From: Halorussus marinus
GTDB lineage: Archaea > Halobacteriota > Halobacteria > Halobacteriales > Haladaptataceae
Direction of reading: 5' to 3'
Assembly: GCF_004765795.1 (NCBI RefSeq)
Contig: NZ_SBIV01000007.1
Span: forward strand, 124,001 to 188,000
DNA: 64,000 bases
Shown here: positions 1 to 64,000 of the stretch, in pieces
How positions within the stretch are numbered: the first letter of the stretch is position 1
How the letters are laid out: each line of letters opens with the position of its first letter
Translations under genes and position numbers: made by a program
Notes under the pieces: model-generated
What the model was told of the DNA's origin: nothing
The model's database searches: none
Seen by the model: the letters and a program-made list of their open reading frames with translations, nothing else

Positions 1-30
1 CACTTTCGTGGAGACAACCGAATCAGAGGA

Positions 31-75
31 TCTTACCAAACAATAGCAATCTTCACACCTATTCGTTAGGTAAGA
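31..75. promoter_or_regulatory. Inverted repeat IR1 (defence-island element, copy 1 of 4)
   Basis: Left arm TCTTACCAAAC (31-41) faces right arm GTTAGGTAAGA (65-75), the reverse complement with one mismatch. Arm starts are 34 bases apart. Near-identical pairs occur at 10191-10237, 16974-17019 and 18841-18886. This copy lies 138 bases before the first gene of the restriction-modification operon. I infer an operator or upstream activating element; a mobile-unit boundary is the alternative. Confidence 0.7.
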
Positions 76-212
76 CATCGTCTCGAAACATCATATCACC
101 ACGTTCTCCCCGTTAGTCAGCCAAAAGACCGAAGTTAGGATTGCTAAACTCAAATGGGAAATGTGTTTCTAGCACCCAAACTACTATGTGGTCGTAGTGT
201 GCCAAACAAATT

Positions 213-863
213 ATGCGCCTCACGGAGGCTCGTGAAGGGAAAACCAGAACCCAGGTCCTTGCGGCCGTCGCAGACTTACAGCGGAGCGATGGCCCGCCGA
301 TCCAGAAGGACCTCGTTGAGAAGCTCCCGATGACGAAGGGTGCCGTCTCACAGAACTGCAGTCGACTCGTCGAGGAGTCACTACTGCAAGAACACGATGG
401 CCGGTATCGCGTCGATACAGGCCGTCTCCTCGATGATTATCGAGAGCACTTCGAGGAATACCTGCGACGCGCACCACAGAGTGAGCTCTACGAGCAGGAG
501 GTAGCAGATACCAACGAAACCCGCACGCGGACCAAGCGCTCGGCGACTGAGTACTTCGAAGCCGACCTCCTCGAAGACATCCTCCTCACGTCGCTCGTGA
601 GCTCGCTCGGAAAGAACAATATCCAGACCCTCCGGGAGGTGTTCCTGTACACGGACGATATGCTCTACCACGTCGCCTACCGTGCTGTGAGCGCGGAGAC
701 CGACGTGCCAGCAGAACTGAAGCCGATCCTCAGGCTGGCGGCGTGTCTGGACACCAGTCCTGACCTGGTAGAAGAACTCGCGAACAGACACGGTCTCCAC
801 GCCGAACTCGCTGGCCAGTCGCCGGCGACCGAGATCGCCAAACACGCCTACGGAGGAGCCTAA
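213..863 (+). CDS. Winged-helix (MarR-like) DNA-binding protein, first gene of the RM operon
   Basis: A 216-aa acidic protein. Residues about 10-75 look like a winged helix-turn-helix: an ILQ/KDLVEKLPM-type recognition region is followed by a SRLVEESLL helix and a wing (HDGRYRVD). The rest is helical with no motif I recognise. The gene ends 2 bases before hsdM, so it is co-transcribed with the restriction genes, and it is the nearest candidate to bind the inverted repeat at 31-75. Regulators at the head of RM operons commonly time methylase and nuclease expression; that role here is inference. The ATG at 213 is the first in-frame start after the upstream repeat. Confidence 0.7.
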   Translation: MRLTEAREGKTRTQVLAAVADLQRSDGPPIQKDLVEKLPMTKGAVSQNCSRLVEESLLQEHDGRYRVDTGRLLDDYREHFEEYLRRAPQSELYEQEVADTNETRTRTKRSATEYFEADLLEDILLTSLVSSLGKNNIQTLREVFLYTDDMLYHVAYRAVSAETDVPAELKPILRLAACLDTSPDLVEELANRHGLHAELAGQSPATEIAKHAYGGA

Positions 864-865
864 CT

Positions 866-2371
866 ATGTCAAAGATCACCTCGTATACTGACTCGATCAC
901 GCTGGAAGAGCTCGAAAACCACCTGTTCGAATGTGCGGACATCATCCGCAACACCGTCGACAAGACCGACTACAAGGACTACATTCTCCCGATGGTCTTC
1001 TACAAGACGCTCAGCGACACGTACGAAGACCAGCGGGAGGACGTCCTCGAGGAGTTCGGCGACGAGGAAATCGCCGACGACCCGAGTTTCTACGACTTCC
1101 CGATTCCCGAAGGCTACCGGTGGGCCGAGCTCCTCGATACGAACAAGAACGTCGACGAGTTCCTGAACGAGGCGTTCGAGGCGATCGAACGGGAGAACCC
1201 GGAGCTGCAGGATGCGTTCCGGGCCGACTACGTGAGCGCCGACGCACTGGACGACGACCGCCTCAAGGACCTCGCCCACCATCTCGACACGTACAATCTG
1301 AGCGCCGAACGCGTCCCGCCGGACATGCTCGGCGAGGCGTATATGGACCTCGTGAAGCACTTCGCCAGCGAGGAGGGGAAGGAGGGCGGCGAGTTCTTCA
1401 CCCCGCCGAATATCGTGAACATGATGGTCCGGCTTCTCGCACCCTTCGAGCCGGGCGATTCGTTCCACGACCCGACCTGTGGCTCCGCCGGGATGCTTGT
1501 CGAGGCGGCCCGGAACTTCCGGGAGGAGCAAGACGGCGATCCTACGAAGCTCCGGCTCACGGGCCAGGAGATGAATCCCGACGTCGCCGCTATCGCGAAG
1601 ATGAACCTATTCATCCACCGGTACGAGGGCGAGGTCGCACGGGAGGACTCGCTTCGCAATCCGCAGTTCACGACCGGCGACGCCGACCTCGAGACCTTCG
1701 ACTACGTCCTCGCCAATTTCCCGTTCTCGGCTGATTGGGCGAAAGACCAGCTGCAAGAGGACAAGTTCGGGCGCTTCGACTGGGCCAATAAGCTCCCCCG
1801 TGCGGATCGTGGCGACTATTCCTTCATCATGCACATGGAGGAACAGCTCAACGAGACAGGGCAGGCGGCGATTGTTGTCCCGCACGGCGTGCTGTTCCGA
1901 AAGCACGAGCAGCGGTATCGAGAGCCGATGATCGACCGCGACATCGTTGAAGCGGTGATCGGCTTACCCGAGAACCTGTTCCAAAACAACTCGATTCCGT
2001 CGGCGATTCTAGTGCTCAATGAGAACAAGCCCGAAGAGCGAGAGGACGAAGTGCTCTTCGTTCACGCTGCGGACGAGGCTTTCTATCGGGAGCTCTCGAA
2101 TCAAAACGAGCTTACAAACGAGGGGCTGGACCACGTTGTCGAGAACTTCGACGCGTGGAAAACAGAAGAGCGGGTGAGCCGTGCTGTCCCGCATGAGGAA
2201 ATCCGTGAGAACGACTATAATCTCAACCTCGCGTTGTATGTCGACACAACCGAGCCCGAGGAAGAGATTGATATAAGTCAAGAAGTGGAAAAGTTACACG
2301 AATTACGTGCTGAACGGGATCGGATAGAGAGTCGTATGGATGAGCACGTGGAGGTGTTGGGATATGAGTGA
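866..2371 (+). CDS. hsdM: Type I restriction-modification M subunit (first paralogue)
   Basis: A 501-aa N6-adenine DNA methylase. An N-terminal helical domain (about 1-150, with YKDYILPMVFYKTLSD) is followed by the catalytic domain. SAM-binding motif I reads FHDPTCGSAGMLV near residue 200, and motif IV reads ANFPFS, where many type I enzymes have NPPF. The C-terminus is a charged helix that would pack against HsdS. It would methylate one adenine per half-site of the target as part of an M2S1 complex, protecting host DNA from HsdR. Its stop overlaps the hsdS start by 8 bases. A second, divergent hsdM lies downstream of hsdS; both share the block DYNLNLALYVDTTEPEE. Confidence 0.93.
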   Translation: MSKITSYTDSITLEELENHLFECADIIRNTVDKTDYKDYILPMVFYKTLSDTYEDQREDVLEEFGDEEIADDPSFYDFPIPEGYRWAELLDTNKNVDEFLNEAFEAIERENPELQDAFRADYVSADALDDDRLKDLAHHLDTYNLSAERVPPDMLGEAYMDLVKHFASEEGKEGGEFFTPPNIVNMMVRLLAPFEPGDSFHDPTCGSAGMLVEAARNFREEQDGDPTKLRLTGQEMNPDVAAIAKMNLFIHRYEGEVAREDSLRNPQFTTGDADLETFDYVLANFPFSADWAKDQLQEDKFGRFDWANKLPRADRGDYSFIMHMEEQLNETGQAAIVVPHGVLFRKHEQRYREPMIDRDIVEAVIGLPENLFQNNSIPSAILVLNENKPEEREDEVLFVHAADEAFYRELSNQNELTNEGLDHVVENFDAWKTEERVSRAVPHEEIRENDYNLNLALYVDTTEPEEEIDISQEVEKLHELRAERDRIESRMDEHVEVLGYE

Positions 2372-3638
2372 CGACGCAAGTCAACAGACAAGTCTGGACG
2401 AGATCGTGGGAGAGTACAATAGAGAGACAGAGGACGAAGCAGTAGATGCTGGTAAACTCCAAGAAATAGATGAATCTCCCGTAGAGGGATGGGAATTGTG
2501 TCGGTTGGGAGAAATATTTTCCTTAGAGTACGGGGAAAACCTCACAGAAGACGCACGGGACGGCGGTCAATATCCCGTTTACGGATCTAATGGACTGGTA
2601 GGTAGTCACTCGGAAGCTTATGTTGATTGTCCTGGAATAATTGTTGGGAGAAAGGGATCGATAGGAGAAGCCGAGTTTTCCGAAGGCCCATTCCACCCAA
2701 TCGATACGACATATTATATCAGCGAATATGAGACGGATGAAAATCTTCGATTTGTACATTATCTCCTTGAGAATATACAGTTAAGTAGGTTAAATGCAGC
2801 ATCAGCAATTCCAGGGCTAAATCGAAATGATGCTTATAGCCTGAAAGGCCTCCTTCCCCCTCTCCAAGAGCAACGTAAAATAGCGAGTGTGATCTATAAC
2901 GTTGATAAAGCGATACAGAAGACAGAAGAAATCATTCAACAAACAGAGCGATTACATACCGGGCTAAGGAGAGAGTTAGTGATAGCGGGGATTGATCATA
3001 CTGAATTTCAAGAGATGCGGGTAGGTCCATTCACCTTAGAAATCCCAGCAAGTTGGGATATTGTTTCTATTGATGAAGCTTGTAAAAACTTAGACAGAGA
3101 CAGAATACCCGTTAAACAAGCAAAAAGGGAAGAAATGCAAGGAGATATCCCTTATTACGGAGCATCAGGTATCATTGATTATGTTGATGACTACCTCTTT
3201 GATGATGATCTAATTCTCCTAGCTGAGGACGGCGAAAATCTACTCTCGCGAAATCTACCAATCTCCTTTAAGATATCTGGCAAAGCATGGGTGAATAACC
3301 ATGCTCACGTACTCAAACCGAGAGAAGGGTTTGATATTGATTATCTAGTGGAATATTTCGAACGATTGAATTATGAGCCGTTTGTGACTGGATCTGCCCA
3401 ACCCAAATTAACACAGACCAATATGGATATGTTGTCAGTACCCAAGCCTCCTGAAGAAGAGCAGACCGAGATCTCGTCAAAACTGACCTCCGTTTCTGAT
3501 CACAAGAATAGAAGTGAGCAATATAAACAACAACTACAGCGATTAAAAAAAGGTCTTATGCAAGACCTCCTCTCGGGCAAGGTTCGAACTCACAGCAAGG
3601 ACATCGAAGTACTCCCAGAGGTGGAAAAACATGATTAG
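2364..3638 (+). CDS. hsdS: Type I restriction-modification specificity subunit
   Basis: About 424 aa with the classical two-fold layout: target recognition domain 1, a central conserved helix (LPPLQEQRKIASVIYNVD), target recognition domain 2, and a second conserved region (PPEEEQTEISSKLTSVSD) ending in LKKGLMQDLLSGKVR. It sets the bipartite recognition sequence and scaffolds two M and two R subunits. I place the start at the ATG at 2364, overlapping the hsdM stop (ATGAGTGA), not at 2340 inside hsdM. Base composition drops sharply: from about 2440 to 3640 the DNA is AT-rich compared with hsdM1 and hsdR, as expected for a recently exchanged specificity gene. The recognition sequence cannot be read from the protein. 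Confidence 0.92.
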   Translation: MSDDASQQTSLDEIVGEYNRETEDEAVDAGKLQEIDESPVEGWELCRLGEIFSLEYGENLTEDARDGGQYPVYGSNGLVGSHSEAYVDCPGIIVGRKGSIGEAEFSEGPFHPIDTTYYISEYETDENLRFVHYLLENIQLSRLNAASAIPGLNRNDAYSLKGLLPPLQEQRKIASVIYNVDKAIQKTEEIIQQTERLHTGLRRELVIAGIDHTEFQEMRVGPFTLEIPASWDIVSIDEACKNLDRDRIPVKQAKREEMQGDIPYYGASGIIDYVDDYLFDDDLILLAEDGENLLSRNLPISFKISGKAWVNNHAHVLKPREGFDIDYLVEYFERLNYEPFVTGSAQPKLTQTNMDMLSVPKPPEEEQTEISSKLTSVSDHKNRSEQYKQQLQRLKKGLMQDLLSGKVRTHSKDIEVLPEVEKHD

Positions 3639-5145
3639 ACATCGTATGCTAACCGATGGTGGTTCTAACGCTCTAGTCAATGCCTTTGAAGAATGTATAA
3701 ATGAGATGGAATCTGACGATGGAATAGATAAGACGGAATACAGAGAGTTCCTGCTTCCTCTCGTCTTCTATAAGACCGCCAACGATACATACCAAGACGA
3801 GTACGAGAACGCCGTCGCCGATTTTGGAGAAGAAATTGCAGGTGAGGATCCTGCTTTCTATCGGCTTCAGATACCGGATGGTCTTTTTTGGGAAGATCTA
3901 ATGTCTACTAATAAGCGGGTTGATGAGACCCTGAATGAAGCTCTTGAATCATTTGAGGAATTAAATTATGATCTCAAAATATCCTTTGAAGTTGATTATC
4001 TATCATTCGATATTAACGAATCGACGCTTAAGACTCTGCTCCAAGAGTTAGATACAATCAATCTGAGTGTCGAGAGTGCTGATTACCAAGCAGTCTCGGA
4101 GGCATACATGGGCCTAATACGGAGATTTGCGGAGGAAGAAAACAGGGACGCTGGGGAGTTCTACCAACCGGAGGAGGTGATAGAGATGGTTGTTCGGATG
4201 TTAGCCCCTTTCGAAGATGGTGACTCATTCTATGATCCAACTGCTGGCTCTGGGGACATGCTGGTCGGCGTTGCGAGCCATTATCGAAAGGAAGGCAGAG
4301 ATCCAAATAAACTGACGCTCGTCGGACAAGAATCGATTAAAGGACTGACAGAAGCTGCCAATCTCAATTTCTTTTTGAACGATCTTGAGGCAGAAATCGA
4401 GGCTGCAGATCCCCTAAATGATCCGATGCAAACGAGCGATGGATCACTGCGGGAGTTTGATTACGTCCTTACCAACTTCCCCTACTCCGAGGATTGGAAC
4501 AAATCCGGGTTGAAGGATGACGCCAGATTCGGGCACGTCGACAAAGATCCCCGCAAAAATCGCGCTGATTACGCCTACATCCTACATATGTACAGTAGTC
4601 TGAACGAGACAGGGCAATTAGCCACCTTGGCACCCCAAGGAGTCCTTTTCAGAGACAACGAGTCTCCGTTCCGGGAATTCCTGATCGACGAGGACCTTGT
4701 CGAGGCGGTTATCAATCTACCAAAGAAGCTGTTCGGTGAAGACACGGGGATTGCCCCTGCAATCTTGTTCCTCAATAAGGACAAGCCCGAAGAGCGCGAA
4801 GGGGAAGTGCTATTCCTCAACGCCGCACACGAGGACTTCTACCGAGAGCTCGATAACGAAAATCAGCTGACTCCGGAAGGCGTCGATAGAGCAGTTGAGA
4901 TATTTAACGAGCGGGTATCAAAAGAACGCAAGTCGAGAGTGGTCGAGGTTGAGGAGATAGAAGAGACGGACTATAATCTCAATCTCGCACTCTACGTCGA
5001 CACCACTGAACCCGAAGAGGATATAAATACGATAGTCGAGGCACAGGAGTTAGCCAAGCTCGAAACCGAACTCTCGGAGATACGTGACCGGATGAAACAC
5101 GATCTCCGAGAGCTGTATGGCGAGGGAGTAAACCAGTATGAGTGA
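3631..5145 (+). CDS. hsdM: Type I restriction-modification M subunit (second, divergent paralogue)
   Basis: A 504-aa N6-adenine methylase with the same domain order as the first copy: an N-terminal helical domain, motif I FYDPTAGSGDMLVG, motif IV TNFPYS and a charged C-terminal helix. Both catalytic motifs are intact, so it looks active and not decayed. Its first third is more AT-rich than its end, matching hsdS. It overlaps hsdS by 8 bases and hsdR by 8 bases, so all four are translated as one unit. Known type I enzymes use two copies of one M subunit; an operon with M1-S-M2-R suggests a mixed M1/M2 dimer or replacement in progress. Confidence 0.9.
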   Translation: MIRHRMLTDGGSNALVNAFEECINEMESDDGIDKTEYREFLLPLVFYKTANDTYQDEYENAVADFGEEIAGEDPAFYRLQIPDGLFWEDLMSTNKRVDETLNEALESFEELNYDLKISFEVDYLSFDINESTLKTLLQELDTINLSVESADYQAVSEAYMGLIRRFAEEENRDAGEFYQPEEVIEMVVRMLAPFEDGDSFYDPTAGSGDMLVGVASHYRKEGRDPNKLTLVGQESIKGLTEAANLNFFLNDLEAEIEAADPLNDPMQTSDGSLREFDYVLTNFPYSEDWNKSGLKDDARFGHVDKDPRKNRADYAYILHMYSSLNETGQLATLAPQGVLFRDNESPFREFLIDEDLVEAVINLPKKLFGEDTGIAPAILFLNKDKPEEREGEVLFLNAAHEDFYRELDNENQLTPEGVDRAVEIFNERVSKERKSRVVEVEEIEETDYNLNLALYVDTTEPEEDINTIVEAQELAKLETELSEIRDRMKHDLRELYGEGVNQYE

Positions 5146-8107
5146 CACCAGTCCCGAACCTGTCGAAACGCCCAGCGAAACCGGCGTCGAGATCGATGTC
5201 CTCCAGTGGCTCGATGAGATGGGCTGGGAGACGTACGGGAAAGACGGCGGCTACGGCGCGACCGTCATAGACCAGCAGTATGACCGCGATCTCTCTGAGG
5301 TCGTCTACTGGGAGATCCTCAAAGAGCAGCTCATCGCGCTGAACGAGAAGTTGGACGAGCGGGAGGCCGACCGGTTTCTCAACTCGTTGCAGCGGGAACT
5401 TCGGACCGAGAACCTCGTCGCGGCCAACGAGAAGTTCACCCAGCTCCTCAGAAACGGAAAGAAGCACACCTACGACGACGGCGAGACCGAATACGTCACC
5501 CTCGTCGATTTCGAGGAGCTCGACGAAAATCGGTGGATAGCAGCCAACCAGTTCCGCGTTCATCGGGAGAAGGCGATCCGGCCCGACGTCGTCTGTTTCG
5601 TCAACGGCATCCCGCTCGTCGTCTGGGAACTCAAGTCGGCTACCCAGGGAAACACCTACCAAGATGCGATCACGGACCTCGTCTCGTATCAGGACGATGT
5701 GCCCCGGCTCTTCGTCCCGGTGCTGTTCAACGTCGCTGCCGACGACCTCGAGTTCAGGTATGGCTCCGTGAACGCGCCGGCGGAGCACTACTACCCCTGG
5801 CGCGATGACGACACGGACCTCGGCAACGACCTCAAAGAGGCGGTCGTCGCGCTCTTCCAGAAGCAGGTGCTGGCGGATCTCCTCGACAGGTACGTCTTCT
5901 ACGAGGAGGCGGCCGGCGGCGATCTCAAGATCGTGCCGCGATACATGCAGTACTACGCGACCGAGGCGATCCTCGACCGCGTCGAGGATCCGGACAATAA
6001 TAGCGGGCTCGTCTGGCACACCCAAGGGAGCGGAAAGTCGTATACGATGGTCTTCGCGGCCTGGAACCTGCTGGAGCGGAGCTTCCTCGACAATCCGCAG
6101 GTCCTGCTCGTCGTCGACACCGACAAGCTCAGGACCCAAATGGAGAACACTCTCTCCAACATCGAGTTCCCGCGGTTCGAGGTCGCGGAGAGTATGGATC
6201 ACCTGCAGGAGCTGCTCGAAGAGGGCAGCAGCAAGCTCGTGCTCACCACGATCCAGATGTTTGAGGACGTCGACGCCGAGGTCCAGACGAACGATGAAAC
6301 CGTCGTGTTCGTCGACGAGGCCCACCGGTATATGGAGAAAGACCTCGGGATAAGCCTCCAGGCGGCCATCCCCGACGCCCAGCACTTCGGCTTCACTGGT
6401 ACGCCCGTCCGAGAAGAGGAGAGAGACACCTTCGACAACTATTCGCCAGAAGGAGAGGAGACGCTTCACCAGTATTCGATCAAGGACGGGATCGACGACG
6501 GCGTCGTTCTCCCGGTGCATTTCGACGTGCGACAGCAGGAGTGGGAGATCGACGAATCCGCGCTCGACGAAGAGTTCGAACGCTCCTTCGCTGATCTCGA
6601 CGTCGAGGAGAAAAGCGAGATCATCCGCAAGCACGTCACGCGCTCCGAACTCGCAGAGCTACGGCCGCGCGTCGAGAACGTCGTACTCGATATCGTTGAC
6701 CACTACGAGGAGAAGGTCGAGCCCAACGGCTGGAAATCGATGGTCGTCACACCCACCCGTCGCGCGGCGGCGCTGTACGGCGAGGAACTCCAGAAACTCC
6801 GCGACCCCGAGGATATCGAGGTCCTCGTGACCTCGCAGGGTGACGACGAGAAGCTCATTCAGAAGTTCCACACGACGAAAGAGCAGCGGGAGTCGATCGT
6901 CCAGCGGTTCAAGAACCCGGACGAATACGAGGACGACCCGAAGATCCTCGTCGTCTGTGATATGCTCCTCACGGGCTTCGACGCCCCACTCCTGAAGACG
7001 ATGTATCTCGACCGGAATCTCAAGAATCACAATCTCCTCCAAGCGATCGCCCGCACCAATCGGCCCGCCGACGGCAAGGTGAACGGCGAGATCGTCGATT
7101 ACGCGGGCGTCTTTGCGAGCGGCAACATCGAGGACGCACTCGAGTACGACGCCGAAACGCGCAACCACGCAGCGAAGGACGTCGACGAACTCCTCGACGA
7201 CTTCGAGGACCTCCTCGCAGAGACGATGAATCTCTTCGAGGAGGTCGAGAAGGTCGACAGCCAGGAGGCAGTGAACAACGCCGTTGCGCTCGCGAACGAA
7301 CATAGGGCGGAATTCGAAGACAACTACGCCCGATTGCAGGACATGTACGAGTCGATCGCCCCCGACAAACGGCTGGAGACACGGGGACTGCGGGACCCGT
7401 ACCAGTGGCTCAACCGGATCCACCTTGCCTATCGGCGGAGTCAGCGCGACCCGGACCCCGAAGAGGACGTGCGGGAGAAGACGCTGGAGATCATCGAAGA
7501 GAACGTCGACGTCGGCGAAATCAAGAACAATACGCCGATCTACAAGATCAGCGAAGAGCACCTCGAGAAGGTCCAGGACCTGGAGCCGAAGGCGAAGGCC
7601 ACCGAGATCGCCCATGCCACGCAGGACCACCTGCAGGGCCGCCGAACCACGAACCCCCGGTACCAGCGCATCAGTCAGCGCGTTGAGCAGCTGGTGAACG
7701 ATTGGCGGTCGGGTGAGCTGGAGGCACCGGAAGTCGCAGAAGAACTCGAAGAGGCCGAGAAAGAGGCTCTCGCTGTTGGTGAGCAACGGGACGAACTCGA
7801 TATGTCCGAGACGGAGTATGCAGTCTACTCCGCTCTCACGGACAGCTACGATGTTGCGGATGATGAAGCCGCTGCGATTGCTGCGGACATCCTCGACGGC
7901 TTCGAGGAGATCGATACCGGCTTCGACGGCTGGCATATGAGTGACCGCGTCCGGAAGGAGATCCGTCAGACGGTGATTCGCACACTGGTGGGCGAGCACG
8001 ACCGGAAGGACCTCTACGACAAAGAAGGGCTAGTCAGAGAGATTGTCGAGTACCTGATCCGCAACGAACAGGCCGAGCCCGACGAGTCTGCACCAGCGGG
8101 AGGGTAA
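5138..8107 (+). CDS. hsdR: Type I restriction endonuclease R subunit
   Basis: A 989-aa ATP-dependent translocase-nuclease. The N-terminal PD-(D/E)XK nuclease is visible as RPD (148-150) and WELK (163-166). SF2 motor motifs follow: Walker A TQGSGKSYTM near residue 300, Walker B VDEAHR, motif III FTGTP, and a second RecA domain with LLTGFDAP and ARTNR. A long acidic C-terminal helical region should bind the MTase core. Length is normal for the family. It overlaps hsdM2 by 8 bases and is followed at once by the metalloprotease gene. It cuts unmethylated DNA at a distance from the recognition site after translocation. Confidence 0.95.
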   Translation: MSDTSPEPVETPSETGVEIDVLQWLDEMGWETYGKDGGYGATVIDQQYDRDLSEVVYWEILKEQLIALNEKLDEREADRFLNSLQRELRTENLVAANEKFTQLLRNGKKHTYDDGETEYVTLVDFEELDENRWIAANQFRVHREKAIRPDVVCFVNGIPLVVWELKSATQGNTYQDAITDLVSYQDDVPRLFVPVLFNVAADDLEFRYGSVNAPAEHYYPWRDDDTDLGNDLKEAVVALFQKQVLADLLDRYVFYEEAAGGDLKIVPRYMQYYATEAILDRVEDPDNNSGLVWHTQGSGKSYTMVFAAWNLLERSFLDNPQVLLVVDTDKLRTQMENTLSNIEFPRFEVAESMDHLQELLEEGSSKLVLTTIQMFEDVDAEVQTNDETVVFVDEAHRYMEKDLGISLQAAIPDAQHFGFTGTPVREEERDTFDNYSPEGEETLHQYSIKDGIDDGVVLPVHFDVRQQEWEIDESALDEEFERSFADLDVEEKSEIIRKHVTRSELAELRPRVENVVLDIVDHYEEKVEPNGWKSMVVTPTRRAAALYGEELQKLRDPEDIEVLVTSQGDDEKLIQKFHTTKEQRESIVQRFKNPDEYEDDPKILVVCDMLLTGFDAPLLKTMYLDRNLKNHNLLQAIARTNRPADGKVNGEIVDYAGVFASGNIEDALEYDAETRNHAAKDVDELLDDFEDLLAETMNLFEEVEKVDSQEAVNNAVALANEHRAEFEDNYARLQDMYESIAPDKRLETRGLRDPYQWLNRIHLAYRRSQRDPDPEEDVREKTLEIIEENVDVGEIKNNTPIYKISEEHLEKVQDLEPKAKATEIAHATQDHLQGRRTTNPRYQRISQRVEQLVNDWRSGELEAPEVAEELEEAEKEALAVGEQRDELDMSETEYAVYSALTDSYDVADDEAAAIAADILDGFEEIDTGFDGWHMSDRVRKEIRQTVIRTLVGEHDRKDLYDKEGLVREIVEYLIRNEQAEPDESAPAGG

Positions 8108-8108
8108 C

Positions 8109-8840
8109 ATGGGTGTGGGCAATACGAGGGCCACAGCCGAAATCGAGATCGCCGGCGAACAGATTGAGTATCGGGTGGTCGAGAGCGCTGACGCGACCCA
8201 ACCCCGGATCGACGTCGACATTCACGAGGTCAAAGTGGTCATCCCGGAGGATGGCGCCGTCGACCCGCACGAATTCGTTCGCGAGAACACTGACTGGCTC
8301 GCTCGGAAATGGCGCAAGTACGACGAGTACCGTGAGCGAGCCCCGGACAGGAGGTTTGAACCCGGCGAGACGTTCCCGTACCAAGGTGACGACCACACTC
8401 TTCGCGTCCGGGACGTGGATGAACACGAAATCACCGACGGGGAGATCGTTCTGGCCAAATATGCCGTCGAGGAGTCATCCATCCAAGACGAGTTAGAGGC
8501 GCTCTTTCGAGAGCAGGCCCGGACGCTCTTCGAGGAAGTAGCAGCGGAGCACGCCGACGAAATGGGTGTTGAGTACGAGGGGCTCGCCGTACGGAACCAG
8601 CGAACGCGATGGGGGAGCTGCTCCCCAAAACAGAACCTGAGCTTCAATTGGCGACTCATTATGGCGCCGCCAGAGATCGCAGAGTACGTCGTCGTCCACG
8701 AACTCGCCCACCTACGGGAGCAGAATCACACCAACCGCTTCTGGCGTATCGTCCGCGAGCAGCTCCCGGATTACCGCGAACGGGCCAACTGGTTAGAAGA
8801 GCACAGCGTGGAGCTCATCTTTACCGAGGACGATCTGTAG
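8109..8840 (+). CDS. YgjP-like (DUF45) zinc metalloprotease associated with type I RM
   Basis: A 243-aa protein with the zinc motif VVHELAHL (HExxH) followed about 20 residues later by acidic residues in the YRERANWLEEH segment. The stretch NQRTRWGSCSPKQNLSFNWR before the motif is the hallmark of the YgjP/DUF45 family. Members are often found beside type I restriction genes, where their job is not settled; turnover of HsdR (restriction alleviation) is a reasonable guess. It starts one base after the hsdR stop, so it is translationally linked. Confidence 0.85.
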   Translation: MGVGNTRATAEIEIAGEQIEYRVVESADATQPRIDVDIHEVKVVIPEDGAVDPHEFVRENTDWLARKWRKYDEYRERAPDRRFEPGETFPYQGDDHTLRVRDVDEHEITDGEIVLAKYAVEESSIQDELEALFREQARTLFEEVAAEHADEMGVEYEGLAVRNQRTRWGSCSPKQNLSFNWRLIMAPPEIAEYVVVHELAHLREQNHTNRFWRIVREQLPDYRERANWLEEHSVELIFTEDDL

Positions 8841-8842
8841 TC

Positions 8843-9412
8843 CTAGTGGCGCTGAAAGGTCACTTGTTGAGGCTCAATATCGGCGTGCGGCGCCGACTGA
8901 ATTGCGTTTTTCACTTCAGTCAGGTCACCGTTGAAGGGTTGCAACGTAGGAGGGACGCGAATAGGTTTGTCTCCTGGGTAATGGTCCTCGAAATCCTGAT
9001 GGTGGACGGGTTTACTCCATGGTTTTGGGACGACATCCCGGTAGTAGTAATGGACTTCATCGGTAAGCTGGATGGGGTTCGGATCGTACTCAGCCTCCCC
9101 ACTGACCGTAAACACGCCTACGACAACCTCCGTAGGTTTCGGGGCATAAACGATTACGTCATCGCCGATCTGGATGTTCTTGTCTTCATCCTCGTGTACT
9201 CCGAGGAATTTGAGCACCGGCATCCGATCATCTCCTGACGGGTTGTCTTCCCGCATCTCGCTGGCGCTGTATTTTCGAAAGTCCCGGTATCTGTCGTCTG
9301 ACAGGTCGCCAACCGACCATCCAATTGATATTTTGTTCTTGATGAGGTAATCTCGCATCAATTCACCATCCCGCCCCGCGTTGAGTATGAGTGCTACTGG
9401 CGTCTCAGCCAT
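8843..9412 (-). CDS. EVE/PUA-like domain protein, possible modified-base reader
   Basis: About 189 aa, convergent with the RM operon (stop codons 2 bases apart). The N-terminus reads AGRDGELMRDYLIKNKISIG then WSVGDLS, and a later segment reads GDDVIVYAP...VVGVFTVSGEAEYDPN. This is the layout of EVE/PUA-fold readers that bind modified bases in restriction systems. No nuclease motif is present. I chose the ATG at 9412 over an upstream TTG. The assignment to the fold is by pattern and not secure; what it reads is unknown. Confidence 0.5.
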   Translation of the reverse strand: MAETPVALILNAGRDGELMRDYLIKNKISIGWSVGDLSDDRYRDFRKYSASEMREDNPSGDDRMPVLKFLGVHEDEDKNIQIGDDVIVYAPKPTEVVVGVFTVSGEAEYDPNPIQLTDEVHYYYRDVVPKPWSKPVHHQDFEDHYPGDKPIRVPPTLQPFNGDLTEVKNAIQSAPHADIEPQQVTFQRH

Positions 9413-9559
9413 ATCCAAGCAGTGACAACCGTCCCCCTTGATATTATGTGATTATGTAGGCCCCGAAAATTGGCGCGTTTGCTATTCTGACTCACCACCA
9501 TATTTAAAATGGTGAATACTTCTACGGGAAAGTGAGAAACGATACTCAAGTACCGGATT

Positions 9560-10094
9560 TTAGCCGAGGTGCGCCCTGAGATGGTCGATTGCCTCTCGCG
9601 CCGTCGCTTCAGACATCGTTCCGCCGATGATGATCTTTCCGCTGGAGAATACAAGGAGCGTGACGTCAAGTTCTGGCGGTCGGTAAATCAGGGCAGGGAA
9701 CTGTTCCGGTTCGTATTCAGTTTGCTCGAGGCCGAGCTTGAGTACTAGCCGTTCCAAATCGAGGCTCCGATCTAACGTCTCCATGAAGACGGCCGTTCGT
9801 TGCTCAAAGGAGTAATCAGGAACCCCCAGCCCCAATCTCATCCAGCAGGTCAAGTAACCGACTCTGTGCTGCCTCAAGATCTGCTTCGGTCTTTGCCCCT
9901 CTGATTTGGATAGTGCCAGTCCGATAGAACTGATACGCAGCGCCATCCGGATCAAGCCGGACCGTAACCATTCCAGACCCGCTGAAATTTGCTGTGACAT
10001 CGTGGTCCACAGCCTCCTGTAGAGCGTCGACGAACACATCGAGATCCAGCTCGCGACCGAGCGAGCCCGAGCCCATCGTACTAACAATCTCCAT
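9560..10094 (-). pseudogene. TATA-binding-protein homologue split by a frameshift
   Basis: The first TBP half-repeat runs from ATG 10094 to a stop at 9816 (ends LLDEIGAGGS). The second half-repeat continues in the next frame (VPDYSFEQRTAVFMETLD, then EQTEYEPEQFPALIYR and the LVFSSGKIIIGG motif) to 9560. The intact paralogue at 10283-10831 runs through the same point without a break, so a single-base indel near 9815-9830 explains the split. It could be a pseudogene, two separately translated half-TBPs (an ATG lies 20 codons into half two), a programmed frameshift or a sequencing error. An inverted repeat of the island family lies 97 bases upstream. Confidence 0.7.
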
Positions 10095-10190
10095 CAGTCA
10101 GGTTGTCACCTACTTCCCCCACCGACTGCTTATCTATTGTTGAATCGCGAGGTAGCCCCTGAAGACAGAAACGGCACAGCCGTGACTCTT

Positions 10191-10237
10191 TCTTACCTAA
10201 CATTAGTCGTTGTCCCGGATACAATTGTTTGGTAAGA
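10191..10237. promoter_or_regulatory. Inverted repeat IR2 (defence-island element, copy 2 of 4)
   Basis: TCTTACCTAAC (10191-10201) faces GTTTGGTAAGA (10227-10237); arm starts are 36 bases apart. It sits upstream of the frameshifted TBP gene (minus strand, start 10094) and just downstream of the intact TBP gene. Sequence after the left arm (ATTAG) also matches copy 3. Confidence 0.7.
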
Positions 10238-10282
10238 CAGTCAGTGAAGAGCCGATCCACATCGCATTTCGACAGGGGCCAT

Positions 10283-10831
10283 TCAGACGACGGCTTGAAT
10301 CCGCCCTCCAAAATCGTCGACCGCTTCGGAGACAGCCTCCAGATCGGTGAGTCCAGTACAAAGGAGTTTCCCGCTCGCGAAGACGAGGATCACGTGGTCC
10401 GCTCCACGATACATCAGCGCTGGGAACTGCTCGGGCTCGTACTCGACGGCGTCCATCCCCAGCTCAAGGGTGAGCAGTTCCAGCGGAATCGGCGAGCCGA
10501 GGTCGCTCGTCGCCACGATATTGCTGATTTCAGCCGCCGGCTCGTACTCGAAGTCCAGCAGCTCACGCATAACCGCATTCACACGGTCGACCATCGTTTC
10601 GAAGTGCTCGATGGACCGACAGCCAGCGATCGAACAGCGCCCGGTCCGATAGAAGGCGACGTACGTGTCGTCGGGGGCAAAGCGCGTCTGTAACCAGTGG
10701 TTATCGGCCGGTTCGTAGGTGACGTCCGTAATTTCGTCCCGCTCGTCGAACGTCTCAGCAAGCGCCGCGAGGTCGAGTTCCTGCTGATAGGTGATCATCC
10801 CGACGACGTTGGCGACCTCGAGCTCCGTCAC
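10283..10831 (-). CDS. Divergent TATA-box-binding protein homologue
   Basis: A 182-aa protein with the two-fold TBP repeat. Repeat 1 has ITDVTYEP...FAPDDTYVAFYRTGRCSIAG; repeat 2 has ISNIVATSDLG...EYEPEQFPALMYR and VILVFASGKLLCTG. The PEQFPALMYR and FxSGK motifs are characteristic of TBP. It lacks some of the usual stirrup residues seen in repeat 1 and is only about 180 aa, so it is a divergent or orphan TBP. No TFB gene is nearby. It lies 109 bases after the helicase gene on the same strand and is probably the last gene of that operon. A dedicated TBP in a defence island could direct island-specific transcription, but a DNA-binding accessory role is equally possible. Confidence 0.82.
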   Translation of the reverse strand: MTELEVANVVGMITYQQELDLAALAETFDERDEITDVTYEPADNHWLQTRFAPDDTYVAFYRTGRCSIAGCRSIEHFETMVDRVNAVMRELLDFEYEPAAEISNIVATSDLGSPIPLELLTLELGMDAVEYEPEQFPALMYRGADHVILVFASGKLLCTGLTDLEAVSEAVDDFGGRIQAVV

Positions 10832-10940
10832 TACCTCGTCGTAGACCGCACCAGGGGAAAAGTCCGACTGATGACGCTCGTACGAACGAATTCACCGGGA
10901 CGACTGCGAAACCCGAGTGAGACGCCGAGGCTGCAACGAA

Positions 10941-13838
10941 TCAATCCCCCTCATTCATGAATTCCTCGAAGGTTTCGGGAACCTCCTCGTCCTCGGTCTG
11001 TTCTTCGTAGTCAAGCGAGTCGGCTTCGAGAATTCCCAGAAAGACCGGCCCTTCATCGGTGACGGTGATCATGTGGTCGGCATCATTGATGATGATGCGA
11101 CCGCCGCCGCGGAGGCGGTGGACGTACTCGGCAACCTCCTCGACTTCCGGAGTCGTGATATACTGACGGCCATCGGCTGTGTCACGAAACGGACGTCCCT
11201 GAGTGTCGACGCTCACAGTCCGCCCACGACGAGGCCCCTCATATGGATCCCCACGTACGAGGTCGGCCGGATCGGGAATCTCCGGTTGTTGATACGCAGA
11301 GACGTCCGGTTCGTGCTCCTTCGAAGGGCCCTCCAGTTCGCCTTTGATGATTTCGTCGCTGGTCTCCCACTTGTAGTAGTGATGGGTGCCGCCGATTTCG
11401 GCCTCCCAGTCGACTTCCTCGAAGATTCGTTCGTCAACTGTATCCTGGGCATAGAGCACGTACAGCGTCGAGGGCTTGTCCGGATCGTGGCCGGTTCGCA
11501 GGATGCGCCCGAGTGTCTGGATGCGATCACGGACGTTTCCAGACGAGACACGAATGATCCCAACGTCTGCCGAGGGGACGTCAACCCCTTCCTTGAGAGC
11601 CTGGACACTCAGCATCACGTTCGCAAACCCTTCGTCCCGGAACCATTCGATTCCCCACTCGTTCCACTCCGAATTGCGGTGCCCGGAGTGGTACATCACG
11701 GGTGCGTAATCGCGACGGAAAAACAGGTTTTCGAGGTCGCGATTGATATCGTCGAGTTCGTCCTCGTACTGTTGGTAGAGACTCGCCCGTTCGCTCTCCT
11801 TCGAGCCATACTTGCCCGTTTGGGTCTTCTCATCCCGCTGATCATACGGGGCGACCATCTGCTCCAGGTGTTTGATTCGTTCCTGGAATACGATCGTCTT
11901 CTTGTCCTCTTCGATTGCGTCCTCGAGGAGACGGTGTGTGATCGCTTGTCGGGAAACCGCCTCGGCGATCAGCTCACGCCGCCGTTTCGTGTACTCGAAG
12001 AAGTCGGCAATCGCCGGCGTCGGCGAGTCCGTCGACTCGCGAATCGTCTGTAGATTCTGTGAATAGTTTCCCCGCAATTCGGCGAGTCGGTGGCCGTGGC
12101 GCGCTTCAATATCCCGAACAGCGGATGACACCTTCTTCGAGAACTGTTCGTAGGTGTGACGTTCGGCCGGCGTTAGCTCGAAGCCGACGTAGTTGATGGT
12201 GAACTCGGAGATGAGGCCGCGGTCAGCTCCCTCGTCGTAACTCAGCCTGTAGAAAAGCGAGCCCAAGTTCTCGAGAAGGAACTCGTCGTCATCGGTGAGT
12301 TCGTCGTTCTCCGGATCGATCGTCGACAGCGGTGTCGCAGACAGCCCCATCGTCGCAGTGTTGGGATATTCGAGGACTTTCGAGTGGACATCTCCCGTAT
12401 ACCGGTGGCACTCATCGGCGACCAAGAGGTGCTCATCAGTATCGGCAGCGTCGAGCGACTGGGCCAGGAAATCGTCCTTGACAGCGGAGTTGACGATGCT
12501 CACGATGATGCGACGGTCACTATGATCGTCTTTGTGGCCTCCTCCCGCCCAGCCGATCTCCGACGGAGGGACGTTCAATTTCTCGAGGAACTCGCGGAGC
12601 CACTGGTGCATCAACACCTTCGTCGGCACAACAACCGTGACGACGCCGTCGGGATGCTTGTCCAGCCACTCGTCGATGGCACCAAGCGCCATCACCGTTT
12701 TACCGGCCCCCGTCACCACCTGCGCGATACCGCGTTCAGATGGGCTGGCCTCGTTGTCGAACCACGTGTCAATCGCTTCAGACTGCCAGTCGTAAAGCGA
12801 AAATCCAGCAGGGAACGTGTACGGTTCTCTCTCCTCGTCAAACGCATTTCTGACGTCCCGGCGGGAGATACCGGGGCTCGCCGCTGAGAGGAGGTCCTTG
12901 GCTTCCGCCTCGGTCTCGGCAGCGAGGATGTCCTCGAGTGTCTCGGCATAGAGTCCAGCGAGATCGCGGCCGTCGATATCATCGAATTTCGCTTTGATTT
13001 GTTCGCTGAGGGTGTCTCGAATGCGTTCATCCTCCTGGTATTCTTCGGACAGATGAATCTGGGGATGAGCCACGTCGCTCTCACGCGACGTCTCACGAAC
13101 ATAGTCGTCGAGGAAGCGGTTGTACAGGCTGCGGTGCCGTCCCCACCCACCGGACTCCCGGTACATGTAGTACTTTACGAGCGCCTGTTTGATGTCAGCA
13201 GCTGGGACATCGAACGTCGGGCCCCGATGATGGATCCACCGTTCGAGGTTGTGGAAGATGTCGACATCCCGCCACCGACCCTCGTAGGTGCTCGATCTAG
13301 GGCCAGGAACGTAGCCGTCGTCGGTTTCCCGGAGCGCACCGAGCTGAGTCAACAGTTCCGGATAGCCGCGTATCCCAGCATCGTTGTACTCGTATCCAAA
13401 CTCGTCGGTCAGCCGTTCACGAATCTCTCCCGCTTGTAACGGCCGATCAGCGTGTCGAACGACGTAATGCGCATCTCGGAGCCCTTCAATTCCTTCCGGA
13501 TAATTGCCTTGGAGAACCCAGCTCTGTTTGATGCCACGCCAGAGGAACTCCGCATACTCGATGTCGCTGTCGTGGAACCGGCGCGCGAACTCCCAGACGG
13601 TGATCTTATCGTCGCGTTCTCTGAGGACACCCATCTGGATGAACGTGGACAGTGTTCGTTCGATATAACTCGGCGAATACCGGCTGCCGTCGGGTTTGCG
13701 CAAGCGCTCACGACAGCGCTCCTCGAACTGATCTCGAGTGAATTCGTTGTCGTTCTCGATAGCGATCTCTACCAGTGTCGGAACCCATTCCGGTCCGCGT
13801 TCAATCCCGAAGATCGGTGTTGGAAAACGCCGTCCCAT
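10941..13838 (-). CDS. SF2 DEAD/DEAH-type helicase with C-terminal copy of the operon's beta module
   Basis: A 965-aa protein. Residues 1-330 hold winged-helix-like segments (RYSPSYIERTLSTFIQMGVL; EIRERLTDEFGYEYNDAGI). The SF2 core follows: a Q-like SLYDWQSEAI, Walker A TGAGKT (376-381), DECH (VADECHRYTGD), GLSATPL, and a second RecA domain with LKEGVDVP and motif VI QTLGRILRTG. The last 90 residues carry a domain with the pattern RLRGGGRIIINDADHMITV...GPVFLGIL, the same pattern as in the two preceding genes of the operon. The core resembles XPB/restriction-type helicases. No nuclease motif is seen in this protein; a nuclease is encoded separately at 17053-18795. Likely role: ATP-driven DNA remodelling in a defence complex. 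Confidence 0.85.
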   Translation of the reverse strand: MGRRFPTPIFGIERGPEWVPTLVEIAIENDNEFTRDQFEERCRERLRKPDGSRYSPSYIERTLSTFIQMGVLRERDDKITVWEFARRFHDSDIEYAEFLWRGIKQSWVLQGNYPEGIEGLRDAHYVVRHADRPLQAGEIRERLTDEFGYEYNDAGIRGYPELLTQLGALRETDDGYVPGPRSSTYEGRWRDVDIFHNLERWIHHRGPTFDVPAADIKQALVKYYMYRESGGWGRHRSLYNRFLDDYVRETSRESDVAHPQIHLSEEYQEDERIRDTLSEQIKAKFDDIDGRDLAGLYAETLEDILAAETEAEAKDLLSAASPGISRRDVRNAFDEEREPYTFPAGFSLYDWQSEAIDTWFDNEASPSERGIAQVVTGAGKTVMALGAIDEWLDKHPDGVVTVVVPTKVLMHQWLREFLEKLNVPPSEIGWAGGGHKDDHSDRRIIVSIVNSAVKDDFLAQSLDAADTDEHLLVADECHRYTGDVHSKVLEYPNTATMGLSATPLSTIDPENDELTDDDEFLLENLGSLFYRLSYDEGADRGLISEFTINYVGFELTPAERHTYEQFSKKVSSAVRDIEARHGHRLAELRGNYSQNLQTIRESTDSPTPAIADFFEYTKRRRELIAEAVSRQAITHRLLEDAIEEDKKTIVFQERIKHLEQMVAPYDQRDEKTQTGKYGSKESERASLYQQYEDELDDINRDLENLFFRRDYAPVMYHSGHRNSEWNEWGIEWFRDEGFANVMLSVQALKEGVDVPSADVGIIRVSSGNVRDRIQTLGRILRTGHDPDKPSTLYVLYAQDTVDERIFEEVDWEAEIGGTHHYYKWETSDEIIKGELEGPSKEHEPDVSAYQQPEIPDPADLVRGDPYEGPRRGRTVSVDTQGRPFRDTADGRQYITTPEVEEVAEYVHRLRGGGRIIINDADHMITVTDEGPVFLGILEADSLDYEEQTEDEEVPETFEEFMNEGD

Positions 13839-13871
13839 GATGTTAGTCGACAGTCATTATTTGAGGGTGCG

Positions 13872-14762
13872 CTACTGATCCGGGTCCATCGCACTGTCTC
13901 CGAAGTAGCTGTTGTCAGTGACCACTGGTTTCGGAACGATCCCTCCGTCGAACTGTGAAATATGACCGAGATACACGGGAAGGAGACCGTTCGCAGCGGC
14001 CTCACTCTCAGTACGGTTCAGTCGACGAGTTACAAGTCGGCGTTCAGCATTCGACGCCGTTCGTTCCCACTCGTCGAAAGCGTCGCGGATCCGTCCCCGT
14101 TCGCTTGAGGGGACTGTATCGCGATCGACATTCCCCCAGATGTGACCGTGTTCGTTGATATAGATCCGCCCGCCCTCTGGACGGAGAGATTTGTACGCCG
14201 CAACAAGTTCCGGATGATCAAAGGCCGATTCAAAGCGGTAGTCCTGCCAGCTCCATCGGAGCACATCATCTGTACAAACCGCCCAAGTCTCGCCGTGATT
14301 GAACGGGAGGCCCGTCCAGATTTCCACGGCGTTCGTGTTGCTGGGCGGCGTAGGGTCGTTGGAGATCTCCTCGAAATCAAAGTCGCCATCGAGCTTGCCG
14401 ACATAAACGGGGATATGACCACGGTTAGCACGGGCCTGCGAAGTCCGTTGATACTGGTCAGCTGGGACTTTTGTCAGTACTTCCCCGGTAGCGGTCAGCC
14501 GAAAGCTCCCACGCCCGTTGGTTTTCCCGAGTTCGGTGAGGGCAGTTTTGAGTCTGCCCGGCCGTTCGGTCATCGCCTGGATGTCGCCCATGTGGCTCCA
14601 CTGGGCCACATCACCGAACTTCCGGGACGAAACGATACTGTATTTCGAACCGCGATATGCAGAGGGCCACGGATGTCCCGGTTCAACCGTCAGCTGTCGC
14701 CGGTTGACGGTCGGGACCTGGGTCGGCTCCTGCCTGAGCGACCCGTTTCCCTCAGCGCTCAT
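13872..14762 (-). CDS. Protein of unknown function, two copies of an unrecognised beta module (B)
   Basis: A 296-aa protein with no match I recognise. It is built of two repeats. Copy 1 runs from GHPWPSAYRGSKYSI through GSFRLTATGEVLTKVP to HIPVYVGKLDGD; copy 2 runs from GLPFNHGETWAV through EGGRIYINEHGHIWGNV to LLPVYLGHISQ. Each has a W/YRG start, a GG(R)xxxxxxxGxVxTxV strand pair and a PVYVGxL end, so it is probably beta-rich. It overlaps the preceding gene by 4 bases (ATGA) and is 33 bases upstream of the helicase gene, whose C-terminus has the same pattern. A shared partner-binding or nucleic-acid-binding module is inferred. Confidence 0.75.
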   Translation of the reverse strand: MSAEGNGSLRQEPTQVPTVNRRQLTVEPGHPWPSAYRGSKYSIVSSRKFGDVAQWSHMGDIQAMTERPGRLKTALTELGKTNGRGSFRLTATGEVLTKVPADQYQRTSQARANRGHIPVYVGKLDGDFDFEEISNDPTPPSNTNAVEIWTGLPFNHGETWAVCTDDVLRWSWQDYRFESAFDHPELVAAYKSLRPEGGRIYINEHGHIWGNVDRDTVPSSERGRIRDAFDEWERTASNAERRLVTRRLNRTESEAAANGLLPVYLGHISQFDGGIVPKPVVTDNSYFGDSAMDPDQ

Positions 14763-15646
14763 CGTGACCCCTCCCCCCGATCGTCGCGGCGGTGATCGTC
14801 TTCCGAGAGATCGCTCTCTTCGTAGGACCCCATCGCGGCGACCCAGGCCTCTAACGAGGCTTCCTCTTGCTCAGAGAGCGGATCGGTCAGCCGGGTCGGC
14901 TCTTCGACTTCGATCGGCCGCTCGTCAGCGGAGAGATGGCCAACGTAGACGGGGACCATATCGACGTTGCCGCGGTCGCGCCGAAGCTGGAGGAACCGTT
15001 TCACCGGGCGAGACAGCTCCCGGAATTGCGCTCGGATATCGGGAGGCGTTTTCTCGTTGGGGATCTGCGTGACGACGTCACCACAGGGCGTGATCACGAA
15101 CCGACCGCCGTTCATCCGAAGCCGTTTCAGCTCGTCGGTGATCTCTCGGGGCAACGTATCGGCAAATGAGTGCCGAAGCTTCGTTTCGCCGTCCTGCCAC
15201 CAGAACCGCTCGCCACTGAACGAGTACGTCGCTCCATCATAGACGCTCTTCCAGAGGTCGCCGGGATCGAGTCCGTTCGGACTGATCGGGACGGCGTGCC
15301 CCGGCTCATCACGGGGGACGAGCCGGCCGTCGAGGTCCATTTGACCGACGTACACGGTCTTGTACGCGTCTGAACTGCCGTCTCCGGTCTCGATTCGCGT
15401 GATAACGGCTCCGCCTTCGGTAACACGGAGAGCGCCACCGCTCCGTTTCAGCTCAAGCAACTCAGTGACGAGGCCGGATGGTACCGGCTCCAGGTCGAAA
15501 CGGTCGGTTCCGTTATACGCCTGCCACCAGATGTCGCCGTCCTGGTTTATGCTCAGCCCGTAGCCACGATAGTGGAACGGCCACTCATCACCAGGACTCA
15601 GCGCGTCGATCGTCGATTCGGGAGTGGATGTCTCGTTATCGGCCAT
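14759..15646 (-). CDS. Protein of unknown function, two copies of the same beta module (A)
   Basis: A 295-aa paralogue of the next gene in the operon. Copy 1: GDEWPFHYRGYGLSI then WWQ, SGGALRVTEGGAVITRI and KTVYVGQMD. Copy 2: GDLWKSVYDGATYSFSG then WWQ, NGGRFVITPCGDVVTQIP and MVPVYVGHLS. The tail is acidic and Arg-rich (SEDDHRRDDRGEGSR). Gene spacing (19 bases from the regulator gene, 4-base overlap with the next) puts it in one operon with the regulator and helicase. Function unknown; together with its neighbour it gives four copies of the module, plus one partial copy in the helicase. Confidence 0.75.
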   Translation of the reverse strand: MADNETSTPESTIDALSPGDEWPFHYRGYGLSINQDGDIWWQAYNGTDRFDLEPVPSGLVTELLELKRSGGALRVTEGGAVITRIETGDGSSDAYKTVYVGQMDLDGRLVPRDEPGHAVPISPNGLDPGDLWKSVYDGATYSFSGERFWWQDGETKLRHSFADTLPREITDELKRLRMNGGRFVITPCGDVVTQIPNEKTPPDIRAQFRELSRPVKRFLQLRRDRGNVDMVPVYVGHLSADERPIEVEEPTRLTDPLSEQEEASLEAWVAAMGSYEESDLSEDDHRRDDRGEGSR

Positions 15647-15665
15647 TGGTGTTAGTCTATTGAGG

Positions 15666-16802
15666 TTATGTGGATTCCGTGTCGTTGGATCGGAACGTCT
15701 CGCCGGCAGCTGTTAGTTCATAGGCAATACCTCGCTGACCGACCTGGCTCCGGTCGACCAGCCCCAGCTCGTACATTCGACTCGTGAGGCCAGAGCGAAC
15801 CGTCTCAGCCTGCGAATTCGACCACTCCGGATTCAGATAAGCCACCCGCTCGGTCAGCGACGTTGGCCGGTTGTCTCCCTCTTCGATTGCTTGAGCGACC
15901 TTTTGCATCGCCGTGTATTCTTCTTCTCGCACGCCCCGTACGTGCGAGATGTAGAACTCCTGCTCCTCCTGTGAGAGAGACGTGTCGGCGTCAACGCCGT
16001 CATCGAGAAGTGGGTTCGAGAGGCTTGCAAATTCCTGGCCAGCGTCCGTGAGCCCGATCTGCGGGGGGCTTTCTCGAACGATGTCGACGAAGGACAGGTG
16101 CGGTAGTGCCCCGGTTAATTCATCGTCGTGCTCGACGCGTCCAATGAAATGCGTCTCGAATCGATCCATCGATTTGTCGGGATCATCGCCCGTGGGCAAC
16201 GCGGCAGCGAGTTTCTCACCTCGTTTGCGCCCCGCTCGCTCGTCGTGTGTTGCGATTTCAGTCCCGATCTCTCGAGCCGTCCTCGCGGCGCGGCGCTGAA
16301 ACGGCTGGAGATCAAGCCACGGACCGTCGGGGAGCCCCTCCTCGGACGAGTCCAGCAAAGCATTCGCTAATCCCCGAACGACCAGCTTGACGGGGAAAAT
16401 ACGATTGTACTGTCCCCAGAGAGGACCTTTGTCCAACCGCGACTCGTCGGGCGGTGCAACCGTCGGAATGTCGTCGTACTGGCGTCGAGCCAGCGACAGC
16501 GTTGTCTCGTTCGTCCGATCAGCCGGCGGAGCATCGTCAGACTGTCGCTCTTGCACCTGTTCGTGAGCCGAATCGTCGGGCTGGGTGCCCTCAGGCGCTG
16601 CTTCTATTTCCGACTCTGGGTCTACAGAATTGAGGGCTTCGTCGAGTGATTTGACCTCCTGGGAAATCTCCTCCTCTTCGAGCTGGATTTGATTCTCGAT
16701 CGCCGTCCGAACGAACTCCTGTGGGTCATCGTAGCTGCCTGCAGCGACAGCGCGTTTCATCCGGCCGACGAGTGAATCGGGCACGTCTATTACGATATTC
16801 AC
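15666..16802 (-). CDS. Ribbon-helix-helix protein with C-terminal winged helix, first gene of the helicase operon
   Basis: A 378-aa protein starting at a GTG. Residues 1-45 (MNIVIDVPDSLVGRMKRAV then SYDDPQEFVRTAIENQIQLE) form a CopG-type ribbon-helix-helix DNA-binding domain. A disordered acidic linker (45-115), a helical middle and a C-terminal winged-helix-like part (LTSRMYELGLVDRSQVGQRG then AYELTAAGE) follow. The promoter has an AT-rich TATA box (plus strand about 16842-16851) and a perfect palindrome ATACTC-TAT-GAGTAT (16830-16844) between TATA and start, as expected for autorepression by a dimeric RHH protein. It may regulate the operon or belong to the complex. Confidence 0.78.
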   Translation of the reverse strand: MNIVIDVPDSLVGRMKRAVAAGSYDDPQEFVRTAIENQIQLEEEEISQEVKSLDEALNSVDPESEIEAAPEGTQPDDSAHEQVQERQSDDAPPADRTNETTLSLARRQYDDIPTVAPPDESRLDKGPLWGQYNRIFPVKLVVRGLANALLDSSEEGLPDGPWLDLQPFQRRAARTAREIGTEIATHDERAGRKRGEKLAAALPTGDDPDKSMDRFETHFIGRVEHDDELTGALPHLSFVDIVRESPPQIGLTDAGQEFASLSNPLLDDGVDADTSLSQEEQEFYISHVRGVREEEYTAMQKVAQAIEEGDNRPTSLTERVAYLNPEWSNSQAETVRSGLTSRMYELGLVDRSQVGQRGIAYELTAAGETFRSNDTEST

Positions 16803-16829
16803 CCTTTGTATCCCCTCGTACCCATTACC

Positions 16830-16851
16830 ATACTCTATGAGTATTTATATT
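16830..16851 (-). promoter_or_regulatory. TATA box and palindromic operator of the helicase operon
   Basis: On the minus strand an AATATAAATA-like TATA box (16842-16851) precedes the GTG start at 16802 by about 40 bases, and the perfect 6-bp palindrome ATACTC/GAGTAT (16830-16844) overlaps its downstream edge. Binding there would block transcription initiation. The RHH product of the first gene is the natural candidate. Confidence 0.55.
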
Positions 16852-16973
16852 TTTCGTGGGTCTGTATGGGTTTGTGTGAGTACGTAAGAGAGCCCTTGAT
16901 ACGACCATTCCGGTGTTCCAGATGCTTTGCTACCTCTACCATTTCCGAGGCTTCTCCTGGAAATCCACCCGTT

Positions 16974-17019
16974 TCTTACCAAACATTAGCGGCGAGTACT
17001 GATCAGTAGTTTGGTAAGA
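16974..17019. promoter_or_regulatory. Inverted repeat IR3 (defence-island element, copy 3 of 4)
   Basis: TCTTACCAAAC (16974-16984) faces GTTTGGTAAGA (17009-17019), perfect 11-bp arms with starts 35 bases apart. It lies 172 bases upstream of the helicase operon's first start codon and between that operon and the nuclease gene. Confidence 0.75.
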
Positions 17020-17052
17020 CACACCCAAAACCAGATAGTCGAGGCCAAGCAA

Positions 17053-18795
17053 TTAGAATGTGAATTGAAACTCCCCGCTGTCCATTATCGAATCGATAGC
17101 GTCTTCTCGAAGGTTGTCTCCAGCCCCTGTGATGCGTCGAGCACCCGGCGGGAACTCCCAGCCATTGCGCTTGTAGACGGCTAAGTAGTCAATCTCATCA
17201 GAACTGAAGGTTTTCGAGTTCGCATATTGAGTACCAGGACGCCGGAGTTGAACCGTCGTTTGCCGAGTTCGTTGCTGGACGTAGTGGAGAAGTCGCTCCG
17301 GGGACTCAAGGACCTCGACAAGTACCTGCAGGTCATAGATATCGCAGACGTACGGAACAGGCGTAATATCAAGTATTTTCGCGAAGTCGCGAGTCGCGAT
17401 TGACCCATACGATTCTCCAAGTACAAGCCACCGATGTGCATCCTCAAGAGTGGAGGGTTCCAAGCAGATCGTCGTCCCATCCGACGTGTCGATCTCAGTA
17501 ATCTGGCCGGATTGAACACCCGTCACCAGTCGATCAGCCTGGTGGTACGCGTCACCGATCCCTCGTTCGGTGTCCTCCTTGATCGGGTCGATGCCCCCGA
17601 AGTTTCCTTTCCGAGTCTCGGCGCGGAGCTTCTTCCCCTTACATTCGATTACAACGGGTTCATCGTCGTCGTGGAGGATCAGTATATCACCCTCCACTTC
17701 CTCTCCGTCGTACTCATAGGTGTAGTTCCGAATGATATCATCTTCCGAGAAGACCTTCAAGAGACAGTCCTCAGTCCATTCCTCGAGCCAGTCACCGAAC
17801 CGCAGCTGAAATTCGCCCTGATACTCCGAACCGATCAAATCGTAGTAGAAGGTGTTGGCGAGAGCATAGAGAACGGTACGGGGAAGCGGAAGCAAGTACT
17901 CATCACCAGTTCGAATGAACGGCGCTCGCTCTAGTGGATTCACATCTACCGGCGTGCGAAATCCGGAAGCAGTACCCGGTTCGACGGTTAGTCGTTCGAG
18001 AAAATTCTGAAAACGTGGGCTGTCGTCGCACCAGTCCACAAGAGTCTCGTCGGGCACCCACACCGCCTCGTCCGTGAGATCAATCGCTTTCTGAGAGAAA
18101 TCTAGCAATGACGGCGACCACCTCGCGACCTCCGTATCCTGTCCCTCTAATCTCGGTGTAATCCAATCCGTGAGTTCACGGGTATAGTAGACGGCATCCT
18201 CGATGGAAAAGCCGAGAAGTTCCTCCATCTCCTGCTCCCAGGGTTTGTATGCCCGGTATGCTTTTTCGAGCATCTGAAAACCATCTGCGTGACGCAGGGT
18301 CGTGAGTTCACGCCACACCATCCCGAAGTACGGATCCGCCATCGGTGAGTCGAGCGGAAGGTGTGAGCTACCCTGCCGAGCGTACCAGTTCTTGAGTTCG
18401 AGGAGATATGTCGCAATCTGCTCGAACGACTGTGGATCGGTCGTTTCAGTATCCGTCTGGAGGGTAATTCCGACGCCGAACTGGACGAGTCGCGGTGGGA
18501 GACCAGGATCTTGCTCCGGTGAGAGCTCTAGGCCAGTCGGATTCGATGGTGCGCGACTTTGATCTCCGTGCCGCAATAGACTCATTCGAAGGAGATTGTG
18601 GACATAGAACTGTGTTAGCGTCCGGCGAGTCCCATTCGTGCGAATCGTCTGAAGGAGAGAAGAGAGAATCTCATCGTGGTCGGAGTGGGCGAGGGAGTGA
18701 TTCCCGCGTTGGAGTTTCTCATCTCGGCGATGGACTTCAGAGGGGTCGAGATGTTCAGGAGAATTCACAAAGGGAGGGTCCTCATTCACGTCCAT
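17053..18795 (-). CDS. Stand-alone PD-(D/E)XK nuclease, probable defence effector
   Basis: A 580-aa protein. A PD-(D/E)XK core is readable around residues 395-425: EEVEGDILIL, then PVVIECKGKKLRAETRKG, i.e. an Asp followed by ECK in a strand-turn-strand setting, close to VSR/Mrr-like and restriction nucleases. The N-terminal 350 residues are helical with no recognised domain. I chose ATG 18795 because the longer start at 18849 falls inside the inverted repeat at 18841-18886; a TATA-like TTTATC at about 18821-18826 then fits a leaderless transcript. Single-gene unit between the helicase operon and a small unknown gene, sharing their repeat element. Confidence 0.72.
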   Translation of the reverse strand: MDVNEDPPFVNSPEHLDPSEVHRRDEKLQRGNHSLAHSDHDEILSSLLQTIRTNGTRRTLTQFYVHNLLRMSLLRHGDQSRAPSNPTGLELSPEQDPGLPPRLVQFGVGITLQTDTETTDPQSFEQIATYLLELKNWYARQGSSHLPLDSPMADPYFGMVWRELTTLRHADGFQMLEKAYRAYKPWEQEMEELLGFSIEDAVYYTRELTDWITPRLEGQDTEVARWSPSLLDFSQKAIDLTDEAVWVPDETLVDWCDDSPRFQNFLERLTVEPGTASGFRTPVDVNPLERAPFIRTGDEYLLPLPRTVLYALANTFYYDLIGSEYQGEFQLRFGDWLEEWTEDCLLKVFSEDDIIRNYTYEYDGEEVEGDILILHDDDEPVVIECKGKKLRAETRKGNFGGIDPIKEDTERGIGDAYHQADRLVTGVQSGQITEIDTSDGTTICLEPSTLEDAHRWLVLGESYGSIATRDFAKILDITPVPYVCDIYDLQVLVEVLESPERLLHYVQQRTRQTTVQLRRPGTQYANSKTFSSDEIDYLAVYKRNGWEFPPGARRITGAGDNLREDAIDSIMDSGEFQFTF

Positions 18796-18840
18796 TATCG
18801 ACTGATTGAGATGGTAATCCGATAAACCAACGCTTCCTGC

Positions 18841-18886
18841 TCTTACCAAACAATTTGTGCTATTTTGTTCCCAACATTTGGTAAGA
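18841..18886. promoter_or_regulatory. Inverted repeat IR4 (defence-island element, copy 4 of 4)
   Basis: TCTTACCAAAC (18841-18851) faces ATTTGGTAAGA (18876-18886), arms differing at one end base, starts 35 bases apart. The near arm sits about 15 bases upstream of the TATA-like box of the nuclease gene (start 18795), a position where haloarchaeal activators bind. Confidence 0.7.
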
Positions 18887-18927
18887 TATCGAGAGAACCT
18901 CGTCAGCCCAAGGATTGAGCAACAGGA

Positions 18928-19287
18928 TTATGGCTGGGAGAGGTTCTCAAGCCGCTCGATGCCGTTGATTCCCCACTCAGATTTGTGCCCGTCTTCCTTC
19001 TTTTCCGCTCGGAGCGGAGTGACGAATGAATCCTTGGTAGCGGGTGTGATAAGCTCAAAAAAGTAGGTGTCAGCTTTCTGGTCGCCAGCTGGTGGTTGAA
19101 CATCAATTCGAGTCGTCGGGTTCTCTGTTTCGCTGTCAGGGAGAGACAACGATAGCGAGACTTCAGTTTCAAACGGAGAGTTTGGTTGATACTGGTGCGT
19201 ACTGAAGCTCCCGTCAAAATGGAATCGTACCTTGTCACCGGTTTCAATATCGCGAGCCACGGCAGCAGGGTCCGTTGAATTCGACAT
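18928..19287 (-). CDS. Small acidic protein of unknown function
   Basis: A 119-aa protein. Residues 15-90 alternate polar and hydrophobic positions (GDKVRFHFDGSF, FETEVSLSLSLPD, DTYFFELITP), suggesting a beta-sandwich. No catalytic motif or signal is visible. It lies just upstream of the nuclease gene on the same strand, separated by inverted repeat IR4, and closes the repeat-bearing island. Function not assignable. Confidence 0.6.
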   Translation of the reverse strand: MSNSTDPAAVARDIETGDKVRFHFDGSFSTHQYQPNSPFETEVSLSLSLPDSETENPTTRIDVQPPAGDQKADTYFFELITPATKDSFVTPLRAEKKEDGHKSEWGINGIERLENLSQP

Positions 19288-19636
19288 TTTGCTTGTGTAA
19301 TGGTTCGCTGTGCGTAATTAAATCATCCTCTGTAGAAGCGCCGTGAAGACGAGATCCATGCTCGAACGAATAGAATGACGTTCTGACTGAAGCCCCATCG
19401 GCCTACAGGTCATCTCAGTCCGGCTTCTGCTCGTTGAGCCAGACACCAAAGTAAGACGCGCCAGTCGTCTCCGGGGATGGGGATCTCGCTTATGGGGAGA
19501 CGAAACAAGTTATCGACGTCGAGCAGTACTGACTGACTCAGATTATTCTTCTGCGAAAGCCTTCTATCCAGCCAAATTGCGGATGAGCAATGTTGAAGCC
19601 CCGCTCGTTTTCATAGTCTATGTCCAAAGTGCAGGG
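19288..19636. other. Intergenic stretch without a recognisable gene
   Basis: About 350 bases between two divergent genes. I see no coding frame, no copy of the TCTTACC repeat and no strong hairpin. It should contain the promoters of both the small unknown gene and the AbiEi-like gene. Confidence 0.5.
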
Positions 19637-20467
19637 ATGAACGACTCACAAGACACGCAAAATATACGACAGGGACTGTCCACCCGTGAAAGCCGACTTC
19701 TCTCACGACTCGCCGGCGCGGGCAACCAGATCATCTCCGTCGACGACATCGAGACGACCCTAGAGGTCGCCCCGAACACCGCCCGAGAGATCGCCTCCCG
19801 GCTCACTGAGAAAGGATGGCTGGACCGACTGTTCCCCGGTCGGTACCTCATCATCCCGCTCGCGGCCGGTGAAGAGGGTCTGTATACGACGCACGAGTAT
19901 CTCATCGCCTCGCACGTCGCCGAGCCGATGTACGTCGGCTACTACAGCGCCCTCAACCACCACGGGCTGACCGAACAAGTGCCCCGGACGGTGTACGTCG
20001 TCACCCCCTCCCGGGCACAGAGTCGGGAGATCCACGGCGTCCCCTATCGCGTCGTGACGGTCACCGAGCGCAAATTCTTCGGGTACGAGCCGACGGCCAT
20101 CGAGGGTACCGCCGTGGACGTCGCAGACATAGAGAAGACGCTCGTTGACTGTGCCGACCATCCCGAGTTTGGTGGTGGCATCCGCGAACTCGCACAGGCG
20201 ATGGTCGCCGCGGACGATCGGGACTGTTCGTGGACGACGGTCGGTGAGTACCTCCAGCGACTCGACAATGGCGCTGCGACCAAGCGGATCGTCTACCTGG
20301 CAGACCAGCTGGGTATCGACCTCCCGACGCGTGAGACGCTCCTCGAGTCATTCACAAGTGGGTACTCGCTGCTCGACCCAACGCGAGGCAAGCAGGGAAG
20401 TTACGACAGTGAGTATCGCCTCCGAATCAACGTCGACTGGGAGAGACTCGATTCGATGGAATCCTGA
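19637..20467 (+). CDS. AbiEi-like antitoxin/transcriptional regulator
   Basis: About 276 aa. The N-terminus (STRESRLLSRLAGAGNQIIS then VDDIETTLEVAPNTAREIAS) is a winged helix-turn-helix, followed by the AbiEi core: GRYLIIPL, YVGYYSALNHHGLTEQVP and TVYVVTPSR, with VADIEKTLVDC near the end. AbiEi proteins are antitoxins of type IV abortive-infection systems and repress their own promoter. The usual partner AbiEii nucleotidyltransferase is not here; 64 bases downstream is a Doc/Fic-like gene. I used ATG 19637; the upstream in-frame ATG would add an unlike hydrophobic leader. Confidence 0.75.
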   Translation: MNDSQDTQNIRQGLSTRESRLLSRLAGAGNQIISVDDIETTLEVAPNTAREIASRLTEKGWLDRLFPGRYLIIPLAAGEEGLYTTHEYLIASHVAEPMYVGYYSALNHHGLTEQVPRTVYVVTPSRAQSREIHGVPYRVVTVTERKFFGYEPTAIEGTAVDVADIEKTLVDCADHPEFGGGIRELAQAMVAADDRDCSWTTVGEYLQRLDNGAATKRIVYLADQLGIDLPTRETLLESFTSGYSLLDPTRGKQGSYDSEYRLRINVDWERLDSMES

Positions 20468-20531
20468 TGCCAGGTCGGTCCGAAAGGTAGCGTGAATTAA
20501 GATGCTCCCCCAAGTACAGCGAATCAAGTAG

Positions 20532-21407
20532 ATGGGTCACGTCTATTATCACCATCCGGGCGACAATCAGTTCTCTCTTGATTTTGTCCACGAGGCTCCA
20601 TCAGAGATCGTTGCCAGGATTGTCGAGTACGACGATGACGTGGCGGTGAAGGTTCGCAAGTACGATCTTGACAGCGAGTTCTTCGGTATCTATACGTCTC
20701 GCGTCGATGGTGGGGACGTCGGGGATCTCGAATTCGATCTTGGCGAGGCACTCTCAGAGATGGGTGCTGATAACGGTACCATCGTTGCTCGGCTCCTCGA
20801 GATCTATCAAGCGCTCATAGCCCAGAACGAGGAAGAAGAAGGAGTTCCCGTTGAAGCGTACAAGAACATCGACATCGATGCACTCCCAGACGCGCTCAAC
20901 CGGGTGTCGTGGGAGGGCAACGCGACTGATGTTGCAGGCCGTCTCGCCTCAAATCTCATTCTCAAACACGCGCTTCCGAATGCGAACCATCGGACTGCTG
21001 TTGCCCTGATTCAGTTCTACCTCCGTCGGATTGCTCCCGATTTCTCGATGCCAGAGACCTCCGTGGAAATCGACTCAGAGACATACGACTGGCGGGAGTG
21101 GGTAAACGAGTATATTAACGAGTCAAAGCGTCTCTTGACGGTTCGTCGGAAGAATGTGCTCCTCAAGCATCTCTCTGACTTCGGAGCGACAACGCTTGAG
21201 CGGAAACACGAGGTCCAGATCGACCTGACGGCATACGATCTGGATATGTATCCCGCAGAAGCGAAGACAGTCTACGCAACAGCGCACGAGGAGCTCTGGG
21301 TCGAATTCGTCGAAGAGGCGGTTGAGCGCACCGACAACCCCAAGCTGATGGAAACCCCCGGACTATCTAAAGCGGAGTTCGCAGAGAAAATCCGGAATCT
21401 CGAGTAA
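20532..21407 (+). CDS. Doc/Fic-like protein, probable toxin partner of the AbiEi-like protein
   Basis: A 291-aa protein. In the middle, LILKHALPNANHRTAVALIQ matches the Doc version of the Fic loop (HxFxxANKRTA), with His replacing the usual Lys/Gly after Asn-Ala-Asn. Fic-fold enzymes transfer AMP or phosphate to target proteins; Doc phosphorylates EF-Tu. The flanking regions are acidic and helical. It starts 64 bases after the AbiEi-like gene on the same strand. The pairing of an AbiEi-type regulator with a Fic-fold toxin is not the textbook AbiE arrangement. Confidence 0.6.
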   Translation: MGHVYYHHPGDNQFSLDFVHEAPSEIVARIVEYDDDVAVKVRKYDLDSEFFGIYTSRVDGGDVGDLEFDLGEALSEMGADNGTIVARLLEIYQALIAQNEEEEGVPVEAYKNIDIDALPDALNRVSWEGNATDVAGRLASNLILKHALPNANHRTAVALIQFYLRRIAPDFSMPETSVEIDSETYDWREWVNEYINESKRLLTVRRKNVLLKHLSDFGATTLERKHEVQIDLTAYDLDMYPAEAKTVYATAHEELWVEFVEEAVERTDNPKLMETPGLSKAEFAEKIRNLE

Positions 21408-21417
21408 GCGGCGTACG

Positions 21418-21522
21418 TTAGTCCTGGAGCGTCGCGACCGTGCGGCCGGTTTCTTCGGCCTCTTCGCTCCGCGACATCCCGTATGTTGCGAGAGCTTCTT
21501 CAACAGCGTCGTCCAGACTCAT
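21418..21522 (-). CDS. Small leaderless 34-aa protein
   Basis: Minus-strand frame MSLDDAVEEALATYG, MSRSEEAEETGRTVATLQD, then TAA. A TATA-like ACTTTATA (about 21552-21560, minus strand) lies 30 bases before the ATG, the spacing of haloarchaeal leaderless promoters. It is convergent with the Doc-like gene (stops 10 bases apart). It could be the remnant of an antitoxin or a genuine small protein. Confidence 0.4.
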   Translation of the reverse strand: MSLDDAVEEALATYGMSRSEEAEETGRTVATLQD

Positions 21523-21581
21523 TGGTCAAACAAATCTTGGCTCTGCCGAGGTATAAAGTCTCGCACGATTTGCGTATCTGC

Positions 21582-22250
21582 CTAGGTACGCTCGGTTTCA
21601 CGGTAGGCAACGTCAAGATCGAGGTCCTCGTACATCCGGTCGAGCATCGCCAGCCCCGACTGGAACTGGGCGTAGTTCTCGCGCATATACTCGATTGTCT
21701 CTGCTCTCGGGATCACCGGGTAGCCCTCGACGTCCTTGATGTCGAGTGACGCGCGTGGCCGGAGGACGATCTGCAGAGGTTCGTCCAGTTCGTCTCCGGG
21801 CTGTCGCTCGAATGCAGTGGGGAGGCCGAACGACTCGAAAAACACCTCCCAAGCGTCGACGTCCTGCTCACGAACAGCGAGGAACAGTGGATAGTCATCC
21901 GGATTCCGTCCAACTTGGTAGCCGCCTTGGGTCCACACGTAGACGGCGTCGATCCGCGTGAACGCAAACGGCCAGTCACCGAACTGTGGGATGACGTACG
22001 TTTCCTCGATGGAGGGAGGACTGACGCCGGCGCTGGCAGCGACGAGCTCTCGTGCTGCGTCGCGTACGCGCTCGTCGACGACTGAGAGGCCGTCGTCATA
22101 GGAGACGTAGCCTGCGTCTTCGAGTCGGTTGACGGCCTGTCTCACCGTCTCGTATGGTGTGTGGAGGTGTTGGGCGACACGGCGGATGGAGTCACCACTC
22201 TCGATGACGAGGATAGTTTGTGCCGCCGTGTCGTCGAGCACCTCATACAT
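21582..22250 (-). CDS. Winged-helix transcriptional regulator with a C-terminal unknown domain
   Basis: About 222 aa from ATG 22250 (MYEVLDDTAAQ). Residues 10-65 form a wHTH: ILVIESGDSIRRVAQHLHTP then YETVRQAVNRLEDAGYVS. The C-terminal 150 residues (VIPQFGDWPFAFTRIDAVYV and DYPLFLAVREQDVDAW) look like an alpha/beta sensor domain found with haloarchaeal regulators. A longer frame upstream runs through the promoter and palindromes and is not used. The promoter carries two palindromes, so autoregulation is likely. Confidence 0.7.
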   Translation of the reverse strand: MYEVLDDTAAQTILVIESGDSIRRVAQHLHTPYETVRQAVNRLEDAGYVSYDDGLSVVDERVRDAARELVAASAGVSPPSIEETYVIPQFGDWPFAFTRIDAVYVWTQGGYQVGRNPDDYPLFLAVREQDVDAWEVFFESFGLPTAFERQPGDELDEPLQIVLRPRASLDIKDVEGYPVIPRAETIEYMRENYAQFQSGLAMLDRMYEDLDLDVAYRETERT

Positions 22251-22256
22251 TTGGTA

Positions 22257-22307
22257 GTTACCAATAATCCGGTAACAGTTAAAAGTATTACTCGAACCGG
22301 TGTTTCG
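22257..22307 (-). promoter_or_regulatory. Promoter with two palindromic operators
   Basis: GTTACC (22257-22262) and GGTAAC (22271-22276) form a perfect inverted repeat with 8-base spacer just upstream of ATG 22250. A TAATACTTTTAA-type TATA region follows at about 22277-22290, then CTCGAA/TTCGAG around 22291-22309. One palindrome on each side of the TATA box suggests tight autoregulation by the wHTH protein. Confidence 0.55.
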
Positions 22308-22454
22308 AGTACGACGCAATCATCGCTGCCCATGGCTTCACTCCAAGCCCGGGACGACACTCCTCACTGACCGCCGTCTCGATATTGCTGCCTCACGCCG
22401 CAGTTCTCCCCCATCACTTACCCGTCTCGGGCAGGAACTGAAGCCTGTCAGTAG

Positions 22455-22892
22455 ATGAATCCCGGAGACTCGCCGCCCTATGACCCAGAGGAACCCCCGG
22501 AGCTGCCGCCGATGCAGTGTGACGCCTGCGAAGGAGCCCTCCAGTCGCCGGAACGCGACATGCTGTCGTTTCTGTTGCTCGACCAGCTTACAGCCCCCAT
22601 CATCGGGTGTGACGACCACTTCCAGCAGTTCGCCTCGATCTGTGGCTACACGACGGACACGACTGCTGACCTCCTCGACCATCGACCTGCCGGCGGCGTT
22701 CCCTGTCCCAGTTGTGGCCTTGCAGCACATACGCCGCATCAACCGCTCGTCCAGGTTGCCGGCGGTGCTGTCGCGATTCTCGCCTGTCCCGAGCATCAAT
22801 CCGAGCTCATCACCCGATTCCGAACCGGCCTCGACACACAGCACCAGCTGACAACCCAACTGGACACAGCTGGAACTCGCGACGTGCTGTAA
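22455..22892 (+). CDS. Cys/His-rich zinc-binding protein of unknown function
   Basis: A 145-aa protein with CDAC near residue 22, CDDHF, CPSCGLAAHTPHQ near 83 and CPEHQ near 110; these could bind two zinc ions. No signal peptide or membrane segment. It sits alone between a divergent regulator and an insertion sequence. Function not assignable. Confidence 0.6.
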   Translation: MNPGDSPPYDPEEPPELPPMQCDACEGALQSPERDMLSFLLLDQLTAPIIGCDDHFQQFASICGYTTDTTADLLDHRPAGGVPCPSCGLAAHTPHQPLVQVAGGAVAILACPEHQSELITRFRTGLDTQHQLTTQLDTAGTRDVL

Positions 22893-22999
22893 CGCCGTTG
22901 CCATTCAACCAGGAGCAGCCGTAGGTTCTCGCAATCGCCTTCATTGCGAGCTCCATCGCTTCGACCATCCCCGTAACCCCCTGACACACCGAAATATTG

Positions 23000-23934
23000 G
23001 GGCGTGTTTAGACGCTAGTAGTTTTGCCTAATTGTCGGGATTACTAGGAAGTGAAGCGGGAAGGAATCGAGTGTGTCAACGAAACTTTCCCGCTTCACGC
23101 GGAAGGTTGTATCTCTCGCTAAAAAGGCCGTCGGTGGCGACCCAGACCCAGCCGTCGAGAAGGGTGACGGTGGCTACGCCGACTGGGTAATCGTGGGATT
23201 GCACGGGCTTCGAGAGTATCTCGGGCATCCCTACCGCCGACTGCTGGACGTCCTACACGAGATGCCCGAGATTGTCGCGGAATTCGGTCTCTCGGTGGCT
23301 GAATTACCCGATTTCACCACAGTCTGCACGCGAAAACAAGCCCTAGAGATGCAGATTTGGCGCGTCCTCTTGCGATTATCGGCACAGCTGCAGGAAACCG
23401 GGGATGTTCAGGCGATCGACGCAACCGGCTTCGATCGCATCAGCGCAAGCCAGCACTACGCAAATCGCACGAACTACACCTTCAGCTCGGTGAAGACAAC
23501 CGCTCTCGTTGACTGTCAAACGAGTCTGATTCTAGATATACATTGTTCGATGAAACAACCGCACGATACACAGATTGGCTGGCAGGTGTTGAAACGAAAC
23601 CTCCACCGGGTCGAAACGATCACTGCGGACAAAGGATACGATTGGGACGAATTCCGCCACAATCTCCGCGAAGAAGGCGTGAGACCGGTAATCAAACATC
23701 GAGAATTTTCCTCGCTTGACGCCGCACATAACGCTCGAATCGACGACGAAACCTACCATCGACGATCAGTCGTCGAATCCGTCTTCGCCTCACTTCGGCG
23801 TCGCTTCGACGACACAATCCGAGCGAGAACCTGGTTCGGTCAGTTTCGGGAAATCGTCCTCAAAGCCGCCGTCAAAAATATCGAAGCCGCCATCAACCTC
23901 TGAAACCGCTGAAATCAAGCCTCTAAACACACCC
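23000..23934 (+). mobile_element. Intact IS5-type insertion sequence with 8-bp target duplication
   Basis: Terminal repeats GGGCGTGTTTAGACGC (left, from 23000) and GGGTGTGTTTAGAGGC (right end reversed, ending 23934) match at 14 of 16 positions. The 8-mer AAATATTG directly flanks both ends (22992-22999 and 23935-23942). Length 935 bp. Identical flanks and an intact transposase indicate a recent insertion. The 8-bp duplication fits the ISH1 group of the IS5 family. Confidence 0.88.
23073..23903 (+). CDS. IS5-family transposase
   Basis: A 276-aa DDE transposase from a GTG start. The catalytic triad is readable: D in VQAIDATGFDR, D in TITADKGYDWDEF, E in VVESVFASLRRR. The N-terminus (GDGGYADWVIVGLHGLREYL) is the helical DNA-binding part. 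It fills the element described at 23000-23934 and looks active. The N-terminal half of the fused gene at 29759-31255 is a diverged relative. Confidence 0.9.
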   Translation: MSTKLSRFTRKVVSLAKKAVGGDPDPAVEKGDGGYADWVIVGLHGLREYLGHPYRRLLDVLHEMPEIVAEFGLSVAELPDFTTVCTRKQALEMQIWRVLLRLSAQLQETGDVQAIDATGFDRISASQHYANRTNYTFSSVKTTALVDCQTSLILDIHCSMKQPHDTQIGWQVLKRNLHRVETITADKGYDWDEFRHNLREEGVRPVIKHREFSSLDAAHNARIDDETYHRRSVVESVFASLRRRFDDTIRARTWFGQFREIVLKAAVKNIEAAINL

Positions 23935-24138
23935 AAATATTGTGTTCTGGTTTTCCGAAACGACACCCCTCATTAAGGCGCGTTCTTACCAGCCTGAATT
24001 AGAGTGAAACTGCCGGTCAGTAGGTGTGCAAACTGAGCGGTGGGCTTTGAAGAGGTGCGCCGACCACTGTCGAAGTCGAAGTAGACCCGGACGAGATAGG
24101 GGCAAAACCTACTACTCAGGAAGTTCACCCGTTGGATA

Positions 24139-25434
24139 ATGGGTAATAGTGAGATAGTTGAGGAATTGTTTGATTATGTCGTTACTGTTCCCGACGGCAC
24201 GGCGATTGATATCGACCCCCATATTGAGAGTGGTGTGTCTGATGAGTTTTACTATAAATTAAATATATACTTTGACGAATGTTGCGCTTTAGATGTTCGT
24301 GAAGACCGTATATCAGCAGCCCATGCGTCGTCGGAGCTACGAGATATCTTATTAGATGTGACCAGCTCGGACAATCGAGTGGAAGAGTTCGAAAGGCGGG
24401 TGAAAGACTGGGTGTCAGAAATCAAGCAATCTGGATGGTATTCATACGAGGTTGCTTTTCCCCTCAACATGGTGGATAGCCCCAAGATGCCTGAGAATTT
24501 CTCAGTCACCGGCACCCAAATCAACAACATTACGCGGGACCAGTGGGTCGAGAATTACTTGAACCCCGCCCGTCAGGAAAACGATAGTCTCAGTAATTAC
24601 TTCAGCCGAATACCAAATGACCCATCAGACCGCGACTATACGTATTGGGTTCTAAAGTGTGAAGCCACAGATGGGGGATTTGCAACCCATACCGCGTTCG
24701 ACTACCTGAGGACATTATTGGCTAGAATAACATTTGCGGACTGTCTTTGGCGTCACAGACCGTCGAGCAGTAAGATACCACGAGTGCGTTGGTCCAGACT
24801 CCGAGAGCCATTTATGATTCTGGTTTTTGAAGATAGTTCATTCCACACACTCCAAATTCGAGACTACGACAACAGACGACCAGAGTCAATCCGGTGGCAC
24901 GATGAAGAAATGCGGGAAGTGTTCGATTCAATTCCCGATTTCTCAGAACCTCTATCCGAACTAGAATCAGACGTGAATGATGCTTTACGAGCGTATTTGG
25001 CGGGGATCACCGAACTCGATGTCAACGAATCATTCTTCGCGTTCTGGAGAGGGATTGAGATTCTGTCCCAGAAGGGCCGAGGTGATAATGCAGAAGTCGC
25101 TAAGAAGAGAGCTGATTTCGCACGAGAGTTTGTTGCCCCCGAGATGATTCGGGAAGATGTCTACAACGACGTTATTTCGGATTTTGAGGATATTCGTAAT
25201 GAAATTGCTCACGAAGGGTATTCTAGAACAACAGAGTATCACCAGATATACGCCAAGATTTTATTGGATAGTCTTCTGCGACTATATTTCGAGTATATGG
25301 ACGACCTTGATAAACAAGAACTGGAGTTCTTACTCGATTACGGAGCAGCTTCAGACGATGGCAAAGGGGAGCTGCGAACCCGAAATGAGAAACTTCGAAG
25401 GGTAATTGATTTTATCTCTGAAGAGACGGCGTAA
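24139..25434 (+). CDS. HEPN-domain protein (ApeA-like C-terminus), candidate RNase effector
   Basis: A 431-aa protein. The N-terminal 230 residues are unrecognised. The C-terminal part is helical and contains FEDIRNEIAHEGYS, the R-N-x3-H motif (Rx4H) of HEPN ribonucleases, preceded by SFFAFWRGIEILSQKGRG, a block seen in ApeA-type/large HEPN proteins. Its DNA is more AT-rich than its surroundings, suggesting transfer. No antitoxin gene is adjacent, so it may be a single-gene abortive-infection protein. The HEPN call is good; the defence role is inference. Confidence 0.6.
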   Translation: MGNSEIVEELFDYVVTVPDGTAIDIDPHIESGVSDEFYYKLNIYFDECCALDVREDRISAAHASSELRDILLDVTSSDNRVEEFERRVKDWVSEIKQSGWYSYEVAFPLNMVDSPKMPENFSVTGTQINNITRDQWVENYLNPARQENDSLSNYFSRIPNDPSDRDYTYWVLKCEATDGGFATHTAFDYLRTLLARITFADCLWRHRPSSSKIPRVRWSRLREPFMILVFEDSSFHTLQIRDYDNRRPESIRWHDEEMREVFDSIPDFSEPLSELESDVNDALRAYLAGITELDVNESFFAFWRGIEILSQKGRGDNAEVAKKRADFAREFVAPEMIREDVYNDVISDFEDIRNEIAHEGYSRTTEYHQIYAKILLDSLLRLYFEYMDDLDKQELEFLLDYGAASDDGKGELRTRNEKLRRVIDFISEETA

Positions 25435-25703
25435 TAACCGCACTCGGACACTTGATGGGCTTTGACAAGATTTAGGCCCGTCGAGTTTTTGGAACTCCAG
25501 AAGGTGGTACTTCTCACACCCTCAATCGCTCAGCAGACAGACTGTAGTGGCTGGGCATTTAATCTTCTGTACTTACCGACCGAAGCCCAGAATCCGTCCG
25601 CAGTTGACGGGTTCAACAGAGCAACTCGTGCGCGTTCTACGGAACACTTGGAACGCGTCCAACCGTTACTCTGTCTACCGCAGCGTCTGCTCAGCCATTG
25701 CTG

Positions 25704-26102
25704 TCACTCCTCGAAGGTCATGCCGTAGCCCCACTCTTCGAGATGGCCTTCGACCTCGTCGAGATGGTCCAACCCGGCCTTCATCAGCGCCTCTCGAAGG
25801 TCGGTAAGCGAGACGTCGTCGTCGAAGCGGTCCTCAAGCTCTCGCTGGGCGTCACGTTCCGCGCTTTTGGTTTCGCCCTGCAGGAACAATGGGACGCGCT
25901 CGCGGCCATCCTGGACCCCATCACGCCGGAATTTGTACGGGATCTGCATCGACCGCTGCTGCCGAGCCGACTGCGGTGACTCCGTCTCCGCCGGTTCGGA
26001 CTCTGTCGCGGTCGTCTCAGTCGCTGTCGATTCCTCCACCTCAGTACTGTCATCGTTCGCTGCGAAGGGGTCCTCGCCGGCGCCTTCTTTCATGCCCGTC
26101 AT
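25704..26102 (-). CDS. Plasmid partition partner protein of ParA
   Basis: A 132-aa acidic protein with a Thr/Glu-rich disordered N-terminus (about 1-45), a conserved-looking IPYKFRRDGVQDGRERVPLF segment and a helical C-terminus. Start overlaps the ParA stop by 4 bases (ATGA), the usual haloarchaeal ParA-partner layout. It probably acts as the centromere-binding or adaptor protein. It lacks a classical ParB nuclease-like domain. Confidence 0.65.
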   Translation of the reverse strand: MTGMKEGAGEDPFAANDDSTEVEESTATETTATESEPAETESPQSARQQRSMQIPYKFRRDGVQDGRERVPLFLQGETKSAERDAQRELEDRFDDDVSLTDLREALMKAGLDHLDEVEGHLEEWGYGMTFEE

Positions 26103-26974
26103 GCCGATAGCACCTCGTGGTCAAGATCGCCGGGTTCCGGTGGATTCGGGGCCTCGAGGCCGACCTGCTCCTCCAAGTGGCGAGCGATCCGATCGAACTG
26201 GGCGAGCGTCTCGATTTCGTAGTCCCGCCGGCGATCTCGATGTTCCCGGACGTACTCGAACGCCGAACACTGCTGCATCCAACAGCCCTCCATCAGCGAC
26301 GCCCGTTCCCCGATAATCTCGGGAATCGGGTAGTCGATTTCGTCGAGAATCGTCCGCTGGTCGCGCGTATCCTTGAACCCAATTGGGACCGCCGCAAGCA
26401 CGCCGACCTCGACGTCGAGCTGGTCCTCGAGGCCGCCGACAAGTGACTCGAGGCCTTCGACGGCCGCGCGCCCCTTTGCGCTCGGTTCGACGGGGATAAC
26501 GAGCGAGCGCGTGGCGTGTATCGCGTTGTAGAGATGCGGGCCCTCGGTTGCCGGTGGGTCACAGATGAGGACGTCATACTCGTCGGGCACGCCGGCGTCG
26601 CGGAGCACGCGGAGTAACTGGGCGTGCATGCCGAACGCTTCCCCCATTGCTTCTGCCTGGTCTTTCTCGCGCTGCAGGTATTCGGCGAGATCCGAGAGCA
26701 TGTTGTGTTCCGGGATGATGTCGACGCCTTCGACGGTTCGGACGAGGTCGTCGAAATCGCCGTTCGGGCGGCGAATCATGTGCCGGACGAGATTGTCAAC
26801 GGACTCGGTGCGGTCCGTGTCGACGCCGAAGAGCCGGGAGAGGTCGCCATCCTGTGGGTCGAGGGGGACGACGAGCGGGTTCAGGCCTGCTCGGGCGTGT
26901 GCGACTGCCAAATTCGCGGCGGTCGTCGTTTTGCCAACCCCGCCGGCTTCGCTGTACGTCGAGTACGCTAACAT
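26099..26974 (-). CDS. parA: ParA-family partition ATPase
   Basis: About 291 aa. Deviant Walker A SEAGGVGKTTTAANLAVAH at the N-terminus, Walker A' VPLDPQDGDLSRLFG, and Walker B DVLICDPPATEG. This is the cytoplasmic ATPase that forms DNA-bound gradients to segregate plasmids. It is followed by the partner gene with a 4-base overlap and preceded by a 180-base cluster of short repeats. I use ATG 26974 (MLAYSTYSEAGG), the usual start for haloarchaeal members; 26998 is possible. Confidence 0.9.
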   Translation of the reverse strand: MLAYSTYSEAGGVGKTTTAANLAVAHARAGLNPLVVPLDPQDGDLSRLFGVDTDRTESVDNLVRHMIRRPNGDFDDLVRTVEGVDIIPEHNMLSDLAEYLQREKDQAEAMGEAFGMHAQLLRVLRDAGVPDEYDVLICDPPATEGPHLYNAIHATRSLVIPVEPSAKGRAAVEGLESLVGGLEDQLDVEVGVLAAVPIGFKDTRDQRTILDEIDYPIPEIIGERASLMEGCWMQQCSAFEYVREHRDRRRDYEIETLAQFDRIARHLEEQVGLEAPNPPEPGDLDHEVLSA

Positions 26975-27013
26975 GCTCACCCCATGGACACCATTCATCT
27001 TGAAAGTTCGGTG

Positions 27014-27195
27014 TGTTCATTCATTACTGTAGTTCGTTATGTGGTATGGTTGGGTCCAGTAGCGAACCCAACGAGTGAACATAGTGAATGAATAAGGCTA
27101 GTGAACACAAACAATGAATTGGTGGGGTGGATGTCGTTAATGAATGTGTGTGCTGATAATGGGTAATGGAGTGGATTAATGAATCATGTTCATGG
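27014..27195. repeat. Cluster of TGTTCA/AATGAAT repeats upstream of parA, candidate centromere
   Basis: Within 180 bases the heptamer AATGAAT or its complement occurs five times (near 27017, 27086, 27113, 27138, 27178) and TGTTCA/TGAACA four times (near 27014, 27076, 27102, 27188), often paired as in TGTTCATTCATTA (27014-27026) or GTGAACA...AATGAAT. Position directly upstream of parA suggests parS sites or operators. No replication gene follows, so an origin is less likely. Confidence 0.6.
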
Positions 27196-27239
27196 TGTTT
27201 ACCACCGAATCCGATGACAGCGACGGGGTGGCGGGGTCG

Positions 27240-27671
27240 CTATCGGGCTTCGGGTTCGTGCAACAACTCCGCAAAGGCGACGGATTCCTTCACGTCGGTA
27301 ATCTCAACGTCGGCCTGATCACCGGGCTGGGTCCCAGGCACGATAACAATAAACCCTCGTTCGACCTTCGCAATCCCGTCCCCCTGGTCGCCCAATGTCT
27401 CGATCGTCACCGACCGCACATCCCCCACTTCAACAGGTGGATCCCCATTCTCGGGCTGTTCCGGACTCTGACCGCCTTCTAGAGCCGATTCCGCGGGGGC
27501 TGCTGCTTGCGTGTCGGGTTGGGCCGCAAGCAGAGCAACCCGGTACACATCATCGGTGGTTAGTGAGCTGTCGTCGACGACCGCGTTCGGGACCGGAATC
27601 ACGTATCGATCGTCGTGCTTTTCGAGTTGAGTTTCGTAGAGGAGTCGGAGCGAATCGGAAATCTCTGCCAT
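27240..27671 (-). CDS. TRAM-domain protein
   Basis: A 143-aa protein. Residues 80-140 form a TRAM domain: VGDVRSVTIETLGDQGDGIA, then GFIVIVPGTQPGDQADVEIT. TRAM domains bind RNA and occur in haloarchaea as small proteins thought to act as RNA chaperones. The N-terminal 50 residues (SDSLRLLYETQLEKHDDRYV) form a separate segment, joined by a Gln/Ala/Pro linker. Confidence 0.85.
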   Translation of the reverse strand: MAEISDSLRLLYETQLEKHDDRYVIPVPNAVVDDSSLTTDDVYRVALLAAQPDTQAAAPAESALEGGQSPEQPENGDPPVEVGDVRSVTIETLGDQGDGIAKVERGFIVIVPGTQPGDQADVEITDVKESVAFAELLHEPEAR

Positions 27672-27735
27672 TAGGGGCTGTTAGGCGGGCTGACTAAAGG
27701 AAATTTGGTTCCGCTGCGAATCAACCACCCTCCGA

Positions 27736-27767
27736 ACAGTAGTTGAGACTGGCTGTCTCAATGCATA
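27736..27767 (+). repeat. 32-nt hairpin repeat, copy 1
   Basis: A palindromic unit with stem TTGAGAC/GTCTCAA and tail ATGCATA. A second copy, 29 of 32 bases identical, lies at 40651-40682. Probably the end of an IS200/IS605-like or MITE-like element; no transposase of that type remains next to it. Confidence 0.55.
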
Positions 27768-27872
27768 TGGCTCCGATCGGCTTTGTAGCCATAGCCGGAG
27801 TAACTCCTTCAATATTTTCGTAGCTTTCACACCTAACACTCTTTGCAGTGGATGACGTATCTCTGCTCTACG

Positions 27873-28244
27873 ATGTCCATCGACCGAGATACCTTCGAGA
27901 ACACGAGCGAGGACGAACTCGCGGATCTCTCCGTCCCCGATCAAGTCCTCGGGTTTCTCGTCGCTAATGAGGATCGCGCGTTCAAGGCCCGCGAAATCGC
28001 GTCCCAGATCGGCGTCGACGAGGGTGCGGTCAGTACGGGGCTCTCACGGTTGAAGAACCGAGACCTCGTGGAACACAAGGCAACGTATTGGGCGGTGACC
28101 GACGACGAGGAACGTCTTGACGGGTACAGCGGCTACGAACGAGCGACCGCACTGTTCAACGAGCAGCTCGGTACAGAGGATGAAGAGTCCTGGCGTGAAC
28201 ACGCGCCAAGTGAGCCGCACCCCAGCGTCGAGGACGAACAGTGA
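27873..28244 (+). CDS. MarR-like wHTH antitoxin
   Basis: About 123 aa from ATG 27873 (MSIDRDTFENTSEDELADLS). The wHTH is visible as DQVLGFLVANEDRAFKAREI then SQIGVDEGAVSTGLSRLKNRD and a wing. The acidic tail (WREHAPSEPHPSVEDEQ) fits an antitoxin that covers a toxin. The next gene, a PemK-like toxin, starts with a GTG that overlaps this stop codon. Confidence 0.75.
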   Translation: MSIDRDTFENTSEDELADLSVPDQVLGFLVANEDRAFKAREIASQIGVDEGAVSTGLSRLKNRDLVEHKATYWAVTDDEERLDGYSGYERATALFNEQLGTEDEESWREHAPSEPHPSVEDEQ

Positions 28245-28591
28245 CCAACGAAGAGACCCCAATTTTCGAGCGTAGCGACGTCGTCTACGGGGATGATCCG
28301 TTCAAAATCGTGGAGGACGCTCGTCCCTGGCTCATTCTCTCGAACCATGATGGCCGTCCGTTCCACGGCGAGCAGTATATCGCGGTGACGCTCACAACGA
28401 AATCATGGATGGACGGCTTGATCGAGATTCCAGCGGGGAGCTGGCATCGTGGTGGAACCCCGGATGAAAGTCGAATCGTTCCGTGGGGTGTCCAATCAAT
28501 CGACCACGAAGATATCGACTTCTGGCAAGGCCGGCTTGCCAGCGATCTCGTCGACGAGGCCGTTGCCGCTCTAGTCGAAGAACTTCAGTAG
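28241..28591 (+). CDS. PemK/MazF-like toxin
   Basis: A 116-aa protein from a GTG overlapping the antitoxin stop. SDVVYGDDPF, ARPWLILSNHDGRPFHGEQY, IAVTLTTKSW and DGLIEIPAGSWHRGG follow the SH3-like beta-barrel order of PemK/MazF mRNA interferases, in the haloarchaeal version. It would cleave mRNA when the upstream wHTH antitoxin is lost. Type II toxin-antitoxin organisation is clear; the catalytic residues differ from E. coli MazF. Confidence 0.7.
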   Translation: MTNEETPIFERSDVVYGDDPFKIVEDARPWLILSNHDGRPFHGEQYIAVTLTTKSWMDGLIEIPAGSWHRGGTPDESRIVPWGVQSIDHEDIDFWQGRLASDLVDEAVAALVEELQ

Positions 28592-28647
28592 CTTGACTCT
28601 GGTATTTTGTTCGGCTGGTATTCTGGTAAAACAGCCGTTAGGTAGAG

Positions 28648-28878
28648 ATGCGATGGAAGTCCGTCTCTGTGATTATTTTGGGAAAATCCAAATACACTTA
28701 TTCGGGAACTAACTCTCGTGAGTTAATAGAGTGCGACGAGTGGGGCAGGAGAGACGCCACACCAACGAAGATTGAATATGTGGTTGAAGAAACCGAAACG
28801 ATCCCCCTTTGTGACGATTGTCGGGACGAATTCAAGGACGGCGGATTCGTTCAGGATGTTTCTCCAGTCGAGCAATAG
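28648..28878 (+). CDS. Small Cys-containing protein of unknown function
   Basis: A 76-aa frame with a C...CDDC arrangement (ELIECDEWG, PLCDDCRDEF), possibly one zinc site. The start is uncertain; the N-terminal 15 residues may not be translated. AT-richer than its neighbours. No partner gene is evident. Confidence 0.45.
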   Translation: MRWKSVSVIILGKSKYTYSGTNSRELIECDEWGRRDATPTKIEYVVEETETIPLCDDCRDEFKDGGFVQDVSPVEQ

Positions 28879-29008
28879 GCTATCTGTACGTAACACTCAA
28901 CGTCGGTATCCCGAGCGAGCGAGATCGGGAGACACACCGTATACCGAGCGAAATATCGGCTTCTTTCAGCGGAAACGGTGGTGTGGAATAGGTGTTAAGC
29001 AGGTCGTT

Positions 29009-29729
29009 TTATGGCAGATGTGGCACTACCAGATTGAGGTCGATTTGAGAGCTTCGATCGGTGGCTGGTTCTGGAGTGCTTAGTGACTGCGGTGGTGATT
29101 GTAGTAACCGTGTAGCAGTCAGCCGGCGCTCCGCGCTGATCTGACTGCCGTTCCACGTCTCGTGAAAGCGTGCAATCTGCATCGTGAGCGTCTGAAAGAG
29201 CATCTCAACGAGGTTTCGCTCAGAGTAGTCAAGGTGTCCATCGAGGTTCGTCCGTGCAAGAGCAATGAGATAGTCCATTCCGTCAACAAGAAACTCCACG
29301 TCCTCGACGCGGTGTTTCTCTTTCAATTCATCAAGGAACTTTTCAGTTGGGTCATGGCCGCGATTCGTCGAAAGTCGTGCGTGGAGCACGACTTTCGACT
29401 CAACATCAATCGCGGCATAGAGCTACACTTTCTCTTTGTTTGCCAGCTGGATCTGCTTTTTCATCGACTGCAACGCGATCTGGATCAGCTGTGAACTCCT
29501 GCTCATAGTAGTCAGCGTAGGCTTGGTACCGATGACGGATGATGGCTCGGCGTCGTTCGACGCCGAACCACTTGCAGAGGTCACGACACTCTGCTAACGA
29601 CGCCGAATCAGCATGAGTGGCGCACGCCAGCCTGATCAGCCAGGCTGACGTGCGCGTCTGATCTTCGTCAAAAAACTCCACGTCCGTCGAGTCCGTTCCT
29701 CTATCTGGAGTACTTCGGGTATGTCCCAC
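29009..29729 (-). pseudogene. Frameshifted transposase (IS6-like)
   Basis: Two consecutive minus-strand frames make one DDE transposase. The first (29729-29406) has CKWFGVERRRAIIRHRYQAY and DRVAVDEKA, then shifts. The second (29389-29009) has VLHARLSTNRGHDPTEKFLD, EFLVDGMDYL, ERNLVEMLFQ and the conserved FHETWNGSQ. The end also drifts out of frame. At least one indel (near 29400) and a degenerate C-terminus make it inactive. Family call is tentative. Confidence 0.7.
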
Positions 29730-29758
29730 TTTCTCGAAGAACTCCGCTTACTTCAGCC

Positions 29759-31255
29759 TCAATCTAGCAGTGCCGTAAATTCGAATCGTGCGCCGCCATG
29801 TTTTGAGTCTGTTATCGAGAGGGTCCACCCGTGGGAGTCAGCAATATCTGAAACGATGCTCAGGCCTAATCCAGTTCCGTCGTCAGTGGTTGTGTGAAGC
29901 GGCTCGAGGACTTCTTCACGCTGTTCTTCAGGGATTCCGGTGCCATCGTCTTCGAAGTAGAACCCATCGGGGAGAGACCCGATCTCAATCGTCACATCGT
30001 CTCCAGCGTGTTCGAGACTATTCCGAAGGAGATTTTCTAGTAACTCTTTGAGCCGGGACGGGTTCGCCTTTACCGTTTTATCAGTCTCACAAACGAGTTC
30101 TGCATCCCCTGTATTAAAATATTTCCAACACGATTTGCTTGCGTTGCTCAGCGAGACTGGTTCAGTCTCAATATTGTCCTCTTGTTGCCGCGCACGAGTC
30201 AATAGATCCTCGATAAGCGCCTCCATTCGATCATGTGCATCGGCAACGGCGTCCAAGTGTTCACTCTCGTGTTCGTCCCGAATGAGTTCGAGTCGTCCTT
30301 CGGCGACGTTGAGCGGATTCCGTAAGTCGTGCCCAAGAACCTCCGCAAACTCTTCGAGGCGGTCGTTCTTCTGCTCCAGTGTTGAGCGAGCCTGCTCCCG
30401 CTCAATCTCGAATCCGATCCATTCCGACGCGAACCGGAGAAACGTTCGTTCCTCCTGGCTGAATTCCATCTCACGGGATTCAGAGCCTGCAAAACAGAGC
30501 GTTCCGTACAACTCTCCGTTAACAATGACCTTACTTCCGATGTAGCTCCCCAATTGGAACGTCTCATACGCGGGGTCATCAACCCATCCCGATTCAATTG
30601 CATCTTCAATCGCCAGAAGATCGTCCGTTTGGATTGTCTTCCGGCAATACGCTTTCGAGAGCGGACAGGTCTCTCCCGGTTGAAGGAGTTCATGTGGCCC
30701 AACTGCTTCAACGATCGTCTGAGCTCCTTCACCAGTGCTATGCTCTTGTGTGTCATGAGGCCAGTGTGCCGAACAATGCAGGTCAAGCACGGCACACGAG
30801 TCCGTATCGACCAGGGCCGTCGTTTTGAGCGTCCGTATGTGGCGATCCGAGCGATCGACGTAGTGGTTGGATGCCGCTTGTCGGTCGAAGAACGTGGCAT
30901 CCATGGCGCCGTGGTTGCCGGGATCGCAGGCGGCCGCAGATCGGTCGAGCAGTTGGCGCCAGACACGGGTGGGCACCCGCTCGAACGACCGCCACAGCGT
31001 CGAGGGTGCCGGGAACTCGATACGGGCCAACTGCAAGATGGCGCGCACTCGATCCATCTCGCTCGCCCAATCGACGATTTCGCGGTAGGTGGCTCCCATG
31101 TGAACCCGCAGGAAATGCAGCGTCAGATGCTTCCAGTCAGCAAATCCGTGGCCAGCCGGGTCGCTCACCACCGCCGTGGGGCTGGCAGCACAGCGCTTTT
31201 GAGCCAGCGATGCTGCTTGTTTAACGAAGCGGAAGAGGACTTCAGGCACATTCAC
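29759..31255 (-). CDS. Chimera: IS5-type transposase N-terminus fused in frame to a GAF-histidine kinase
   Basis: A 498-aa frame. Residues 1-about 170 are a transposase N-terminal half (first catalytic D in GAMDATFFDRQAASNHY, ending HWPHDTQ); the second D and E are missing. From about residue 171 the protein becomes a GAF domain (GETCPLSKAYCRKTIQTDDL, SYIGSKVIVNGELYGTLCF), a HisKA domain with the phospho-acceptor H in VLGHDLRNPLNVAEG, and a HATPase domain with N box LLENLLRNSLEHAG and G boxes FEDDGTGIP, GTGLGLSIV. The join lies near 30744. Either IS recombination truncated a kinase and left an open frame, or the fusion is expressed. Its own N-terminal sensor part is lost. Confidence 0.8.
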   Translation of the reverse strand: MNVPEVLFRFVKQAASLAQKRCAASPTAVVSDPAGHGFADWKHLTLHFLRVHMGATYREIVDWASEMDRVRAILQLARIEFPAPSTLWRSFERVPTRVWRQLLDRSAAACDPGNHGAMDATFFDRQAASNHYVDRSDRHIRTLKTTALVDTDSCAVLDLHCSAHWPHDTQEHSTGEGAQTIVEAVGPHELLQPGETCPLSKAYCRKTIQTDDLLAIEDAIESGWVDDPAYETFQLGSYIGSKVIVNGELYGTLCFAGSESREMEFSQEERTFLRFASEWIGFEIEREQARSTLEQKNDRLEEFAEVLGHDLRNPLNVAEGRLELIRDEHESEHLDAVADAHDRMEALIEDLLTRARQQEDNIETEPVSLSNASKSCWKYFNTGDAELVCETDKTVKANPSRLKELLENLLRNSLEHAGDDVTIEIGSLPDGFYFEDDGTGIPEEQREEVLEPLHTTTDDGTGLGLSIVSDIADSHGWTLSITDSKHGGARFEFTALLD

Positions 31256-31395
31256 CCTCTCCGCTTCGCTTCCACCTTCAGAGCGACGCTATCCTGCCGC
31301 TGTCAGCGGATTCAACAGAGCACTCTTAACTAAACACGACCGTTGACTAGGGGCTATCGTTTAAATACGAAGACGAGGCAGTACTACATTACTTG

Positions 31396-32286
31396 ATGAC
31401 TCAGCGGGACTCGGACCACCAAGAACTTCGGCCACTCGGCGAAGCAACGCATATTCCCGACAACAAACTCTCCAATAGTAGCGTCGAGGAGTCTCGCCAA
31501 CAGCGACTAGATGCAGTCGCTACAAGAGATCCAAACGAAACGACAGCAACGGAGAGCGAGTGTTCCTCCTGTGGAGCATCAATTCCTGCGGGGCGGACAA
31601 AGTGCAGGTTCTGTCTCGTGAACCACCTCGATAGCTCCGAAGAGGAACAGTCGAGGTCCGATACTGACAGGACACTGCTTCACGTTATTCATTTCGTCGT
31701 GGAAGCATCGACGTTCGACAGCGCCGTTGCGAAGGGTATTGCAGCTGCGGGCCTCCTCGTGAAGGCCGACAGAGACTCCGCAGTCAACGACTGCCAGCTG
31801 ATCTACGAGTTCGACGAAGAGCCTGCATCACAACTTGCCAGCAAATGGCCTTCGCTTCCCGAAGCAGTACGGATTACGTCCGGCTTGGGGAGACAGTTGC
31901 TCGAAACTGCCCGTGAACGAACCGAGTGGCAGGACACAACGCAGTCACGTCACGATGTCGAACATGCGACGTTCCTCTACGACGAAAGCGGACGTGGCGT
32001 TCATGATGAAAATCGTCTTATGACGCTTCTTGAGGACGCAGACGACGTGTGGCTGGTGCCTGCGATTGCATTCCAGCAATCTATCGAGGAGACCAGGACT
32101 GATAGCCACCAACGCGAGCGACCGAACAGGAGACACCTTGAGTGTCGTGGATGCGACCGCGATACGAGGCACCGATTCCTCGACTTCGAGAACGTCCCTG
32201 ACGACAAGTGGAGTGGCCAACCGATGTGGGAGTGCCGGGTATGTAGGATGCCCCGATACGGGCCGAACCCCCGAGCAGACCGGTAA
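31396..32286 (+). CDS. Zinc-ribbon protein with the FLYDE domain (paralogue 1)
   Basis: About 296 aa. CSSCGASIPAGRTKCRFC (about 55-75) is a zinc ribbon; a second Cys set (LECRGCDRDTRHRF and MWECRVCRMPRYG) closes the protein. Between them is a domain LLHVIHFVVEASTFDSAVAK ending FLYDESGRGVHDENRLMTLL and VWLVPA, shared with 33018-33509 and the fragment at 36288-36512. A TTTAAATAC box (31361-31369) lies 27 bases before ATG 31396, fitting a leaderless transcript. Function unknown. Confidence 0.7.
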   Translation: MTQRDSDHQELRPLGEATHIPDNKLSNSSVEESRQQRLDAVATRDPNETTATESECSSCGASIPAGRTKCRFCLVNHLDSSEEEQSRSDTDRTLLHVIHFVVEASTFDSAVAKGIAAAGLLVKADRDSAVNDCQLIYEFDEEPASQLASKWPSLPEAVRITSGLGRQLLETARERTEWQDTTQSRHDVEHATFLYDESGRGVHDENRLMTLLEDADDVWLVPAIAFQQSIEETRTDSHQRERPNRRHLECRGCDRDTRHRFLDFENVPDDKWSGQPMWECRVCRMPRYGPNPRADR

Positions 32287-32399
32287 GCTGGAAATCAGGT
32301 TATTCAATAGTCAGAGAGGGCGTCAGCGAACGGTTCCTACGCCGGAAAGAAAATCAACTACGGAGGGGAGATGCCGCACGATCTCGCCCTGAACGCTAT

Positions 32400-32789
32400 T
32401 CACACGTCGTACGCGTGGGCTTTGAGCGTCTCCAAGTCCACGGCATCTAATACTGCCTCGTTGGTCGCTTCGAGAACTACAGGCGGGACAGTCGTCTCGG
32501 GGAGGCGTTCGGCCCGCGTGGCTTCGAGCGCTTCGACCCACCGTCCGAGACAGAGACACCAGCGATCGCCTGGGCTGAGTCCGGGAAACTGTAATGCCGG
32601 ACGCGGCGTCACGAGGTCGTTCCCCTGTTCTTTGCTGAACGTTAGAAACTCCTCGGTCATCACCGCACAGAATTCGTGTCTCCCCCGATCGTTGGGATGC
32701 GTTCCACAACAGCCGTCGCGCTCGTAGCCAGTCGTCGGATCAGTACTACAGGGAGCAAGTTCCCCGCCGAGAACGTTCTGTTCGGACAT
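32400..32789 (-). CDS. DUF2237 family protein
   Basis: About 129 aa from ATG 32789. The family pattern is almost complete: NVLGGELAPCSTDPTTGYER, DGCCGTHPNDRGRHEFCAVM, FSKEQGNDLVTPRPALQFPG and GDRWCLCLGRW, then PPVVLEATNEAVLDAV. DUF2237 proteins are small, cytoplasmic and Cys-rich; their role is not known. Stand-alone gene. Confidence 0.88.
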   Translation of the reverse strand: MSEQNVLGGELAPCSTDPTTGYERDGCCGTHPNDRGRHEFCAVMTEEFLTFSKEQGNDLVTPRPALQFPGLSPGDRWCLCLGRWVEALEATRAERLPETTVPPVVLEATNEAVLDAVDLETLKAHAYDV

Positions 32790-32925
32790 ACTGGTCGGTC
32801 GTGTTGTGTAAGTAAAAATCTCTTCGTGTGACTGCTTTGATGACGCCCTCAACAAGTCGAGGGTTGTCTCGTGAATTGGTGGTTAATTATGGGCAAGTCA
32901 CAACTCCCGGTTGGTTGATTGTCGA

Positions 32926-32963
32926 CCGCGTTTTTTCTGCGCCGGCAATGGGTGCCGGCGCAC
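32926..32963 (+). promoter_or_regulatory. TTTTTC-plus-hairpin leader element (copy E)
   Basis: GACCGCG precedes TTTTTTC, then a perfect 9-bp stem GCGCCGGCA/TGCCGGCGC (32939-32947, 32953-32961). Alignable with the elements at 34690, 38171 and 39973. It lies about 57 bases before the start of the FLYDE paralogue at 33018. Confidence 0.5.
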
Positions 32964-33017
32964 CAAGCAGTAGCGCGGCGTGTAGTCGCGTGCGTCGGCA
33001 GATCGAAGTGAGAACCA

Positions 33018-33509
33018 ATGCATATGTTGATTTACTCGCTGGTAGAGGCATCGACACGAGACGAAGCACTCGCGACTGGAAAGACGGTGTTCGACCGACT
33101 TGTCGGGGCCAGCCCACACGCAGATGCTGTGTTCGACTATTACGTGACGTTCGACGAGGCAGACACATCAGTCGCTGGGAAGGCCCGGTGGGGCGACCTG
33201 CCAGTAGCAATGCCTGTCGAATCCGACGATGGGCAAGAACTGCTGGAACGGGGGTGGGACGCGACGAAAAGCGAGTTCAATCGGAATCTTGACCGCGTCC
33301 GAGAGGTGCTTGAGGAACTGAGCGACGAGGAGATTATGCGCGACGACGGGCTCGCTCGGCATGCGTTCCACCAAGTCGGCGCATACGACGGTCCCACCAT
33401 CTTCCTGTATGACGAACACGGCAGCGGTATTCGGCATCGAAACCAGCTTGACCGCATCCTCGACGAGGGCGAAAATCTCTGGATCATCCCCGCTGACGTT
33501 CACTACTAA
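33018..33509 (+). CDS. FLYDE-domain protein (paralogue 2)
   Basis: A 163-aa protein with an N-terminal MLIYSLVEASTRDEALATG, a middle EELSDEEIMRDDGLARHAFH and the signature TIFLYDEHGSGIRHRNQLDR then LWIIPADVHY. It matches the C-terminal part of 31396-32286 and, almost residue for residue, the fragment at 36288-36512. No known function. The first ATG (33018) and the next one two codons on are both possible starts. Confidence 0.7.
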   Translation: MHMLIYSLVEASTRDEALATGKTVFDRLVGASPHADAVFDYYVTFDEADTSVAGKARWGDLPVAMPVESDDGQELLERGWDATKSEFNRNLDRVREVLEELSDEEIMRDDGLARHAFHQVGAYDGPTIFLYDEHGSGIRHRNQLDRILDEGENLWIIPADVHY

Positions 33510-33607
33510 GCGGAGCGACAAGCTCCGCTACATCGAGCAGAAATAATTCAGCTTGCGTTAGATATATGACCGAGACTCTCGAACGGTTAGGAAACAGGAG
33601 GATAGTG

Positions 33608-34174
33608 ATGGATTTGACTGACACCCCTGAGGACGTTCGAGATCCGGGCGAGGAACCACCAGATTTCACCGAGTGGGATGCACCCGAAGAGGTCCTGAAA
33701 GGTGGTCCAACGAGGGAACGACTGCTCGGTGTTATCCTGCAACTCCGTACACCAACCAAAGTCGCTGAAATCGCAGACCAAGCAGACTGCGATACCGAGA
33801 CTGCGCGTGACTATCTCGAATGGTTCACCTCGATGGGGATGACGCGAGAGATTCCGGGGCGGCCGGTGAGATACGAGCGAAACGAGTCGTATTTGCGGTG
33901 GCGCAGAATCGAACAGATTCGGGAACAGTACTCCGAGAGTGAAATCGTCGAGGAACTCACAGAGACGATGGCGCAGCTTGAGGAGTACCGGGCGCGATTC
34001 GACGCTGACAGTCCGGATGACGTGTCGCTCGTAGACGATACTGGAGCGTCGGCGGTCGAAGAAATGTGGGAAGCGGTGAGTGAGTGGAAAACACTAGAGC
34101 GACGGGCAGAGCTGTTAGATACGGCGCGGCAGAACGGTCATCCGTCGAGTGGTGGTGCCAGAGTCGATGCCTGA
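33608..34174 (+). CDS. Winged-helix regulator/antitoxin paired with a TumE-like protein
   Basis: About 188 aa. GPTRERLLGVILQLRTPTKV then AEIADQADCDTETARDYLEW forms an ArsR-like wHTH; the C-terminal half is a coiled coil (ESEIVEELTETMAQLEEYRA). I chose ATG 33608 because a strong GGAGGAT (33597-33603) precedes it by 4 bases. It overlaps the next gene by 8 bases (ATGCCTGA). The pair looks like a toxin-antitoxin module, with this protein as antitoxin and regulator. Confidence 0.72.
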   Translation: MDLTDTPEDVRDPGEEPPDFTEWDAPEEVLKGGPTRERLLGVILQLRTPTKVAEIADQADCDTETARDYLEWFTSMGMTREIPGRPVRYERNESYLRWRRIEQIREQYSESEIVEELTETMAQLEEYRARFDADSPDDVSLVDDTGASAVEEMWEAVSEWKTLERRAELLDTARQNGHPSSGGARVDA

Positions 34175-34613
34175 CGACCGGCCGGGTGACGACGAGGATG
34201 TCGCGGATGTTGGTGGCATTGATACCGAGATTCTCGAACAAATCGGTCAACACCTCGAACGAAGCCAACGGTTCTCGGAGGTCGTGTTCCAGACAGACTA
34301 CGCGCCAAGTTCCGTTGTGGCAGAATACGACATGGGATACTTTCCGGCGGCCATCGACCGAGCTTATCTCCAGATTCGATGGTACGAGACGGACGATTTC
34401 AGCGTCCACTACTCCGAGCAGTACACCGATGACGACCAATGGGAGTGTCGATGGGACCGCCATCCGAACAGCCACAACACTCGCTCGCACTTTCACCCAC
34501 CGCCAGATGCAACGACGCCCGGTGACGATGCAGAGTACACCAGCGACTGGCGAGATATACTCTCAAGCGTTCTTGAGGACTTAGACGATCGAATCGAAGC
34601 GTTCTGGGAGTGA
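34167..34613 (+). CDS. TumE-like protein, candidate toxin
   Basis: About 148 aa. A beta-rich core YLQIRWYETDDFSVHYSEQY is followed by WECRWDRHPNSHNTRSHFHP, the Trp-Arg-Trp and His cluster seen in TumE/DUF6516-type toxins. The start at ATG 34167 overlaps the partner's stop. Assignment rests on the His-rich pattern and gene pairing; the target is unknown. Confidence 0.55.
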   Translation: MPDDRPGDDEDVADVGGIDTEILEQIGQHLERSQRFSEVVFQTDYAPSSVVAEYDMGYFPAAIDRAYLQIRWYETDDFSVHYSEQYTDDDQWECRWDRHPNSHNTRSHFHPPPDATTPGDDAEYTSDWRDILSSVLEDLDDRIEAFWE

Positions 34614-34673
34614 GTGTCAAAAGTCGTCTTCTCTTCTCGTAGGGTTCAGAACAGCTACTCAGTTAGTGGATCC

Positions 34674-34722
34674 GTGACGGAGTGACCGCGTGAGTTTTTC
34701 ACCCCCTAAGGGGTGCGGGGGC
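34674..34722 (+). promoter_or_regulatory. TTTTTC-plus-hairpin leader element (copy A)
   Basis: GTGACGGAGTGACC precedes GTGAGTTTTTC, then ACCCC/AGGGGT and a following TGCGGGGG. The block ends 28 bases before ATG 34750. The upstream half matches copy B at 36535 almost exactly. Confidence 0.6.
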
Positions 34723-34749
34723 ACTCGAAGTAGTCCCTCGAATCAAACC

Positions 34750-34894
34750 ATGAGTGGAACAACCGACTCGCAATCACTCGAACAGACACGGCCAAACCAG
34801 AAACAGGATATCGTCTACGTCGGCTACCGGCGACGCGGACGCGCTGTCGTAGAAAAACAACCCGGTCAAGAGCGGGTGACACCAGAGCCGAGTC
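34750..34894 (+). CDS. 5' fragment of a gene cut by the ISH3-type element
   Basis: Begins MSGTTDSQSLEQTRPNQKQD then IVYVGYRRRGRAVVEKQPGQ and runs into the left end of the insertion sequence after about 48 codons. The matching 3' part is not found on the other side, so the rest was deleted. Function unknown. It keeps leader element A. Confidence 0.5.
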
Positions 34895-36288
34895 TCAGTA
34901 CCTCACAAAGCCGGTTAGTTAGAACGTCTGCTTGCTGAAGATGTGTCCAAGCACCAGCAGCAAGCAGACAGTGAAATCCACGAAGACCAGCTCCTTAACT
35001 TCCTCGTCAAGCCGGTTGACGAGGAAGTTTCCCTGAACCTCGCCAACAACGCTGAAATCGATGCAGAGGACATCTACGAGGTTCTCGTCGGCGCAACCGC
35101 CGACGGAACCTCGATCTCGACGCTCTGCAACTCCAGTGACGACTCGCCATCGGCGAACACGATCCTCTACCATCTCCGGACGAAGTTCGAGCCCGAACGG
35201 CTCGAACAAGTCGCTAACACACTCCTTCGGCAGGATGTCGTCGAACTGCTTCCCGAGCAGGTGGAAGTCTGCGCAGACCTCCACCTGCGGCCCTACTACG
35301 ATGACGAAGACGACACAGACGCCCTCTACCACTCGGAAGCGAAGCGGGGAACCACCGCATTCCACGCGTACACGACGCTCTACGCACGCGTGAAGAACAA
35401 GCGCTATACGCTGGCGGTGCGCCGTCTCGAAGACGGCGACACCGCCAGCAGTGTCCTCGCTGAGTTCCTTGGTGTTCTCGACGGCCTTGACACCGAGGTC
35501 AAGGCCGTCTTCCTCGATCGTGGATTCTACGACAGCAAGTGTCTCACGTTGCTTCAAGCGCACAACTACGCGTACGTTGTCCCGATCATCCGGTGGGGTG
35601 AGGCGATTCAGCAAGAACTCTCGGAAGGGTGGAGGCGCGTCATCGAACACGATCTGACAGGGAAACTCGACGGTCACAGCTGGACCGTCGAGTTTCCCGT
35701 CTACATCGACTGTACGTACCTGAACGGGAAGTACGACGACCACGGCGTGGCGCGTCACGGCTACGCCGCTGACGCGCCGTTCATCGAGACTCCACGCGAC
35801 GCTCGATACCACTACTCGAAACGCTTCGGTATCGAGTCAAGCTATCGCTTGTCCGAGCAAGCGATAGCGACGACAACGACGCGAGACGCAACGGTGAAAC
35901 TGCTGTACGTCGTGGTGAGCCTGCTGTTGCAGAACACGTGGCGGTATCTGCACTACGAATATGTGGCGACGCCTCGCCGAGGCGGGCGTCGCCTCTGGTG
36001 GTGGCCGTACAAGGAGTTCGTGAATATGGTTCGGCGGGCTGCGTGGACGGCCCTCGCGGTGCGTCGGGCCGTCCCCGCGAACCGGCCGCCTGACGACCGG
36101 TTCTACCGGTAGTCACTGATCGAGCAAGCTCCCTTCACGAGTGGCAACGTTGTCGCGTCGGCGGCTGACCGCCGCCGACAGCGACAACTCCCTCTTCGAT
36201 CAGCGTTGCTTGACCAGTAGCGACGACTCATCCCAACAGAACAGGTGTCTCAGGTCAGGCTAACTGGCGATGCTTTGTGAGGTACTGA
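34895..36288 (+). mobile_element. ISH3-type insertion sequence without target duplication
   Basis: Perfect 17-bp terminal inverted repeats: TCAGTACCTCACAAAGC at 34895-34911 and its complement at 36272-36288. Length 1394 bp, typical of the ISH3/ISH27 group. The 5 bases outside each end (GAGTC and ACCTC) do not match, so no target duplication is present. With a truncated gene on each side, this indicates deletion or recombination between two copies and not simple insertion. Confidence 0.82.
34943..36112 (+). CDS. ISH3-family transposase
   Basis: A 389-aa DDE transposase. EVCADLHLRPYYDDEDDTDA holds the first acidic residue region, VKAVFLDRGFYDSKCLTLL the second, and YHYSKRFGIESSYRLSEQ the E-bearing block (Y-x-x-R-x-x-x-E). 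The end RRAVPANRPPDDRFYR is typical for the group. Intact frame, probably active. Confidence 0.92.
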   Translation: MSKHQQQADSEIHEDQLLNFLVKPVDEEVSLNLANNAEIDAEDIYEVLVGATADGTSISTLCNSSDDSPSANTILYHLRTKFEPERLEQVANTLLRQDVVELLPEQVEVCADLHLRPYYDDEDDTDALYHSEAKRGTTAFHAYTTLYARVKNKRYTLAVRRLEDGDTASSVLAEFLGVLDGLDTEVKAVFLDRGFYDSKCLTLLQAHNYAYVVPIIRWGEAIQQELSEGWRRVIEHDLTGKLDGHSWTVEFPVYIDCTYLNGKYDDHGVARHGYAADAPFIETPRDARYHYSKRFGIESSYRLSEQAIATTTTRDATVKLLYVVVSLLLQNTWRYLHYEYVATPRRGGRRLWWWPYKEFVNMVRRAAWTALAVRRAVPANRPPDDRFYR

Positions 36289-36512
36289 ACCTCGACCGCG
36301 TGAGAGACGCGCTTGAGGACCTGAGCGACGAGGAGATCATGCGCGACGACGGGCTTGCCCGGCATGCGTTCCACCAAGTTGGCGCGTACGAGGGCCCCAC
36401 CATCTTTCTGTACGACGAACATGGTAGTGGCATTCGGCATCAAGACCACCTCGACCGCATCCTTGAGGAGAACGAGAATCTTTGGATTGTCCTAGCAGAC
36501 GTTCACTACTGA
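36288..36512 (+). pseudogene. 3' fragment of a FLYDE-domain gene (paralogue 3)
   Basis: Starts at the right end of the ISH3-type element and reads NLDRVRDALEDLSDEEIMRD, HAFHQVGAYEGPTIFLYDEH, GSGIRHQDHLDRILEENENL and ends ADVHY. It is close to the C-terminal 75 residues of 33018-33509. The 5' part was lost on IS-mediated deletion. Confidence 0.75.
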
Positions 36513-36927
36513 GTCCCCGAGCTAGCCAGGGAACGTGACGGAGTGACCACGGTGAGTTTTTCGTTCTCCCGAAGGAGTGCATGAAGTCCGAGTTACTGTA
36601 GAGCGACCAACGGTTCGTCATTCGAGTATCGGTGGCTGGAACGAACTCCGAAATCGCTGTTTGTAAAGTAAAGCTGAAGACCCTTATATATCGCTTTAGT
36701 ATTGTTTGTCAAATAGCTACCACCGACTCGGTACGTTCCAGTCCAACACTAGTATAAAATTATCCGTAATTTTCCGTTAGCGGTTAGTGCGTTCTATCAG
36801 TTCGGTGAACACGCCGTTCAAAATGGAGATGGGATTGCCGTATCTTGAAATAAAACTCGACGATCCAGTCAATAGCAGTCCAGATAAAGATGATGGATAA
36901 GACGGTTGAATTCGTAGTGCCTTCGAG
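36513..36927. other. Gene-free stretch with leader element copy B
   Basis: Positions 36535-36580 repeat leader element A: GTGACGGAGTGACC, GTGAGTTTTTC and CTCCCGAAGGAGTGC. No intact gene follows (a frame from ATG 36581 closes after five codons), so its gene was lost. The rest is AT-rich (TTATATATCGC near 36684; AAAATTATCCGTAATTTT near 36757), with no coding frame. Confidence 0.55.
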
Positions 36928-37356
36928 TCAGCTGAACGGGTTATCGGACGTATACAGCCGTGTCAGGCCGTTAATCGTGTCAAAGTCGTCATCAAAAGAG
37001 TAGAGGTATTCAATATCTTCCCGTTCCAGATACGCCACGAGAGTCGCATCCACGAAGGAGAGTTCATTGTACCGCCGGAAAAGGGCCTGTGCGGCGTTGA
37101 AATCCGCCTTCGGAGCGTGGACTATCTCGAAGTGCGCACCCTCGATAAGCCGGTCCAGCATCTGATTTGCCGGGCCTGCACCGAGTTTTTCACGTGAAAG
37201 GTTCAGCGTCTCCGCGACCACGTAGTTCGTGATGAGAGCGTCTGGGAGCTCACCGTGGTCGATTCCGCGGACGATCTCCCGGGCGCGGTCGTGGTACTCA
37301 TCGCGGGCACTGGCACTAGCGAAGAGAACGTTCGTGTCTAGGAGAGCAACTGCCAT
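36928..37356 (-). CDS. PIN-domain toxin (VapC-like)
   Basis: A 142-aa protein with VALLDTNVLFASAS at the N-terminus, E in NYVVAETLNLSREK, D in LSFVDATLVAYLERE and DDDFD near the end: the four acidic positions of PIN ribonucleases are present. Its ATG overlaps the stop of the upstream antitoxin (TAATG). It would cleave RNA when released from the AbrB-type antitoxin. Confidence 0.88.
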   Translation of the reverse strand: MAVALLDTNVLFASASARDEYHDRAREIVRGIDHGELPDALITNYVVAETLNLSREKLGAGPANQMLDRLIEGAHFEIVHAPKADFNAAQALFRRYNELSFVDATLVAYLEREDIEYLYSFDDDFDTINGLTRLYTSDNPFS

Positions 37357-37601
37357 TACTCGGTCCCGAACTCGGCCTCAGCTTCAACCGCGTTCGTCTC
37401 CCCAGCGTCTACGGGTTCGAAGTCGTCAAAAACGCCCTCTCGCTGATGGACGATTTCGACCGAGAGACCTCCCTCTTCGTCAGTGGTCCACCGGAGCTTA
37501 TCGCCCGGCTCAATGTCGAGATACCGGCGGAGGTCCGCCGGGATTGTGACCATTCCGCGGTCGCTGACTTTCGTTTCCTCGGGCCCTTCTTCAGCTGCCA
37601 T
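37356..37601 (-). CDS. AbrB/MazE-type antitoxin of the PIN toxin
   Basis: About 81 aa. TKVSDRGMVTIPADLRRYLD then IEPGDKLRWTTDEEGGLSVE is the swapped-hairpin AbrB DNA-binding fold; the acidic tail binds toxin. I prefer ATG 37601 to the GTG at 37622. A double ACATGT site lies 28 bases upstream. Operon with the PIN gene, overlapping by 1-2 bases. Confidence 0.87.
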   Translation of the reverse strand: MAAEEGPEETKVSDRGMVTIPADLRRYLDIEPGDKLRWTTDEEGGLSVEIVHQREGVFDDFEPVDAGETNAVEAEAEFGTE

Positions 37602-37628
37602 ACGTGGACGTACCCTCTCCACGCCTAT

Positions 37629-37646
37629 ACATGTTTCTCCACATGT
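37629..37646 (-). promoter_or_regulatory. Double ACATGT site upstream of the antitoxin gene
   Basis: Two palindromic ACATGT hexamers (37629-37634 and 37641-37646) are separated by six bases and lie 28-45 bases before ATG 37601, overlapping the expected TATA region. This fits an autoregulatory operator for the AbrB-type antitoxin. Confidence 0.5.
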
Positions 37647-37865
37647 GGGTTGGAGTGCATCGTCTACTCACTACACCCTCAGTCGACTCTGCCCGGGACG
37701 GCTCAGTGGCGTTGTTGTCGTCCAACCCCTCCAACGGACATTATCCGTTCAGGTATCTGCTTAAAGCTGGAGAAGAAGTGTTCGAGCGGGCAAGTGGCAG
37801 TTCCACAGGTCGCTGAACTTCACTCTCACAGCACCGTCGCTGACCCGCATGAGAGCACAGCCGTT

Positions 37866-38158
37866 CTAGATGATGCCGCCGATGATGAGCAGGCCGACGA
37901 TGACCAGTAGCGTCGCGCCCATACCGCTGGCCAGCAGCTTGTTCTCCAATGCTTTCTCGTGAAGCGGCATTTCAGCATATTCCTCACGGAACGTTTCGAG
38001 GTTCTCTTCGTCTAGAAGTACTTCGTCTTCAGCGCGAACCGCTCAGTGACCGCACAGCCTGTACAGACCGGCTCTTGTTCCAGCCGCTCGGTCTTGGTGT
38101 GGCGACCACAGGCAATCGCTCCACAGTTCGGACAGTACGTGTAAATCCGATTGAGACC
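37866..38158 (-). pseudogene. Zinc-ribbon membrane protein remnant with frameshift
   Basis: On the minus strand, IYTYCPNCGAIACGRHTKTE then EPVCTGCAVTERFALKTKYF ends in a premature TAG at 38012. Restoring one base there gives DEENLETFREEYAEMPLHEK, then LENKLLASGMGATLLVIVGL with LLIIGGII and a stop at 37866, a C-terminal membrane helix. The 5' end merges into non-coding sequence. A one-base deletion in TTCTA-GACG is the simplest cause. Confidence 0.6.
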
Positions 38159-38168
38159 TGCGATTACG

Positions 38169-38200
38169 ATGTATTTTTCAACCCCAGAAAGGGTGCGGGG
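38169..38200 (+). promoter_or_regulatory. TTTTTC-plus-hairpin leader element (copy C)
   Basis: ATGTATTTTTCAACCCC, then AGAAAGGGTGCGGGG. C-run and G-run can pair around AGAAAGGGTGC. Ends 24 bases before ATG 38224. Confidence 0.6.
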
Positions 38201-38223
38201 ACAACATTCCCTGTCCGAGAAAC

Positions 38224-38604
38224 ATGGCAACACTCCAAGCAGCAACAACGTCGAACGGTGTCACCGTCACCAATGCACAGGCAGTTCGGGAACTCTGCGA
38301 ATCATACTGTTTCGGAATGCTCGAATGGGAGGTCGACGACGACGACCGACTCTCGATTTGGGGCTACGACGCATTCGAGGTCTACGGGCGTCGAGAAAAC
38401 GGCCTGCCAGACTACGAAGCAGGACAGCAGACCCACGAGTTCCTTCGAGCACTCGCAACGTACGTCGAAGAGGACGACGAACTCGATATTCAAACGGCTG
38501 GGTTCACGAAGTGTCGGTTCTCAGTACTTGCCGCTCGATACGTCGTCCGGCGTGGCGACGTCCTGCGAGCAGACCTTCGGACTCTTGAGCCGATTGAGGA
38601 TTGA
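38224..38604 (+). CDS. Small acidic protein of unknown function behind leader element C
   Basis: A 126-aa protein: VTNAQAVRELCESYCFGMLE, LSIWGYDAFEVYGRRENGLP, ALATYVEEDDELDIQTAGFT and VVRRGDVLRADLRTL. Likely alpha/beta, cytoplasmic. No recognised motif. Its leader is shared with the SWIM-domain gene at 40033 and the truncated gene at 34750, suggesting common regulation. Confidence 0.6.
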   Translation: MATLQAATTSNGVTVTNAQAVRELCESYCFGMLEWEVDDDDRLSIWGYDAFEVYGRRENGLPDYEAGQQTHEFLRALATYVEEDDELDIQTAGFTKCRFSVLAARYVVRRGDVLRADLRTLEPIED

Positions 38605-38721
38605 ATGGTGGCGCGTCCTATCAGGACGGATGTTGTCGCTGAACCCGGTTTCAGGGAGTGTCAGAAGAGGTTTCGTGAGTGACCCAAATACTGATTCAAC
38701 TTCGGTGGCAAGTCGACGAGG

Positions 38722-38952
38722 ATGTCGCGCCACGTTCGGCTTAATGACGACCTCTACCAGCGCATCGAAGCAAATAAACACGAGGGCGAGTCGTTTAGTG
38801 AGACTATCGAGCGCCTCATCGACAACCGTTCGCTCCGTGACCTTCAGGATGTCTTCGACAGCGAGCAAGTGGACGAGATGCGAGACGCGATCAAGCTACT
38901 AGAGGAAGAAGATGCTGCCGAGGTCCGTGAACTTGACGAGCGTTTCGACTAA
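38722..38952 (+). CDS. VapB-like ribbon-helix-helix antitoxin
   Basis: A 76-aa protein. VRLNDDLYQRIEANKHEGES then FSETIERLIDNRSLRDL is an RHH DNA-binding domain; the acidic C-terminus (LLEEEDAAEVRELDERFD) is toxin-binding. In haloarchaea such proteins usually precede a PIN toxin. Here the next gene, 19 bases downstream, is a MntA-type nucleotidyltransferase, so it is either an orphan or the third partner of that module. Confidence 0.75.
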   Translation: MSRHVRLNDDLYQRIEANKHEGESFSETIERLIDNRSLRDLQDVFDSEQVDEMRDAIKLLEEEDAAEVRELDERFD

Positions 38953-38971
38953 TCGGCAACACAACTATATT

Positions 38972-39430
38972 ATGCGGGACGATGAACACGTACGTATGGT
39001 GCATACAGACGACTCCGCGGTCGAACGCGTCGAACTCGACCGACTGCGGTCATATCTCGACCAAGAGCGAGTCGTCTTTGCGATTCTCTTCGGTTCGCAC
39101 GCACGCGGAACTGCTGAACCGGACTCAGACGTGGACATCGCACTCCGGTTCCCCGAGATGTTGGACGCTCGGGAACGATTTCAGTTGCGTAACCAGATCG
39201 ATGCGGACCTCCAGCAGTATGCCGAGGAGTTTGTGGACGTAAGCGATATCGAACAGCTCCCGACAGCTGTCGCACACGCCGCTCTCCAAGATGGTCTCCT
39301 GCTCACTGGCGACGAGCAGGTTGTCGAGACCTACCACGAGCAAATCAAAGACGAGTATGAGTCAACGGTCGACGAGCGAAAGCGCCAACAGCGTGAATTC
39401 ATCGACCGATTAGCAAGCGGAGACGTATAG
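38972..39430 (+). CDS. mntA: MntA-type nucleotidyltransferase antitoxin
   Basis: About 152 aa from ATG 38972. VVFAILFGSHARGTAEPDSD then VDIALRF gives the GSxxRG and DxD catalytic motifs of minimal nucleotidyltransferases. In type VII toxin-antitoxin systems MntA adds AMP to a Tyr of the HepT toxin and so silences it. The gene is directly followed (no gap) by the HEPN toxin gene, which carries the expected target Tyr. Confidence 0.88.
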   Translation: MRDDEHVRMVHTDDSAVERVELDRLRSYLDQERVVFAILFGSHARGTAEPDSDVDIALRFPEMLDARERFQLRNQIDADLQQYAEEFVDVSDIEQLPTAVAHAALQDGLLLTGDEQVVETYHEQIKDEYESTVDERKRQQREFIDRLASGDV

Positions 39431-39856
39431 ATGGTCAACGAAGACGTGTTCGTTGACAAACTCCGCCATATCAACCAATACATTGAGGACCTCAAACAGA
39501 TGCGAGGTCTCTCGAAAGCCGAGTACGTCGACGATATAGTGACCCAGCGAGCAGTCGAGCGGACGTTGATGAATCTTATTCAGGCGTGTATCGACCTCGC
39601 TCAGCACGTTCGGTCGACAGAGAATCTCTCCCCGAGCGGAACCGCCAAACAGGAGATACAGGCGCTTGGGGAAGCAGACATCATCTCGAACGAGACGCAG
39701 GCGAAACTCGAAGAAGCAGTCGGGTTTCGAAATATTCTCGCGCACAGATACGGCGACGTCGACCACGACGTTGTGTACGACGTGCTCCACGATGACTTGC
39801 AGTGGTTCACTCGCTTCCAACAGGAACTCGCTCAGTGGTTCCAACAACTCGATTGA
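39431..39856 (+). CDS. hepT: HepT-type HEPN ribonuclease toxin
   Basis: A 141-aa helical protein. FRNILAHRYGDVDHDVV holds the Rx4HxY motif: Arg and His form the RNase site, and the Tyr is the AMPylation target of MntA. The upstream helix LIQACIDLAQHVRSTENL matches the family. It starts right after the mntA stop. Confidence 0.9.
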   Translation: MVNEDVFVDKLRHINQYIEDLKQMRGLSKAEYVDDIVTQRAVERTLMNLIQACIDLAQHVRSTENLSPSGTAKQEIQALGEADIISNETQAKLEEAVGFRNILAHRYGDVDHDVVYDVLHDDLQWFTRFQQELAQWFQQLD

Positions 39857-39972
39857 ATAACGACCCACCCAGATGCAGATAAGAAGCAGTTCTCGTCCAC
39901 AAAGAGAGTCGCTCCATACGTTTCAGAACGAGATAGATACGTCGCTTCAATGGACGAGTTAGAGCCGTTCGG

Positions 39973-40005
39973 TTAGTTTTTCTGCCCCCAAAGGGTGCGG
40001 GGCAC
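39973..40005 (+). promoter_or_regulatory. TTTTTC-plus-hairpin leader element (copy D)
   Basis: TTAGTTTTTC, then stem TGCCCC/GGGGCA around CAAAGGGTGC. Ends 27-31 bases before ATG 40033. Closest to copy E in its CTGC...GCAC frame. Confidence 0.6.
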
Positions 40006-40032
40006 TCCACTTCTCAGTGCCTCACGAACACA

Positions 40033-40479
40033 ATGACGACACCACTTGCAAGACTCAAGACGACGAGTAGCGTCCGGAAACGCGCCCAGTACGAAGCCCT
40101 CGAATTCGAACTCCAAAACGGTGATGTGCGTGTTCGGAACGGGAGCTACGCCGACCCAGAGAATCACGAGTACACCGTCCGAATCGAGGACGACCTGCCG
40201 ACAGCGTGTACGTGCCCGGCAGACGCGAAATACAGCGGGGAGTGCAAACACCGCGTCGCTGTTGCACTCCGCCGACCCATTCTCGACGCTGTCCGCCATC
40301 ACCAACTTCTCGCCGACGGTGGCGAGACTGTTCAACCCTCAAACCAAGTGCGTGACCACGAGGGGAACTCCGAAGAACAAGCGGAGGCCGACGAGCCAGA
40401 CTGCGACTGTGCGGACCTCTCTAGCGATTTCCCGTGCTGGGAGTGCTACCGGACTGGACGACGTGACCTCCCTGAATAG
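40033..40479 (+). CDS. SWIM zinc-finger protein
   Basis: A 148-aa protein. CTCPADAKYSGECKHRVAVA is the CxCx(n)CxH SWIM finger, which binds DNA or proteins. The preceding RAQYEALEFELQNGDVRVRN then EYTVRIEDDLP is the usual lead-in. A second Cys cluster (PDCDCADLSSDFPCWEC) closes the protein. SWIM genes are common in haloarchaeal accessory regions; role unknown. Driven from leader element D. Confidence 0.85.
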   Translation: MTTPLARLKTTSSVRKRAQYEALEFELQNGDVRVRNGSYADPENHEYTVRIEDDLPTACTCPADAKYSGECKHRVAVALRRPILDAVRHHQLLADGGETVQPSNQVRDHEGNSEEQAEADEPDCDCADLSSDFPCWECYRTGRRDLPE

Positions 40480-40570
40480 CACTCTGTACGTCAAGACGAC
40501 CCCTGTACGTTCTGCCACGCGGTATAGTTGCCTTTGTGATGAGAACAGCCGCTTGGAGAGCCATCTGGGG

Positions 40571-40682
40571 CAGTTCCCGCTGACCGAATCGGCCGGATTC
40601 ACGCATTACAGCCCCGATAAACCCGCCGTAGTCTCAACTTCCACGGCCTGACAGTAGTTGAGATCGGCCGTCTCAATGCATA
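40571..40682 (+). repeat. 72-nt repeat (copy 1) followed by the 32-nt hairpin repeat (copy 2)
   Basis: 40571-40642 begins CAGTTCCCGCT and ends TAGTCTCAACTTCC; a same-length relative sits at 43616-43687. Immediately after it, 40651-40682 repeats the 32-nt hairpin found at 27736. These look like ends of a vanished mobile element. Confidence 0.55.
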
Positions 40683-40713
40683 CGATTTGAGCCATAGATT
40701 GTCTATCCCGATA

Positions 40714-41724
40714 CTACGAAGATCCTCCTTCGATTGCCGTCACCCTGTAGCGGTCTCCTTGGAATGCGTACGTGCGAGTATCTTGAAGTCTGAATGGCGG
40801 TATCGAACGGCTGAACTCTTTTAGATGTACCTGACTGGCATCGTGTTTTTTGCTTAGAGCGATGGCGTCACGCAGTTGTTCATTGCGAACGACCTGCTCA
40901 ATGATTATCTGCTCTGCGTCAGTCGTGGAGTCGTCAATTCGTTCGAGAATGTATGTATCCCGTTGGTCAGTTTCCCCATCGGGTTCGCCGCACGTCGAAC
41001 GTGCGATGAGCGTATCGCCGTCCCATTCCGTCTCTGTGACTGCCTCCGTCGGCACTAACTGAAGCGGGTCGGCGTTCAACTCGAATCCTGACGCGAGCGC
41101 GATACTCTCCTTGTGGGAGCTGGTCGCGAACCATCCGTCAGTCCCGAACGCGTAGTGACCGCCGCCAAGGCCGGTAATCGTCAGTGATTCTGTTCCCTCT
41201 ACACGTTTGATATCGTCGCCGTCACTGACGCGACCGGTTTCTATCGTTACGGTCCAAGTGTGCTCGTCGCCAGACTCCAGCGGCGTTAGTGGTTCCGGCC
41301 AGAACTGGGGCGCGGTATAGTACCAGTCGCCGTCGACGCGTTTGTACAGTTGCCAGTGATAGAAATTGGTCTCGAACCGCTGTTCGCTCTGGTTTCTGAG
41401 TGTGAATTCGCTCGGCTGATCCGGTTGAACTGTTTGGACATCTGGAACGAGTACAATTGGCACCTCCTCGGGATCAACTGCCTCGTAACAGACGACCTGT
41501 TCGGTGCCATCGAACGGTGGGCACGCGTCTGAGGTGGTATCCTCGGGAAGGTCCGGAACCGATTGGTTCGTTCCAGAGGGCGTCGTTTCACCATCTCCTG
41601 TCGTCGTTGTGTCGGTTTCGTTCGTATCATTCGATTCTTTTGGCCCGGACGTACAACCAGCGAGGAGGGCACCACCACCTGCATAGAGGGCCGAGATAAC
41701 CTGTCTTCGGGAGGGCTGTTCCAT
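40714..41724 (-). CDS. Tat-exported lipoprotein of unknown function
   Basis: About 336 aa from ATG 41724. The twin-Arg signal SRRQVISALYAGGGALLAGC ends in a lipobox with Cys, so the protein should be anchored outside the membrane. A Thr/Asp linker follows, then a beta-rich domain (FTLRNQSEQRFETNFYHWQL, HTWTVTIETG, ESLTITGLGGGHYAFG). It lies between the two 72-nt repeats. Substrate unknown. Confidence 0.78.
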   Translation of the reverse strand: MEQPSRRQVISALYAGGGALLAGCTSGPKESNDTNETDTTTTGDGETTPSGTNQSVPDLPEDTTSDACPPFDGTEQVVCYEAVDPEEVPIVLVPDVQTVQPDQPSEFTLRNQSEQRFETNFYHWQLYKRVDGDWYYTAPQFWPEPLTPLESGDEHTWTVTIETGRVSDGDDIKRVEGTESLTITGLGGGHYAFGTDGWFATSSHKESIALASGFELNADPLQLVPTEAVTETEWDGDTLIARSTCGEPDGETDQRDTYILERIDDSTTDAEQIIIEQVVRNEQLRDAIALSKKHDASQVHLKEFSRSIPPFRLQDTRTYAFQGDRYRVTAIEGGSS

Positions 41725-41822
41725 ATTTTTGCCCCCCAATGGTAGTGGTATATGTCTTCTGTTGATGCTCTGTACTCAACAGTTAGAGGGATTCTTGAGC
41801 ATGTCACGGCCAGTATCTGGTA

Positions 41823-43497
41823 GTGACTACGGATCGCGAGTCTCGCCGCGCTGTCTTCCAACAGATTGCTCAACAGTCGTATGTCGACTGGCCAGCGTAC
41901 GATTCTACGCCGCTGTTCGATCGCACCTCACTCCCGGCGCTAGAATCGGATGTGCGCGTCGTCGCAGAAGCGTGGTTCAAGCGGGACGAACACGAAGCAA
42001 TCGAATCATTCGTCCACTCGTTACCGCTTGCTACGTCCGGTTTGATGCCCACGACTACTACGCAGGTTCAACAAGCTACGAGATGGAGACGCTGTTTCGC
42101 CTGTTCCTGCTGAAAGAAATCTACGGTTGGGACCACGAAACCGCACTCGTCGAGTACCTCATCCAACACCCAAATCTCAGCGAACAGATGGGCTTGGAGT
42201 CGGTGCCGAACCAGTCAACACTGTGGCGCAGCTGGCACCAGCGTTTCACAGATTATCTCTGCGACACGGTCGAGACCGCAGCTCGAACGATTCTCATCAA
42301 AGCCCAGAACGCCGGGGTCGCAGTGCCGCGCGAGCCAGAACGACAGAGCCGCAACCACGGTGACAGGAGTAAGGGACCGGACCCTAGCGATCAGACCGTG
42401 CTAAAACAGGCGGAGACGGTCACTGAACACGTGGGCCACGTTGCTTTCCGGCGTTCTCACTGGACCGTGGCGAGGGCTGTGAGATCCACGAGAACGCCTA
42501 CTGGGCCCTCCAGACGTATCTGGGGCTCCGCGAGAATCTCGCCGTCAACGAGGGCGCTCGCAGTTTCATCCACGAGTCCAATAGGGAGCGGACACCGCTC
42601 GGCCACGCGCATCGCGAGCATATCCGTGATCTCTCAACCGAACAGATTCGAGAGATGTATCGACAGGTGGTGGGACGACTGCTGGACCGGGTGGCAGAGA
42701 CTGAAGAGTTCTTCCGAGCTGGTATCGTAGCCATCGATATTACCGAGTCCGACCCGTTCACCGGCGATCGAGTCGGCCACGAAGACGAGATTATTGGGAC
42801 GAAGGAGAAAACCGACGAGTATGCCTACCAGTGGGCGACAGTCCAACTGGTCGGGAATGCTGTTCCAATCGTGTTAGACGCGCGGCCAGTGCGCAAAGGA
42901 GATACGCGCAAGGAAATCGTCGAGGACCTCTTGGATTCGGCAGAGGCGGCTGTTCATGTCGATAACGTGCTGATGGACCGGGAGTTCGACAGTCAGCACG
43001 TCTTGGAGATGCTCAGCCAGCGTGGCCTGTCGTATGTCGTTCCCAAGCGGATGCAGACCAGCGAGAAAGCCCAGGCCAAACGATTGCTTCGACGTGATCA
43101 AGACCGCTACGAAACCGACCGGAAGCTCCACCTCGGCAAGAACGAATGGCACGAGACGACGCTGATCTACCGTCGGAAAGAAGATTCCGAGCACGACGAC
43201 CACCGGCAGTACTCGGTGTTCATGACGAATTGCGGGAGTGGGCACCTTACTGAGTACGGGTATCGATGGGAGATCGAGAGCGGCTACAGGTCGATAAAGC
43301 GGTTCATGGGGGCGACGACGTCGAAGAATTTCGGGTTGCGGTTCTTCTACTTCGCGTTCGCATGTCTGCTCTACTCGATTTGGCGAGCGGTCGATCTGCT
43401 TGTGCAGGTCGAACTGAACGGCGAGTACGAGCACGTGCCGGTCGTGACGGCCGATAACACACTGACGCTGCTGAAGAAGGAGACAGGTATCGGATAG
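41823..43497 (+). pseudogene. IS4-like transposase with two frameshifts
   Basis: Three frames make one transposase: 41823-about 42030 (FQQIAQQSYVDWPAYDSTPL), about 42030-42450 (AHDYYAGSTSYEMETLFRLF) and about 42450-43497 (GIVAIDITESDP, VDNVLMDREFDSQHVLEM). The last part has YGYRWEIESGYRSIK, the Y-(2)-R-(3)-E-(6)-K motif of IS4. Two indels disable it. Clear terminal repeats were not found. Confidence 0.8.
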
Positions 43498-43615
43498 TAG
43501 GGTCCTCGGTCTGGGTCAGCGCAGATTTCTGAGTGGCAACGCTATCGAGAGTCTCAGAAAACCACGATCTAGTCGATAGTTCGACAGGAAGACGCACACG
43601 AGAGGAGATTTGAAG

Positions 43616-43687
43616 CAGTTCCCGCTCCCTAATTCGTCAGAAACAACGCATCACAGCCGCGCTAAACCGCCTATAGTCTCAACTTCC
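43616..43687 (+). repeat. 72-nt repeat, copy 2
   Basis: Same length and orientation as 40571-40642; both ends (CAGTTCCCGCT and TAGTCTCAACTTCC) and an ACAGCC segment are conserved, the middle is not. The two copies bracket the lipoprotein gene and the IS4-like pseudogene. Confidence 0.5.
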
Positions 43688-43701
43688 CAACGACCGAGAT
43701 T

Positions 43702-43726
43702 TTGTATAGCGATATACGATATACAA
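43702..43726. repeat. AT-rich inverted repeat
   Basis: TTGTATA (43702-43708) and TATACAA (43720-43726) flank an 11-base centre that holds GCGATATACGA. Could be a promoter operator or recombination core; nothing decides between these. Confidence 0.4.
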
Positions 43727-43799
43727 TATACTGAAGTGCGGAGTTCCGGCGCTAAGAGACTCTAGACCCCCGAATTCTCCCGATGGCTCGAAAACAACA

Positions 43800-43833
43800 A
43801 GTGGTCCTGATTATGCCCGTAATCACGACCACT
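43800..43833. repeat. 14-bp inverted repeat upstream of the recombinase gene
   Basis: AGTGGTCCTGATTA (43800-43813) pairs with TAATCACGACCACT (43820-43833), one mismatch, 6-base loop. It lies 116 bases before the recombinase start. The surrounding 43498-43948 stretch has no gene. It may be a recombinase binding or att site. Confidence 0.55.
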
Positions 43834-43948
43834 TTGAAGTACCCCGCCGCCGTCGGTGAAGCACGAATGCTGCAACCGCCTCACGACGGCGCTTCCCCCG
43901 GGGTAGAGGCACCGAGACCGGGCCCGCAGGACGGTGGAGGGCCGGTGA

Positions 43949-45184
43949 ATGCCTGACCGAGCGCTTTCGACGCCGCTCGACGACAGCTACGAGCGCTACC
44001 TCCAAGACAAGGGGAAAGGCCGCGGCGGCGACGGTGGGAACTATCGACGTAACGCTGCACGCGAGCTCGAACGGTTCGCCGAGTGGGCCGCCGGCGACCG
44101 CGGCGCCGACGACTGGACCGGGATCGTCCCCGACGACGTCGACCGGGAGCCGACCTTCGACGATCTCGACGAACGCGTGTTCCGGGAGTATGCCCGGCAT
44201 CTCGGTGGAGATCGGGGACTCAAGCAGAACACGGTACAAACCTATTACCGCTATATCTCTGCGTGGTGTGGCTGGTGCGTCAACGAGGGATATCTTGAGG
44301 CCCACTACGCGCAGCGAGCGAGTGCGATGGCGCCGCTGCCGGAGGACGACGGTCGCAAGCCCGGCGACCAGCAGGCCTGGACGTCCGAACAGCGCCACGC
44401 CCTCACCCGTCACGTCGACGAACGGGCCCGCGACGCCGTCGAGGCGTACACGACACTCCCGGAGGATACTGATCCCCTCGACAAGCAGCGAGCACGCTAC
44501 GCGGCGTTGAAGGCGGCTCGTGACCGGGCGCTGGTGTTTGTCCTCGCGTACACCGCCGTCCGCGTTGGCGAACTCCTCCGCGATCCGAACGACCCGCGCC
44601 GGCGCGGCGTCCGCTGGGAGGACCTCTCCGTCGACGACGGGAGTATGGACGTCTACCGGAAGAAACAGCAATGGGATGCCGCGAGCCTTCCCGATCCGGT
44701 GATCTCGCCGTTGCGAAGCTATCGCCAGTTGATGGACCCACCAACGGAGCGCTGGCCGGTGTTTCCGACGTTCGACCAACGGACGCTCGCAGGGCTCGTC
44801 CGGGAAAACCTCGCCGAACGAGGGGAACGCCCAGAAGCAATCATTGAACGCCGTGCGGAGTACGCTCGCGACCTGCTGCTGGCGCTCGATGTGGACATTC
44901 GGCCGCCGTCGATCACGACGGACGGCGCACGGTCGATTCTCCAACGACTCTCGGAGGCCGCGGAGATCGACATCGACCATCCGAAACACGATTATCTTGC
45001 TCCGCACGGTGGCCGTCGTGGCATGGGCGAGGTTCTGGTCCGGGCATTCGGATATACTGTGGCGGCCCGATATCTCGATAATTCTGAGGAGATGGTTCGT
45101 GAGCGGTACTCGCATATCGAGGCTGGTGAGTTAGGTGATGTCGCTACTGAGGCCCTTGAGGAGATCGATAGTGTACCGCAGTAA
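43949..45184 (+). CDS. Tyrosine recombinase/integrase
   Basis: A 411-aa XerC/D-type enzyme. The N-terminal SAM-like core-binding domain (about 10-130) is followed by the catalytic domain: Arg in TAVRVGELLRD, His-x-x-Arg in APHGGRRGMGEVLVRAFG, and the nucleophile Tyr in MVRERYSHIEAG. It breaks and rejoins DNA at paired sites. No tRNA gene or obvious att pair is adjacent. It may resolve plasmid dimers or move the neighbouring block. Confidence 0.9.
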   Translation: MPDRALSTPLDDSYERYLQDKGKGRGGDGGNYRRNAARELERFAEWAAGDRGADDWTGIVPDDVDREPTFDDLDERVFREYARHLGGDRGLKQNTVQTYYRYISAWCGWCVNEGYLEAHYAQRASAMAPLPEDDGRKPGDQQAWTSEQRHALTRHVDERARDAVEAYTTLPEDTDPLDKQRARYAALKAARDRALVFVLAYTAVRVGELLRDPNDPRRRGVRWEDLSVDDGSMDVYRKKQQWDAASLPDPVISPLRSYRQLMDPPTERWPVFPTFDQRTLAGLVRENLAERGERPEAIIERRAEYARDLLLALDVDIRPPSITTDGARSILQRLSEAAEIDIDHPKHDYLAPHGGRRGMGEVLVRAFGYTVAARYLDNSEEMVRERYSHIEAGELGDVATEALEEIDSVPQ

Positions 45185-45217
45185 CTTATTTCGAGTGAGA
45201 GGGGTAGACCGTCGCGT

Positions 45218-45871
45218 TCACACCGCGTCGACGGTGAACAGCGAGTCGTCGCTGAGGACGACCTGTACCCGGCGGTGCCAGGCGTCAGCGAAAGCCTCTC
45301 GTTGCTGGTCAGTTGCCGATTCGTCGAGAATCCCTTGGAGGTTCCCGATTGCGGGTCCACCGTCAGGAACGTCGCTGACGTGGTAGGTCACTTCGACGGT
45401 CTCGTCCGTGTCGGTTCGCCGGAACCGGAACGTCGGGTCCGCCGTGTCCGGGTCGAACGCGTCGAAGCGCAGGAGGTCGCGGCGGCCGCCATAGCCGCCG
45501 GCGAGCCCGCTGAATCCGTCATCGCCGGTCGCGCCAGTCACGTACGAGATGATGCGGCTCATCACGCCGTACGCGGCATCGTCCTGCGGGCCGGCCGTCT
45601 GGACCTCGATTTCGCTCCGGACTGGATAGTCGTCGGGATACAGGGCGTCGAGCCCGAGCTGGACGATCCGATAGGCACCCGAGGCTGTCGGACAGGAGTG
45701 TCCGGCTTCTTTCACCGCGTCCCGGTAGGTGACGACGAACGGCTCGCCCGGTTTGAGGACGCCGAGGGCCTCCGCGACGGGGTCGCGGATTTCGATCGGG
45801 TCGGCGTCGTAGTCGACCTGCCAATTGGTTCTCGTCTGGGTCGTGTCAGTCGCAGTCGAATTCGATGTCAT
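45218..45871 (-). CDS. FmdE-like domain protein in the metal operon
   Basis: A 217-aa protein. EAGHSCPTASGAYRIVQLGL resembles the GHxCP metal-binding motif of FmdE-type domains, and VRSEIEVQTAGPQDDAAYGV follows. It is the third gene of an operon with the HMA chaperone and P1B-ATPase (28-base gap), so it may bind or sense the transported metal. The domain call is by motif only. Confidence 0.5.
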   Translation of the reverse strand: MTSNSTATDTTQTRTNWQVDYDADPIEIRDPVAEALGVLKPGEPFVVTYRDAVKEAGHSCPTASGAYRIVQLGLDALYPDDYPVRSEIEVQTAGPQDDAAYGVMSRIISYVTGATGDDGFSGLAGGYGGRRDLLRFDAFDPDTADPTFRFRRTDTDETVEVTYHVSDVPDGGPAIGNLQGILDESATDQQREAFADAWHRRVQVVLSDDSLFTVDAV

Positions 45872-45899
45872 GAGTTGTGGTTGTGATCGTGTCTCGTGG

Positions 45900-47819
45900 T
45901 CAGTAGCGGAGCAGTCGCATCCCGTTGAGGATGACGAGGAGGACGCTGGCCTCGTGGACCAGCATTCCCGACGCGAGGGTGACGTAGCTGGTGAGCACGC
46001 CCGCGAGGAGGACGGTCACGGTCAGCACCGCGAGCCCGACGTTCTCGAGGACGTTCCAGCGCGTCGCCTTGCTGAGTTTGACCGCGTACGGGATGCGTTC
46101 GAGGTCGTCGGCCATCAACGCCATGTCAGCCGTTTCGATAGCGGTGTCCGTTCCCGCAGCACCCATCGCGATGCCGACATCGGCAGTGGCCAGCGATGGC
46201 GCGTCGTTGATGCCGTCGCCGACCATCGCGACGACGTGGCCGTCGGCCTGGTAGCCCTCGATGACGGACTGCTTGTCCTCGGGGAGGAGTTCGGCACGGT
46301 ACTCGTCGATACCGACCTCCTCGGCAACGGCAGCGGCCGTCCGCTCGTTGTCGCCGGTGAGCATCACCGTCTCGATGCCAGCGTCTTGGAGCGCCGCGAC
46401 GACCCCAGGAGCGGCCTCCCGGAGCTCGTCCCGCATCGCAATCGCGCCGATGATGTCCCCGTCCCGAACGACGTGGACGACTGTCTCGCCGCGCCCCTCA
46501 CGCTCGCGGACGTAGTCGGCGACCCGATCGGGGACATCGACGTCGCGGTCGTCCAGCAGCGCGCGGTTGCCGACGACGACTTCCTGGCCATCGGCATGGG
46601 CGATGACGCCCTTGCCGGCGACCACGTCGAAGTCGTCGGGATCGGGGACCGACCTGCGCCCCACGTCCGTATCGTCCGCTTGGGCGACCGTCGCTCCACC
46701 GTCCGTCGCAGCCGTCTGGCGTTCGCGGGCCATGTCGACGATGGCGTCCGCGAGGTGGTGTTCGCTCTTCTTCTCGGCGGTCGCTGCGAGCGAGAGGACG
46801 TCGGCGGCGGCGACGCCGAACCCCTCGATACCGGAGACGGTGGTCTCGCCCTTCGTGAGCGTCCCCGTCTTGTCGAAGGCGACGAGATCGATCTTGCCGG
46901 CGCGTTCGAGGTGTTCGCCGCCCTTCATCAGCACGCCCGACCGGGCGGCGTTACCGATGGCCGAGACGATGCTGACCGGTGGCCCGATGACCAGCGCGCC
47001 CGGACAGCCGATGACCAGCAGCGTCAGCGACAGGATCGCGTTCTGCGTGACCGCGTACGCGCCGATAGCCAGGGCAATGACGGCCGGCGTGTAGTACTTC
47101 GCGAACCGGTCGATGAGACTCTCCGTGGGCGACTGAGCCTCCTGGGCCTCCTCGACGCGACGGATGATCCGTTCGAGAGTCGTATCCGATCCCGCTCCCG
47201 TCGTCCGGATTTCTAGCGCGCCCTCCTGGTTGACCGTCCCGGCGTACACCTCGTCGCTGTCGGCCTTGTGGACGGGCGCGCTCTCGCCGGTGACCGGCGC
47301 CTGGTTGACTGCGCTCTCGCCGTCGACGACGGTTCCGTCGACCGGGATCTTCCCGCCCGGCTTTACGACGACGACTTCGCCCTCTTCGACATCGCGGGCG
47401 GAGACCTTTTGGAGTGTCCCGTCGCGACGGACGGTCGCCGTGTCGGGCGTCATCTCCAGTAGCTCCTGAAGTGCCGTCCGGGTCTTCCGCATCGTCCGGC
47501 CTTCGAGGTAGCTGCCAAGGCTGAACAGGAAGACGACGGCGGCGGCTTCCCAGTACTCCCCGATGACGATAGCACCGATGGCGGCCAGCGTCACCAGCGT
47601 CTTGATGCCGAGCGTCCGGTTGGTGACCTCGTGGTAAGCGGTCTTGGCGATGTCGTAGCCACCCACGACCGTCGCGAGGACGAGGATGGCGGCGCTTGCC
47701 ATCTCGAAACTCGTGAGGTAGCCGAGACTCCAGCCACCGCCGTACAGCAGGCCGCTTGTCGCCGTGACGATGGCCTTCCGGTGGTTCCGGTAGTACTGCG
47801 TGATCGATTGTTTGTTCAT
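45900..47819 (-). CDS. P1B-type heavy-metal-transporting ATPase with CPG motif
   Basis: A 639-aa membrane pump without N-terminal metal domain. Transmembrane helices 1-4 occupy about residues 15-115; an actuator loop has PVTGESAPVHKAD; the transport helix has VIGCPGALVIG; then DKTGTLTKG (phosphorylation), SEHHLADAIV and GDGINDAP. Two motifs differ from the family: CPG replaces CPC, and HH replaces the usual HP. It should export a soft metal ion from the cytoplasm. The chaperone gene ends 4 bases upstream. Metal specificity cannot be read; copper is likely from context. Confidence 0.9.
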   Translation of the reverse strand: MNKQSITQYYRNHRKAIVTATSGLLYGGGWSLGYLTSFEMASAAILVLATVVGGYDIAKTAYHEVTNRTLGIKTLVTLAAIGAIVIGEYWEAAAVVFLFSLGSYLEGRTMRKTRTALQELLEMTPDTATVRRDGTLQKVSARDVEEGEVVVVKPGGKIPVDGTVVDGESAVNQAPVTGESAPVHKADSDEVYAGTVNQEGALEIRTTGAGSDTTLERIIRRVEEAQEAQSPTESLIDRFAKYYTPAVIALAIGAYAVTQNAILSLTLLVIGCPGALVIGPPVSIVSAIGNAARSGVLMKGGEHLERAGKIDLVAFDKTGTLTKGETTVSGIEGFGVAAADVLSLAATAEKKSEHHLADAIVDMARERQTAATDGGATVAQADDTDVGRRSVPDPDDFDVVAGKGVIAHADGQEVVVGNRALLDDRDVDVPDRVADYVREREGRGETVVHVVRDGDIIGAIAMRDELREAAPGVVAALQDAGIETVMLTGDNERTAAAVAEEVGIDEYRAELLPEDKQSVIEGYQADGHVVAMVGDGINDAPSLATADVGIAMGAAGTDTAIETADMALMADDLERIPYAVKLSKATRWNVLENVGLAVLTVTVLLAGVLTSYVTLASGMLVHEASVLLVILNGMRLLRY

Positions 47820-47823
47820 AGTG

Positions 47824-48039
47824 TTAGGCGGGCTGGGGAGTGTACCCCTGGTTTTCGATGGTCTCTGCGAAGGCGTCGGGGTCAGCGACGCTGTCGTCGT
47901 ACTCGATCTCGACGCGGCCGGTCGCGTAGTGGACTTCGACGTGCTGGACGCCGTCGACGTTCGACAGGGCGCGTTCGACGGTACTCGCGCAGGTCGGGCA
48001 GTCGAAGTCGAGGACGCGGAATTGGGTTGTGTCGCTCAT
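47824..48039 (-). CDS. HMA-domain metal chaperone
   Basis: A 71-aa ferredoxin-fold protein, RVLDFDCPTCASTVERALSN, with the CxxC site (CPTC). It would deliver metal to the ATPase encoded directly downstream. The Asp before the first Cys replaces the Met common in copper chaperones. Promoter with AT-rich box (about 48068-48085) just upstream. Confidence 0.9.
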   Translation of the reverse strand: MSDTTQFRVLDFDCPTCASTVERALSNVDGVQHVEVHYATGRVEIEYDDSVADPDAFAETIENQGYTPQPA

Positions 48040-48240
48040 TACAGTTTGAGATAGTGCCCGTACCTCAATAAGTATTTTTTATATGATATGTTTGAATTCG
48101 GATACGAGTCGTTGGAACAGTCAAACGGGTCGTCTAGGGCTTTCGCTATCGCGGGTCCATCCTGTACTGGATACCTCGACAGACACCTACCCGACTCCTG
48201 CCCCGCTACCTTTTCCCGCGTGCTCGCGCTCAGTCCTCGT

Positions 48241-48765
48241 ATGAGTGATTCCGATACCGACCACCGTCTCGACGACATCGCGGTGCGAGACACTCGGATT
48301 TCGGACGCCATCGACGAGCCGATGCGGGCGATGGTCCTCGACATTCTGTCCGAGGAAGCCCTAACTGCGACCGAGGTCCACGAACGCCTCGACGATCGCG
48401 GCATCGACCGGACGGAGAACACGGTCCGCCATCACATCAACGAGCTCCGGGATGCGGGCCTCGTCGACGTCGTTCGCTTCGAGGAGGGGCGTGGTGGGAC
48501 GACGAAGTACTACCACGCGAACACGATCGTCCTCTCGTACTCACTACCAGATTCGGCCGACGCCGCCGTCGAGGAGATGATCGACGCTGCCCAGCCCCAG
48601 ATCACGGACGCGCTCACTACGCTCACCGACGAGTACGACGACGCTATTGAGGAGATCGTCGAGGATATGCAGCCCTGCGAGCACTGCCAGACCCAGAAGT
48701 ACGAGACGTACGTTCTTCTGACCGTCCTGCGACGTGCGTTCGTTCGCGCCCACAGAAATTCCTGA
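48241..48765 (+). CDS. ArsR-like winged-helix metal sensor with CxxC
   Basis: About 174 aa, divergent from the pump operon. EPMRAMVLDILSEEALTATE then RTENTVRHHINELRDAGLVD is the wHTH. The C-terminus carries MQPCEHCQTQKYET, a likely metal site. It probably controls the divergent chaperone-ATPase operon. I start at ATG 48241; an upstream frame runs through the shared promoter region. Confidence 0.8.
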   Translation: MSDSDTDHRLDDIAVRDTRISDAIDEPMRAMVLDILSEEALTATEVHERLDDRGIDRTENTVRHHINELRDAGLVDVVRFEEGRGGTTKYYHANTIVLSYSLPDSADAAVEEMIDAAQPQITDALTTLTDEYDDAIEEIVEDMQPCEHCQTQKYETYVLLTVLRRAFVRAHRNS

Positions 48766-48794
48766 GGGGGAACCACCCCTACGCTGGCAGGGTC

Positions 48795-50261
48795 TTAGAA
48801 GGAGAACCGATCACGCGCGGATTGCATCGCGAGGCGAGTCAGGAGTCGCGCAGGGCCACGCTTTGGGAGGTCCCGTACAGTCTCGATGCTGGTCGGCGGT
48901 TCACTACCACCAATGTCTAACTCCCAGCCTGTCTCGTCCATGAAGCGTTCGACAGCCTGATTTACTCGCTGTCGCACGTCGTCCGAGTCCATTGTCTCGG
49001 GCACACCATTCCGGAGGACGACGTCGCCGTCAACGATCACTGTCTCGACGTCGGCCGGGACCGCGTTGTTCACGACGTGTGCGGGAACGTTGGTCAGTGG
49101 CGTGAACTTCGGTTTGTCGACGTCGAGGAGGATAATATCCGCGCGCTTTCCCGCTTCGATACTGCCGATCTCGTCGCCCATCCCCAGCGCGCGTGCGCCC
49201 TCGATAGTGAGCATTCGTATCAGTTCCATCGAGTCGAACTGCCCGGCTGAACGCTTGAGATTTGCCGCCAGCCGAGCTTGCCGCGCTTCACCGAACATGC
49301 TGTACGAGTCGTGCCAGTAGTGGTCGTCAATCCCTACTCCGACGTCGACGCCGGCGGCTCGAAGCTCGGGAACGGGCGTCCACTGCGTCTCCCCGTCCGG
49401 ATTCCAGTAACAGAAGACGGACGGGCAGTGCGCAACAGCCGCGTCCGCCTCGGCGGTTCGCTGGATGTCCTCTTCGTCGCCGAGGCGGAAGTGAGCAGCG
49501 ACCAGTCGGTCGTCCAGGAGTCCAACGTCGTCGAGCAATCCTACCGAGTCCTCGCCACCGTTCGCTCGTGCCATCGTGTTACTCTCCTCGAGTTCGAGCA
49601 AGTGCGTGTGGACGAGCAGGTCCGGATACTCTGCGGCGAGGGATGCGGTCCGTTCCCACAGCTGCCGGGTACACGACCAGTCGTCGTGCGGGCAGATCGT
49701 CGCCCTGATTCGGCCGTCGTACGTGTCGTGGTACGTTTCGACGAACTCGCGAGCACGGGAGAACTGCTGATCGACTGGTTGGTCCCAGAAGAGGTCCGAG
49801 ATCGCCGGGCCGAAAAATCCGCGGAGCCCTGCTTCCCCGAACGCCTCTGCACCTGCGGCAGGCCGTGCGTCCATCGAGTTCACGGTCGTGACACCGCCCA
49901 AGAGGAAATTGAGCGCTGCGAGCTCGACGCCTGCCTCGACGAGGTACTCGAATTCGCCGTTCCCTAATCTGTTAAACAAGGCCGTCCCACTCCCAAGCAT
50001 CTCCGTCAGCTCGAGTTCGCTAAACGCACCGATGAGCGGTGTCATCTCCAAGTGCGTGTGGGCGTTCACCAACCCCGGCATCACCAGTTTCCCGTTCCCG
50101 TCGATAACGGTGGACGCTTCTAATTCTCCGTCTCCTGCACGTGATGGTCGGACTTCTTCGATACAGCCATCGGTGATGCATACTGTGCCGCGCTCGTACA
50201 GGCGGTTCCGCTCGTCGGCTGTGAGAACGAGTGCATCATGGATTGCCAGATCGACAGCCAT
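48795..50261 (-). CDS. Amidohydrolase of the TRZ/ATZ (chlorohydrolase/deaminase) family
   Basis: A 488-aa enzyme. Metal ligands: HxH in NAHTHLEMTP, His in HTHLLELEESN, His in AHFRLGDEED, and Asp in VGVGIDDHYWHDS. GSIEAGKRADIILLDVDKPK is the typical C-terminal beta domain. It would deaminate or hydrolyse a heterocyclic amine; the substrate is not readable. It is unrelated to the flanking metal genes and is convergent with the sensor gene. Confidence 0.85.
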   Translation of the reverse strand: MAVDLAIHDALVLTADERNRLYERGTVCITDGCIEEVRPSRAGDGELEASTVIDGNGKLVMPGLVNAHTHLEMTPLIGAFSELELTEMLGSGTALFNRLGNGEFEYLVEAGVELAALNFLLGGVTTVNSMDARPAAGAEAFGEAGLRGFFGPAISDLFWDQPVDQQFSRAREFVETYHDTYDGRIRATICPHDDWSCTRQLWERTASLAAEYPDLLVHTHLLELEESNTMARANGGEDSVGLLDDVGLLDDRLVAAHFRLGDEEDIQRTAEADAAVAHCPSVFCYWNPDGETQWTPVPELRAAGVDVGVGIDDHYWHDSYSMFGEARQARLAANLKRSAGQFDSMELIRMLTIEGARALGMGDEIGSIEAGKRADIILLDVDKPKFTPLTNVPAHVVNNAVPADVETVIVDGDVVLRNGVPETMDSDDVRQRVNQAVERFMDETGWELDIGGSEPPTSIETVRDLPKRGPARLLTRLAMQSARDRFSF

Positions 50262-50484
50262 CGTAAATTAGGAAGTGGATGTGACAGTTACCGTACTGGA
50301 CAACCGAGCAGGCCGGCGAAGGCTGTTCTTCCAGGTGGTGTTCCCCTCATTTGGGATATCATCGGTCTCTACTGGTCCCATTAGCCTCTAATACGTCGGC
50401 GTGATTTAATCAGATTCCCCTTTTGAATCTGAAGTCGGATTCCGTGGAGCTTGTGGAGGTTTGCAATGTTTTCCCCTCTTCACG

Positions 50485-50550
50485 ATAGATCATCTATGGC
50501 CGACGGTTACGATGCCATAGTACTGATACCCTCATAGGCAGTATATTCTA
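50485..50550 (+). promoter_or_regulatory. Promoter with two palindromes for the YHS permease
   Basis: ATAGAT-C-ATCTAT (50485-50497) overlaps CTATGGC (50494-50500), which pairs with GCCATAG (50514-50520). GTATATTC (about 50541-50548) is a TATA-like box 42 bases before ATG 50590. The rest of the 328-base gap (50262-50589) holds no gene. Confidence 0.5.
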
Positions 50551-50589
50551 ATCAAAACCGCAATAGATGATCCCTACAATGATACACCT

Positions 50590-51984
50590 ATGCAGGCGAC
50601 GATAATCGACGGAGTTCTTGAATCCCTTCGTATCGGTGTCGGATTTCTCTGGACGGCGGCGTGGGCGATCATCATGGGCCTCACGATTACGAGTCTGGTC
50701 CAGGTCTACGTCTCGAAGGAGCGGATGGCACAGGTGCTGGGTGAGGGCGATCTAACTGGACTTACCAAGGCGACTGTGTTCGGAGCAGCAAGCAGTGGCT
50801 GTAGTTTCGGCGCCGTCGCCATCGGGAAGGGCCTGTTCAAGAAGGGGGCGCACGCGGTGAACTTCCTCGCGTTCATGTTCGCGTCGACGAACCTCATCGT
50901 CGAACTAGGGCTGATGATTCTCATCCTGCTTGGCTGGGAGTTCCTCGTCGCGGAACTGCTCGGCGGCCTGATTCTCATCGCCGTCATGGCCGCCATCGTC
51001 CACCTCACGCTTCCCGAAAACCTGTTTAACGAAGTCCGCGAGAAGCTCAACGAGCGCGACCGCCAGGCGGGCGTCACGGAAGATCCCACCTGCGGGATGG
51101 AGGGGAAAGACGAGTACACGCTCACGACCGACGGCGGTGAGACGCTCAAATTCTGCTCGGAGGGCTGTATGGAGACCTATCGCCAGGAGACGTCGAGTAG
51201 CGGCGGGTGGCGTGACGAGTTGCTGTCGTGGGGTGGCTGGTACAAGGTCGGGAATCAGTACCGCAAGGAGTGGTCGATGATCTGGAAAGACATCGTCGCC
51301 GGCTTCCTTATTTCTGGGTTCGTCATCGTCTTCGTCCCGCAGTGGGTGTGGAACACGCTGTTCATTCAGGGCGACGGCCTGCTCGTGACTGCCGAGAACG
51401 CCGTCATGGGCGTCATCATCGCCGTCCTCAGTTTCGTCGGCAGTATGGGCAACGTCCCGTTCGCCGTCGCGCTCTGGGGTGGTGGCGTCAGCTTCGCCGG
51501 GATCATCGCGTTCGTCTACGCCGACCTCATCACCGTGCCCGTCCTGAACGTCTACCGGAAGTACTACGGCTGGAAGGTGATGCTGTACATCCTCGGCGTC
51601 TTCTTCGTCACGATGGCGTTCACCGGCTTCCTCATGGAGCTGCTGTTCGACGCGCTGGGTATCGTTCCAGATCTGGCGGGCGGCGAGACGGCGACTGAAC
51701 AGACGTACTTCGAGCTCAACTACACGTTCTACCTCAATATTATCGCCTTTGCGCTCTCCGGGTTCCTTCTGTATGTCTACCGGCGGGGACTCGGCGCACC
51801 AGGTCAGTATCGAGATCCGGTGTGCGGGATGCGAACCGACGATGAGGGCCCGAGTGCGTCCCACGATGGGACGACGTACTATTTTTGCTCAAAGAAATGC
51901 AAGCGTACGTTCGAAGAAGAACCAACGGAATTTACTAATCAAAGCCCGCAAATATCGAGCCACGATCACGATCATGACCACTGA
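50590..51984 (+). CDS. ArsP/DUF318-type permease with two YHS (TRASH) domains
   Basis: A 464-aa membrane protein. Permease half 1 has GAASSGCSFGAVAIGKGLF; a YHS domain is inserted in the loop (about 168-200, DPTCGMEGKDEYTL...FCSEGCMETY); permease half 2 has SFVGSMGNVPFAVALWGGG. A second YHS domain (DPVCGMRTDD...YFCSKKCKRTF) and a DHDHDH tail end the protein. YHS Cys residues bind metals. Likely a metal or metalloid exporter with built-in metal-binding domains. Upstream promoter has palindromes. Confidence 0.85.
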   Translation: MQATIIDGVLESLRIGVGFLWTAAWAIIMGLTITSLVQVYVSKERMAQVLGEGDLTGLTKATVFGAASSGCSFGAVAIGKGLFKKGAHAVNFLAFMFASTNLIVELGLMILILLGWEFLVAELLGGLILIAVMAAIVHLTLPENLFNEVREKLNERDRQAGVTEDPTCGMEGKDEYTLTTDGGETLKFCSEGCMETYRQETSSSGGWRDELLSWGGWYKVGNQYRKEWSMIWKDIVAGFLISGFVIVFVPQWVWNTLFIQGDGLLVTAENAVMGVIIAVLSFVGSMGNVPFAVALWGGGVSFAGIIAFVYADLITVPVLNVYRKYYGWKVMLYILGVFFVTMAFTGFLMELLFDALGIVPDLAGGETATEQTYFELNYTFYLNIIAFALSGFLLYVYRRGLGAPGQYRDPVCGMRTDDEGPSASHDGTTYYFCSKKCKRTFEEEPTEFTNQSPQISSHDHDHDH

Positions 51985-52109
51985 TGATCGCACTGTGGTT
52001 CATCCGCTGTGATGGGGTTCATCATCACAGTTTCAATCCGCAATTGTCACACCTACTGCGCTCAAATAGACGGTATGAATAGTCAAATCCCGCAACTCGG
52101 GGCTGTCAT

Positions 52110-52709
52110 ATGAATCGCCGTCGAGCAGATACTGTCGTCGGTGTGCTTCTCGGGTTCGTTCTCCTGGCCGGCGGGGTACTCAGTTGGCGGGCCTATCAAC
52201 AGCGTCGGGCTATCGAGCAATCGATGGGGTCAATGATGGGTTCATCTATGGGAACGATGCACGGCCCAGACCCCCTCTGGTACGTGGTTGGAACCCTGCT
52301 GGTTGCTGGCGTTATCGGTGGCGTCTATTACGTGGTCCGGGGAGAACTCACCGATCCAGAAGTGGCCGACACAACGGTGCCTGTCGATCCTGCACAGACA
52401 TCGGCGGCAACAGCTACGTCGATGGATGATGACGCTGCACCGGCGACGTCTATCAATCCTGAATCGGACCCCCAAGCACGCGTTCTCGATCTCTTACCGG
52501 ATGATGAACGACGCGTCCTCGAACCCGTCCTGAACTCCCCCGGAATCACGCAGATTGAACTTCGGGATCGATCTGAGTTCTCGAAGAGTAAAGTAAGCCA
52601 GACCGTGAGTTCACTCGAGGAGCGAGGTCTGCTGTATCGGGAACGACAGGGTCGGACCTATCGTGTGTATCCGAGTGATGACCTTCGGCAGCAACAACCG
52701 GGAAAATAG
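52110..52709 (+). CDS. Membrane-anchored winged-helix regulator with Met-rich loop
   Basis: A 199-aa protein. Two membrane helices (VGVLLGFVLLAGGVL; YVVGTLLVAGVIGGVYYVV) flank an outer loop SMGSMMGSSMGTMHGPD rich in Met, suited to bind Cu(I). After a linker, DDERRVLEPVLNSPGITQIE then SKSKVSQTVSSLEERGLLYR is a wHTH. It probably senses metal outside and regulates inside. Genes of metal handling follow. Confidence 0.82.
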   Translation: MNRRRADTVVGVLLGFVLLAGGVLSWRAYQQRRAIEQSMGSMMGSSMGTMHGPDPLWYVVGTLLVAGVIGGVYYVVRGELTDPEVADTTVPVDPAQTSAATATSMDDDAAPATSINPESDPQARVLDLLPDDERRVLEPVLNSPGITQIELRDRSEFSKSKVSQTVSSLEERGLLYRERQGRTYRVYPSDDLRQQQPGK

Positions 52710-52877
52710 TCGCTATCTATCGGGCGCTCTCCCTCTCGAATTCCGTAGGTATGAACGGTCTCCCTCGAGCAAAACGGTTAGAAGATGTTATAGACGTTCT
52801 CGAACGTTCTCCTGTATGGATTCACACCCATGTCGATAACTCCCGAGCAGGCCTACGAGTAACCGAGGAGAGAGACA

Positions 52878-53198
52878 ATGACCAACTTCAAACTCGGCCG
52901 GTGGCTGCTCGTGGCGCTCGCGATTGTCGGACTCGCGTTCGCCGCACCGGCAGTCAGCGCACACGACAACGCAACGACCGCTGACGACGCGCCTACGGAC
53001 AATGCCACCGCAGATGAATGGGCCACTTGGATGGAGGCACAGATGACCGAACACATGGGCCCGGGTAGCGTCGAGTGGATGGAGTCGCACATGGGTGTGA
53101 CCGTCGACGAGATGGCCCAGGACATGGCTGACGGGGAATACCACGACGGGGCTGACGACGGCTACAACGGCGGGATGTACGGGCAGGGCCACTGCTGA
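52878..53198 (+). CDS. Secreted Met/His-rich protein
   Basis: A 106-aa protein. LGRWLLVALAIVGLAFAAPA then VSA is a Sec signal peptide. The mature part is acidic with MEAQMTEHMGPGSVEWMESH, MAQDMADGEY and ends GGMYGQGHC; Met, His and a final Cys could bind copper. An AGGAGAG site precedes the ATG. A frame starting at 52751 in another phase is not coding. Confidence 0.75.
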   Translation: MTNFKLGRWLLVALAIVGLAFAAPAVSAHDNATTADDAPTDNATADEWATWMEAQMTEHMGPGSVEWMESHMGVTVDEMAQDMADGEYHDGADDGYNGGMYGQGHC

Positions 53199-53255
53199 CG
53201 GCTCTGGCCGTTTCGATCGCTCCAATCGAACACCACAACTCACCAACGCAAGATA

Positions 53256-53609
53256 ATGACGCAACTCACCACTCACATCGGACGCACTGCTCGGCGACTC
53301 GCGATCCTCGCCGTCCCGCTGCTAGTTGCGGCGACTGGACCGGCTGTTGCCCACGGTAGTGGGAGCTACGGCGGCGGCATGATGGGGGGCGGCTGGGGCC
53401 TCTTCGGTGGAGCGATGGGGCTCTGGGGGTTCCTCTGGATGGGGCTCCTCATCGCCGTTCCGCTCTACATTGTCTATGCGCTCCTCAATCGAGGCTCCGG
53501 TGGGAACGAAGAGCAGTCGCTGTCGGTTCTCCGTGAGCGCTACGCCCGCGGAGAGCTCTCGGATGACGAATTCGATCGGCGGCGAGAACAGCTCGAACGC
53601 ACCGGATGA
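53256..53609 (+). CDS. SHOCT-domain membrane protein (1)
   Basis: A 117-aa protein with a signal-like N-terminus (ARRLAILAVPLLVAATGPAV), a Gly/Met-rich segment (GGGMMGGGWGLFG), one membrane helix and a C-terminal SHOCT domain (LRERYARGELSDDEFDRRRE). SHOCT domains act in oligomerisation. Gly/Met segments recur at 54125 and 54930. Role in metal handling is inferred. Confidence 0.8.
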   Translation: MTQLTTHIGRTARRLAILAVPLLVAATGPAVAHGSGSYGGGMMGGGWGLFGGAMGLWGFLWMGLLIAVPLYIVYALLNRGSGGNEEQSLSVLRERYARGELSDDEFDRRREQLERTG

Positions 53610-53704
53610 CTGGAGCAGCTGCTGTTCCAGCCGATACATCATATTCCCAACGGCCGCCGTTGCGGCACCCAACCGTTAACCCCGTAGACGGGGTATGATA
53701 CTTC

Positions 53705-54121
53705 ATGGAATACACAATACAGACTTCAGTCACCGGTGAGTTCGACGACGTCGTCGACACGACGATTGCGGCGCTCAAAGACGAAGGATTCGGCGTCCTC
53801 TGTGACATCGACGTCCAAGCGACGCTCGAGGAGAAACTCGGCGAGGAGTTTCGACAGTACTGCATCCTCGGTGCGTGCAACCCGGGGCTGGCACACGAGG
53901 GCCTGAACGAAGAGATCGAACTCGGCGCACTCCTCCCGTGTAACGTCATTGTCTACGAAACCGACGGCGGCGAGGTCATGGTGAGTGCCGTCGACCCACA
54001 ACAGCTCGTCGGCATCGCCGACAACGAGGCACTCGACTCGATCGCGAACGAGGTCCACGACCGGTTCGAACGCGTTCTCGCCAGCGTCGCGGACGAACTC
54101 GAATCATCGACCGAGATCTGA
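53705..54121 (+). CDS. DUF302 family protein
   Basis: A 138-aa protein: FDDVVDTTIAALKDEGFGVL, CDIDVQATLEEKLGEEFRQY, CILGACNPGLAHEGLNEEIE and GALLPCNVIVYETDGGEVMV match DUF302, including the conserved ACNP. These proteins accompany copper/sulfur metabolism genes. The next gene starts 3 bases after its stop. Confidence 0.88.
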   Translation: MEYTIQTSVTGEFDDVVDTTIAALKDEGFGVLCDIDVQATLEEKLGEEFRQYCILGACNPGLAHEGLNEEIELGALLPCNVIVYETDGGEVMVSAVDPQQLVGIADNEALDSIANEVHDRFERVLASVADELESSTEI

Positions 54122-54124
54122 ACC

Positions 54125-54478
54125 ATGACATCATCAAACCAACTCGACACCACAACCATCGTCCTCCTCATCCTCGGGGCGATCATCGTCCTCCCCTTGC
54201 TCACGATGGGGATGGGATTCGGCGGGATGATGGGATACGGTGGAATGATGGGTGGATACGGGACGACCAGCGGCTGGTGGCCACTCGTCGGGATGCTCGT
54301 CCAGCTGGTCTTCCTCCTCCTCCTGCTCGGTGGCGGATATCTCGTCTTCCGTCGCGTGACGGCATCGCAGTCGTCGCGGAATCCCGCAATGGAGGAGCTG
54401 CGTATGGCATACGCCCGCGGAGATCTCACCGAGGAAGAGTTCGAGGCGCGTCGGAACAAGCTCGAACGCTCGGAGTGA
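54125..54478 (+). CDS. SHOCT-domain membrane protein (2)
   Basis: A 117-aa protein: membrane helix (TTTIVLLILGAIIVLPLL), Met/Gly motif GMGFGGMMGYGGMMGGYG, a second helix (VFLLLLLGGGYLVF) and SHOCT domain LRMAYARGDLTEEEFEARRN. Same build as 53256 with a Met-rich loop. Co-transcribed with the DUF302 gene. Confidence 0.82.
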   Translation: MTSSNQLDTTTIVLLILGAIIVLPLLTMGMGFGGMMGYGGMMGGYGTTSGWWPLVGMLVQLVFLLLLLGGGYLVFRRVTASQSSRNPAMEELRMAYARGDLTEEEFEARRNKLERSE

Positions 54479-54601
54479 CGGTCCGACCACCAACCTCCGG
54501 CGTTACTCACGTCCGGCCCCTTGGAATCCGAAATCTGTGACCCTCACAGCTTTCGGATGTGAATAGAAGTGTGCTAAAAGCATAAGACCATACTAGCTAC
54601 T

Positions 54602-54910
54602 ATGACGGAAGTTATCCTGTTCACACAGGAGACTTGTGGAGCGTGCGCAACGCAGCGAGAGAAAAACGAGGGTATCGAAGATGCGTATCCGGATGTCGAG
54701 TTCCGGGAGGTCGACATCCAGACCGATCTGGAGACGGCCGAGGAGTACGGTGTCCGAAAGACGCCAACGACGCTCGTGTATGCAAACGGGGAACAGACGG
54801 CCGAGTTCATCGGCATCGTCGACCGGGACGAATTGGAGGCTGCCATCGAGAGCGCCGGCCAGCAATCGCCCGGACTCACGAACCGGCTCGCCAGCATCAT
54901 CCGTGGATAA
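54602..54910 (+). CDS. Thioredoxin-like protein
   Basis: A 102-aa thioredoxin fold: VILFTQETCGACATQREKNE with active site CGAC, then RKTPTTLVYANGEQTAEFIG with the cis-Pro (TPT). Cytoplasmic. It would reduce disulphides, perhaps in the metal proteins next to it. The halocyanin-like gene starts 19 bases downstream. Confidence 0.85.
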   Translation: MTEVILFTQETCGACATQREKNEGIEDAYPDVEFREVDIQTDLETAEEYGVRKTPTTLVYANGEQTAEFIGIVDRDELEAAIESAGQQSPGLTNRLASIIRG

Positions 54911-54929
54911 CAGAAGCCAACCAGCTACA

Positions 54930-55676
54930 ATGACAGACTACAGTAGACGCCAGTTCCTGGGAGCGCTCGGTGCTGGCACAGTCGCGAGTGCGGGATTCAC
55001 CCAACCAGTCGCCGCACAGGAGACGCCCGTCGTGAAGATGGGCAACAACTACTTCGACCCGATCGGGCTCCACGTCGAACCTGGCACGACCGTCCGCTTC
55101 GAGATAGCAGCCGGAGCTCACTCGGCGACGGCCTATCCGGACCGCGTTCCCGCCGACGCCACCGCCTTCGACAGCGGGACCATCTCGCAGGGGAGCTTCG
55201 AGCACACGTTCGAGGTGCCCGGAACGTACGACTACTACTGCATCCCTCACAAGACGGTCGGCATGGTCGGTCGCATCGTCGTTGGTAGCCCTGGCGGTCC
55301 AGCTGAAGACAGCCCGATCCCGGACGGCGAGGTCCCAGACAGCGAAACGATCGTCCAGAACGGCGCCGTTGCCGTCGGCTCGGACGTCGACGGCAGTGGG
55401 AGTACCGATGGCGGAATGATGGGTCCAGGGATGATGCACGGCCGGAACGGTGGATGGTTCGGTGGGCTGCCGTTCGTCGGCGGGGCACTCGGGATGCTGG
55501 GGCTGGTCGGCGGCTTCCTCTACTGGGCAATGGGTCGAGGCGATGCACCTCCAGAGAGTGACGATTCCGCTATGGAAACCCTCCAACGTCGTTACGCACG
55601 AGGCGAGATCGACGAAGAAGAGTTCCAGAAGCGTCGTGAACGGTTGGAGACTGGGAGTGAAGATCCATCTCGGTAA
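54930..55676 (+). CDS. Tat-exported halocyanin-type cupredoxin with SHOCT domain
   Basis: About 248 aa. SRRQFLGALGAGTVASAGFT is a Tat signal. The cupredoxin domain follows with MGNNYFDPIGLHVEPGTTVR, His in GAHSATAYPDR, and the copper loop YDYYCIPHKTVGMVG (Cys, His, Met). Then a Met/Gly stretch (GGMMGPGMMHG), a membrane helix and a SHOCT domain (LQRRYARGEIDEEEFQKRRE). It carries one type 1 copper and could pass electrons or hold copper outside the cell. A longer frame from 54636 overlaps the thioredoxin gene and is not used. Confidence 0.88.
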   Translation: MTDYSRRQFLGALGAGTVASAGFTQPVAAQETPVVKMGNNYFDPIGLHVEPGTTVRFEIAAGAHSATAYPDRVPADATAFDSGTISQGSFEHTFEVPGTYDYYCIPHKTVGMVGRIVVGSPGGPAEDSPIPDGEVPDSETIVQNGAVAVGSDVDGSGSTDGGMMGPGMMHGRNGGWFGGLPFVGGALGMLGLVGGFLYWAMGRGDAPPESDDSAMETLQRRYARGEIDEEEFQKRRERLETGSEDPSR

Positions 55677-55960
55677 GGCGCGGTGTCGTCGCCATTTCTA
55701 CACGCCCGAGGTCCCTCGCTCAGGAGTCCTTCGAAGACCTGTTCCTACGCCGCGGCACTTCTCCGCGGAACGTAAGCCGCACTCATCGGTGCCCAGAGAA
55801 CGAGGGACACAGCAGCAACCAGAGTCCACCGAACCGTTTGCCCGATCAGACGGTCGTAGTGAAATCCGAGTCAAACTATCCAATTGAGCGAAGCTGGATA
55901 TAGTGCTGTTTGGGTCTTCTCCCCTACAGTTACCGGAGTAAGTAGTCTACTGGCCTGATC

Positions 55961-56713
55961 TTACTTCTCCTGTGTAATTCGGTAGTAGACGCCGATTGTG
56001 AGGACAGCTACGAGGAGGAGGTATCCAGTAGCCCACACCAATGAGAGAGTCGTATCTACGTCCGTTGTGAGTCCGGTATCGACCATCACACGGACGGGCC
56101 AATAGCCGGGGAGTAGTTTCATCCACCATTCGGGCTCGGACTGGATGAACAGCGGATCCTGGAAGAGTCCGATATCGAGCATCGGGAGAATCAGCATTAG
56201 CCACATCCCGGCTAGGCGGTCGAAAACGGCCCCGACGAGCATCCCGATGAGACCATACGTGACCGAGACGACGAGCATCGCTGCGACGAACCACCAGAGA
56301 TGCTCAGGCTGGAAATCGACGAGCATCACGCCGACTGAGACGCCGGTAACGATGAGAGTGATTGCTGCGAGGACCCCAAACCGGGCAGTGATTACCTGTC
56401 GTGCACGATAGCCGGCGACTGCCAGACGACCGTCTGTGTCTTTGGCTTCTCGCATCAGGAACAACCCGGCGAGTCCCGCGATGAGGGCGCTCGTAATCGG
56501 CGTCATAATCACGCCGTGGACCTCAGGCATCCCTCGCATGACCGTCACCGTCTCACCGTCGACGAGCGTCCGAACCGGCATCTCGACGTCCTGGGTGACT
56601 GCGAACGCCAACGTGATGAACGAGACCGGTAGGACGACCAGTAGAGCGACGAGGACGTAGTTTCGCGCCTGTTCTTTGATGCCGATTGTGAACGCCGTTG
56701 TCGTACGACTCAT
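55961..56713 (-). CDS. ABC exporter permease (second)
   Basis: About 250 aa with six hydrophobic helices (VLVALLVVLPVSFITLAFAV; ITLIVTGVSVGVMLVDF; AMLVVSVTYGLIGMLVGAVF; GYLLLVAVLTIGVYYR). ABC-2 type layout. Overlaps the upstream permease stop by 4 bases (ATGA). Third gene of an ATPase-permease-permease operon. Substrate not readable; metal or peptide export would suit the context. Confidence 0.78.
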   Translation of the reverse strand: MSRTTTAFTIGIKEQARNYVLVALLVVLPVSFITLAFAVTQDVEMPVRTLVDGETVTVMRGMPEVHGVIMTPITSALIAGLAGLFLMREAKDTDGRLAVAGYRARQVITARFGVLAAITLIVTGVSVGVMLVDFQPEHLWWFVAAMLVVSVTYGLIGMLVGAVFDRLAGMWLMLILPMLDIGLFQDPLFIQSEPEWWMKLLPGYWPVRVMVDTGLTTDVDTTLSLVWATGYLLLVAVLTIGVYYRITQEK

Positions 56714-57447
56714 GCGGACCACCCACCACTGGTGCGCATCGTCACTCCGAACACTGCGGTGACGAGTACAAGCAGGACTAGCAGGTATCCGGCGACGAAG
56801 CCGAGATCACCCGTCGTATATGTGCCTTGGAACATCGCCTCCTGAAGGAGTTCCTTTGGATGATAGAGCGGGAAGTATTCCACGAACTCGGGAACGTCGG
56901 CGGCCAGCGGACTGTCGCCACTGAGGAACGCATCCATCATTGCAAGGAACACCACGACGAGCGAGCCTTCGAACAGTCGTGGAAGGAGCGCCCCGACGAG
57001 TGCGCCAAGAAACGCATAGACGAGGCCGGCAAGTACGAGGAATACGAACGTCAGGACAGGGGCTCCCGGTGAAATCGTCAGCCAGAGAACGCCGTAGTTT
57101 ACGGCAGCCACGACAACGGTCACTCCTCCGAGCGCCGCTAATCGAGTCGCAAGCAGTGTTCGGGGTGGATAGCCTGTCTGAACGAGTCGCCGATCGGCTG
57201 CACGCGCACTAATCATCTGCGCGAGTCCCATCAGGCCGGCAATGATGGCGACCCCGAATATCGCTCCGAGAAGGCGACCTAGCTCGATCGGAATCGCCTC
57301 GACCGTCGGCATACTTGGTAACCCAGCCATTGCTTGTCCCCAGCCTTCGATAACGACAATCGGAAGGAGAAGTGCTAGGACAACATTCAGGGGGGTTCTG
57401 AGGAAGGTGGAGACGTTCGCCCGAATCCCCGTCCAAACCCTATTCAT
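56710..57447 (-). CDS. ABC exporter permease (first)
   Basis: About 245 aa from ATG 57447. Six hydrophobic segments including VVLALLLPIVVIEGWGQAMA and LLGAIFGVAIIAGLMGLAQM; ABC-2 type. It overlaps the ATPase gene by 8 bases and the next permease by 4, so a heterodimeric membrane domain is likely. Confidence 0.78.
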   Translation of the reverse strand: MNRVWTGIRANVSTFLRTPLNVVLALLLPIVVIEGWGQAMAGLPSMPTVEAIPIELGRLLGAIFGVAIIAGLMGLAQMISARAADRRLVQTGYPPRTLLATRLAALGGVTVVVAAVNYGVLWLTISPGAPVLTFVFLVLAGLVYAFLGALVGALLPRLFEGSLVVVFLAMMDAFLSGDSPLAADVPEFVEYFPLYHPKELLQEAMFQGTYTTGDLGFVAGYLLVLLVLVTAVFGVTMRTSGGWSA

Positions 57448-58171
57448 CGGTCTCTTCCCCCCGTTCACTGGCCGTTGCATCAGTCTCGCCTTCCTGGTCA
57501 GTCACGTCGTAGACCTGTCCGTCACGAACCTCATAGATGCGGTCGAGACGACTTTGCTCTTCGATCAGGTGTGAAATCATCGTGACAGCTGTTCCGTCGG
57601 CAGCGAGTTCCTCGGCGAGATCCCAGAACGTGAGATACGTTTCCCAGTCGAATCCAGTGTAGGGCTCGTCCAGCATGAGGACGTCCGGATCGTGCATCAG
57701 GGCGATACTGAGATTGATTTTCTGCCGGTTTCCACCACTGAGTTGGTCGATTCGGTAGTCAAGGTACTGCTCGAAATCGAGTTTCGACGCCAAGCGGTGT
57801 TTGGCCTCGTCGATTTCTTCGGCGGTCATTCCGTATCCGGAACCGAACAGTCGGAACGTCTCTCCGACCGTCAAGCGGTCGTAAAGCAGTGGTTCCTGTG
57901 GACACCAGCCAACGGTTCCCGTCCGTTCGACTGTTCCGGAATCCTGTTCGAGGACACCGACGAGGATGTTCATGAGCGTGGATTTGCCCGACCCGTTCGC
58001 GCCGACGATCCCGACGATTTCCCCCGTCCGAATTTCGAGATCGGCATCGGTGAGGACGGTCACTGACCGCGTAAATGGAAAACTCGATCCGTACGTTTTT
58101 TCAATCTCATTAGCACGGACGAGTACCTTGTTGCTTGTAGCTTCTCCTTTGGTGGTTGTGGACGCTTCCAT
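57440..58171 (-). CDS. ABC transporter ATPase
   Basis: About 243 aa from ATG 58171. Walker A GANGSGKSTLMNIL, Q-loop CPQEPLLYD, signature QLSGGNRQKINLSIALMHDP, Walker B VLMLDEPYTGFD, H-loop MISHLIEE. Powers the two permeases encoded next. The acidic tail is typical for haloarchaea. Confidence 0.93.
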   Translation of the reverse strand: MEASTTTKGEATSNKVLVRANEIEKTYGSSFPFTRSVTVLTDADLEIRTGEIVGIVGANGSGKSTLMNILVGVLEQDSGTVERTGTVGWCPQEPLLYDRLTVGETFRLFGSGYGMTAEEIDEAKHRLASKLDFEQYLDYRIDQLSGGNRQKINLSIALMHDPDVLMLDEPYTGFDWETYLTFWDLAEELAADGTAVTMISHLIEEQSRLDRIYEVRDGQVYDVTDQEGETDATASERGEETDE

Positions 58172-58279
58172 AGGTGTATACACACGCTTCTAATTCACTG
58201 CGATTACTGTTTCAAATCAAAACTATTTGCAGCAAACTCGTAAGCAATCAGGAATTGAGTATACAGCTAATGCTAGACT

Positions 58280-58882
58280 CTAAGCATCAGATTTCTCTTG
58301 ACTTTCTGTATACTGTTCCCTATACGTTGTTTCACAGTTCTCACTGCAAAACTGCTGGAGTGAACCACCGACACGGGTGGCTAGTCCGTCTTCACCGACA
58401 GTGGTTCCGCAATTTGCACATTTGAGTGCGGATTCAGTCCCCTCGGCATACGCTGATTGAGCAGCGTTCGACAGCAGTTGTACGTCGTATCGCCGCACGT
58501 CAGTCAGTGGTAGATATTGCTGCGCCCAGTTTCCGACTGTATTCCGCGGCGGCGTCGCAACAGCTACGATTTCGCCCTCCGCAGTTGTGAATACGTGTTC
58601 TACGGCTGGGGTCTCGAGGATCGATTCTCGAAGAGAATCCGTCTTTCCGAGCTCAGGCTGGAGGCGTACCATGACGTGTATCCGGTTTTCGTACTGTGTG
58701 AGGTCGAGATCAACGGTGAATCGACGAATGACATCTTCTTGCTCCAACTGACGGACGCGTGCTGAAACGGACGGGGGTGAAAGATTTACAGCCTCAGCAA
58801 TAGTGCTGTAGGGTCGTCTCGCGTTCTCCGCTAAAAGACGGAGGATTTCGCGATCCGTGTCGTCAAGTTCTGGTTGGGTCAT
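58280..58882 (-). CDS. Lrp/AsnC-type regulator with C-terminal TRASH domain
   Basis: A 200-aa protein. DDTDREILRLLAENARRPYS then SPPSVSARVRQLEQEDVIRR is the Lrp wHTH, followed by a RAM-like sensor domain and a TRASH domain (LKCANCGTTVGED...FCSENCETTYRE). This is the layout of archaeal copper sensors such as HlxR/CopR types. It lies next to the ABC operon and a small YHS gene, which it may control. Confidence 0.88.
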   Translation of the reverse strand: MTQPELDDTDREILRLLAENARRPYSTIAEAVNLSPPSVSARVRQLEQEDVIRRFTVDLDLTQYENRIHVMVRLQPELGKTDSLRESILETPAVEHVFTTAEGEIVAVATPPRNTVGNWAQQYLPLTDVRRYDVQLLSNAAQSAYAEGTESALKCANCGTTVGEDGLATRVGGSLQQFCSENCETTYREQYTESQEKSDA

Positions 58883-58941
58883 CGAAAGGCGGAATGGGGG
58901 TGGGTGTGGGGGAGCTACGACGCAGGTGTGGGGTGTGACGG

Positions 58942-59082
58942 TTAGACGTACTCCTCCGGTGTCGAGGTGAACGTCTCCTTGCAGCCCTCGGCACAGAAGT
59001 AGTACGTCTGACCGTCGTACTCAGCTGTGGCCGCCGGATCACTTTCATCGACGTCCATTCCACAGACTGGATCAGTTGCCAT
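58942..59082 (-). CDS. 46-aa YHS-domain protein
   Basis: A tiny gene: MATDPVCGMDVDESDPAATA, then EYDGQTYYFCAEGCKETFTS and TPEEYV. This is a complete YHS domain with all the metal-binding Cys. It is upstream of the Lrp-TRASH gene on the same strand (59 bases apart). A likely metal-binding or delivery peptide. Confidence 0.88.
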   Translation of the reverse strand: MATDPVCGMDVDESDPAATAEYDGQTYYFCAEGCKETFTSTPEEYV

Positions 59083-59272
59083 TCGGTTTCACCCCACATC
59101 AATGGTACGAGGGCCTGAATCAAGCAATTTGTTCTTAGCAATCCAAAGTCGGGATACATAGCGATTTGAGCCGTGCTGCACGGTTTGGCTTTTCTGACTC
59201 CACAATCAACGGTTAGTACCTCACAATCCCGAACTATCGTTCGAGTATACCAACGGATTCCTATCTGTGTCC

Positions 59273-59347
59273 TATATAAATACTGGAGTCTGAACCAATT
59301 CTAAACCTATGGGTCACGATCCACCACACGACAATCACGAGCAGTGA
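59273..59347 (+). promoter_or_regulatory. Strong TATA box followed by a 12-codon His-rich reading frame
   Basis: TATATAAATA (59273-59282) lies 27 bases before ATG 59309, then MGHDPPHDNHEQ and TGA (59345-59347). Downstream hairpins are CATCC/GGATG (about 59355-59372) and CTTGC/GCAAG (about 59411-59427). It may be a metal-responsive leader peptide, a mini-gene or the 5' remnant of a His-rich transporter. The other bases of 59083-59431 hold no gene. Confidence 0.4.
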
Positions 59348-59431
59348 AGACCCCACAGGTCCATCCAAATTCGTGGATGCTCAAGCGTCGACGTGACGAT
59401 CCGATTCTTTCTTGCGCCGTGCAAGTAGCAG

Positions 59432-60313
59432 TCAAGTAGTCTCTAGTTCCGCAACGAAGATAACGTGTCGCAGGAACGGCAGCGCGTGGTGAGCCTTCCG
59501 TACCTGCTCAGTAATCGCTGGGGGATCGAGATCATACGCTCCTAACAGTCGTTCAATGAGAGCCCGGAGCGGGCTCGTGAGTAGCTGGAGGTACAGCGTC
59601 GTCCACTTTCGGAAGCGTCCGACGCTGTGTTTCGTGATATCTTCGACCGCTTTGAGCTCAAAGCTCGTCTCGTCGAGAGCAGCTTTGTATCCTTCAACAG
59701 TACCCAAGGACGGCATATCCCACGCATCCGCAAATGAATCGACCAATCTCCGTTCCGTTTCAGTCACGTCTGACTGCATCACGAGATCGGAGACTACGAG
59801 AACCCCCTCGGGTTCGAGGGTATCTGCGACTGTAGCGAAAACGCGATTCCGCTCGGGGAGGTATACGAGTGCGTCGATGGCTGTACACGCGGTAAACGAG
59901 TCCCTGGTAAACGGGAGTTGTGTCGCGTCACCGATGATGAACTCGGAATCGAGGTGCTTACCCCGTGCGTTCTCGGTTGCCATCTGGATGTTGTACGGAA
60001 CGAGGTCGACACCAGTGACGTTGAAGCCGAACTGATAGGCGAGGTGGAGGGCTGGACCCCCCCGACCGCAGCCGACATCGAGGAGGCGCACTCCGTCGGT
60101 TGTGGGTAGATGCGACGCGACCCTTGAGCCGACTTCCGTGACGAGGCGACGTTGACTCGAACCGGCTATATGTGGCTGGTACCACTCCGAGTAGCCGAGA
60201 TTGAGGAACTCGTCAGTATCGAACAGGAGGTCGAACGCCCGCCAGATATCGGCTCGCTCGCCGCGGTAAGAAAACTGGTCGGTGATTCGGTGGCGGAGAG
60301 TACTCTGATCCAT
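59432..60313 (-). CDS. Class I SAM-dependent methyltransferase
   Basis: About 293 aa from ATG 60313. VRLLDVGCGRGGPALHLAYQ is motif I, then VTGVDLVPYNIQMA, FIIGDATQLPF and VLVVSDLVM complete the SAM fold. UbiE/ArsM-like in general build, but without the Cys trio that would identify an arsenite methyltransferase. Starts 7 bases after the preceding gene in an operon with a DUF411 lipoprotein. Confidence 0.85.
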   Translation of the reverse strand: MDQSTLRHRITDQFSYRGERADIWRAFDLLFDTDEFLNLGYSEWYQPHIAGSSQRRLVTEVGSRVASHLPTTDGVRLLDVGCGRGGPALHLAYQFGFNVTGVDLVPYNIQMATENARGKHLDSEFIIGDATQLPFTRDSFTACTAIDALVYLPERNRVFATVADTLEPEGVLVVSDLVMQSDVTETERRLVDSFADAWDMPSLGTVEGYKAALDETSFELKAVEDITKHSVGRFRKWTTLYLQLLTSPLRALIERLLGAYDLDPPAITEQVRKAHHALPFLRHVIFVAELETT

Positions 60314-60320
60314 CGGCCAC

Positions 60321-60692
60321 CTACTCGAGTTCGGAAACCTCCGAATAGCAGTACTCGGATTCGTCGCAGTACGCGAGGTCGGCACACCCGCGAGGACGCT
60401 GGTAGTCGATTCCCTTGTGCCGTCGGAGATACGTCACGTATCCGTCGTCGACGCGGTCCAGGATGTCGTGACAGATCCACTTCTCCCTAACCCACGTAGT
60501 GCCCAGATTTCGGTACGGACACAGGAAGATCGTCCGTTCGACCGAATCAACCTGTGGCGTCTCGACGATCCGGACACCGACAAGGCGATAGGCGATGCGA
60601 AGACGGGTAACGACCGATTCTGGCGTATTCGCGCCGAGGAAAAGGACGTATGCAAGCACGTATCCGAGATCGTGGAGGAGTCGTCGAATCAT
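60321..60692 (-). CDS. Cys-rich protein of unknown function
   Basis: A 123-aa protein. An N-terminal hydrophobic stretch (LGYVLAYVLFLGAN) could anchor it. Cys residues occur in FLCPYRN, WICHDILDRVDDGY, RPRGCADLAYC and SEYCYSE, five in all, possibly binding a metal or Fe-S cluster. Middle gene of an operon between the DUF411 and methyltransferase genes. Not recognised. Confidence 0.65.
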   Translation of the reverse strand: MIRRLLHDLGYVLAYVLFLGANTPESVVTRLRIAYRLVGVRIVETPQVDSVERTIFLCPYRNLGTTWVREKWICHDILDRVDDGYVTYLRRHKGIDYQRPRGCADLAYCDESEYCYSEVSELE

Positions 60693-60744
60693 TGTTTAGG
60701 GTGTCGACTGCCGTCCCAAAGTATCTTGACCAGGTGTTTTCTGT

Positions 60745-61239
60745 TCAGATTTCGGTGTACACGTCACCTGTCTTTCCGCCGCCGAGTTTGTAGACGGTGA
60801 ATGTGTCGGACTTCGTCCCGCCCATCCCCGGCGATCCAGCCGGCATCCCGGGCAACGCGATGCCGTCAATCGCCGGCTCTTCCTCGAGCATCGTCGCGAT
60901 AACCTCGGCAGGAACATGTCCTTCGACGACGTACTCGTCGAGGACGAGTGTGTGACAGCTCTGTAGATCCGATGGAATACCGTGTTGGCGCTTGAGATCC
61001 GTCACGTCCTCGGTTTCGGTTTCCCCGAGCGTCGTGTCGAGCTGTTCCCGCAGGTACGACGCATATTTTCCACAACAGCTACAGCCTGGTGAACTGTATT
61101 GTTGGGCGTTCGTCACCGCTAGCGTTCCCTCGATATCCCACTCATCCCCACTCGATGACCCCAAACAACCGGCGGTTCCGAGTGCGACTGTCGTCGCACC
61201 GACCCGTAGTAGTTCGCGACGAGTTACGGCCCGTTCCAT
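60745..61239 (-). CDS. Tat lipoprotein of the DUF411 metal-binding family
   Basis: About 164 aa. TRRELLRVGATTVALGTAGC is a Tat lipoprotein signal. The mature domain has SSPGCSCCGKYASYLREQLD, HGIPSDLQSCHTLVLDEYVV, EGHVPAEVI and ALPGMPAGSPGM: all DUF411 landmarks, including the CSCC and PGMPxGSPGM motifs. DUF411 proteins accompany copper and mercury resistance. ATG 61239 is preferred to the TTG at 61269. First gene of the three-gene operon. Confidence 0.9.
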   Translation of the reverse strand: MERAVTRRELLRVGATTVALGTAGCLGSSSGDEWDIEGTLAVTNAQQYSSPGCSCCGKYASYLREQLDTTLGETETEDVTDLKRQHGIPSDLQSCHTLVLDEYVVEGHVPAEVIATMLEEEPAIDGIALPGMPAGSPGMGGTKSDTFTVYKLGGGKTGDVYTEI

Positions 61240-61695
61240 ATGCTCGTCACTTGGCTCGGAAGTATTCAATTGTACGTCGACCTTTCCTGTGTATTGAGAA
61301 CGGATTCAAGCACGACGGGGAAGGTGACTTTCAGTTCTGAGGAGGAAACCCCAAAGGTCAGAGTCCCGTATTCGTCTCTATGTGGCGACCCTCATCGGTC
61401 GAGGGTGCTGCCGTGACGGTTTTCCGTCAACGAGCATATCGGCCTTAAATTGCGCCCAACATGACCCAGAGCATGACTCGTCGCACCGACTCCGACACTT
61501 CACTCCTCGAAACTGTGGGAAATACGCTCTCGTCGAACTGATGCGACTCCAAACGACGTCTCCACTCTTTTCGAAATAGACGTGCTATAGCGAGTTACTT
61601 GCGATAAAAGCCTCAAGTCACCACCCCAGAGACTGTTCTCCCGGTTTCGATTCTTAACAGAAAGCACGGTAAATCGTCGTTACGTATAGATATGT
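61240..61695. other. Divergent intergenic region without a gene
   Basis: About 455 bases. A hairpin TGACGG-TTTT-CCGTCA lies at 61414-61429. No coding frame is convincing. Promoters for the DUF411 operon (left) and the Usp gene (right) must lie here. Confidence 0.5.
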
Positions 61696-62694
61696 ATGAA
61701 CTCCCCCAGCCATCTAGAAGTTCGAGAAGGTGCGGACATCAACCTGTACAACCAGATCCTCATTCCACTCTACGGAGCTGATATAAGGGACTCAGTGGTC
61801 CAATATGGCCTATCACTTGCAGAAACGTATGATGCGGCTCTCCACGTATTATCTATTCAAGATGAGGAACGCACGGAGGTGGAATCCGACCAAGTCACTA
61901 AACAAGAGGAATGGGACGCAGCAGCGGTAATTGAACCCGTGGTGGATCAGGCCCACTCGCTCGGACTCAATGTGATACCAGCAGTGGATAGTGGGCACTC
62001 TCCAGGTGTTATTCGGGAATACGCTGAGGAGAATGATATCGATTTGCTTGTCCACCAGAAACCTACACAGACTAGATTAGCACGAATTCTCCGGAGAGAC
62101 GTCTCCAGCCACATCATTCAAAATATCTCTCTTCCTGTCTTGACGATACCTGATATGGATCCCTCTGGTCCGGTAGGAGAGTTATCTACTAGTCAGTTCA
62201 CAGATATTCTCGTGCCTACGGATGGATACGACGAGGCATCTGTGGCCTTCAAACATGGGCTACAAATTGCTAAACGGTATGATGCAACCCTACATGGACT
62301 TTTTGTCATTTCCGAACAGTCCTATTCGAGTCGGCCTGGATTCACGTGGGAAGAGGTCACTGACTCTTGGGAACAGCGGGGAACTCGGCTCTTGGAGGAC
62401 ATTACGGAGAAGGCAGCGACCTTGGACGTTCCTGTCCGAACTACGTTGAGCTTTGGTCAACCTCAGCAGGAGATTCTCAAATACACTGAGGTGACTGACA
62501 TCGATCTTGTTACAATGGGGACACGAGGATTGACTGGCATTCGTCGGCTATTACAGGGAAGCGTCGCAGCTCAAGTGATCGAGGAAGCAGATTACCCCGT
62601 TCTAACGATTAACCGGGGGACAGCTGAATTGAAAAAACACCCGTACACCTTTCTTCGAAAGACAAACCAGAATCGGAAGTCAAGGCTATATTGA
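61696..62694 (+). CDS. Tandem universal stress protein (UspA-like)
   Basis: A 332-aa protein with two Usp domains. Domain 1: YNQILIPLYG, YGLSLAETYDAALHVLSIQ, NDIDLLVHQKP. Domain 2: TDILVPTDGYDEASVAFKHG, YDATLHGLFVI, and the nucleotide loop VTMGTRGLTGIRRLLQGSVA. Only domain 2 keeps the G-x2-G-x9-G(S) ATP site. Its DNA is AT-richer than the neighbours. Cytoplasmic stress protein; partner unknown. Confidence 0.85.
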   Translation: MNSPSHLEVREGADINLYNQILIPLYGADIRDSVVQYGLSLAETYDAALHVLSIQDEERTEVESDQVTKQEEWDAAAVIEPVVDQAHSLGLNVIPAVDSGHSPGVIREYAEENDIDLLVHQKPTQTRLARILRRDVSSHIIQNISLPVLTIPDMDPSGPVGELSTSQFTDILVPTDGYDEASVAFKHGLQIAKRYDATLHGLFVISEQSYSSRPGFTWEEVTDSWEQRGTRLLEDITEKAATLDVPVRTTLSFGQPQQEILKYTEVTDIDLVTMGTRGLTGIRRLLQGSVAAQVIEEADYPVLTINRGTAELKKHPYTFLRKTNQNRKSRLY

Positions 62695-62958
62695 AATATT
62701 ATTTGTAGTATACTAATTTCAGTATTAAATTCGTAAATTTCAATTGCGTATTGATTTCCGTTTCTTCTACCAAACCAAAGAGTGTTAAGTTCGTTCTGCT
62801 GAATAAAGCGTGCGTACTGACCAGAAGGAAAACCAAGAAACGATAGGGCTACTCCTGAAAATCGTATTTGTCTTCACGTTTAGGTACATAAGATGGACGT
62901 TAGTGCGAGCAACGCGAAAAGTTAACTGGCAAATGGCTCCACGGACTGAGTTGTTGAA

Positions 62959-63246
62959 CTAGTCGTCCATGCCGGATGGGGTTTGGCCCGTAGTCGATCC
63001 CGACGGTGCCGACCCTGCGGCAAACTTGTAAACGGCGACGAGTCCCCAAATCACCAAGCCGAGCAGGATGATGCCCGCCCTAATGTCGATGGGGACCACT
63101 GCAGCGTGTTCGATTGCTCCCTCGCTATCGACTGGGTGCCCGGCTCCCAGTAGCATGTCGAGCAGGCCGATCACGACGACGCCCAAGACAACCAGGCCAC
63201 CGCCGACGTACATGGCGATTTGGTCGGCCGTTGATAAGTCACTCAT
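62959..63246 (-). CDS. Small membrane protein next to DoxX
   Basis: A 95-aa protein with two hydrophobic helices (IAMYVGGGLVVLGVVVIGLL; AGIILLGLVIWGLVAVYKF). The stop of the DoxX gene lies 6 bases upstream, so both form one unit. Probably a subunit or accessory of the DoxX protein. Confidence 0.75.
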   Translation of the reverse strand: MSDLSTADQIAMYVGGGLVVLGVVVIGLLDMLLGAGHPVDSEGAIEHAAVVPIDIRAGIILLGLVIWGLVAVYKFAAGSAPSGSTTGQTPSGMDD

Positions 63247-63252
63247 TGGTAG

Positions 63253-63786
63253 TCACCCGAGGAGTTTCCGTAATCGCGTGTTCTCGAACAGTTCCATCTC
63301 ACGCAGGCGGTTATCGACTGCCAGGACGCCGCCCGCTCCAAGTGCCACAATGGTTCCGAAGACCATGATCCCAAGGAGTTCACCCGTGACCATACCGTTG
63401 GCCCAGCCGCCACCGTAGCCGTTGATGAAGTAGAAGAACAGCATCATGAAGGCACCGAAGAAGGCGGCGGTCCTCGTGAGGACACCGAGTATCAGCCCGA
63501 GACCGATGGCGGTTTGCCCAAGCGGTACCGCCACGTTGACGAACGCCAACAGGATGCCGTCGCTGAACGGCGTGACGAAGGGGGCGAGAATCGTGCCCTG
63601 AGCGGCTCCGCCGACGAACCAGCTGGCGTCGAAGGGCCACGCCCAGATCTTGTCAAGGCCGGCGTGGAGCATCCACCACCCGGCGGTCAGCCGGAGCAGC
63701 AGGATCCAATACGACAACCAGGCTCCTGAGACCGAGAACGACGTCTCAGTTCCGAGAAATCTCGTTCGAATGGATTGTGTTGACAT
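63253..63786 (-). CDS. DoxX/DoxD-family membrane protein
   Basis: About 177 aa with four helices (LLLRLTAGWWMLHAGLDKIW; FVNVAVPLGQTAIGLGLILG; FFGAFMMLFFYFINGYGGGW; MVFGTIVALGAGGVLAVD). The DoxX pattern with HAGLDK and the NGYGGGWANG loop fits the small thiosulfate:quinone oxidoreductase-type subunits, though many DoxX proteins have other roles. ATG 63786 chosen over a GTG four codons upstream. Confidence 0.8.
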   Translation of the reverse strand: MSTQSIRTRFLGTETSFSVSGAWLSYWILLLRLTAGWWMLHAGLDKIWAWPFDASWFVGGAAQGTILAPFVTPFSDGILLAFVNVAVPLGQTAIGLGLILGVLTRTAAFFGAFMMLFFYFINGYGGGWANGMVTGELLGIMVFGTIVALGAGGVLAVDNRLREMELFENTRLRKLLG

Positions 63787-64000
63787 GGCATACTTCACCT
63801 CACGACTGGGTTTATCAGAAGTGGTAAAAAGATTGGTGGTGGTTCGTGATCTCTAAGAGTCGGGGCTCATTGCAGGAACGCGGGTGTCAAAGGTGAGTTG
63901 GATGATCCTCAAGAAGGAATTCGGTCACCCTCAACGCACTGATTGTGTGCTGGGGCATGTAAGCAGGAGCACCGATGAATCTGAGCCCACCGATTTCTGG

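Follow-up and report, generated by a model that had tools for sequence, protein, structure and literature searches.

Why two genes for TATA-binding proteins (TBPs) lie between a restriction-modification (RM) operon and a helicase operon, and what their products may do there, are the questions raised by a locus of the haloarchaeon Halorussus marinus. The DNA analysed, called here the window, is a stretch of 64,000 nucleotides (contig C7, positions 124001-188000) of a 3.76-Mb draft genome, in which Pfam recognizes four TBP genes: a canonical one on contig C2, the window's pair and a fourth on contig C11. A preliminary description of the window had placed one intact and one broken TBP-like gene between the two operons; both statements hold, with an EVE-like gene also lying in between. 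The intact gene, TBPi (10283-10831, minus strand), has a GTG start and encodes 182 aa, identified as a TBP by Pfam, alignment and structure prediction. It matches PF00352 over both repeats in two stretches (E 1.9e-30, 105 bits, family cut-off passed), the N and C repeats scoring 39 and 68 bits, respectively. The second gene, TBPb (9560-10094, minus strand), belongs to a subclade linked to type I RM and is frameshifted, with PF00352 found in two frames, at 9816-10094 (E 2.8e-08) and in the C-terminal half of 9560-10087 (E 9.8e-19). The frame breaks after '..LLDEIG', around 9815-9830, within a G/C run, and its loss may be a sequencing slip. The relatives of TBPb in loci L045, L046 and L047 are single open frames of 177 codons, and the gene is separately damaged in L048 and L056.

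The type I RM operon spans 213-8840 on the plus strand. It is headed by a MarR-like helix-turn-helix (HTH) protein (213-863; MarR_2 E 3.6e-05, under the curated cut-off and kept with the operon), followed by the DNA methylase HsdM (866-2371; N6_Mtase E 4e-84, HsdM_N), the specificity subunit HsdS (2340-3638, recognized by its position and a tblastn match to genes annotated as subunit S), a second HsdM (3631-5145; N6_Mtase E 2e-74), the restriction translocase/nuclease HsdR (5138-8107; HSDR_N, SWI2_SNF2, PADLOC REase_I E 1e-119) and a YgjP-like (SprT-type) metallopeptidase (8109-8840; PF01863 E 6e-57), a recurrent last gene of this operon that is kept in most related type I loci. The low-GC hsdS gene has a third-codon-position GC of 0.38, far below its neighbours, as expected for an exchanged specificity subunit. 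The EVE-like gene (8843-9418, minus strand; EVE E 0.001, under the curated cut-off) lies outside the module: it occurs between YgjP and TBPb in the window only, being missing there in L045, L047 and L048. It is borne by a 738-bp insertion or replacement (8841-9578) that parts YgjP from TBPb, which are merely about 50 bp apart in the close relative L047. On the other side of the TBP pair, the helicase operon (about 10941-18849, minus strand) comprises five genes, the last of which encodes a 965-aa helicase matching the PbeA models of PADLOC (E 6e-47); among the neighbours scanned with PADLOC, from which small proteins could escape, no other Pbe or Dnd families were matched. Its remaining products, of 296, 295, 378 and 598 aa, have no confident family match, the first two being tandem paralogues (about 26%). 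This operon shifts as a block, with 96% DNA identity in L042 and L046, and is possibly an uncharacterised defence system.

The residues by which a TBP grips DNA are altered in one half of both proteins. In an alignment of TBPi with 16 relatives, the C-repeat is of the ordinary TBP type (EYEPEQFPAL.YR, F.SGK), and the N-repeat, with the motif NHWLQT/FYRTG in TBPi, has been rewritten in a conserved form around NHWLQ and TYVAFYRSG, in which N44, H45, W46, L47, Q48, F51, Y57, V58, F60 and Y61 are invariant. The motifs EYEPEQFPAL(I/M)YR and (F/S)SGK, which had been singled out as kept in otherwise divergent proteins, are indeed present, but they are ordinary signatures of the C-repeat; the telling change is in the N-repeat, and instead of a general divergence one DNA-binding half has been rewritten, its new form being conserved. 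When TBPi is mapped on the genome's canonical TBP, its intercalating positions are N44, Y61, F136 and F151. Thus, two of the four DNA-intercalating Phe residues, the N-repeat pair, are replaced throughout the subclade, and the C-repeat pair is kept, together with the TFB-contact stirrup EYEPEQF. The same holds for the TBPb subfamily, which has likewise lost the DNA-kinking N-repeat Phe pair and kept the C-terminal pair and the TFB-contact motif. Established TBP structures have revealed that Leu114, Val122 and Thr124 (yeast numbering) also contact DNA. These N-repeat contacts (Leu114, Val122 and often Thr124) are replaced as well in the TBPi subclade, and their C-repeat equivalents are unchanged or conservatively substituted. 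The AlphaFold2 model of TBPi (pLDDT 92.9) nevertheless predicts the full TBP saddle fold, with a full-length match to solved TBPs (against 1mp9: Z 21.1, rmsd 1.6, 174 residues); in the fold comparison only TBPs were found at high Z. TBPi is under purifying selection, with dN/dS values of 0.06-0.14 against relatives of 93-98% identity, and its N-half is no less constrained than its C-half, so that the N-half is not decaying and appears to have been refitted. TBPi as a decaying paralogue is ruled out by the same values, whereas TBPb of the window does look broken.

The TBPi relatives were searched for in 392 genomes of the order, and the 10-20 kb around them were read. They indicate that the partner of the TBP pair is the RM system and not the helicase operon. 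A TBP as part of the PbeA-like operon is rejected, since the pair occurs with the RM operon and without the helicase in L045, L047 and L048, and that operon is found at 96% DNA identity without this TBP subclade in L042. The question raised in the preliminary description, whether such TBPs recur next to restriction or helicase genes, is thus answered in favour of RM genes and against the helicase operon of the window, which is separable from them. A 1.3-kb block (9579 to about 10870-10878) is conserved between the window and L045, L047 and L048; it contains TBPb, TBPi and about 40 bp before TBPi, and past its TBPi end the sequence in these three loci is unrelated. The edge of this cassette, on the left, coincides with a predicted TBPi promoter of leaderless-type spacing (10832-10878, minus strand, ..TCGGACTTTTCCCC..), conserved in L045-L048, and the expression of TBPi therefore need not depend on the helicase operon. 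The half-TATA look of this promoter (CTTTTCCCC) is restricted to the closest relatives, and no convincing promoter motif shared by the TBPi gene and the hsd operon was found. Loci with HsdR proteins of only 52% identity share TBPi at 97-98%. TBPb tracks the RM operon, with 95% identity between L045 and L046 (HsdR 99%) and 71% between L045 and L047 (HsdR 52%, HsdM 68%), and hence looks like a factor matched to this Hsd family, while recombination appears to have exchanged TBPi as a cassette.

The TBPi subclade (58-98% identity) is found in a scattered set of 17 genomes from several families, the next matches falling to 42% and below. Near-identical copies occur in different families, which argues for horizontal transfer. 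In nine TBPi loci (L045-L049, L051-L053, L056) the partner is a type I operon, window-like or more distant, and in L054 it is another type I-like operon. The partner is a type II/IIG methylase of 970-980 aa in L055, L057 and L060. At L050, L058 and L059 it is a helicase of the PLD/SNF2 type, accompanied by a large second protein that in L050 is a type IIG-like methylase; the class of L057-L060 derives from sequence clustering with annotated members. The TBP homologue on contig C11 (42% identical to TBPi) lies between a DrmMI-like methylase and a DruE-like helicase, with a DrmD-like helicase preceding the methylase (L041), a locus that resembles the ARMADA layout described in PMC12458937.

The extent of this association was surveyed in 44 genomes of the order, whose TBPs were listed by Pfam; among the matches listed, the accessory ones and ten canonical controls were fetched with their flanks, and each TBP was classed by its intercalating residues and by its neighbours. 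Paralogues and damaged copies within one locus were counted singly. Among the matches listed, an RM, BREX or ARMADA-type gene lies within about 2.5 kb of 24 of the 27 TBPs with an altered N-repeat, and of none of the 21 TBPs whose N-repeat pair is ordinary, one of which carries a single change. Fisher's test gives p 1.8e-10 for this difference, a value that overstates independence, as the rows are kin by descent and the loci partly shared. In two exceptions, L149 and L152, Eco57I/N6 methylases lie at about 3-5 kb; no DNA methylase is found in the flanks examined of the third, L148. Among 67 near neighbours of the N-altered set the Pfam families include N6_Mtase (13), ResIII (11), Eco57I (10), HSDR_N (8) and Methylase_S (5). 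By contrast, among 64 neighbours of ordinary TBPs, none of the 25 most frequent families is N6_Mtase, Eco57I or HSDR_N; HisG and other housekeeping families are found there. The defence association claimed in the preliminary description is thereby strongly supported, and N-altered TBPs accompany DNA methyltransferase-based defence systems as small accessory modules, in the window beside a type I RM operon. It could be argued that accessory TBPs, like RM systems, are mobile cargo of plasmids and come together by chance or shared mobility, as plasmids or variable regions harbour many N-altered copies, TBPi has moved from one RM operon to another, and a tbpC knockout of NRC-1 showed no evident phenotype (PMC2121645). 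Such hitch-hiking is quite improbable in our judgement, given that ordinary accessory TBPs were never seen beside RM genes among the matches listed, that adjacency or overlap is immediate across many RM types and in viruses, and that purifying selection is strong.

A tree of 82 TBPs, quickly built, with many open forks and an uncertain deep order, places the N-altered TBPs on one side of a starred branch (SH-aLRT 96), except for L182 and L148, which form long branches. A search of contigs, which gave mostly canonical TBPs among the matches listed, was used for outgroups and the structure alignment only. Starred supports of 99 were obtained for the TBPi subclade, for the TBPb subclade and for a group formed by the TBP of plasmid pNRC200 and other helicase-overlapping TBPs, and one of 97 for a group of TbpC of Halobacterium sp. 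DL1 and a BREX example. TBPi thus lies on the same side of the branch as the pNRC200 and DL1 proteins, in a separate subclade. Haloarchaeal TBPs that have lost the N-terminal Phe pair and kept the C-terminal one have been described as a TbpC-like group that may lack function or be highly specialised (Becker et al. 2014, PMC4230888). TBPi shares with this group the state of both Phe pairs, the haloarchaeal hosts and the sporadic occurrence, but identity between the window's NHWLQT subclade and the proteins of pNRC200 and DL1 is no more than 32-36%. Complete N-altered members retain the C-repeat Phe pair and the EYEPEQF stirrup in nearly all cases. Canonical TbpE-type and accessory TbpX-type TBPs have the same two-repeat saddle fold and C-repeat motifs as TBPi; they differ from it in possessing all four intercalating Phe residues (one accessory with a single change) and in the absence of RM neighbours among the matches listed.

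Further examples come from named plasmids and species. A Halobaculum magnesiiphilum plasmid carries the helicase operon, TBPi, an intact TBPb, SprT/YgjP, HsdR, HsdS and HsdM; on PL100 of Haloquadratum walsbyi C23 a TBP adjoins SprT, HsdR, HsdS and HsdM; in Halobacterium sp. DL1 the 'TATA-box-binding protein C' is downstream of HsdR, and plasmid TBPs of Haloplanus aerogenes and Halorientalis IM1011 also adjoin restriction genes. A grouping with ordinary plasmid TBPs found without defence context is therefore unsupported: the closest relatives are plasmid TBPs, yet they stand beside restriction genes. On pNRC200 of Halobacterium NRC-1 the TBP VNG_RS11040 overlaps the SNF2 helicase VNG_RS11035, which itself overlaps an Eco57I-type methylase. 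As the sole pNRC200 TBP found with an altered N-repeat (YYFF at the intercalating positions, FF in others), it is probably tbpC, because that gene is defined by the loss of the N-repeat Phe in PMC4230888. Its start overlaps the stop of a BrxHII-like helicase gene, as do those of the TBPs of Halorubrum lacusprofundi pHLAC01 and a Halorientalis marina plasmid, and in the BREX locus of Haloarcula halophila a TBP has an Eco57I methylase on one side and PglZ on the other, with BrxL after these and BrxC upstream. A long-branch TBP (YTFF; L182:6662-7228), placed outside the main N-altered clade and flanked by BrxHII and PglZ genes, may have been recruited to BREX independently. In the reverse test, a TBP or TBP fragment is present within 1.5 kb in 18 of 30 close BrxHII-like helicase loci and in 5 of 30 HsdR relatives, the window's own pair lying just beyond that distance; TBPs are frequent with the BrxHII-like system and optional with the HsdR system.

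Overlap of the TBP start with the helicase stop in ARMADA-like loci and the position inside the BREX operon would fit a co-expressed subunit equally well. The TBP would then take part in defence itself, as a subunit that binds DNA by its C-repeat, bends or positions it, and helps a methylase or SNF2/SF2 translocase to engage or discriminate its target. The frequent adjacency to BrxHII-like genes would agree with this, and a precedent is offered by Mot1, a known SNF2 ATPase acting on TBP (PMC4565979). In its broadest form, this proposal holds that methylation-based immunity (type I, type IIG, BREX, ARMADA-like) of archaea and haloviruses took over a TBP-fold protein as a recurring component, probably following an ancient duplication in haloarchaea, the protein acting in a defence complex on DNA and not in transcription; both the subunit role and this wider version are tentative and rather doubtful. 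Most type I loci can do without the TBP, the window's hsd operon is open with a broken TBP next to it, the position and orientation of the TBP relative to its partners vary, several partners are lone type IIG-like enzymes without a translocase (L055, L062, L184), and the retention of the TFB-contact motif would be needless.

In a phage collection only two haloviruses have a TBP match, both beside RM genes: the TBP of HRTV-9 follows a type IIG enzyme, and that of HJTV-2 has an N4-cytosine methylase and an Eco29kI-type endonuclease nearby. A TBP beside the virus's own RM genes is seen in three tailed haloviruses or virus-like contigs, L272:3468-6745 (HJTV-2), L273:1-4031 (HRTV-9) and L252:3582-8031; two of the three TBPs were examined, and both are N-altered (GAFF, YYFF). 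The N-altered TBPs in general could be competitors that keep the TFB-binding half and bend DNA weakly, an abundant TBP sequestering TFB and damping the transcription of the virus (or the cell) in infection. The conserved TFB-contact motif, the degraded N-repeat DNA face and the presence of TBPs in two haloviruses would agree with such a role, but the C-repeat DNA-intercalating pair is likewise kept, the virus TBPs lie beside the viruses' own RM genes, so they are not a host-only weapon, and the linkage to methylases is left unexplained; we regard it as unlikely. The sensing of virus takeover, suggested in the preliminary description, has found no specific support.

The mechanism that we infer from the clade, the linkage, the selection, the fold model and the residue changes is that TBPi and TBPb are defence-dedicated TBPs, mobile initiation factors or attenuators that would express or time the adjacent defence system, a reading that we judge to have an even chance of being right. 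Control of island promoters by the TBP is plausible. In archaeal complexes the C-repeat Phe residues and the TFB-contact motif hold the upstream part of the TATA box and TFB; the retention of the C-repeat with the loss of the downstream pair thus predicts a TFB-recruiting factor that chooses other promoters or uses them more weakly. The TBP would bind promoters by its C-repeat together with TFB, tolerating a poor downstream half of the TATA box, and would act on its own gene and on the defence genes nearby, as an initiation factor or attenuator dedicated to them. Methylation and restriction would thereby be expressed at a controlled level or time, and the plasmid would bring its own control of modification and restriction. 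The absence of a TBP near 25 of the 30 HsdR relatives, and its broken state in the window with the RM operon open, indicate an accessory and not an essential component, as expected of a regulator. Promoter selection by TBP and TFB paralogues is known in haloarchaea (TbpD/TfbA, PMC2121645). Promoter control is therefore the leading interpretation, followed by the complex subunit, with TFB competition and hitch-hiking less likely, and computation does not separate them. No cognate TFB was found within the window. In L062 only, a TFB paralogue (L062:2277-3293) is found about 3 kb upstream of the type IIG-like gene and an N-altered TBP, and is possibly its cognate TFB.

Under promoter control, the TBP would be an archaeal functional counterpart of the bacterial RM controller (C) proteins, made from a general transcription factor. 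C proteins are helix-turn-helix repressors or activators; the proposed role is alike, that of a small accessory regulator beside RM genes, but TBPi has the TBP fold and no HTH. TBP-family proteins encoded with defence genes are already known from the TOTE/TALON systems (Aravind et al. 2022, via PMC12458937). What defines these systems is TPR-OB/cold-shock fusions and effectors of the RNase H or NERD type, and TALON is largely limited to Chloroflexota. Such partners are unlike those of the window, among whose neighbours (213-25434) Pfam found no TPR-OB, TPR-cold-shock, RNase H or NERD-type families. The partners of the wider TBP clade (BrxHII/DrmD helicases, DrmMI/PglX-type methylases, DruE/YprA-type helicases, PglZ, BrxL) are those of ARMADA, DISARM and BREX, and a TBP is not among the components listed for these systems in PMC12458937 and PMC12839542. 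N-altered (TbpC-like) TBPs are themselves known; Becker et al. 2014 (PMC4230888) nowhere use the word 'restriction', and an RM link of TBPs is unmentioned in that paper, in two surveys of archaeal and haloarchaeal RM, in the 2026 papers on archaeal immunity and BREX and in the Pbe paper. No earlier report of a tie between haloarchaeal TBPs and RM, BREX or ARMADA-like loci and halovirus RM was found in the open-access papers searched. The numerous haloarchaeal TBPs have so far been explained by environmental regulation, and the TbpC-like group was left as possibly non-functional. The tight link to restriction, BREX and ARMADA-like systems gives this group a testable role, its likely job being to control or assist antiviral defence, and suggests an unlisted component for several defence systems. 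It also provides a candidate answer to how archaea might time restriction versus modification, and the TBP-RM module in haloviruses suggests a shared RM control on both the virus and the host sides.

Farther along the window, an AbiEi-like antitoxin gene is followed by a 291-aa gene without a Pfam match (19577-21407, plus strand), possibly an AbiE-type toxin-antitoxin pair. At 25704-26998 (minus strand) a ParA-like partition ATPase is accompanied by a small acidic partner, which would fit a plasmid or mobile region.
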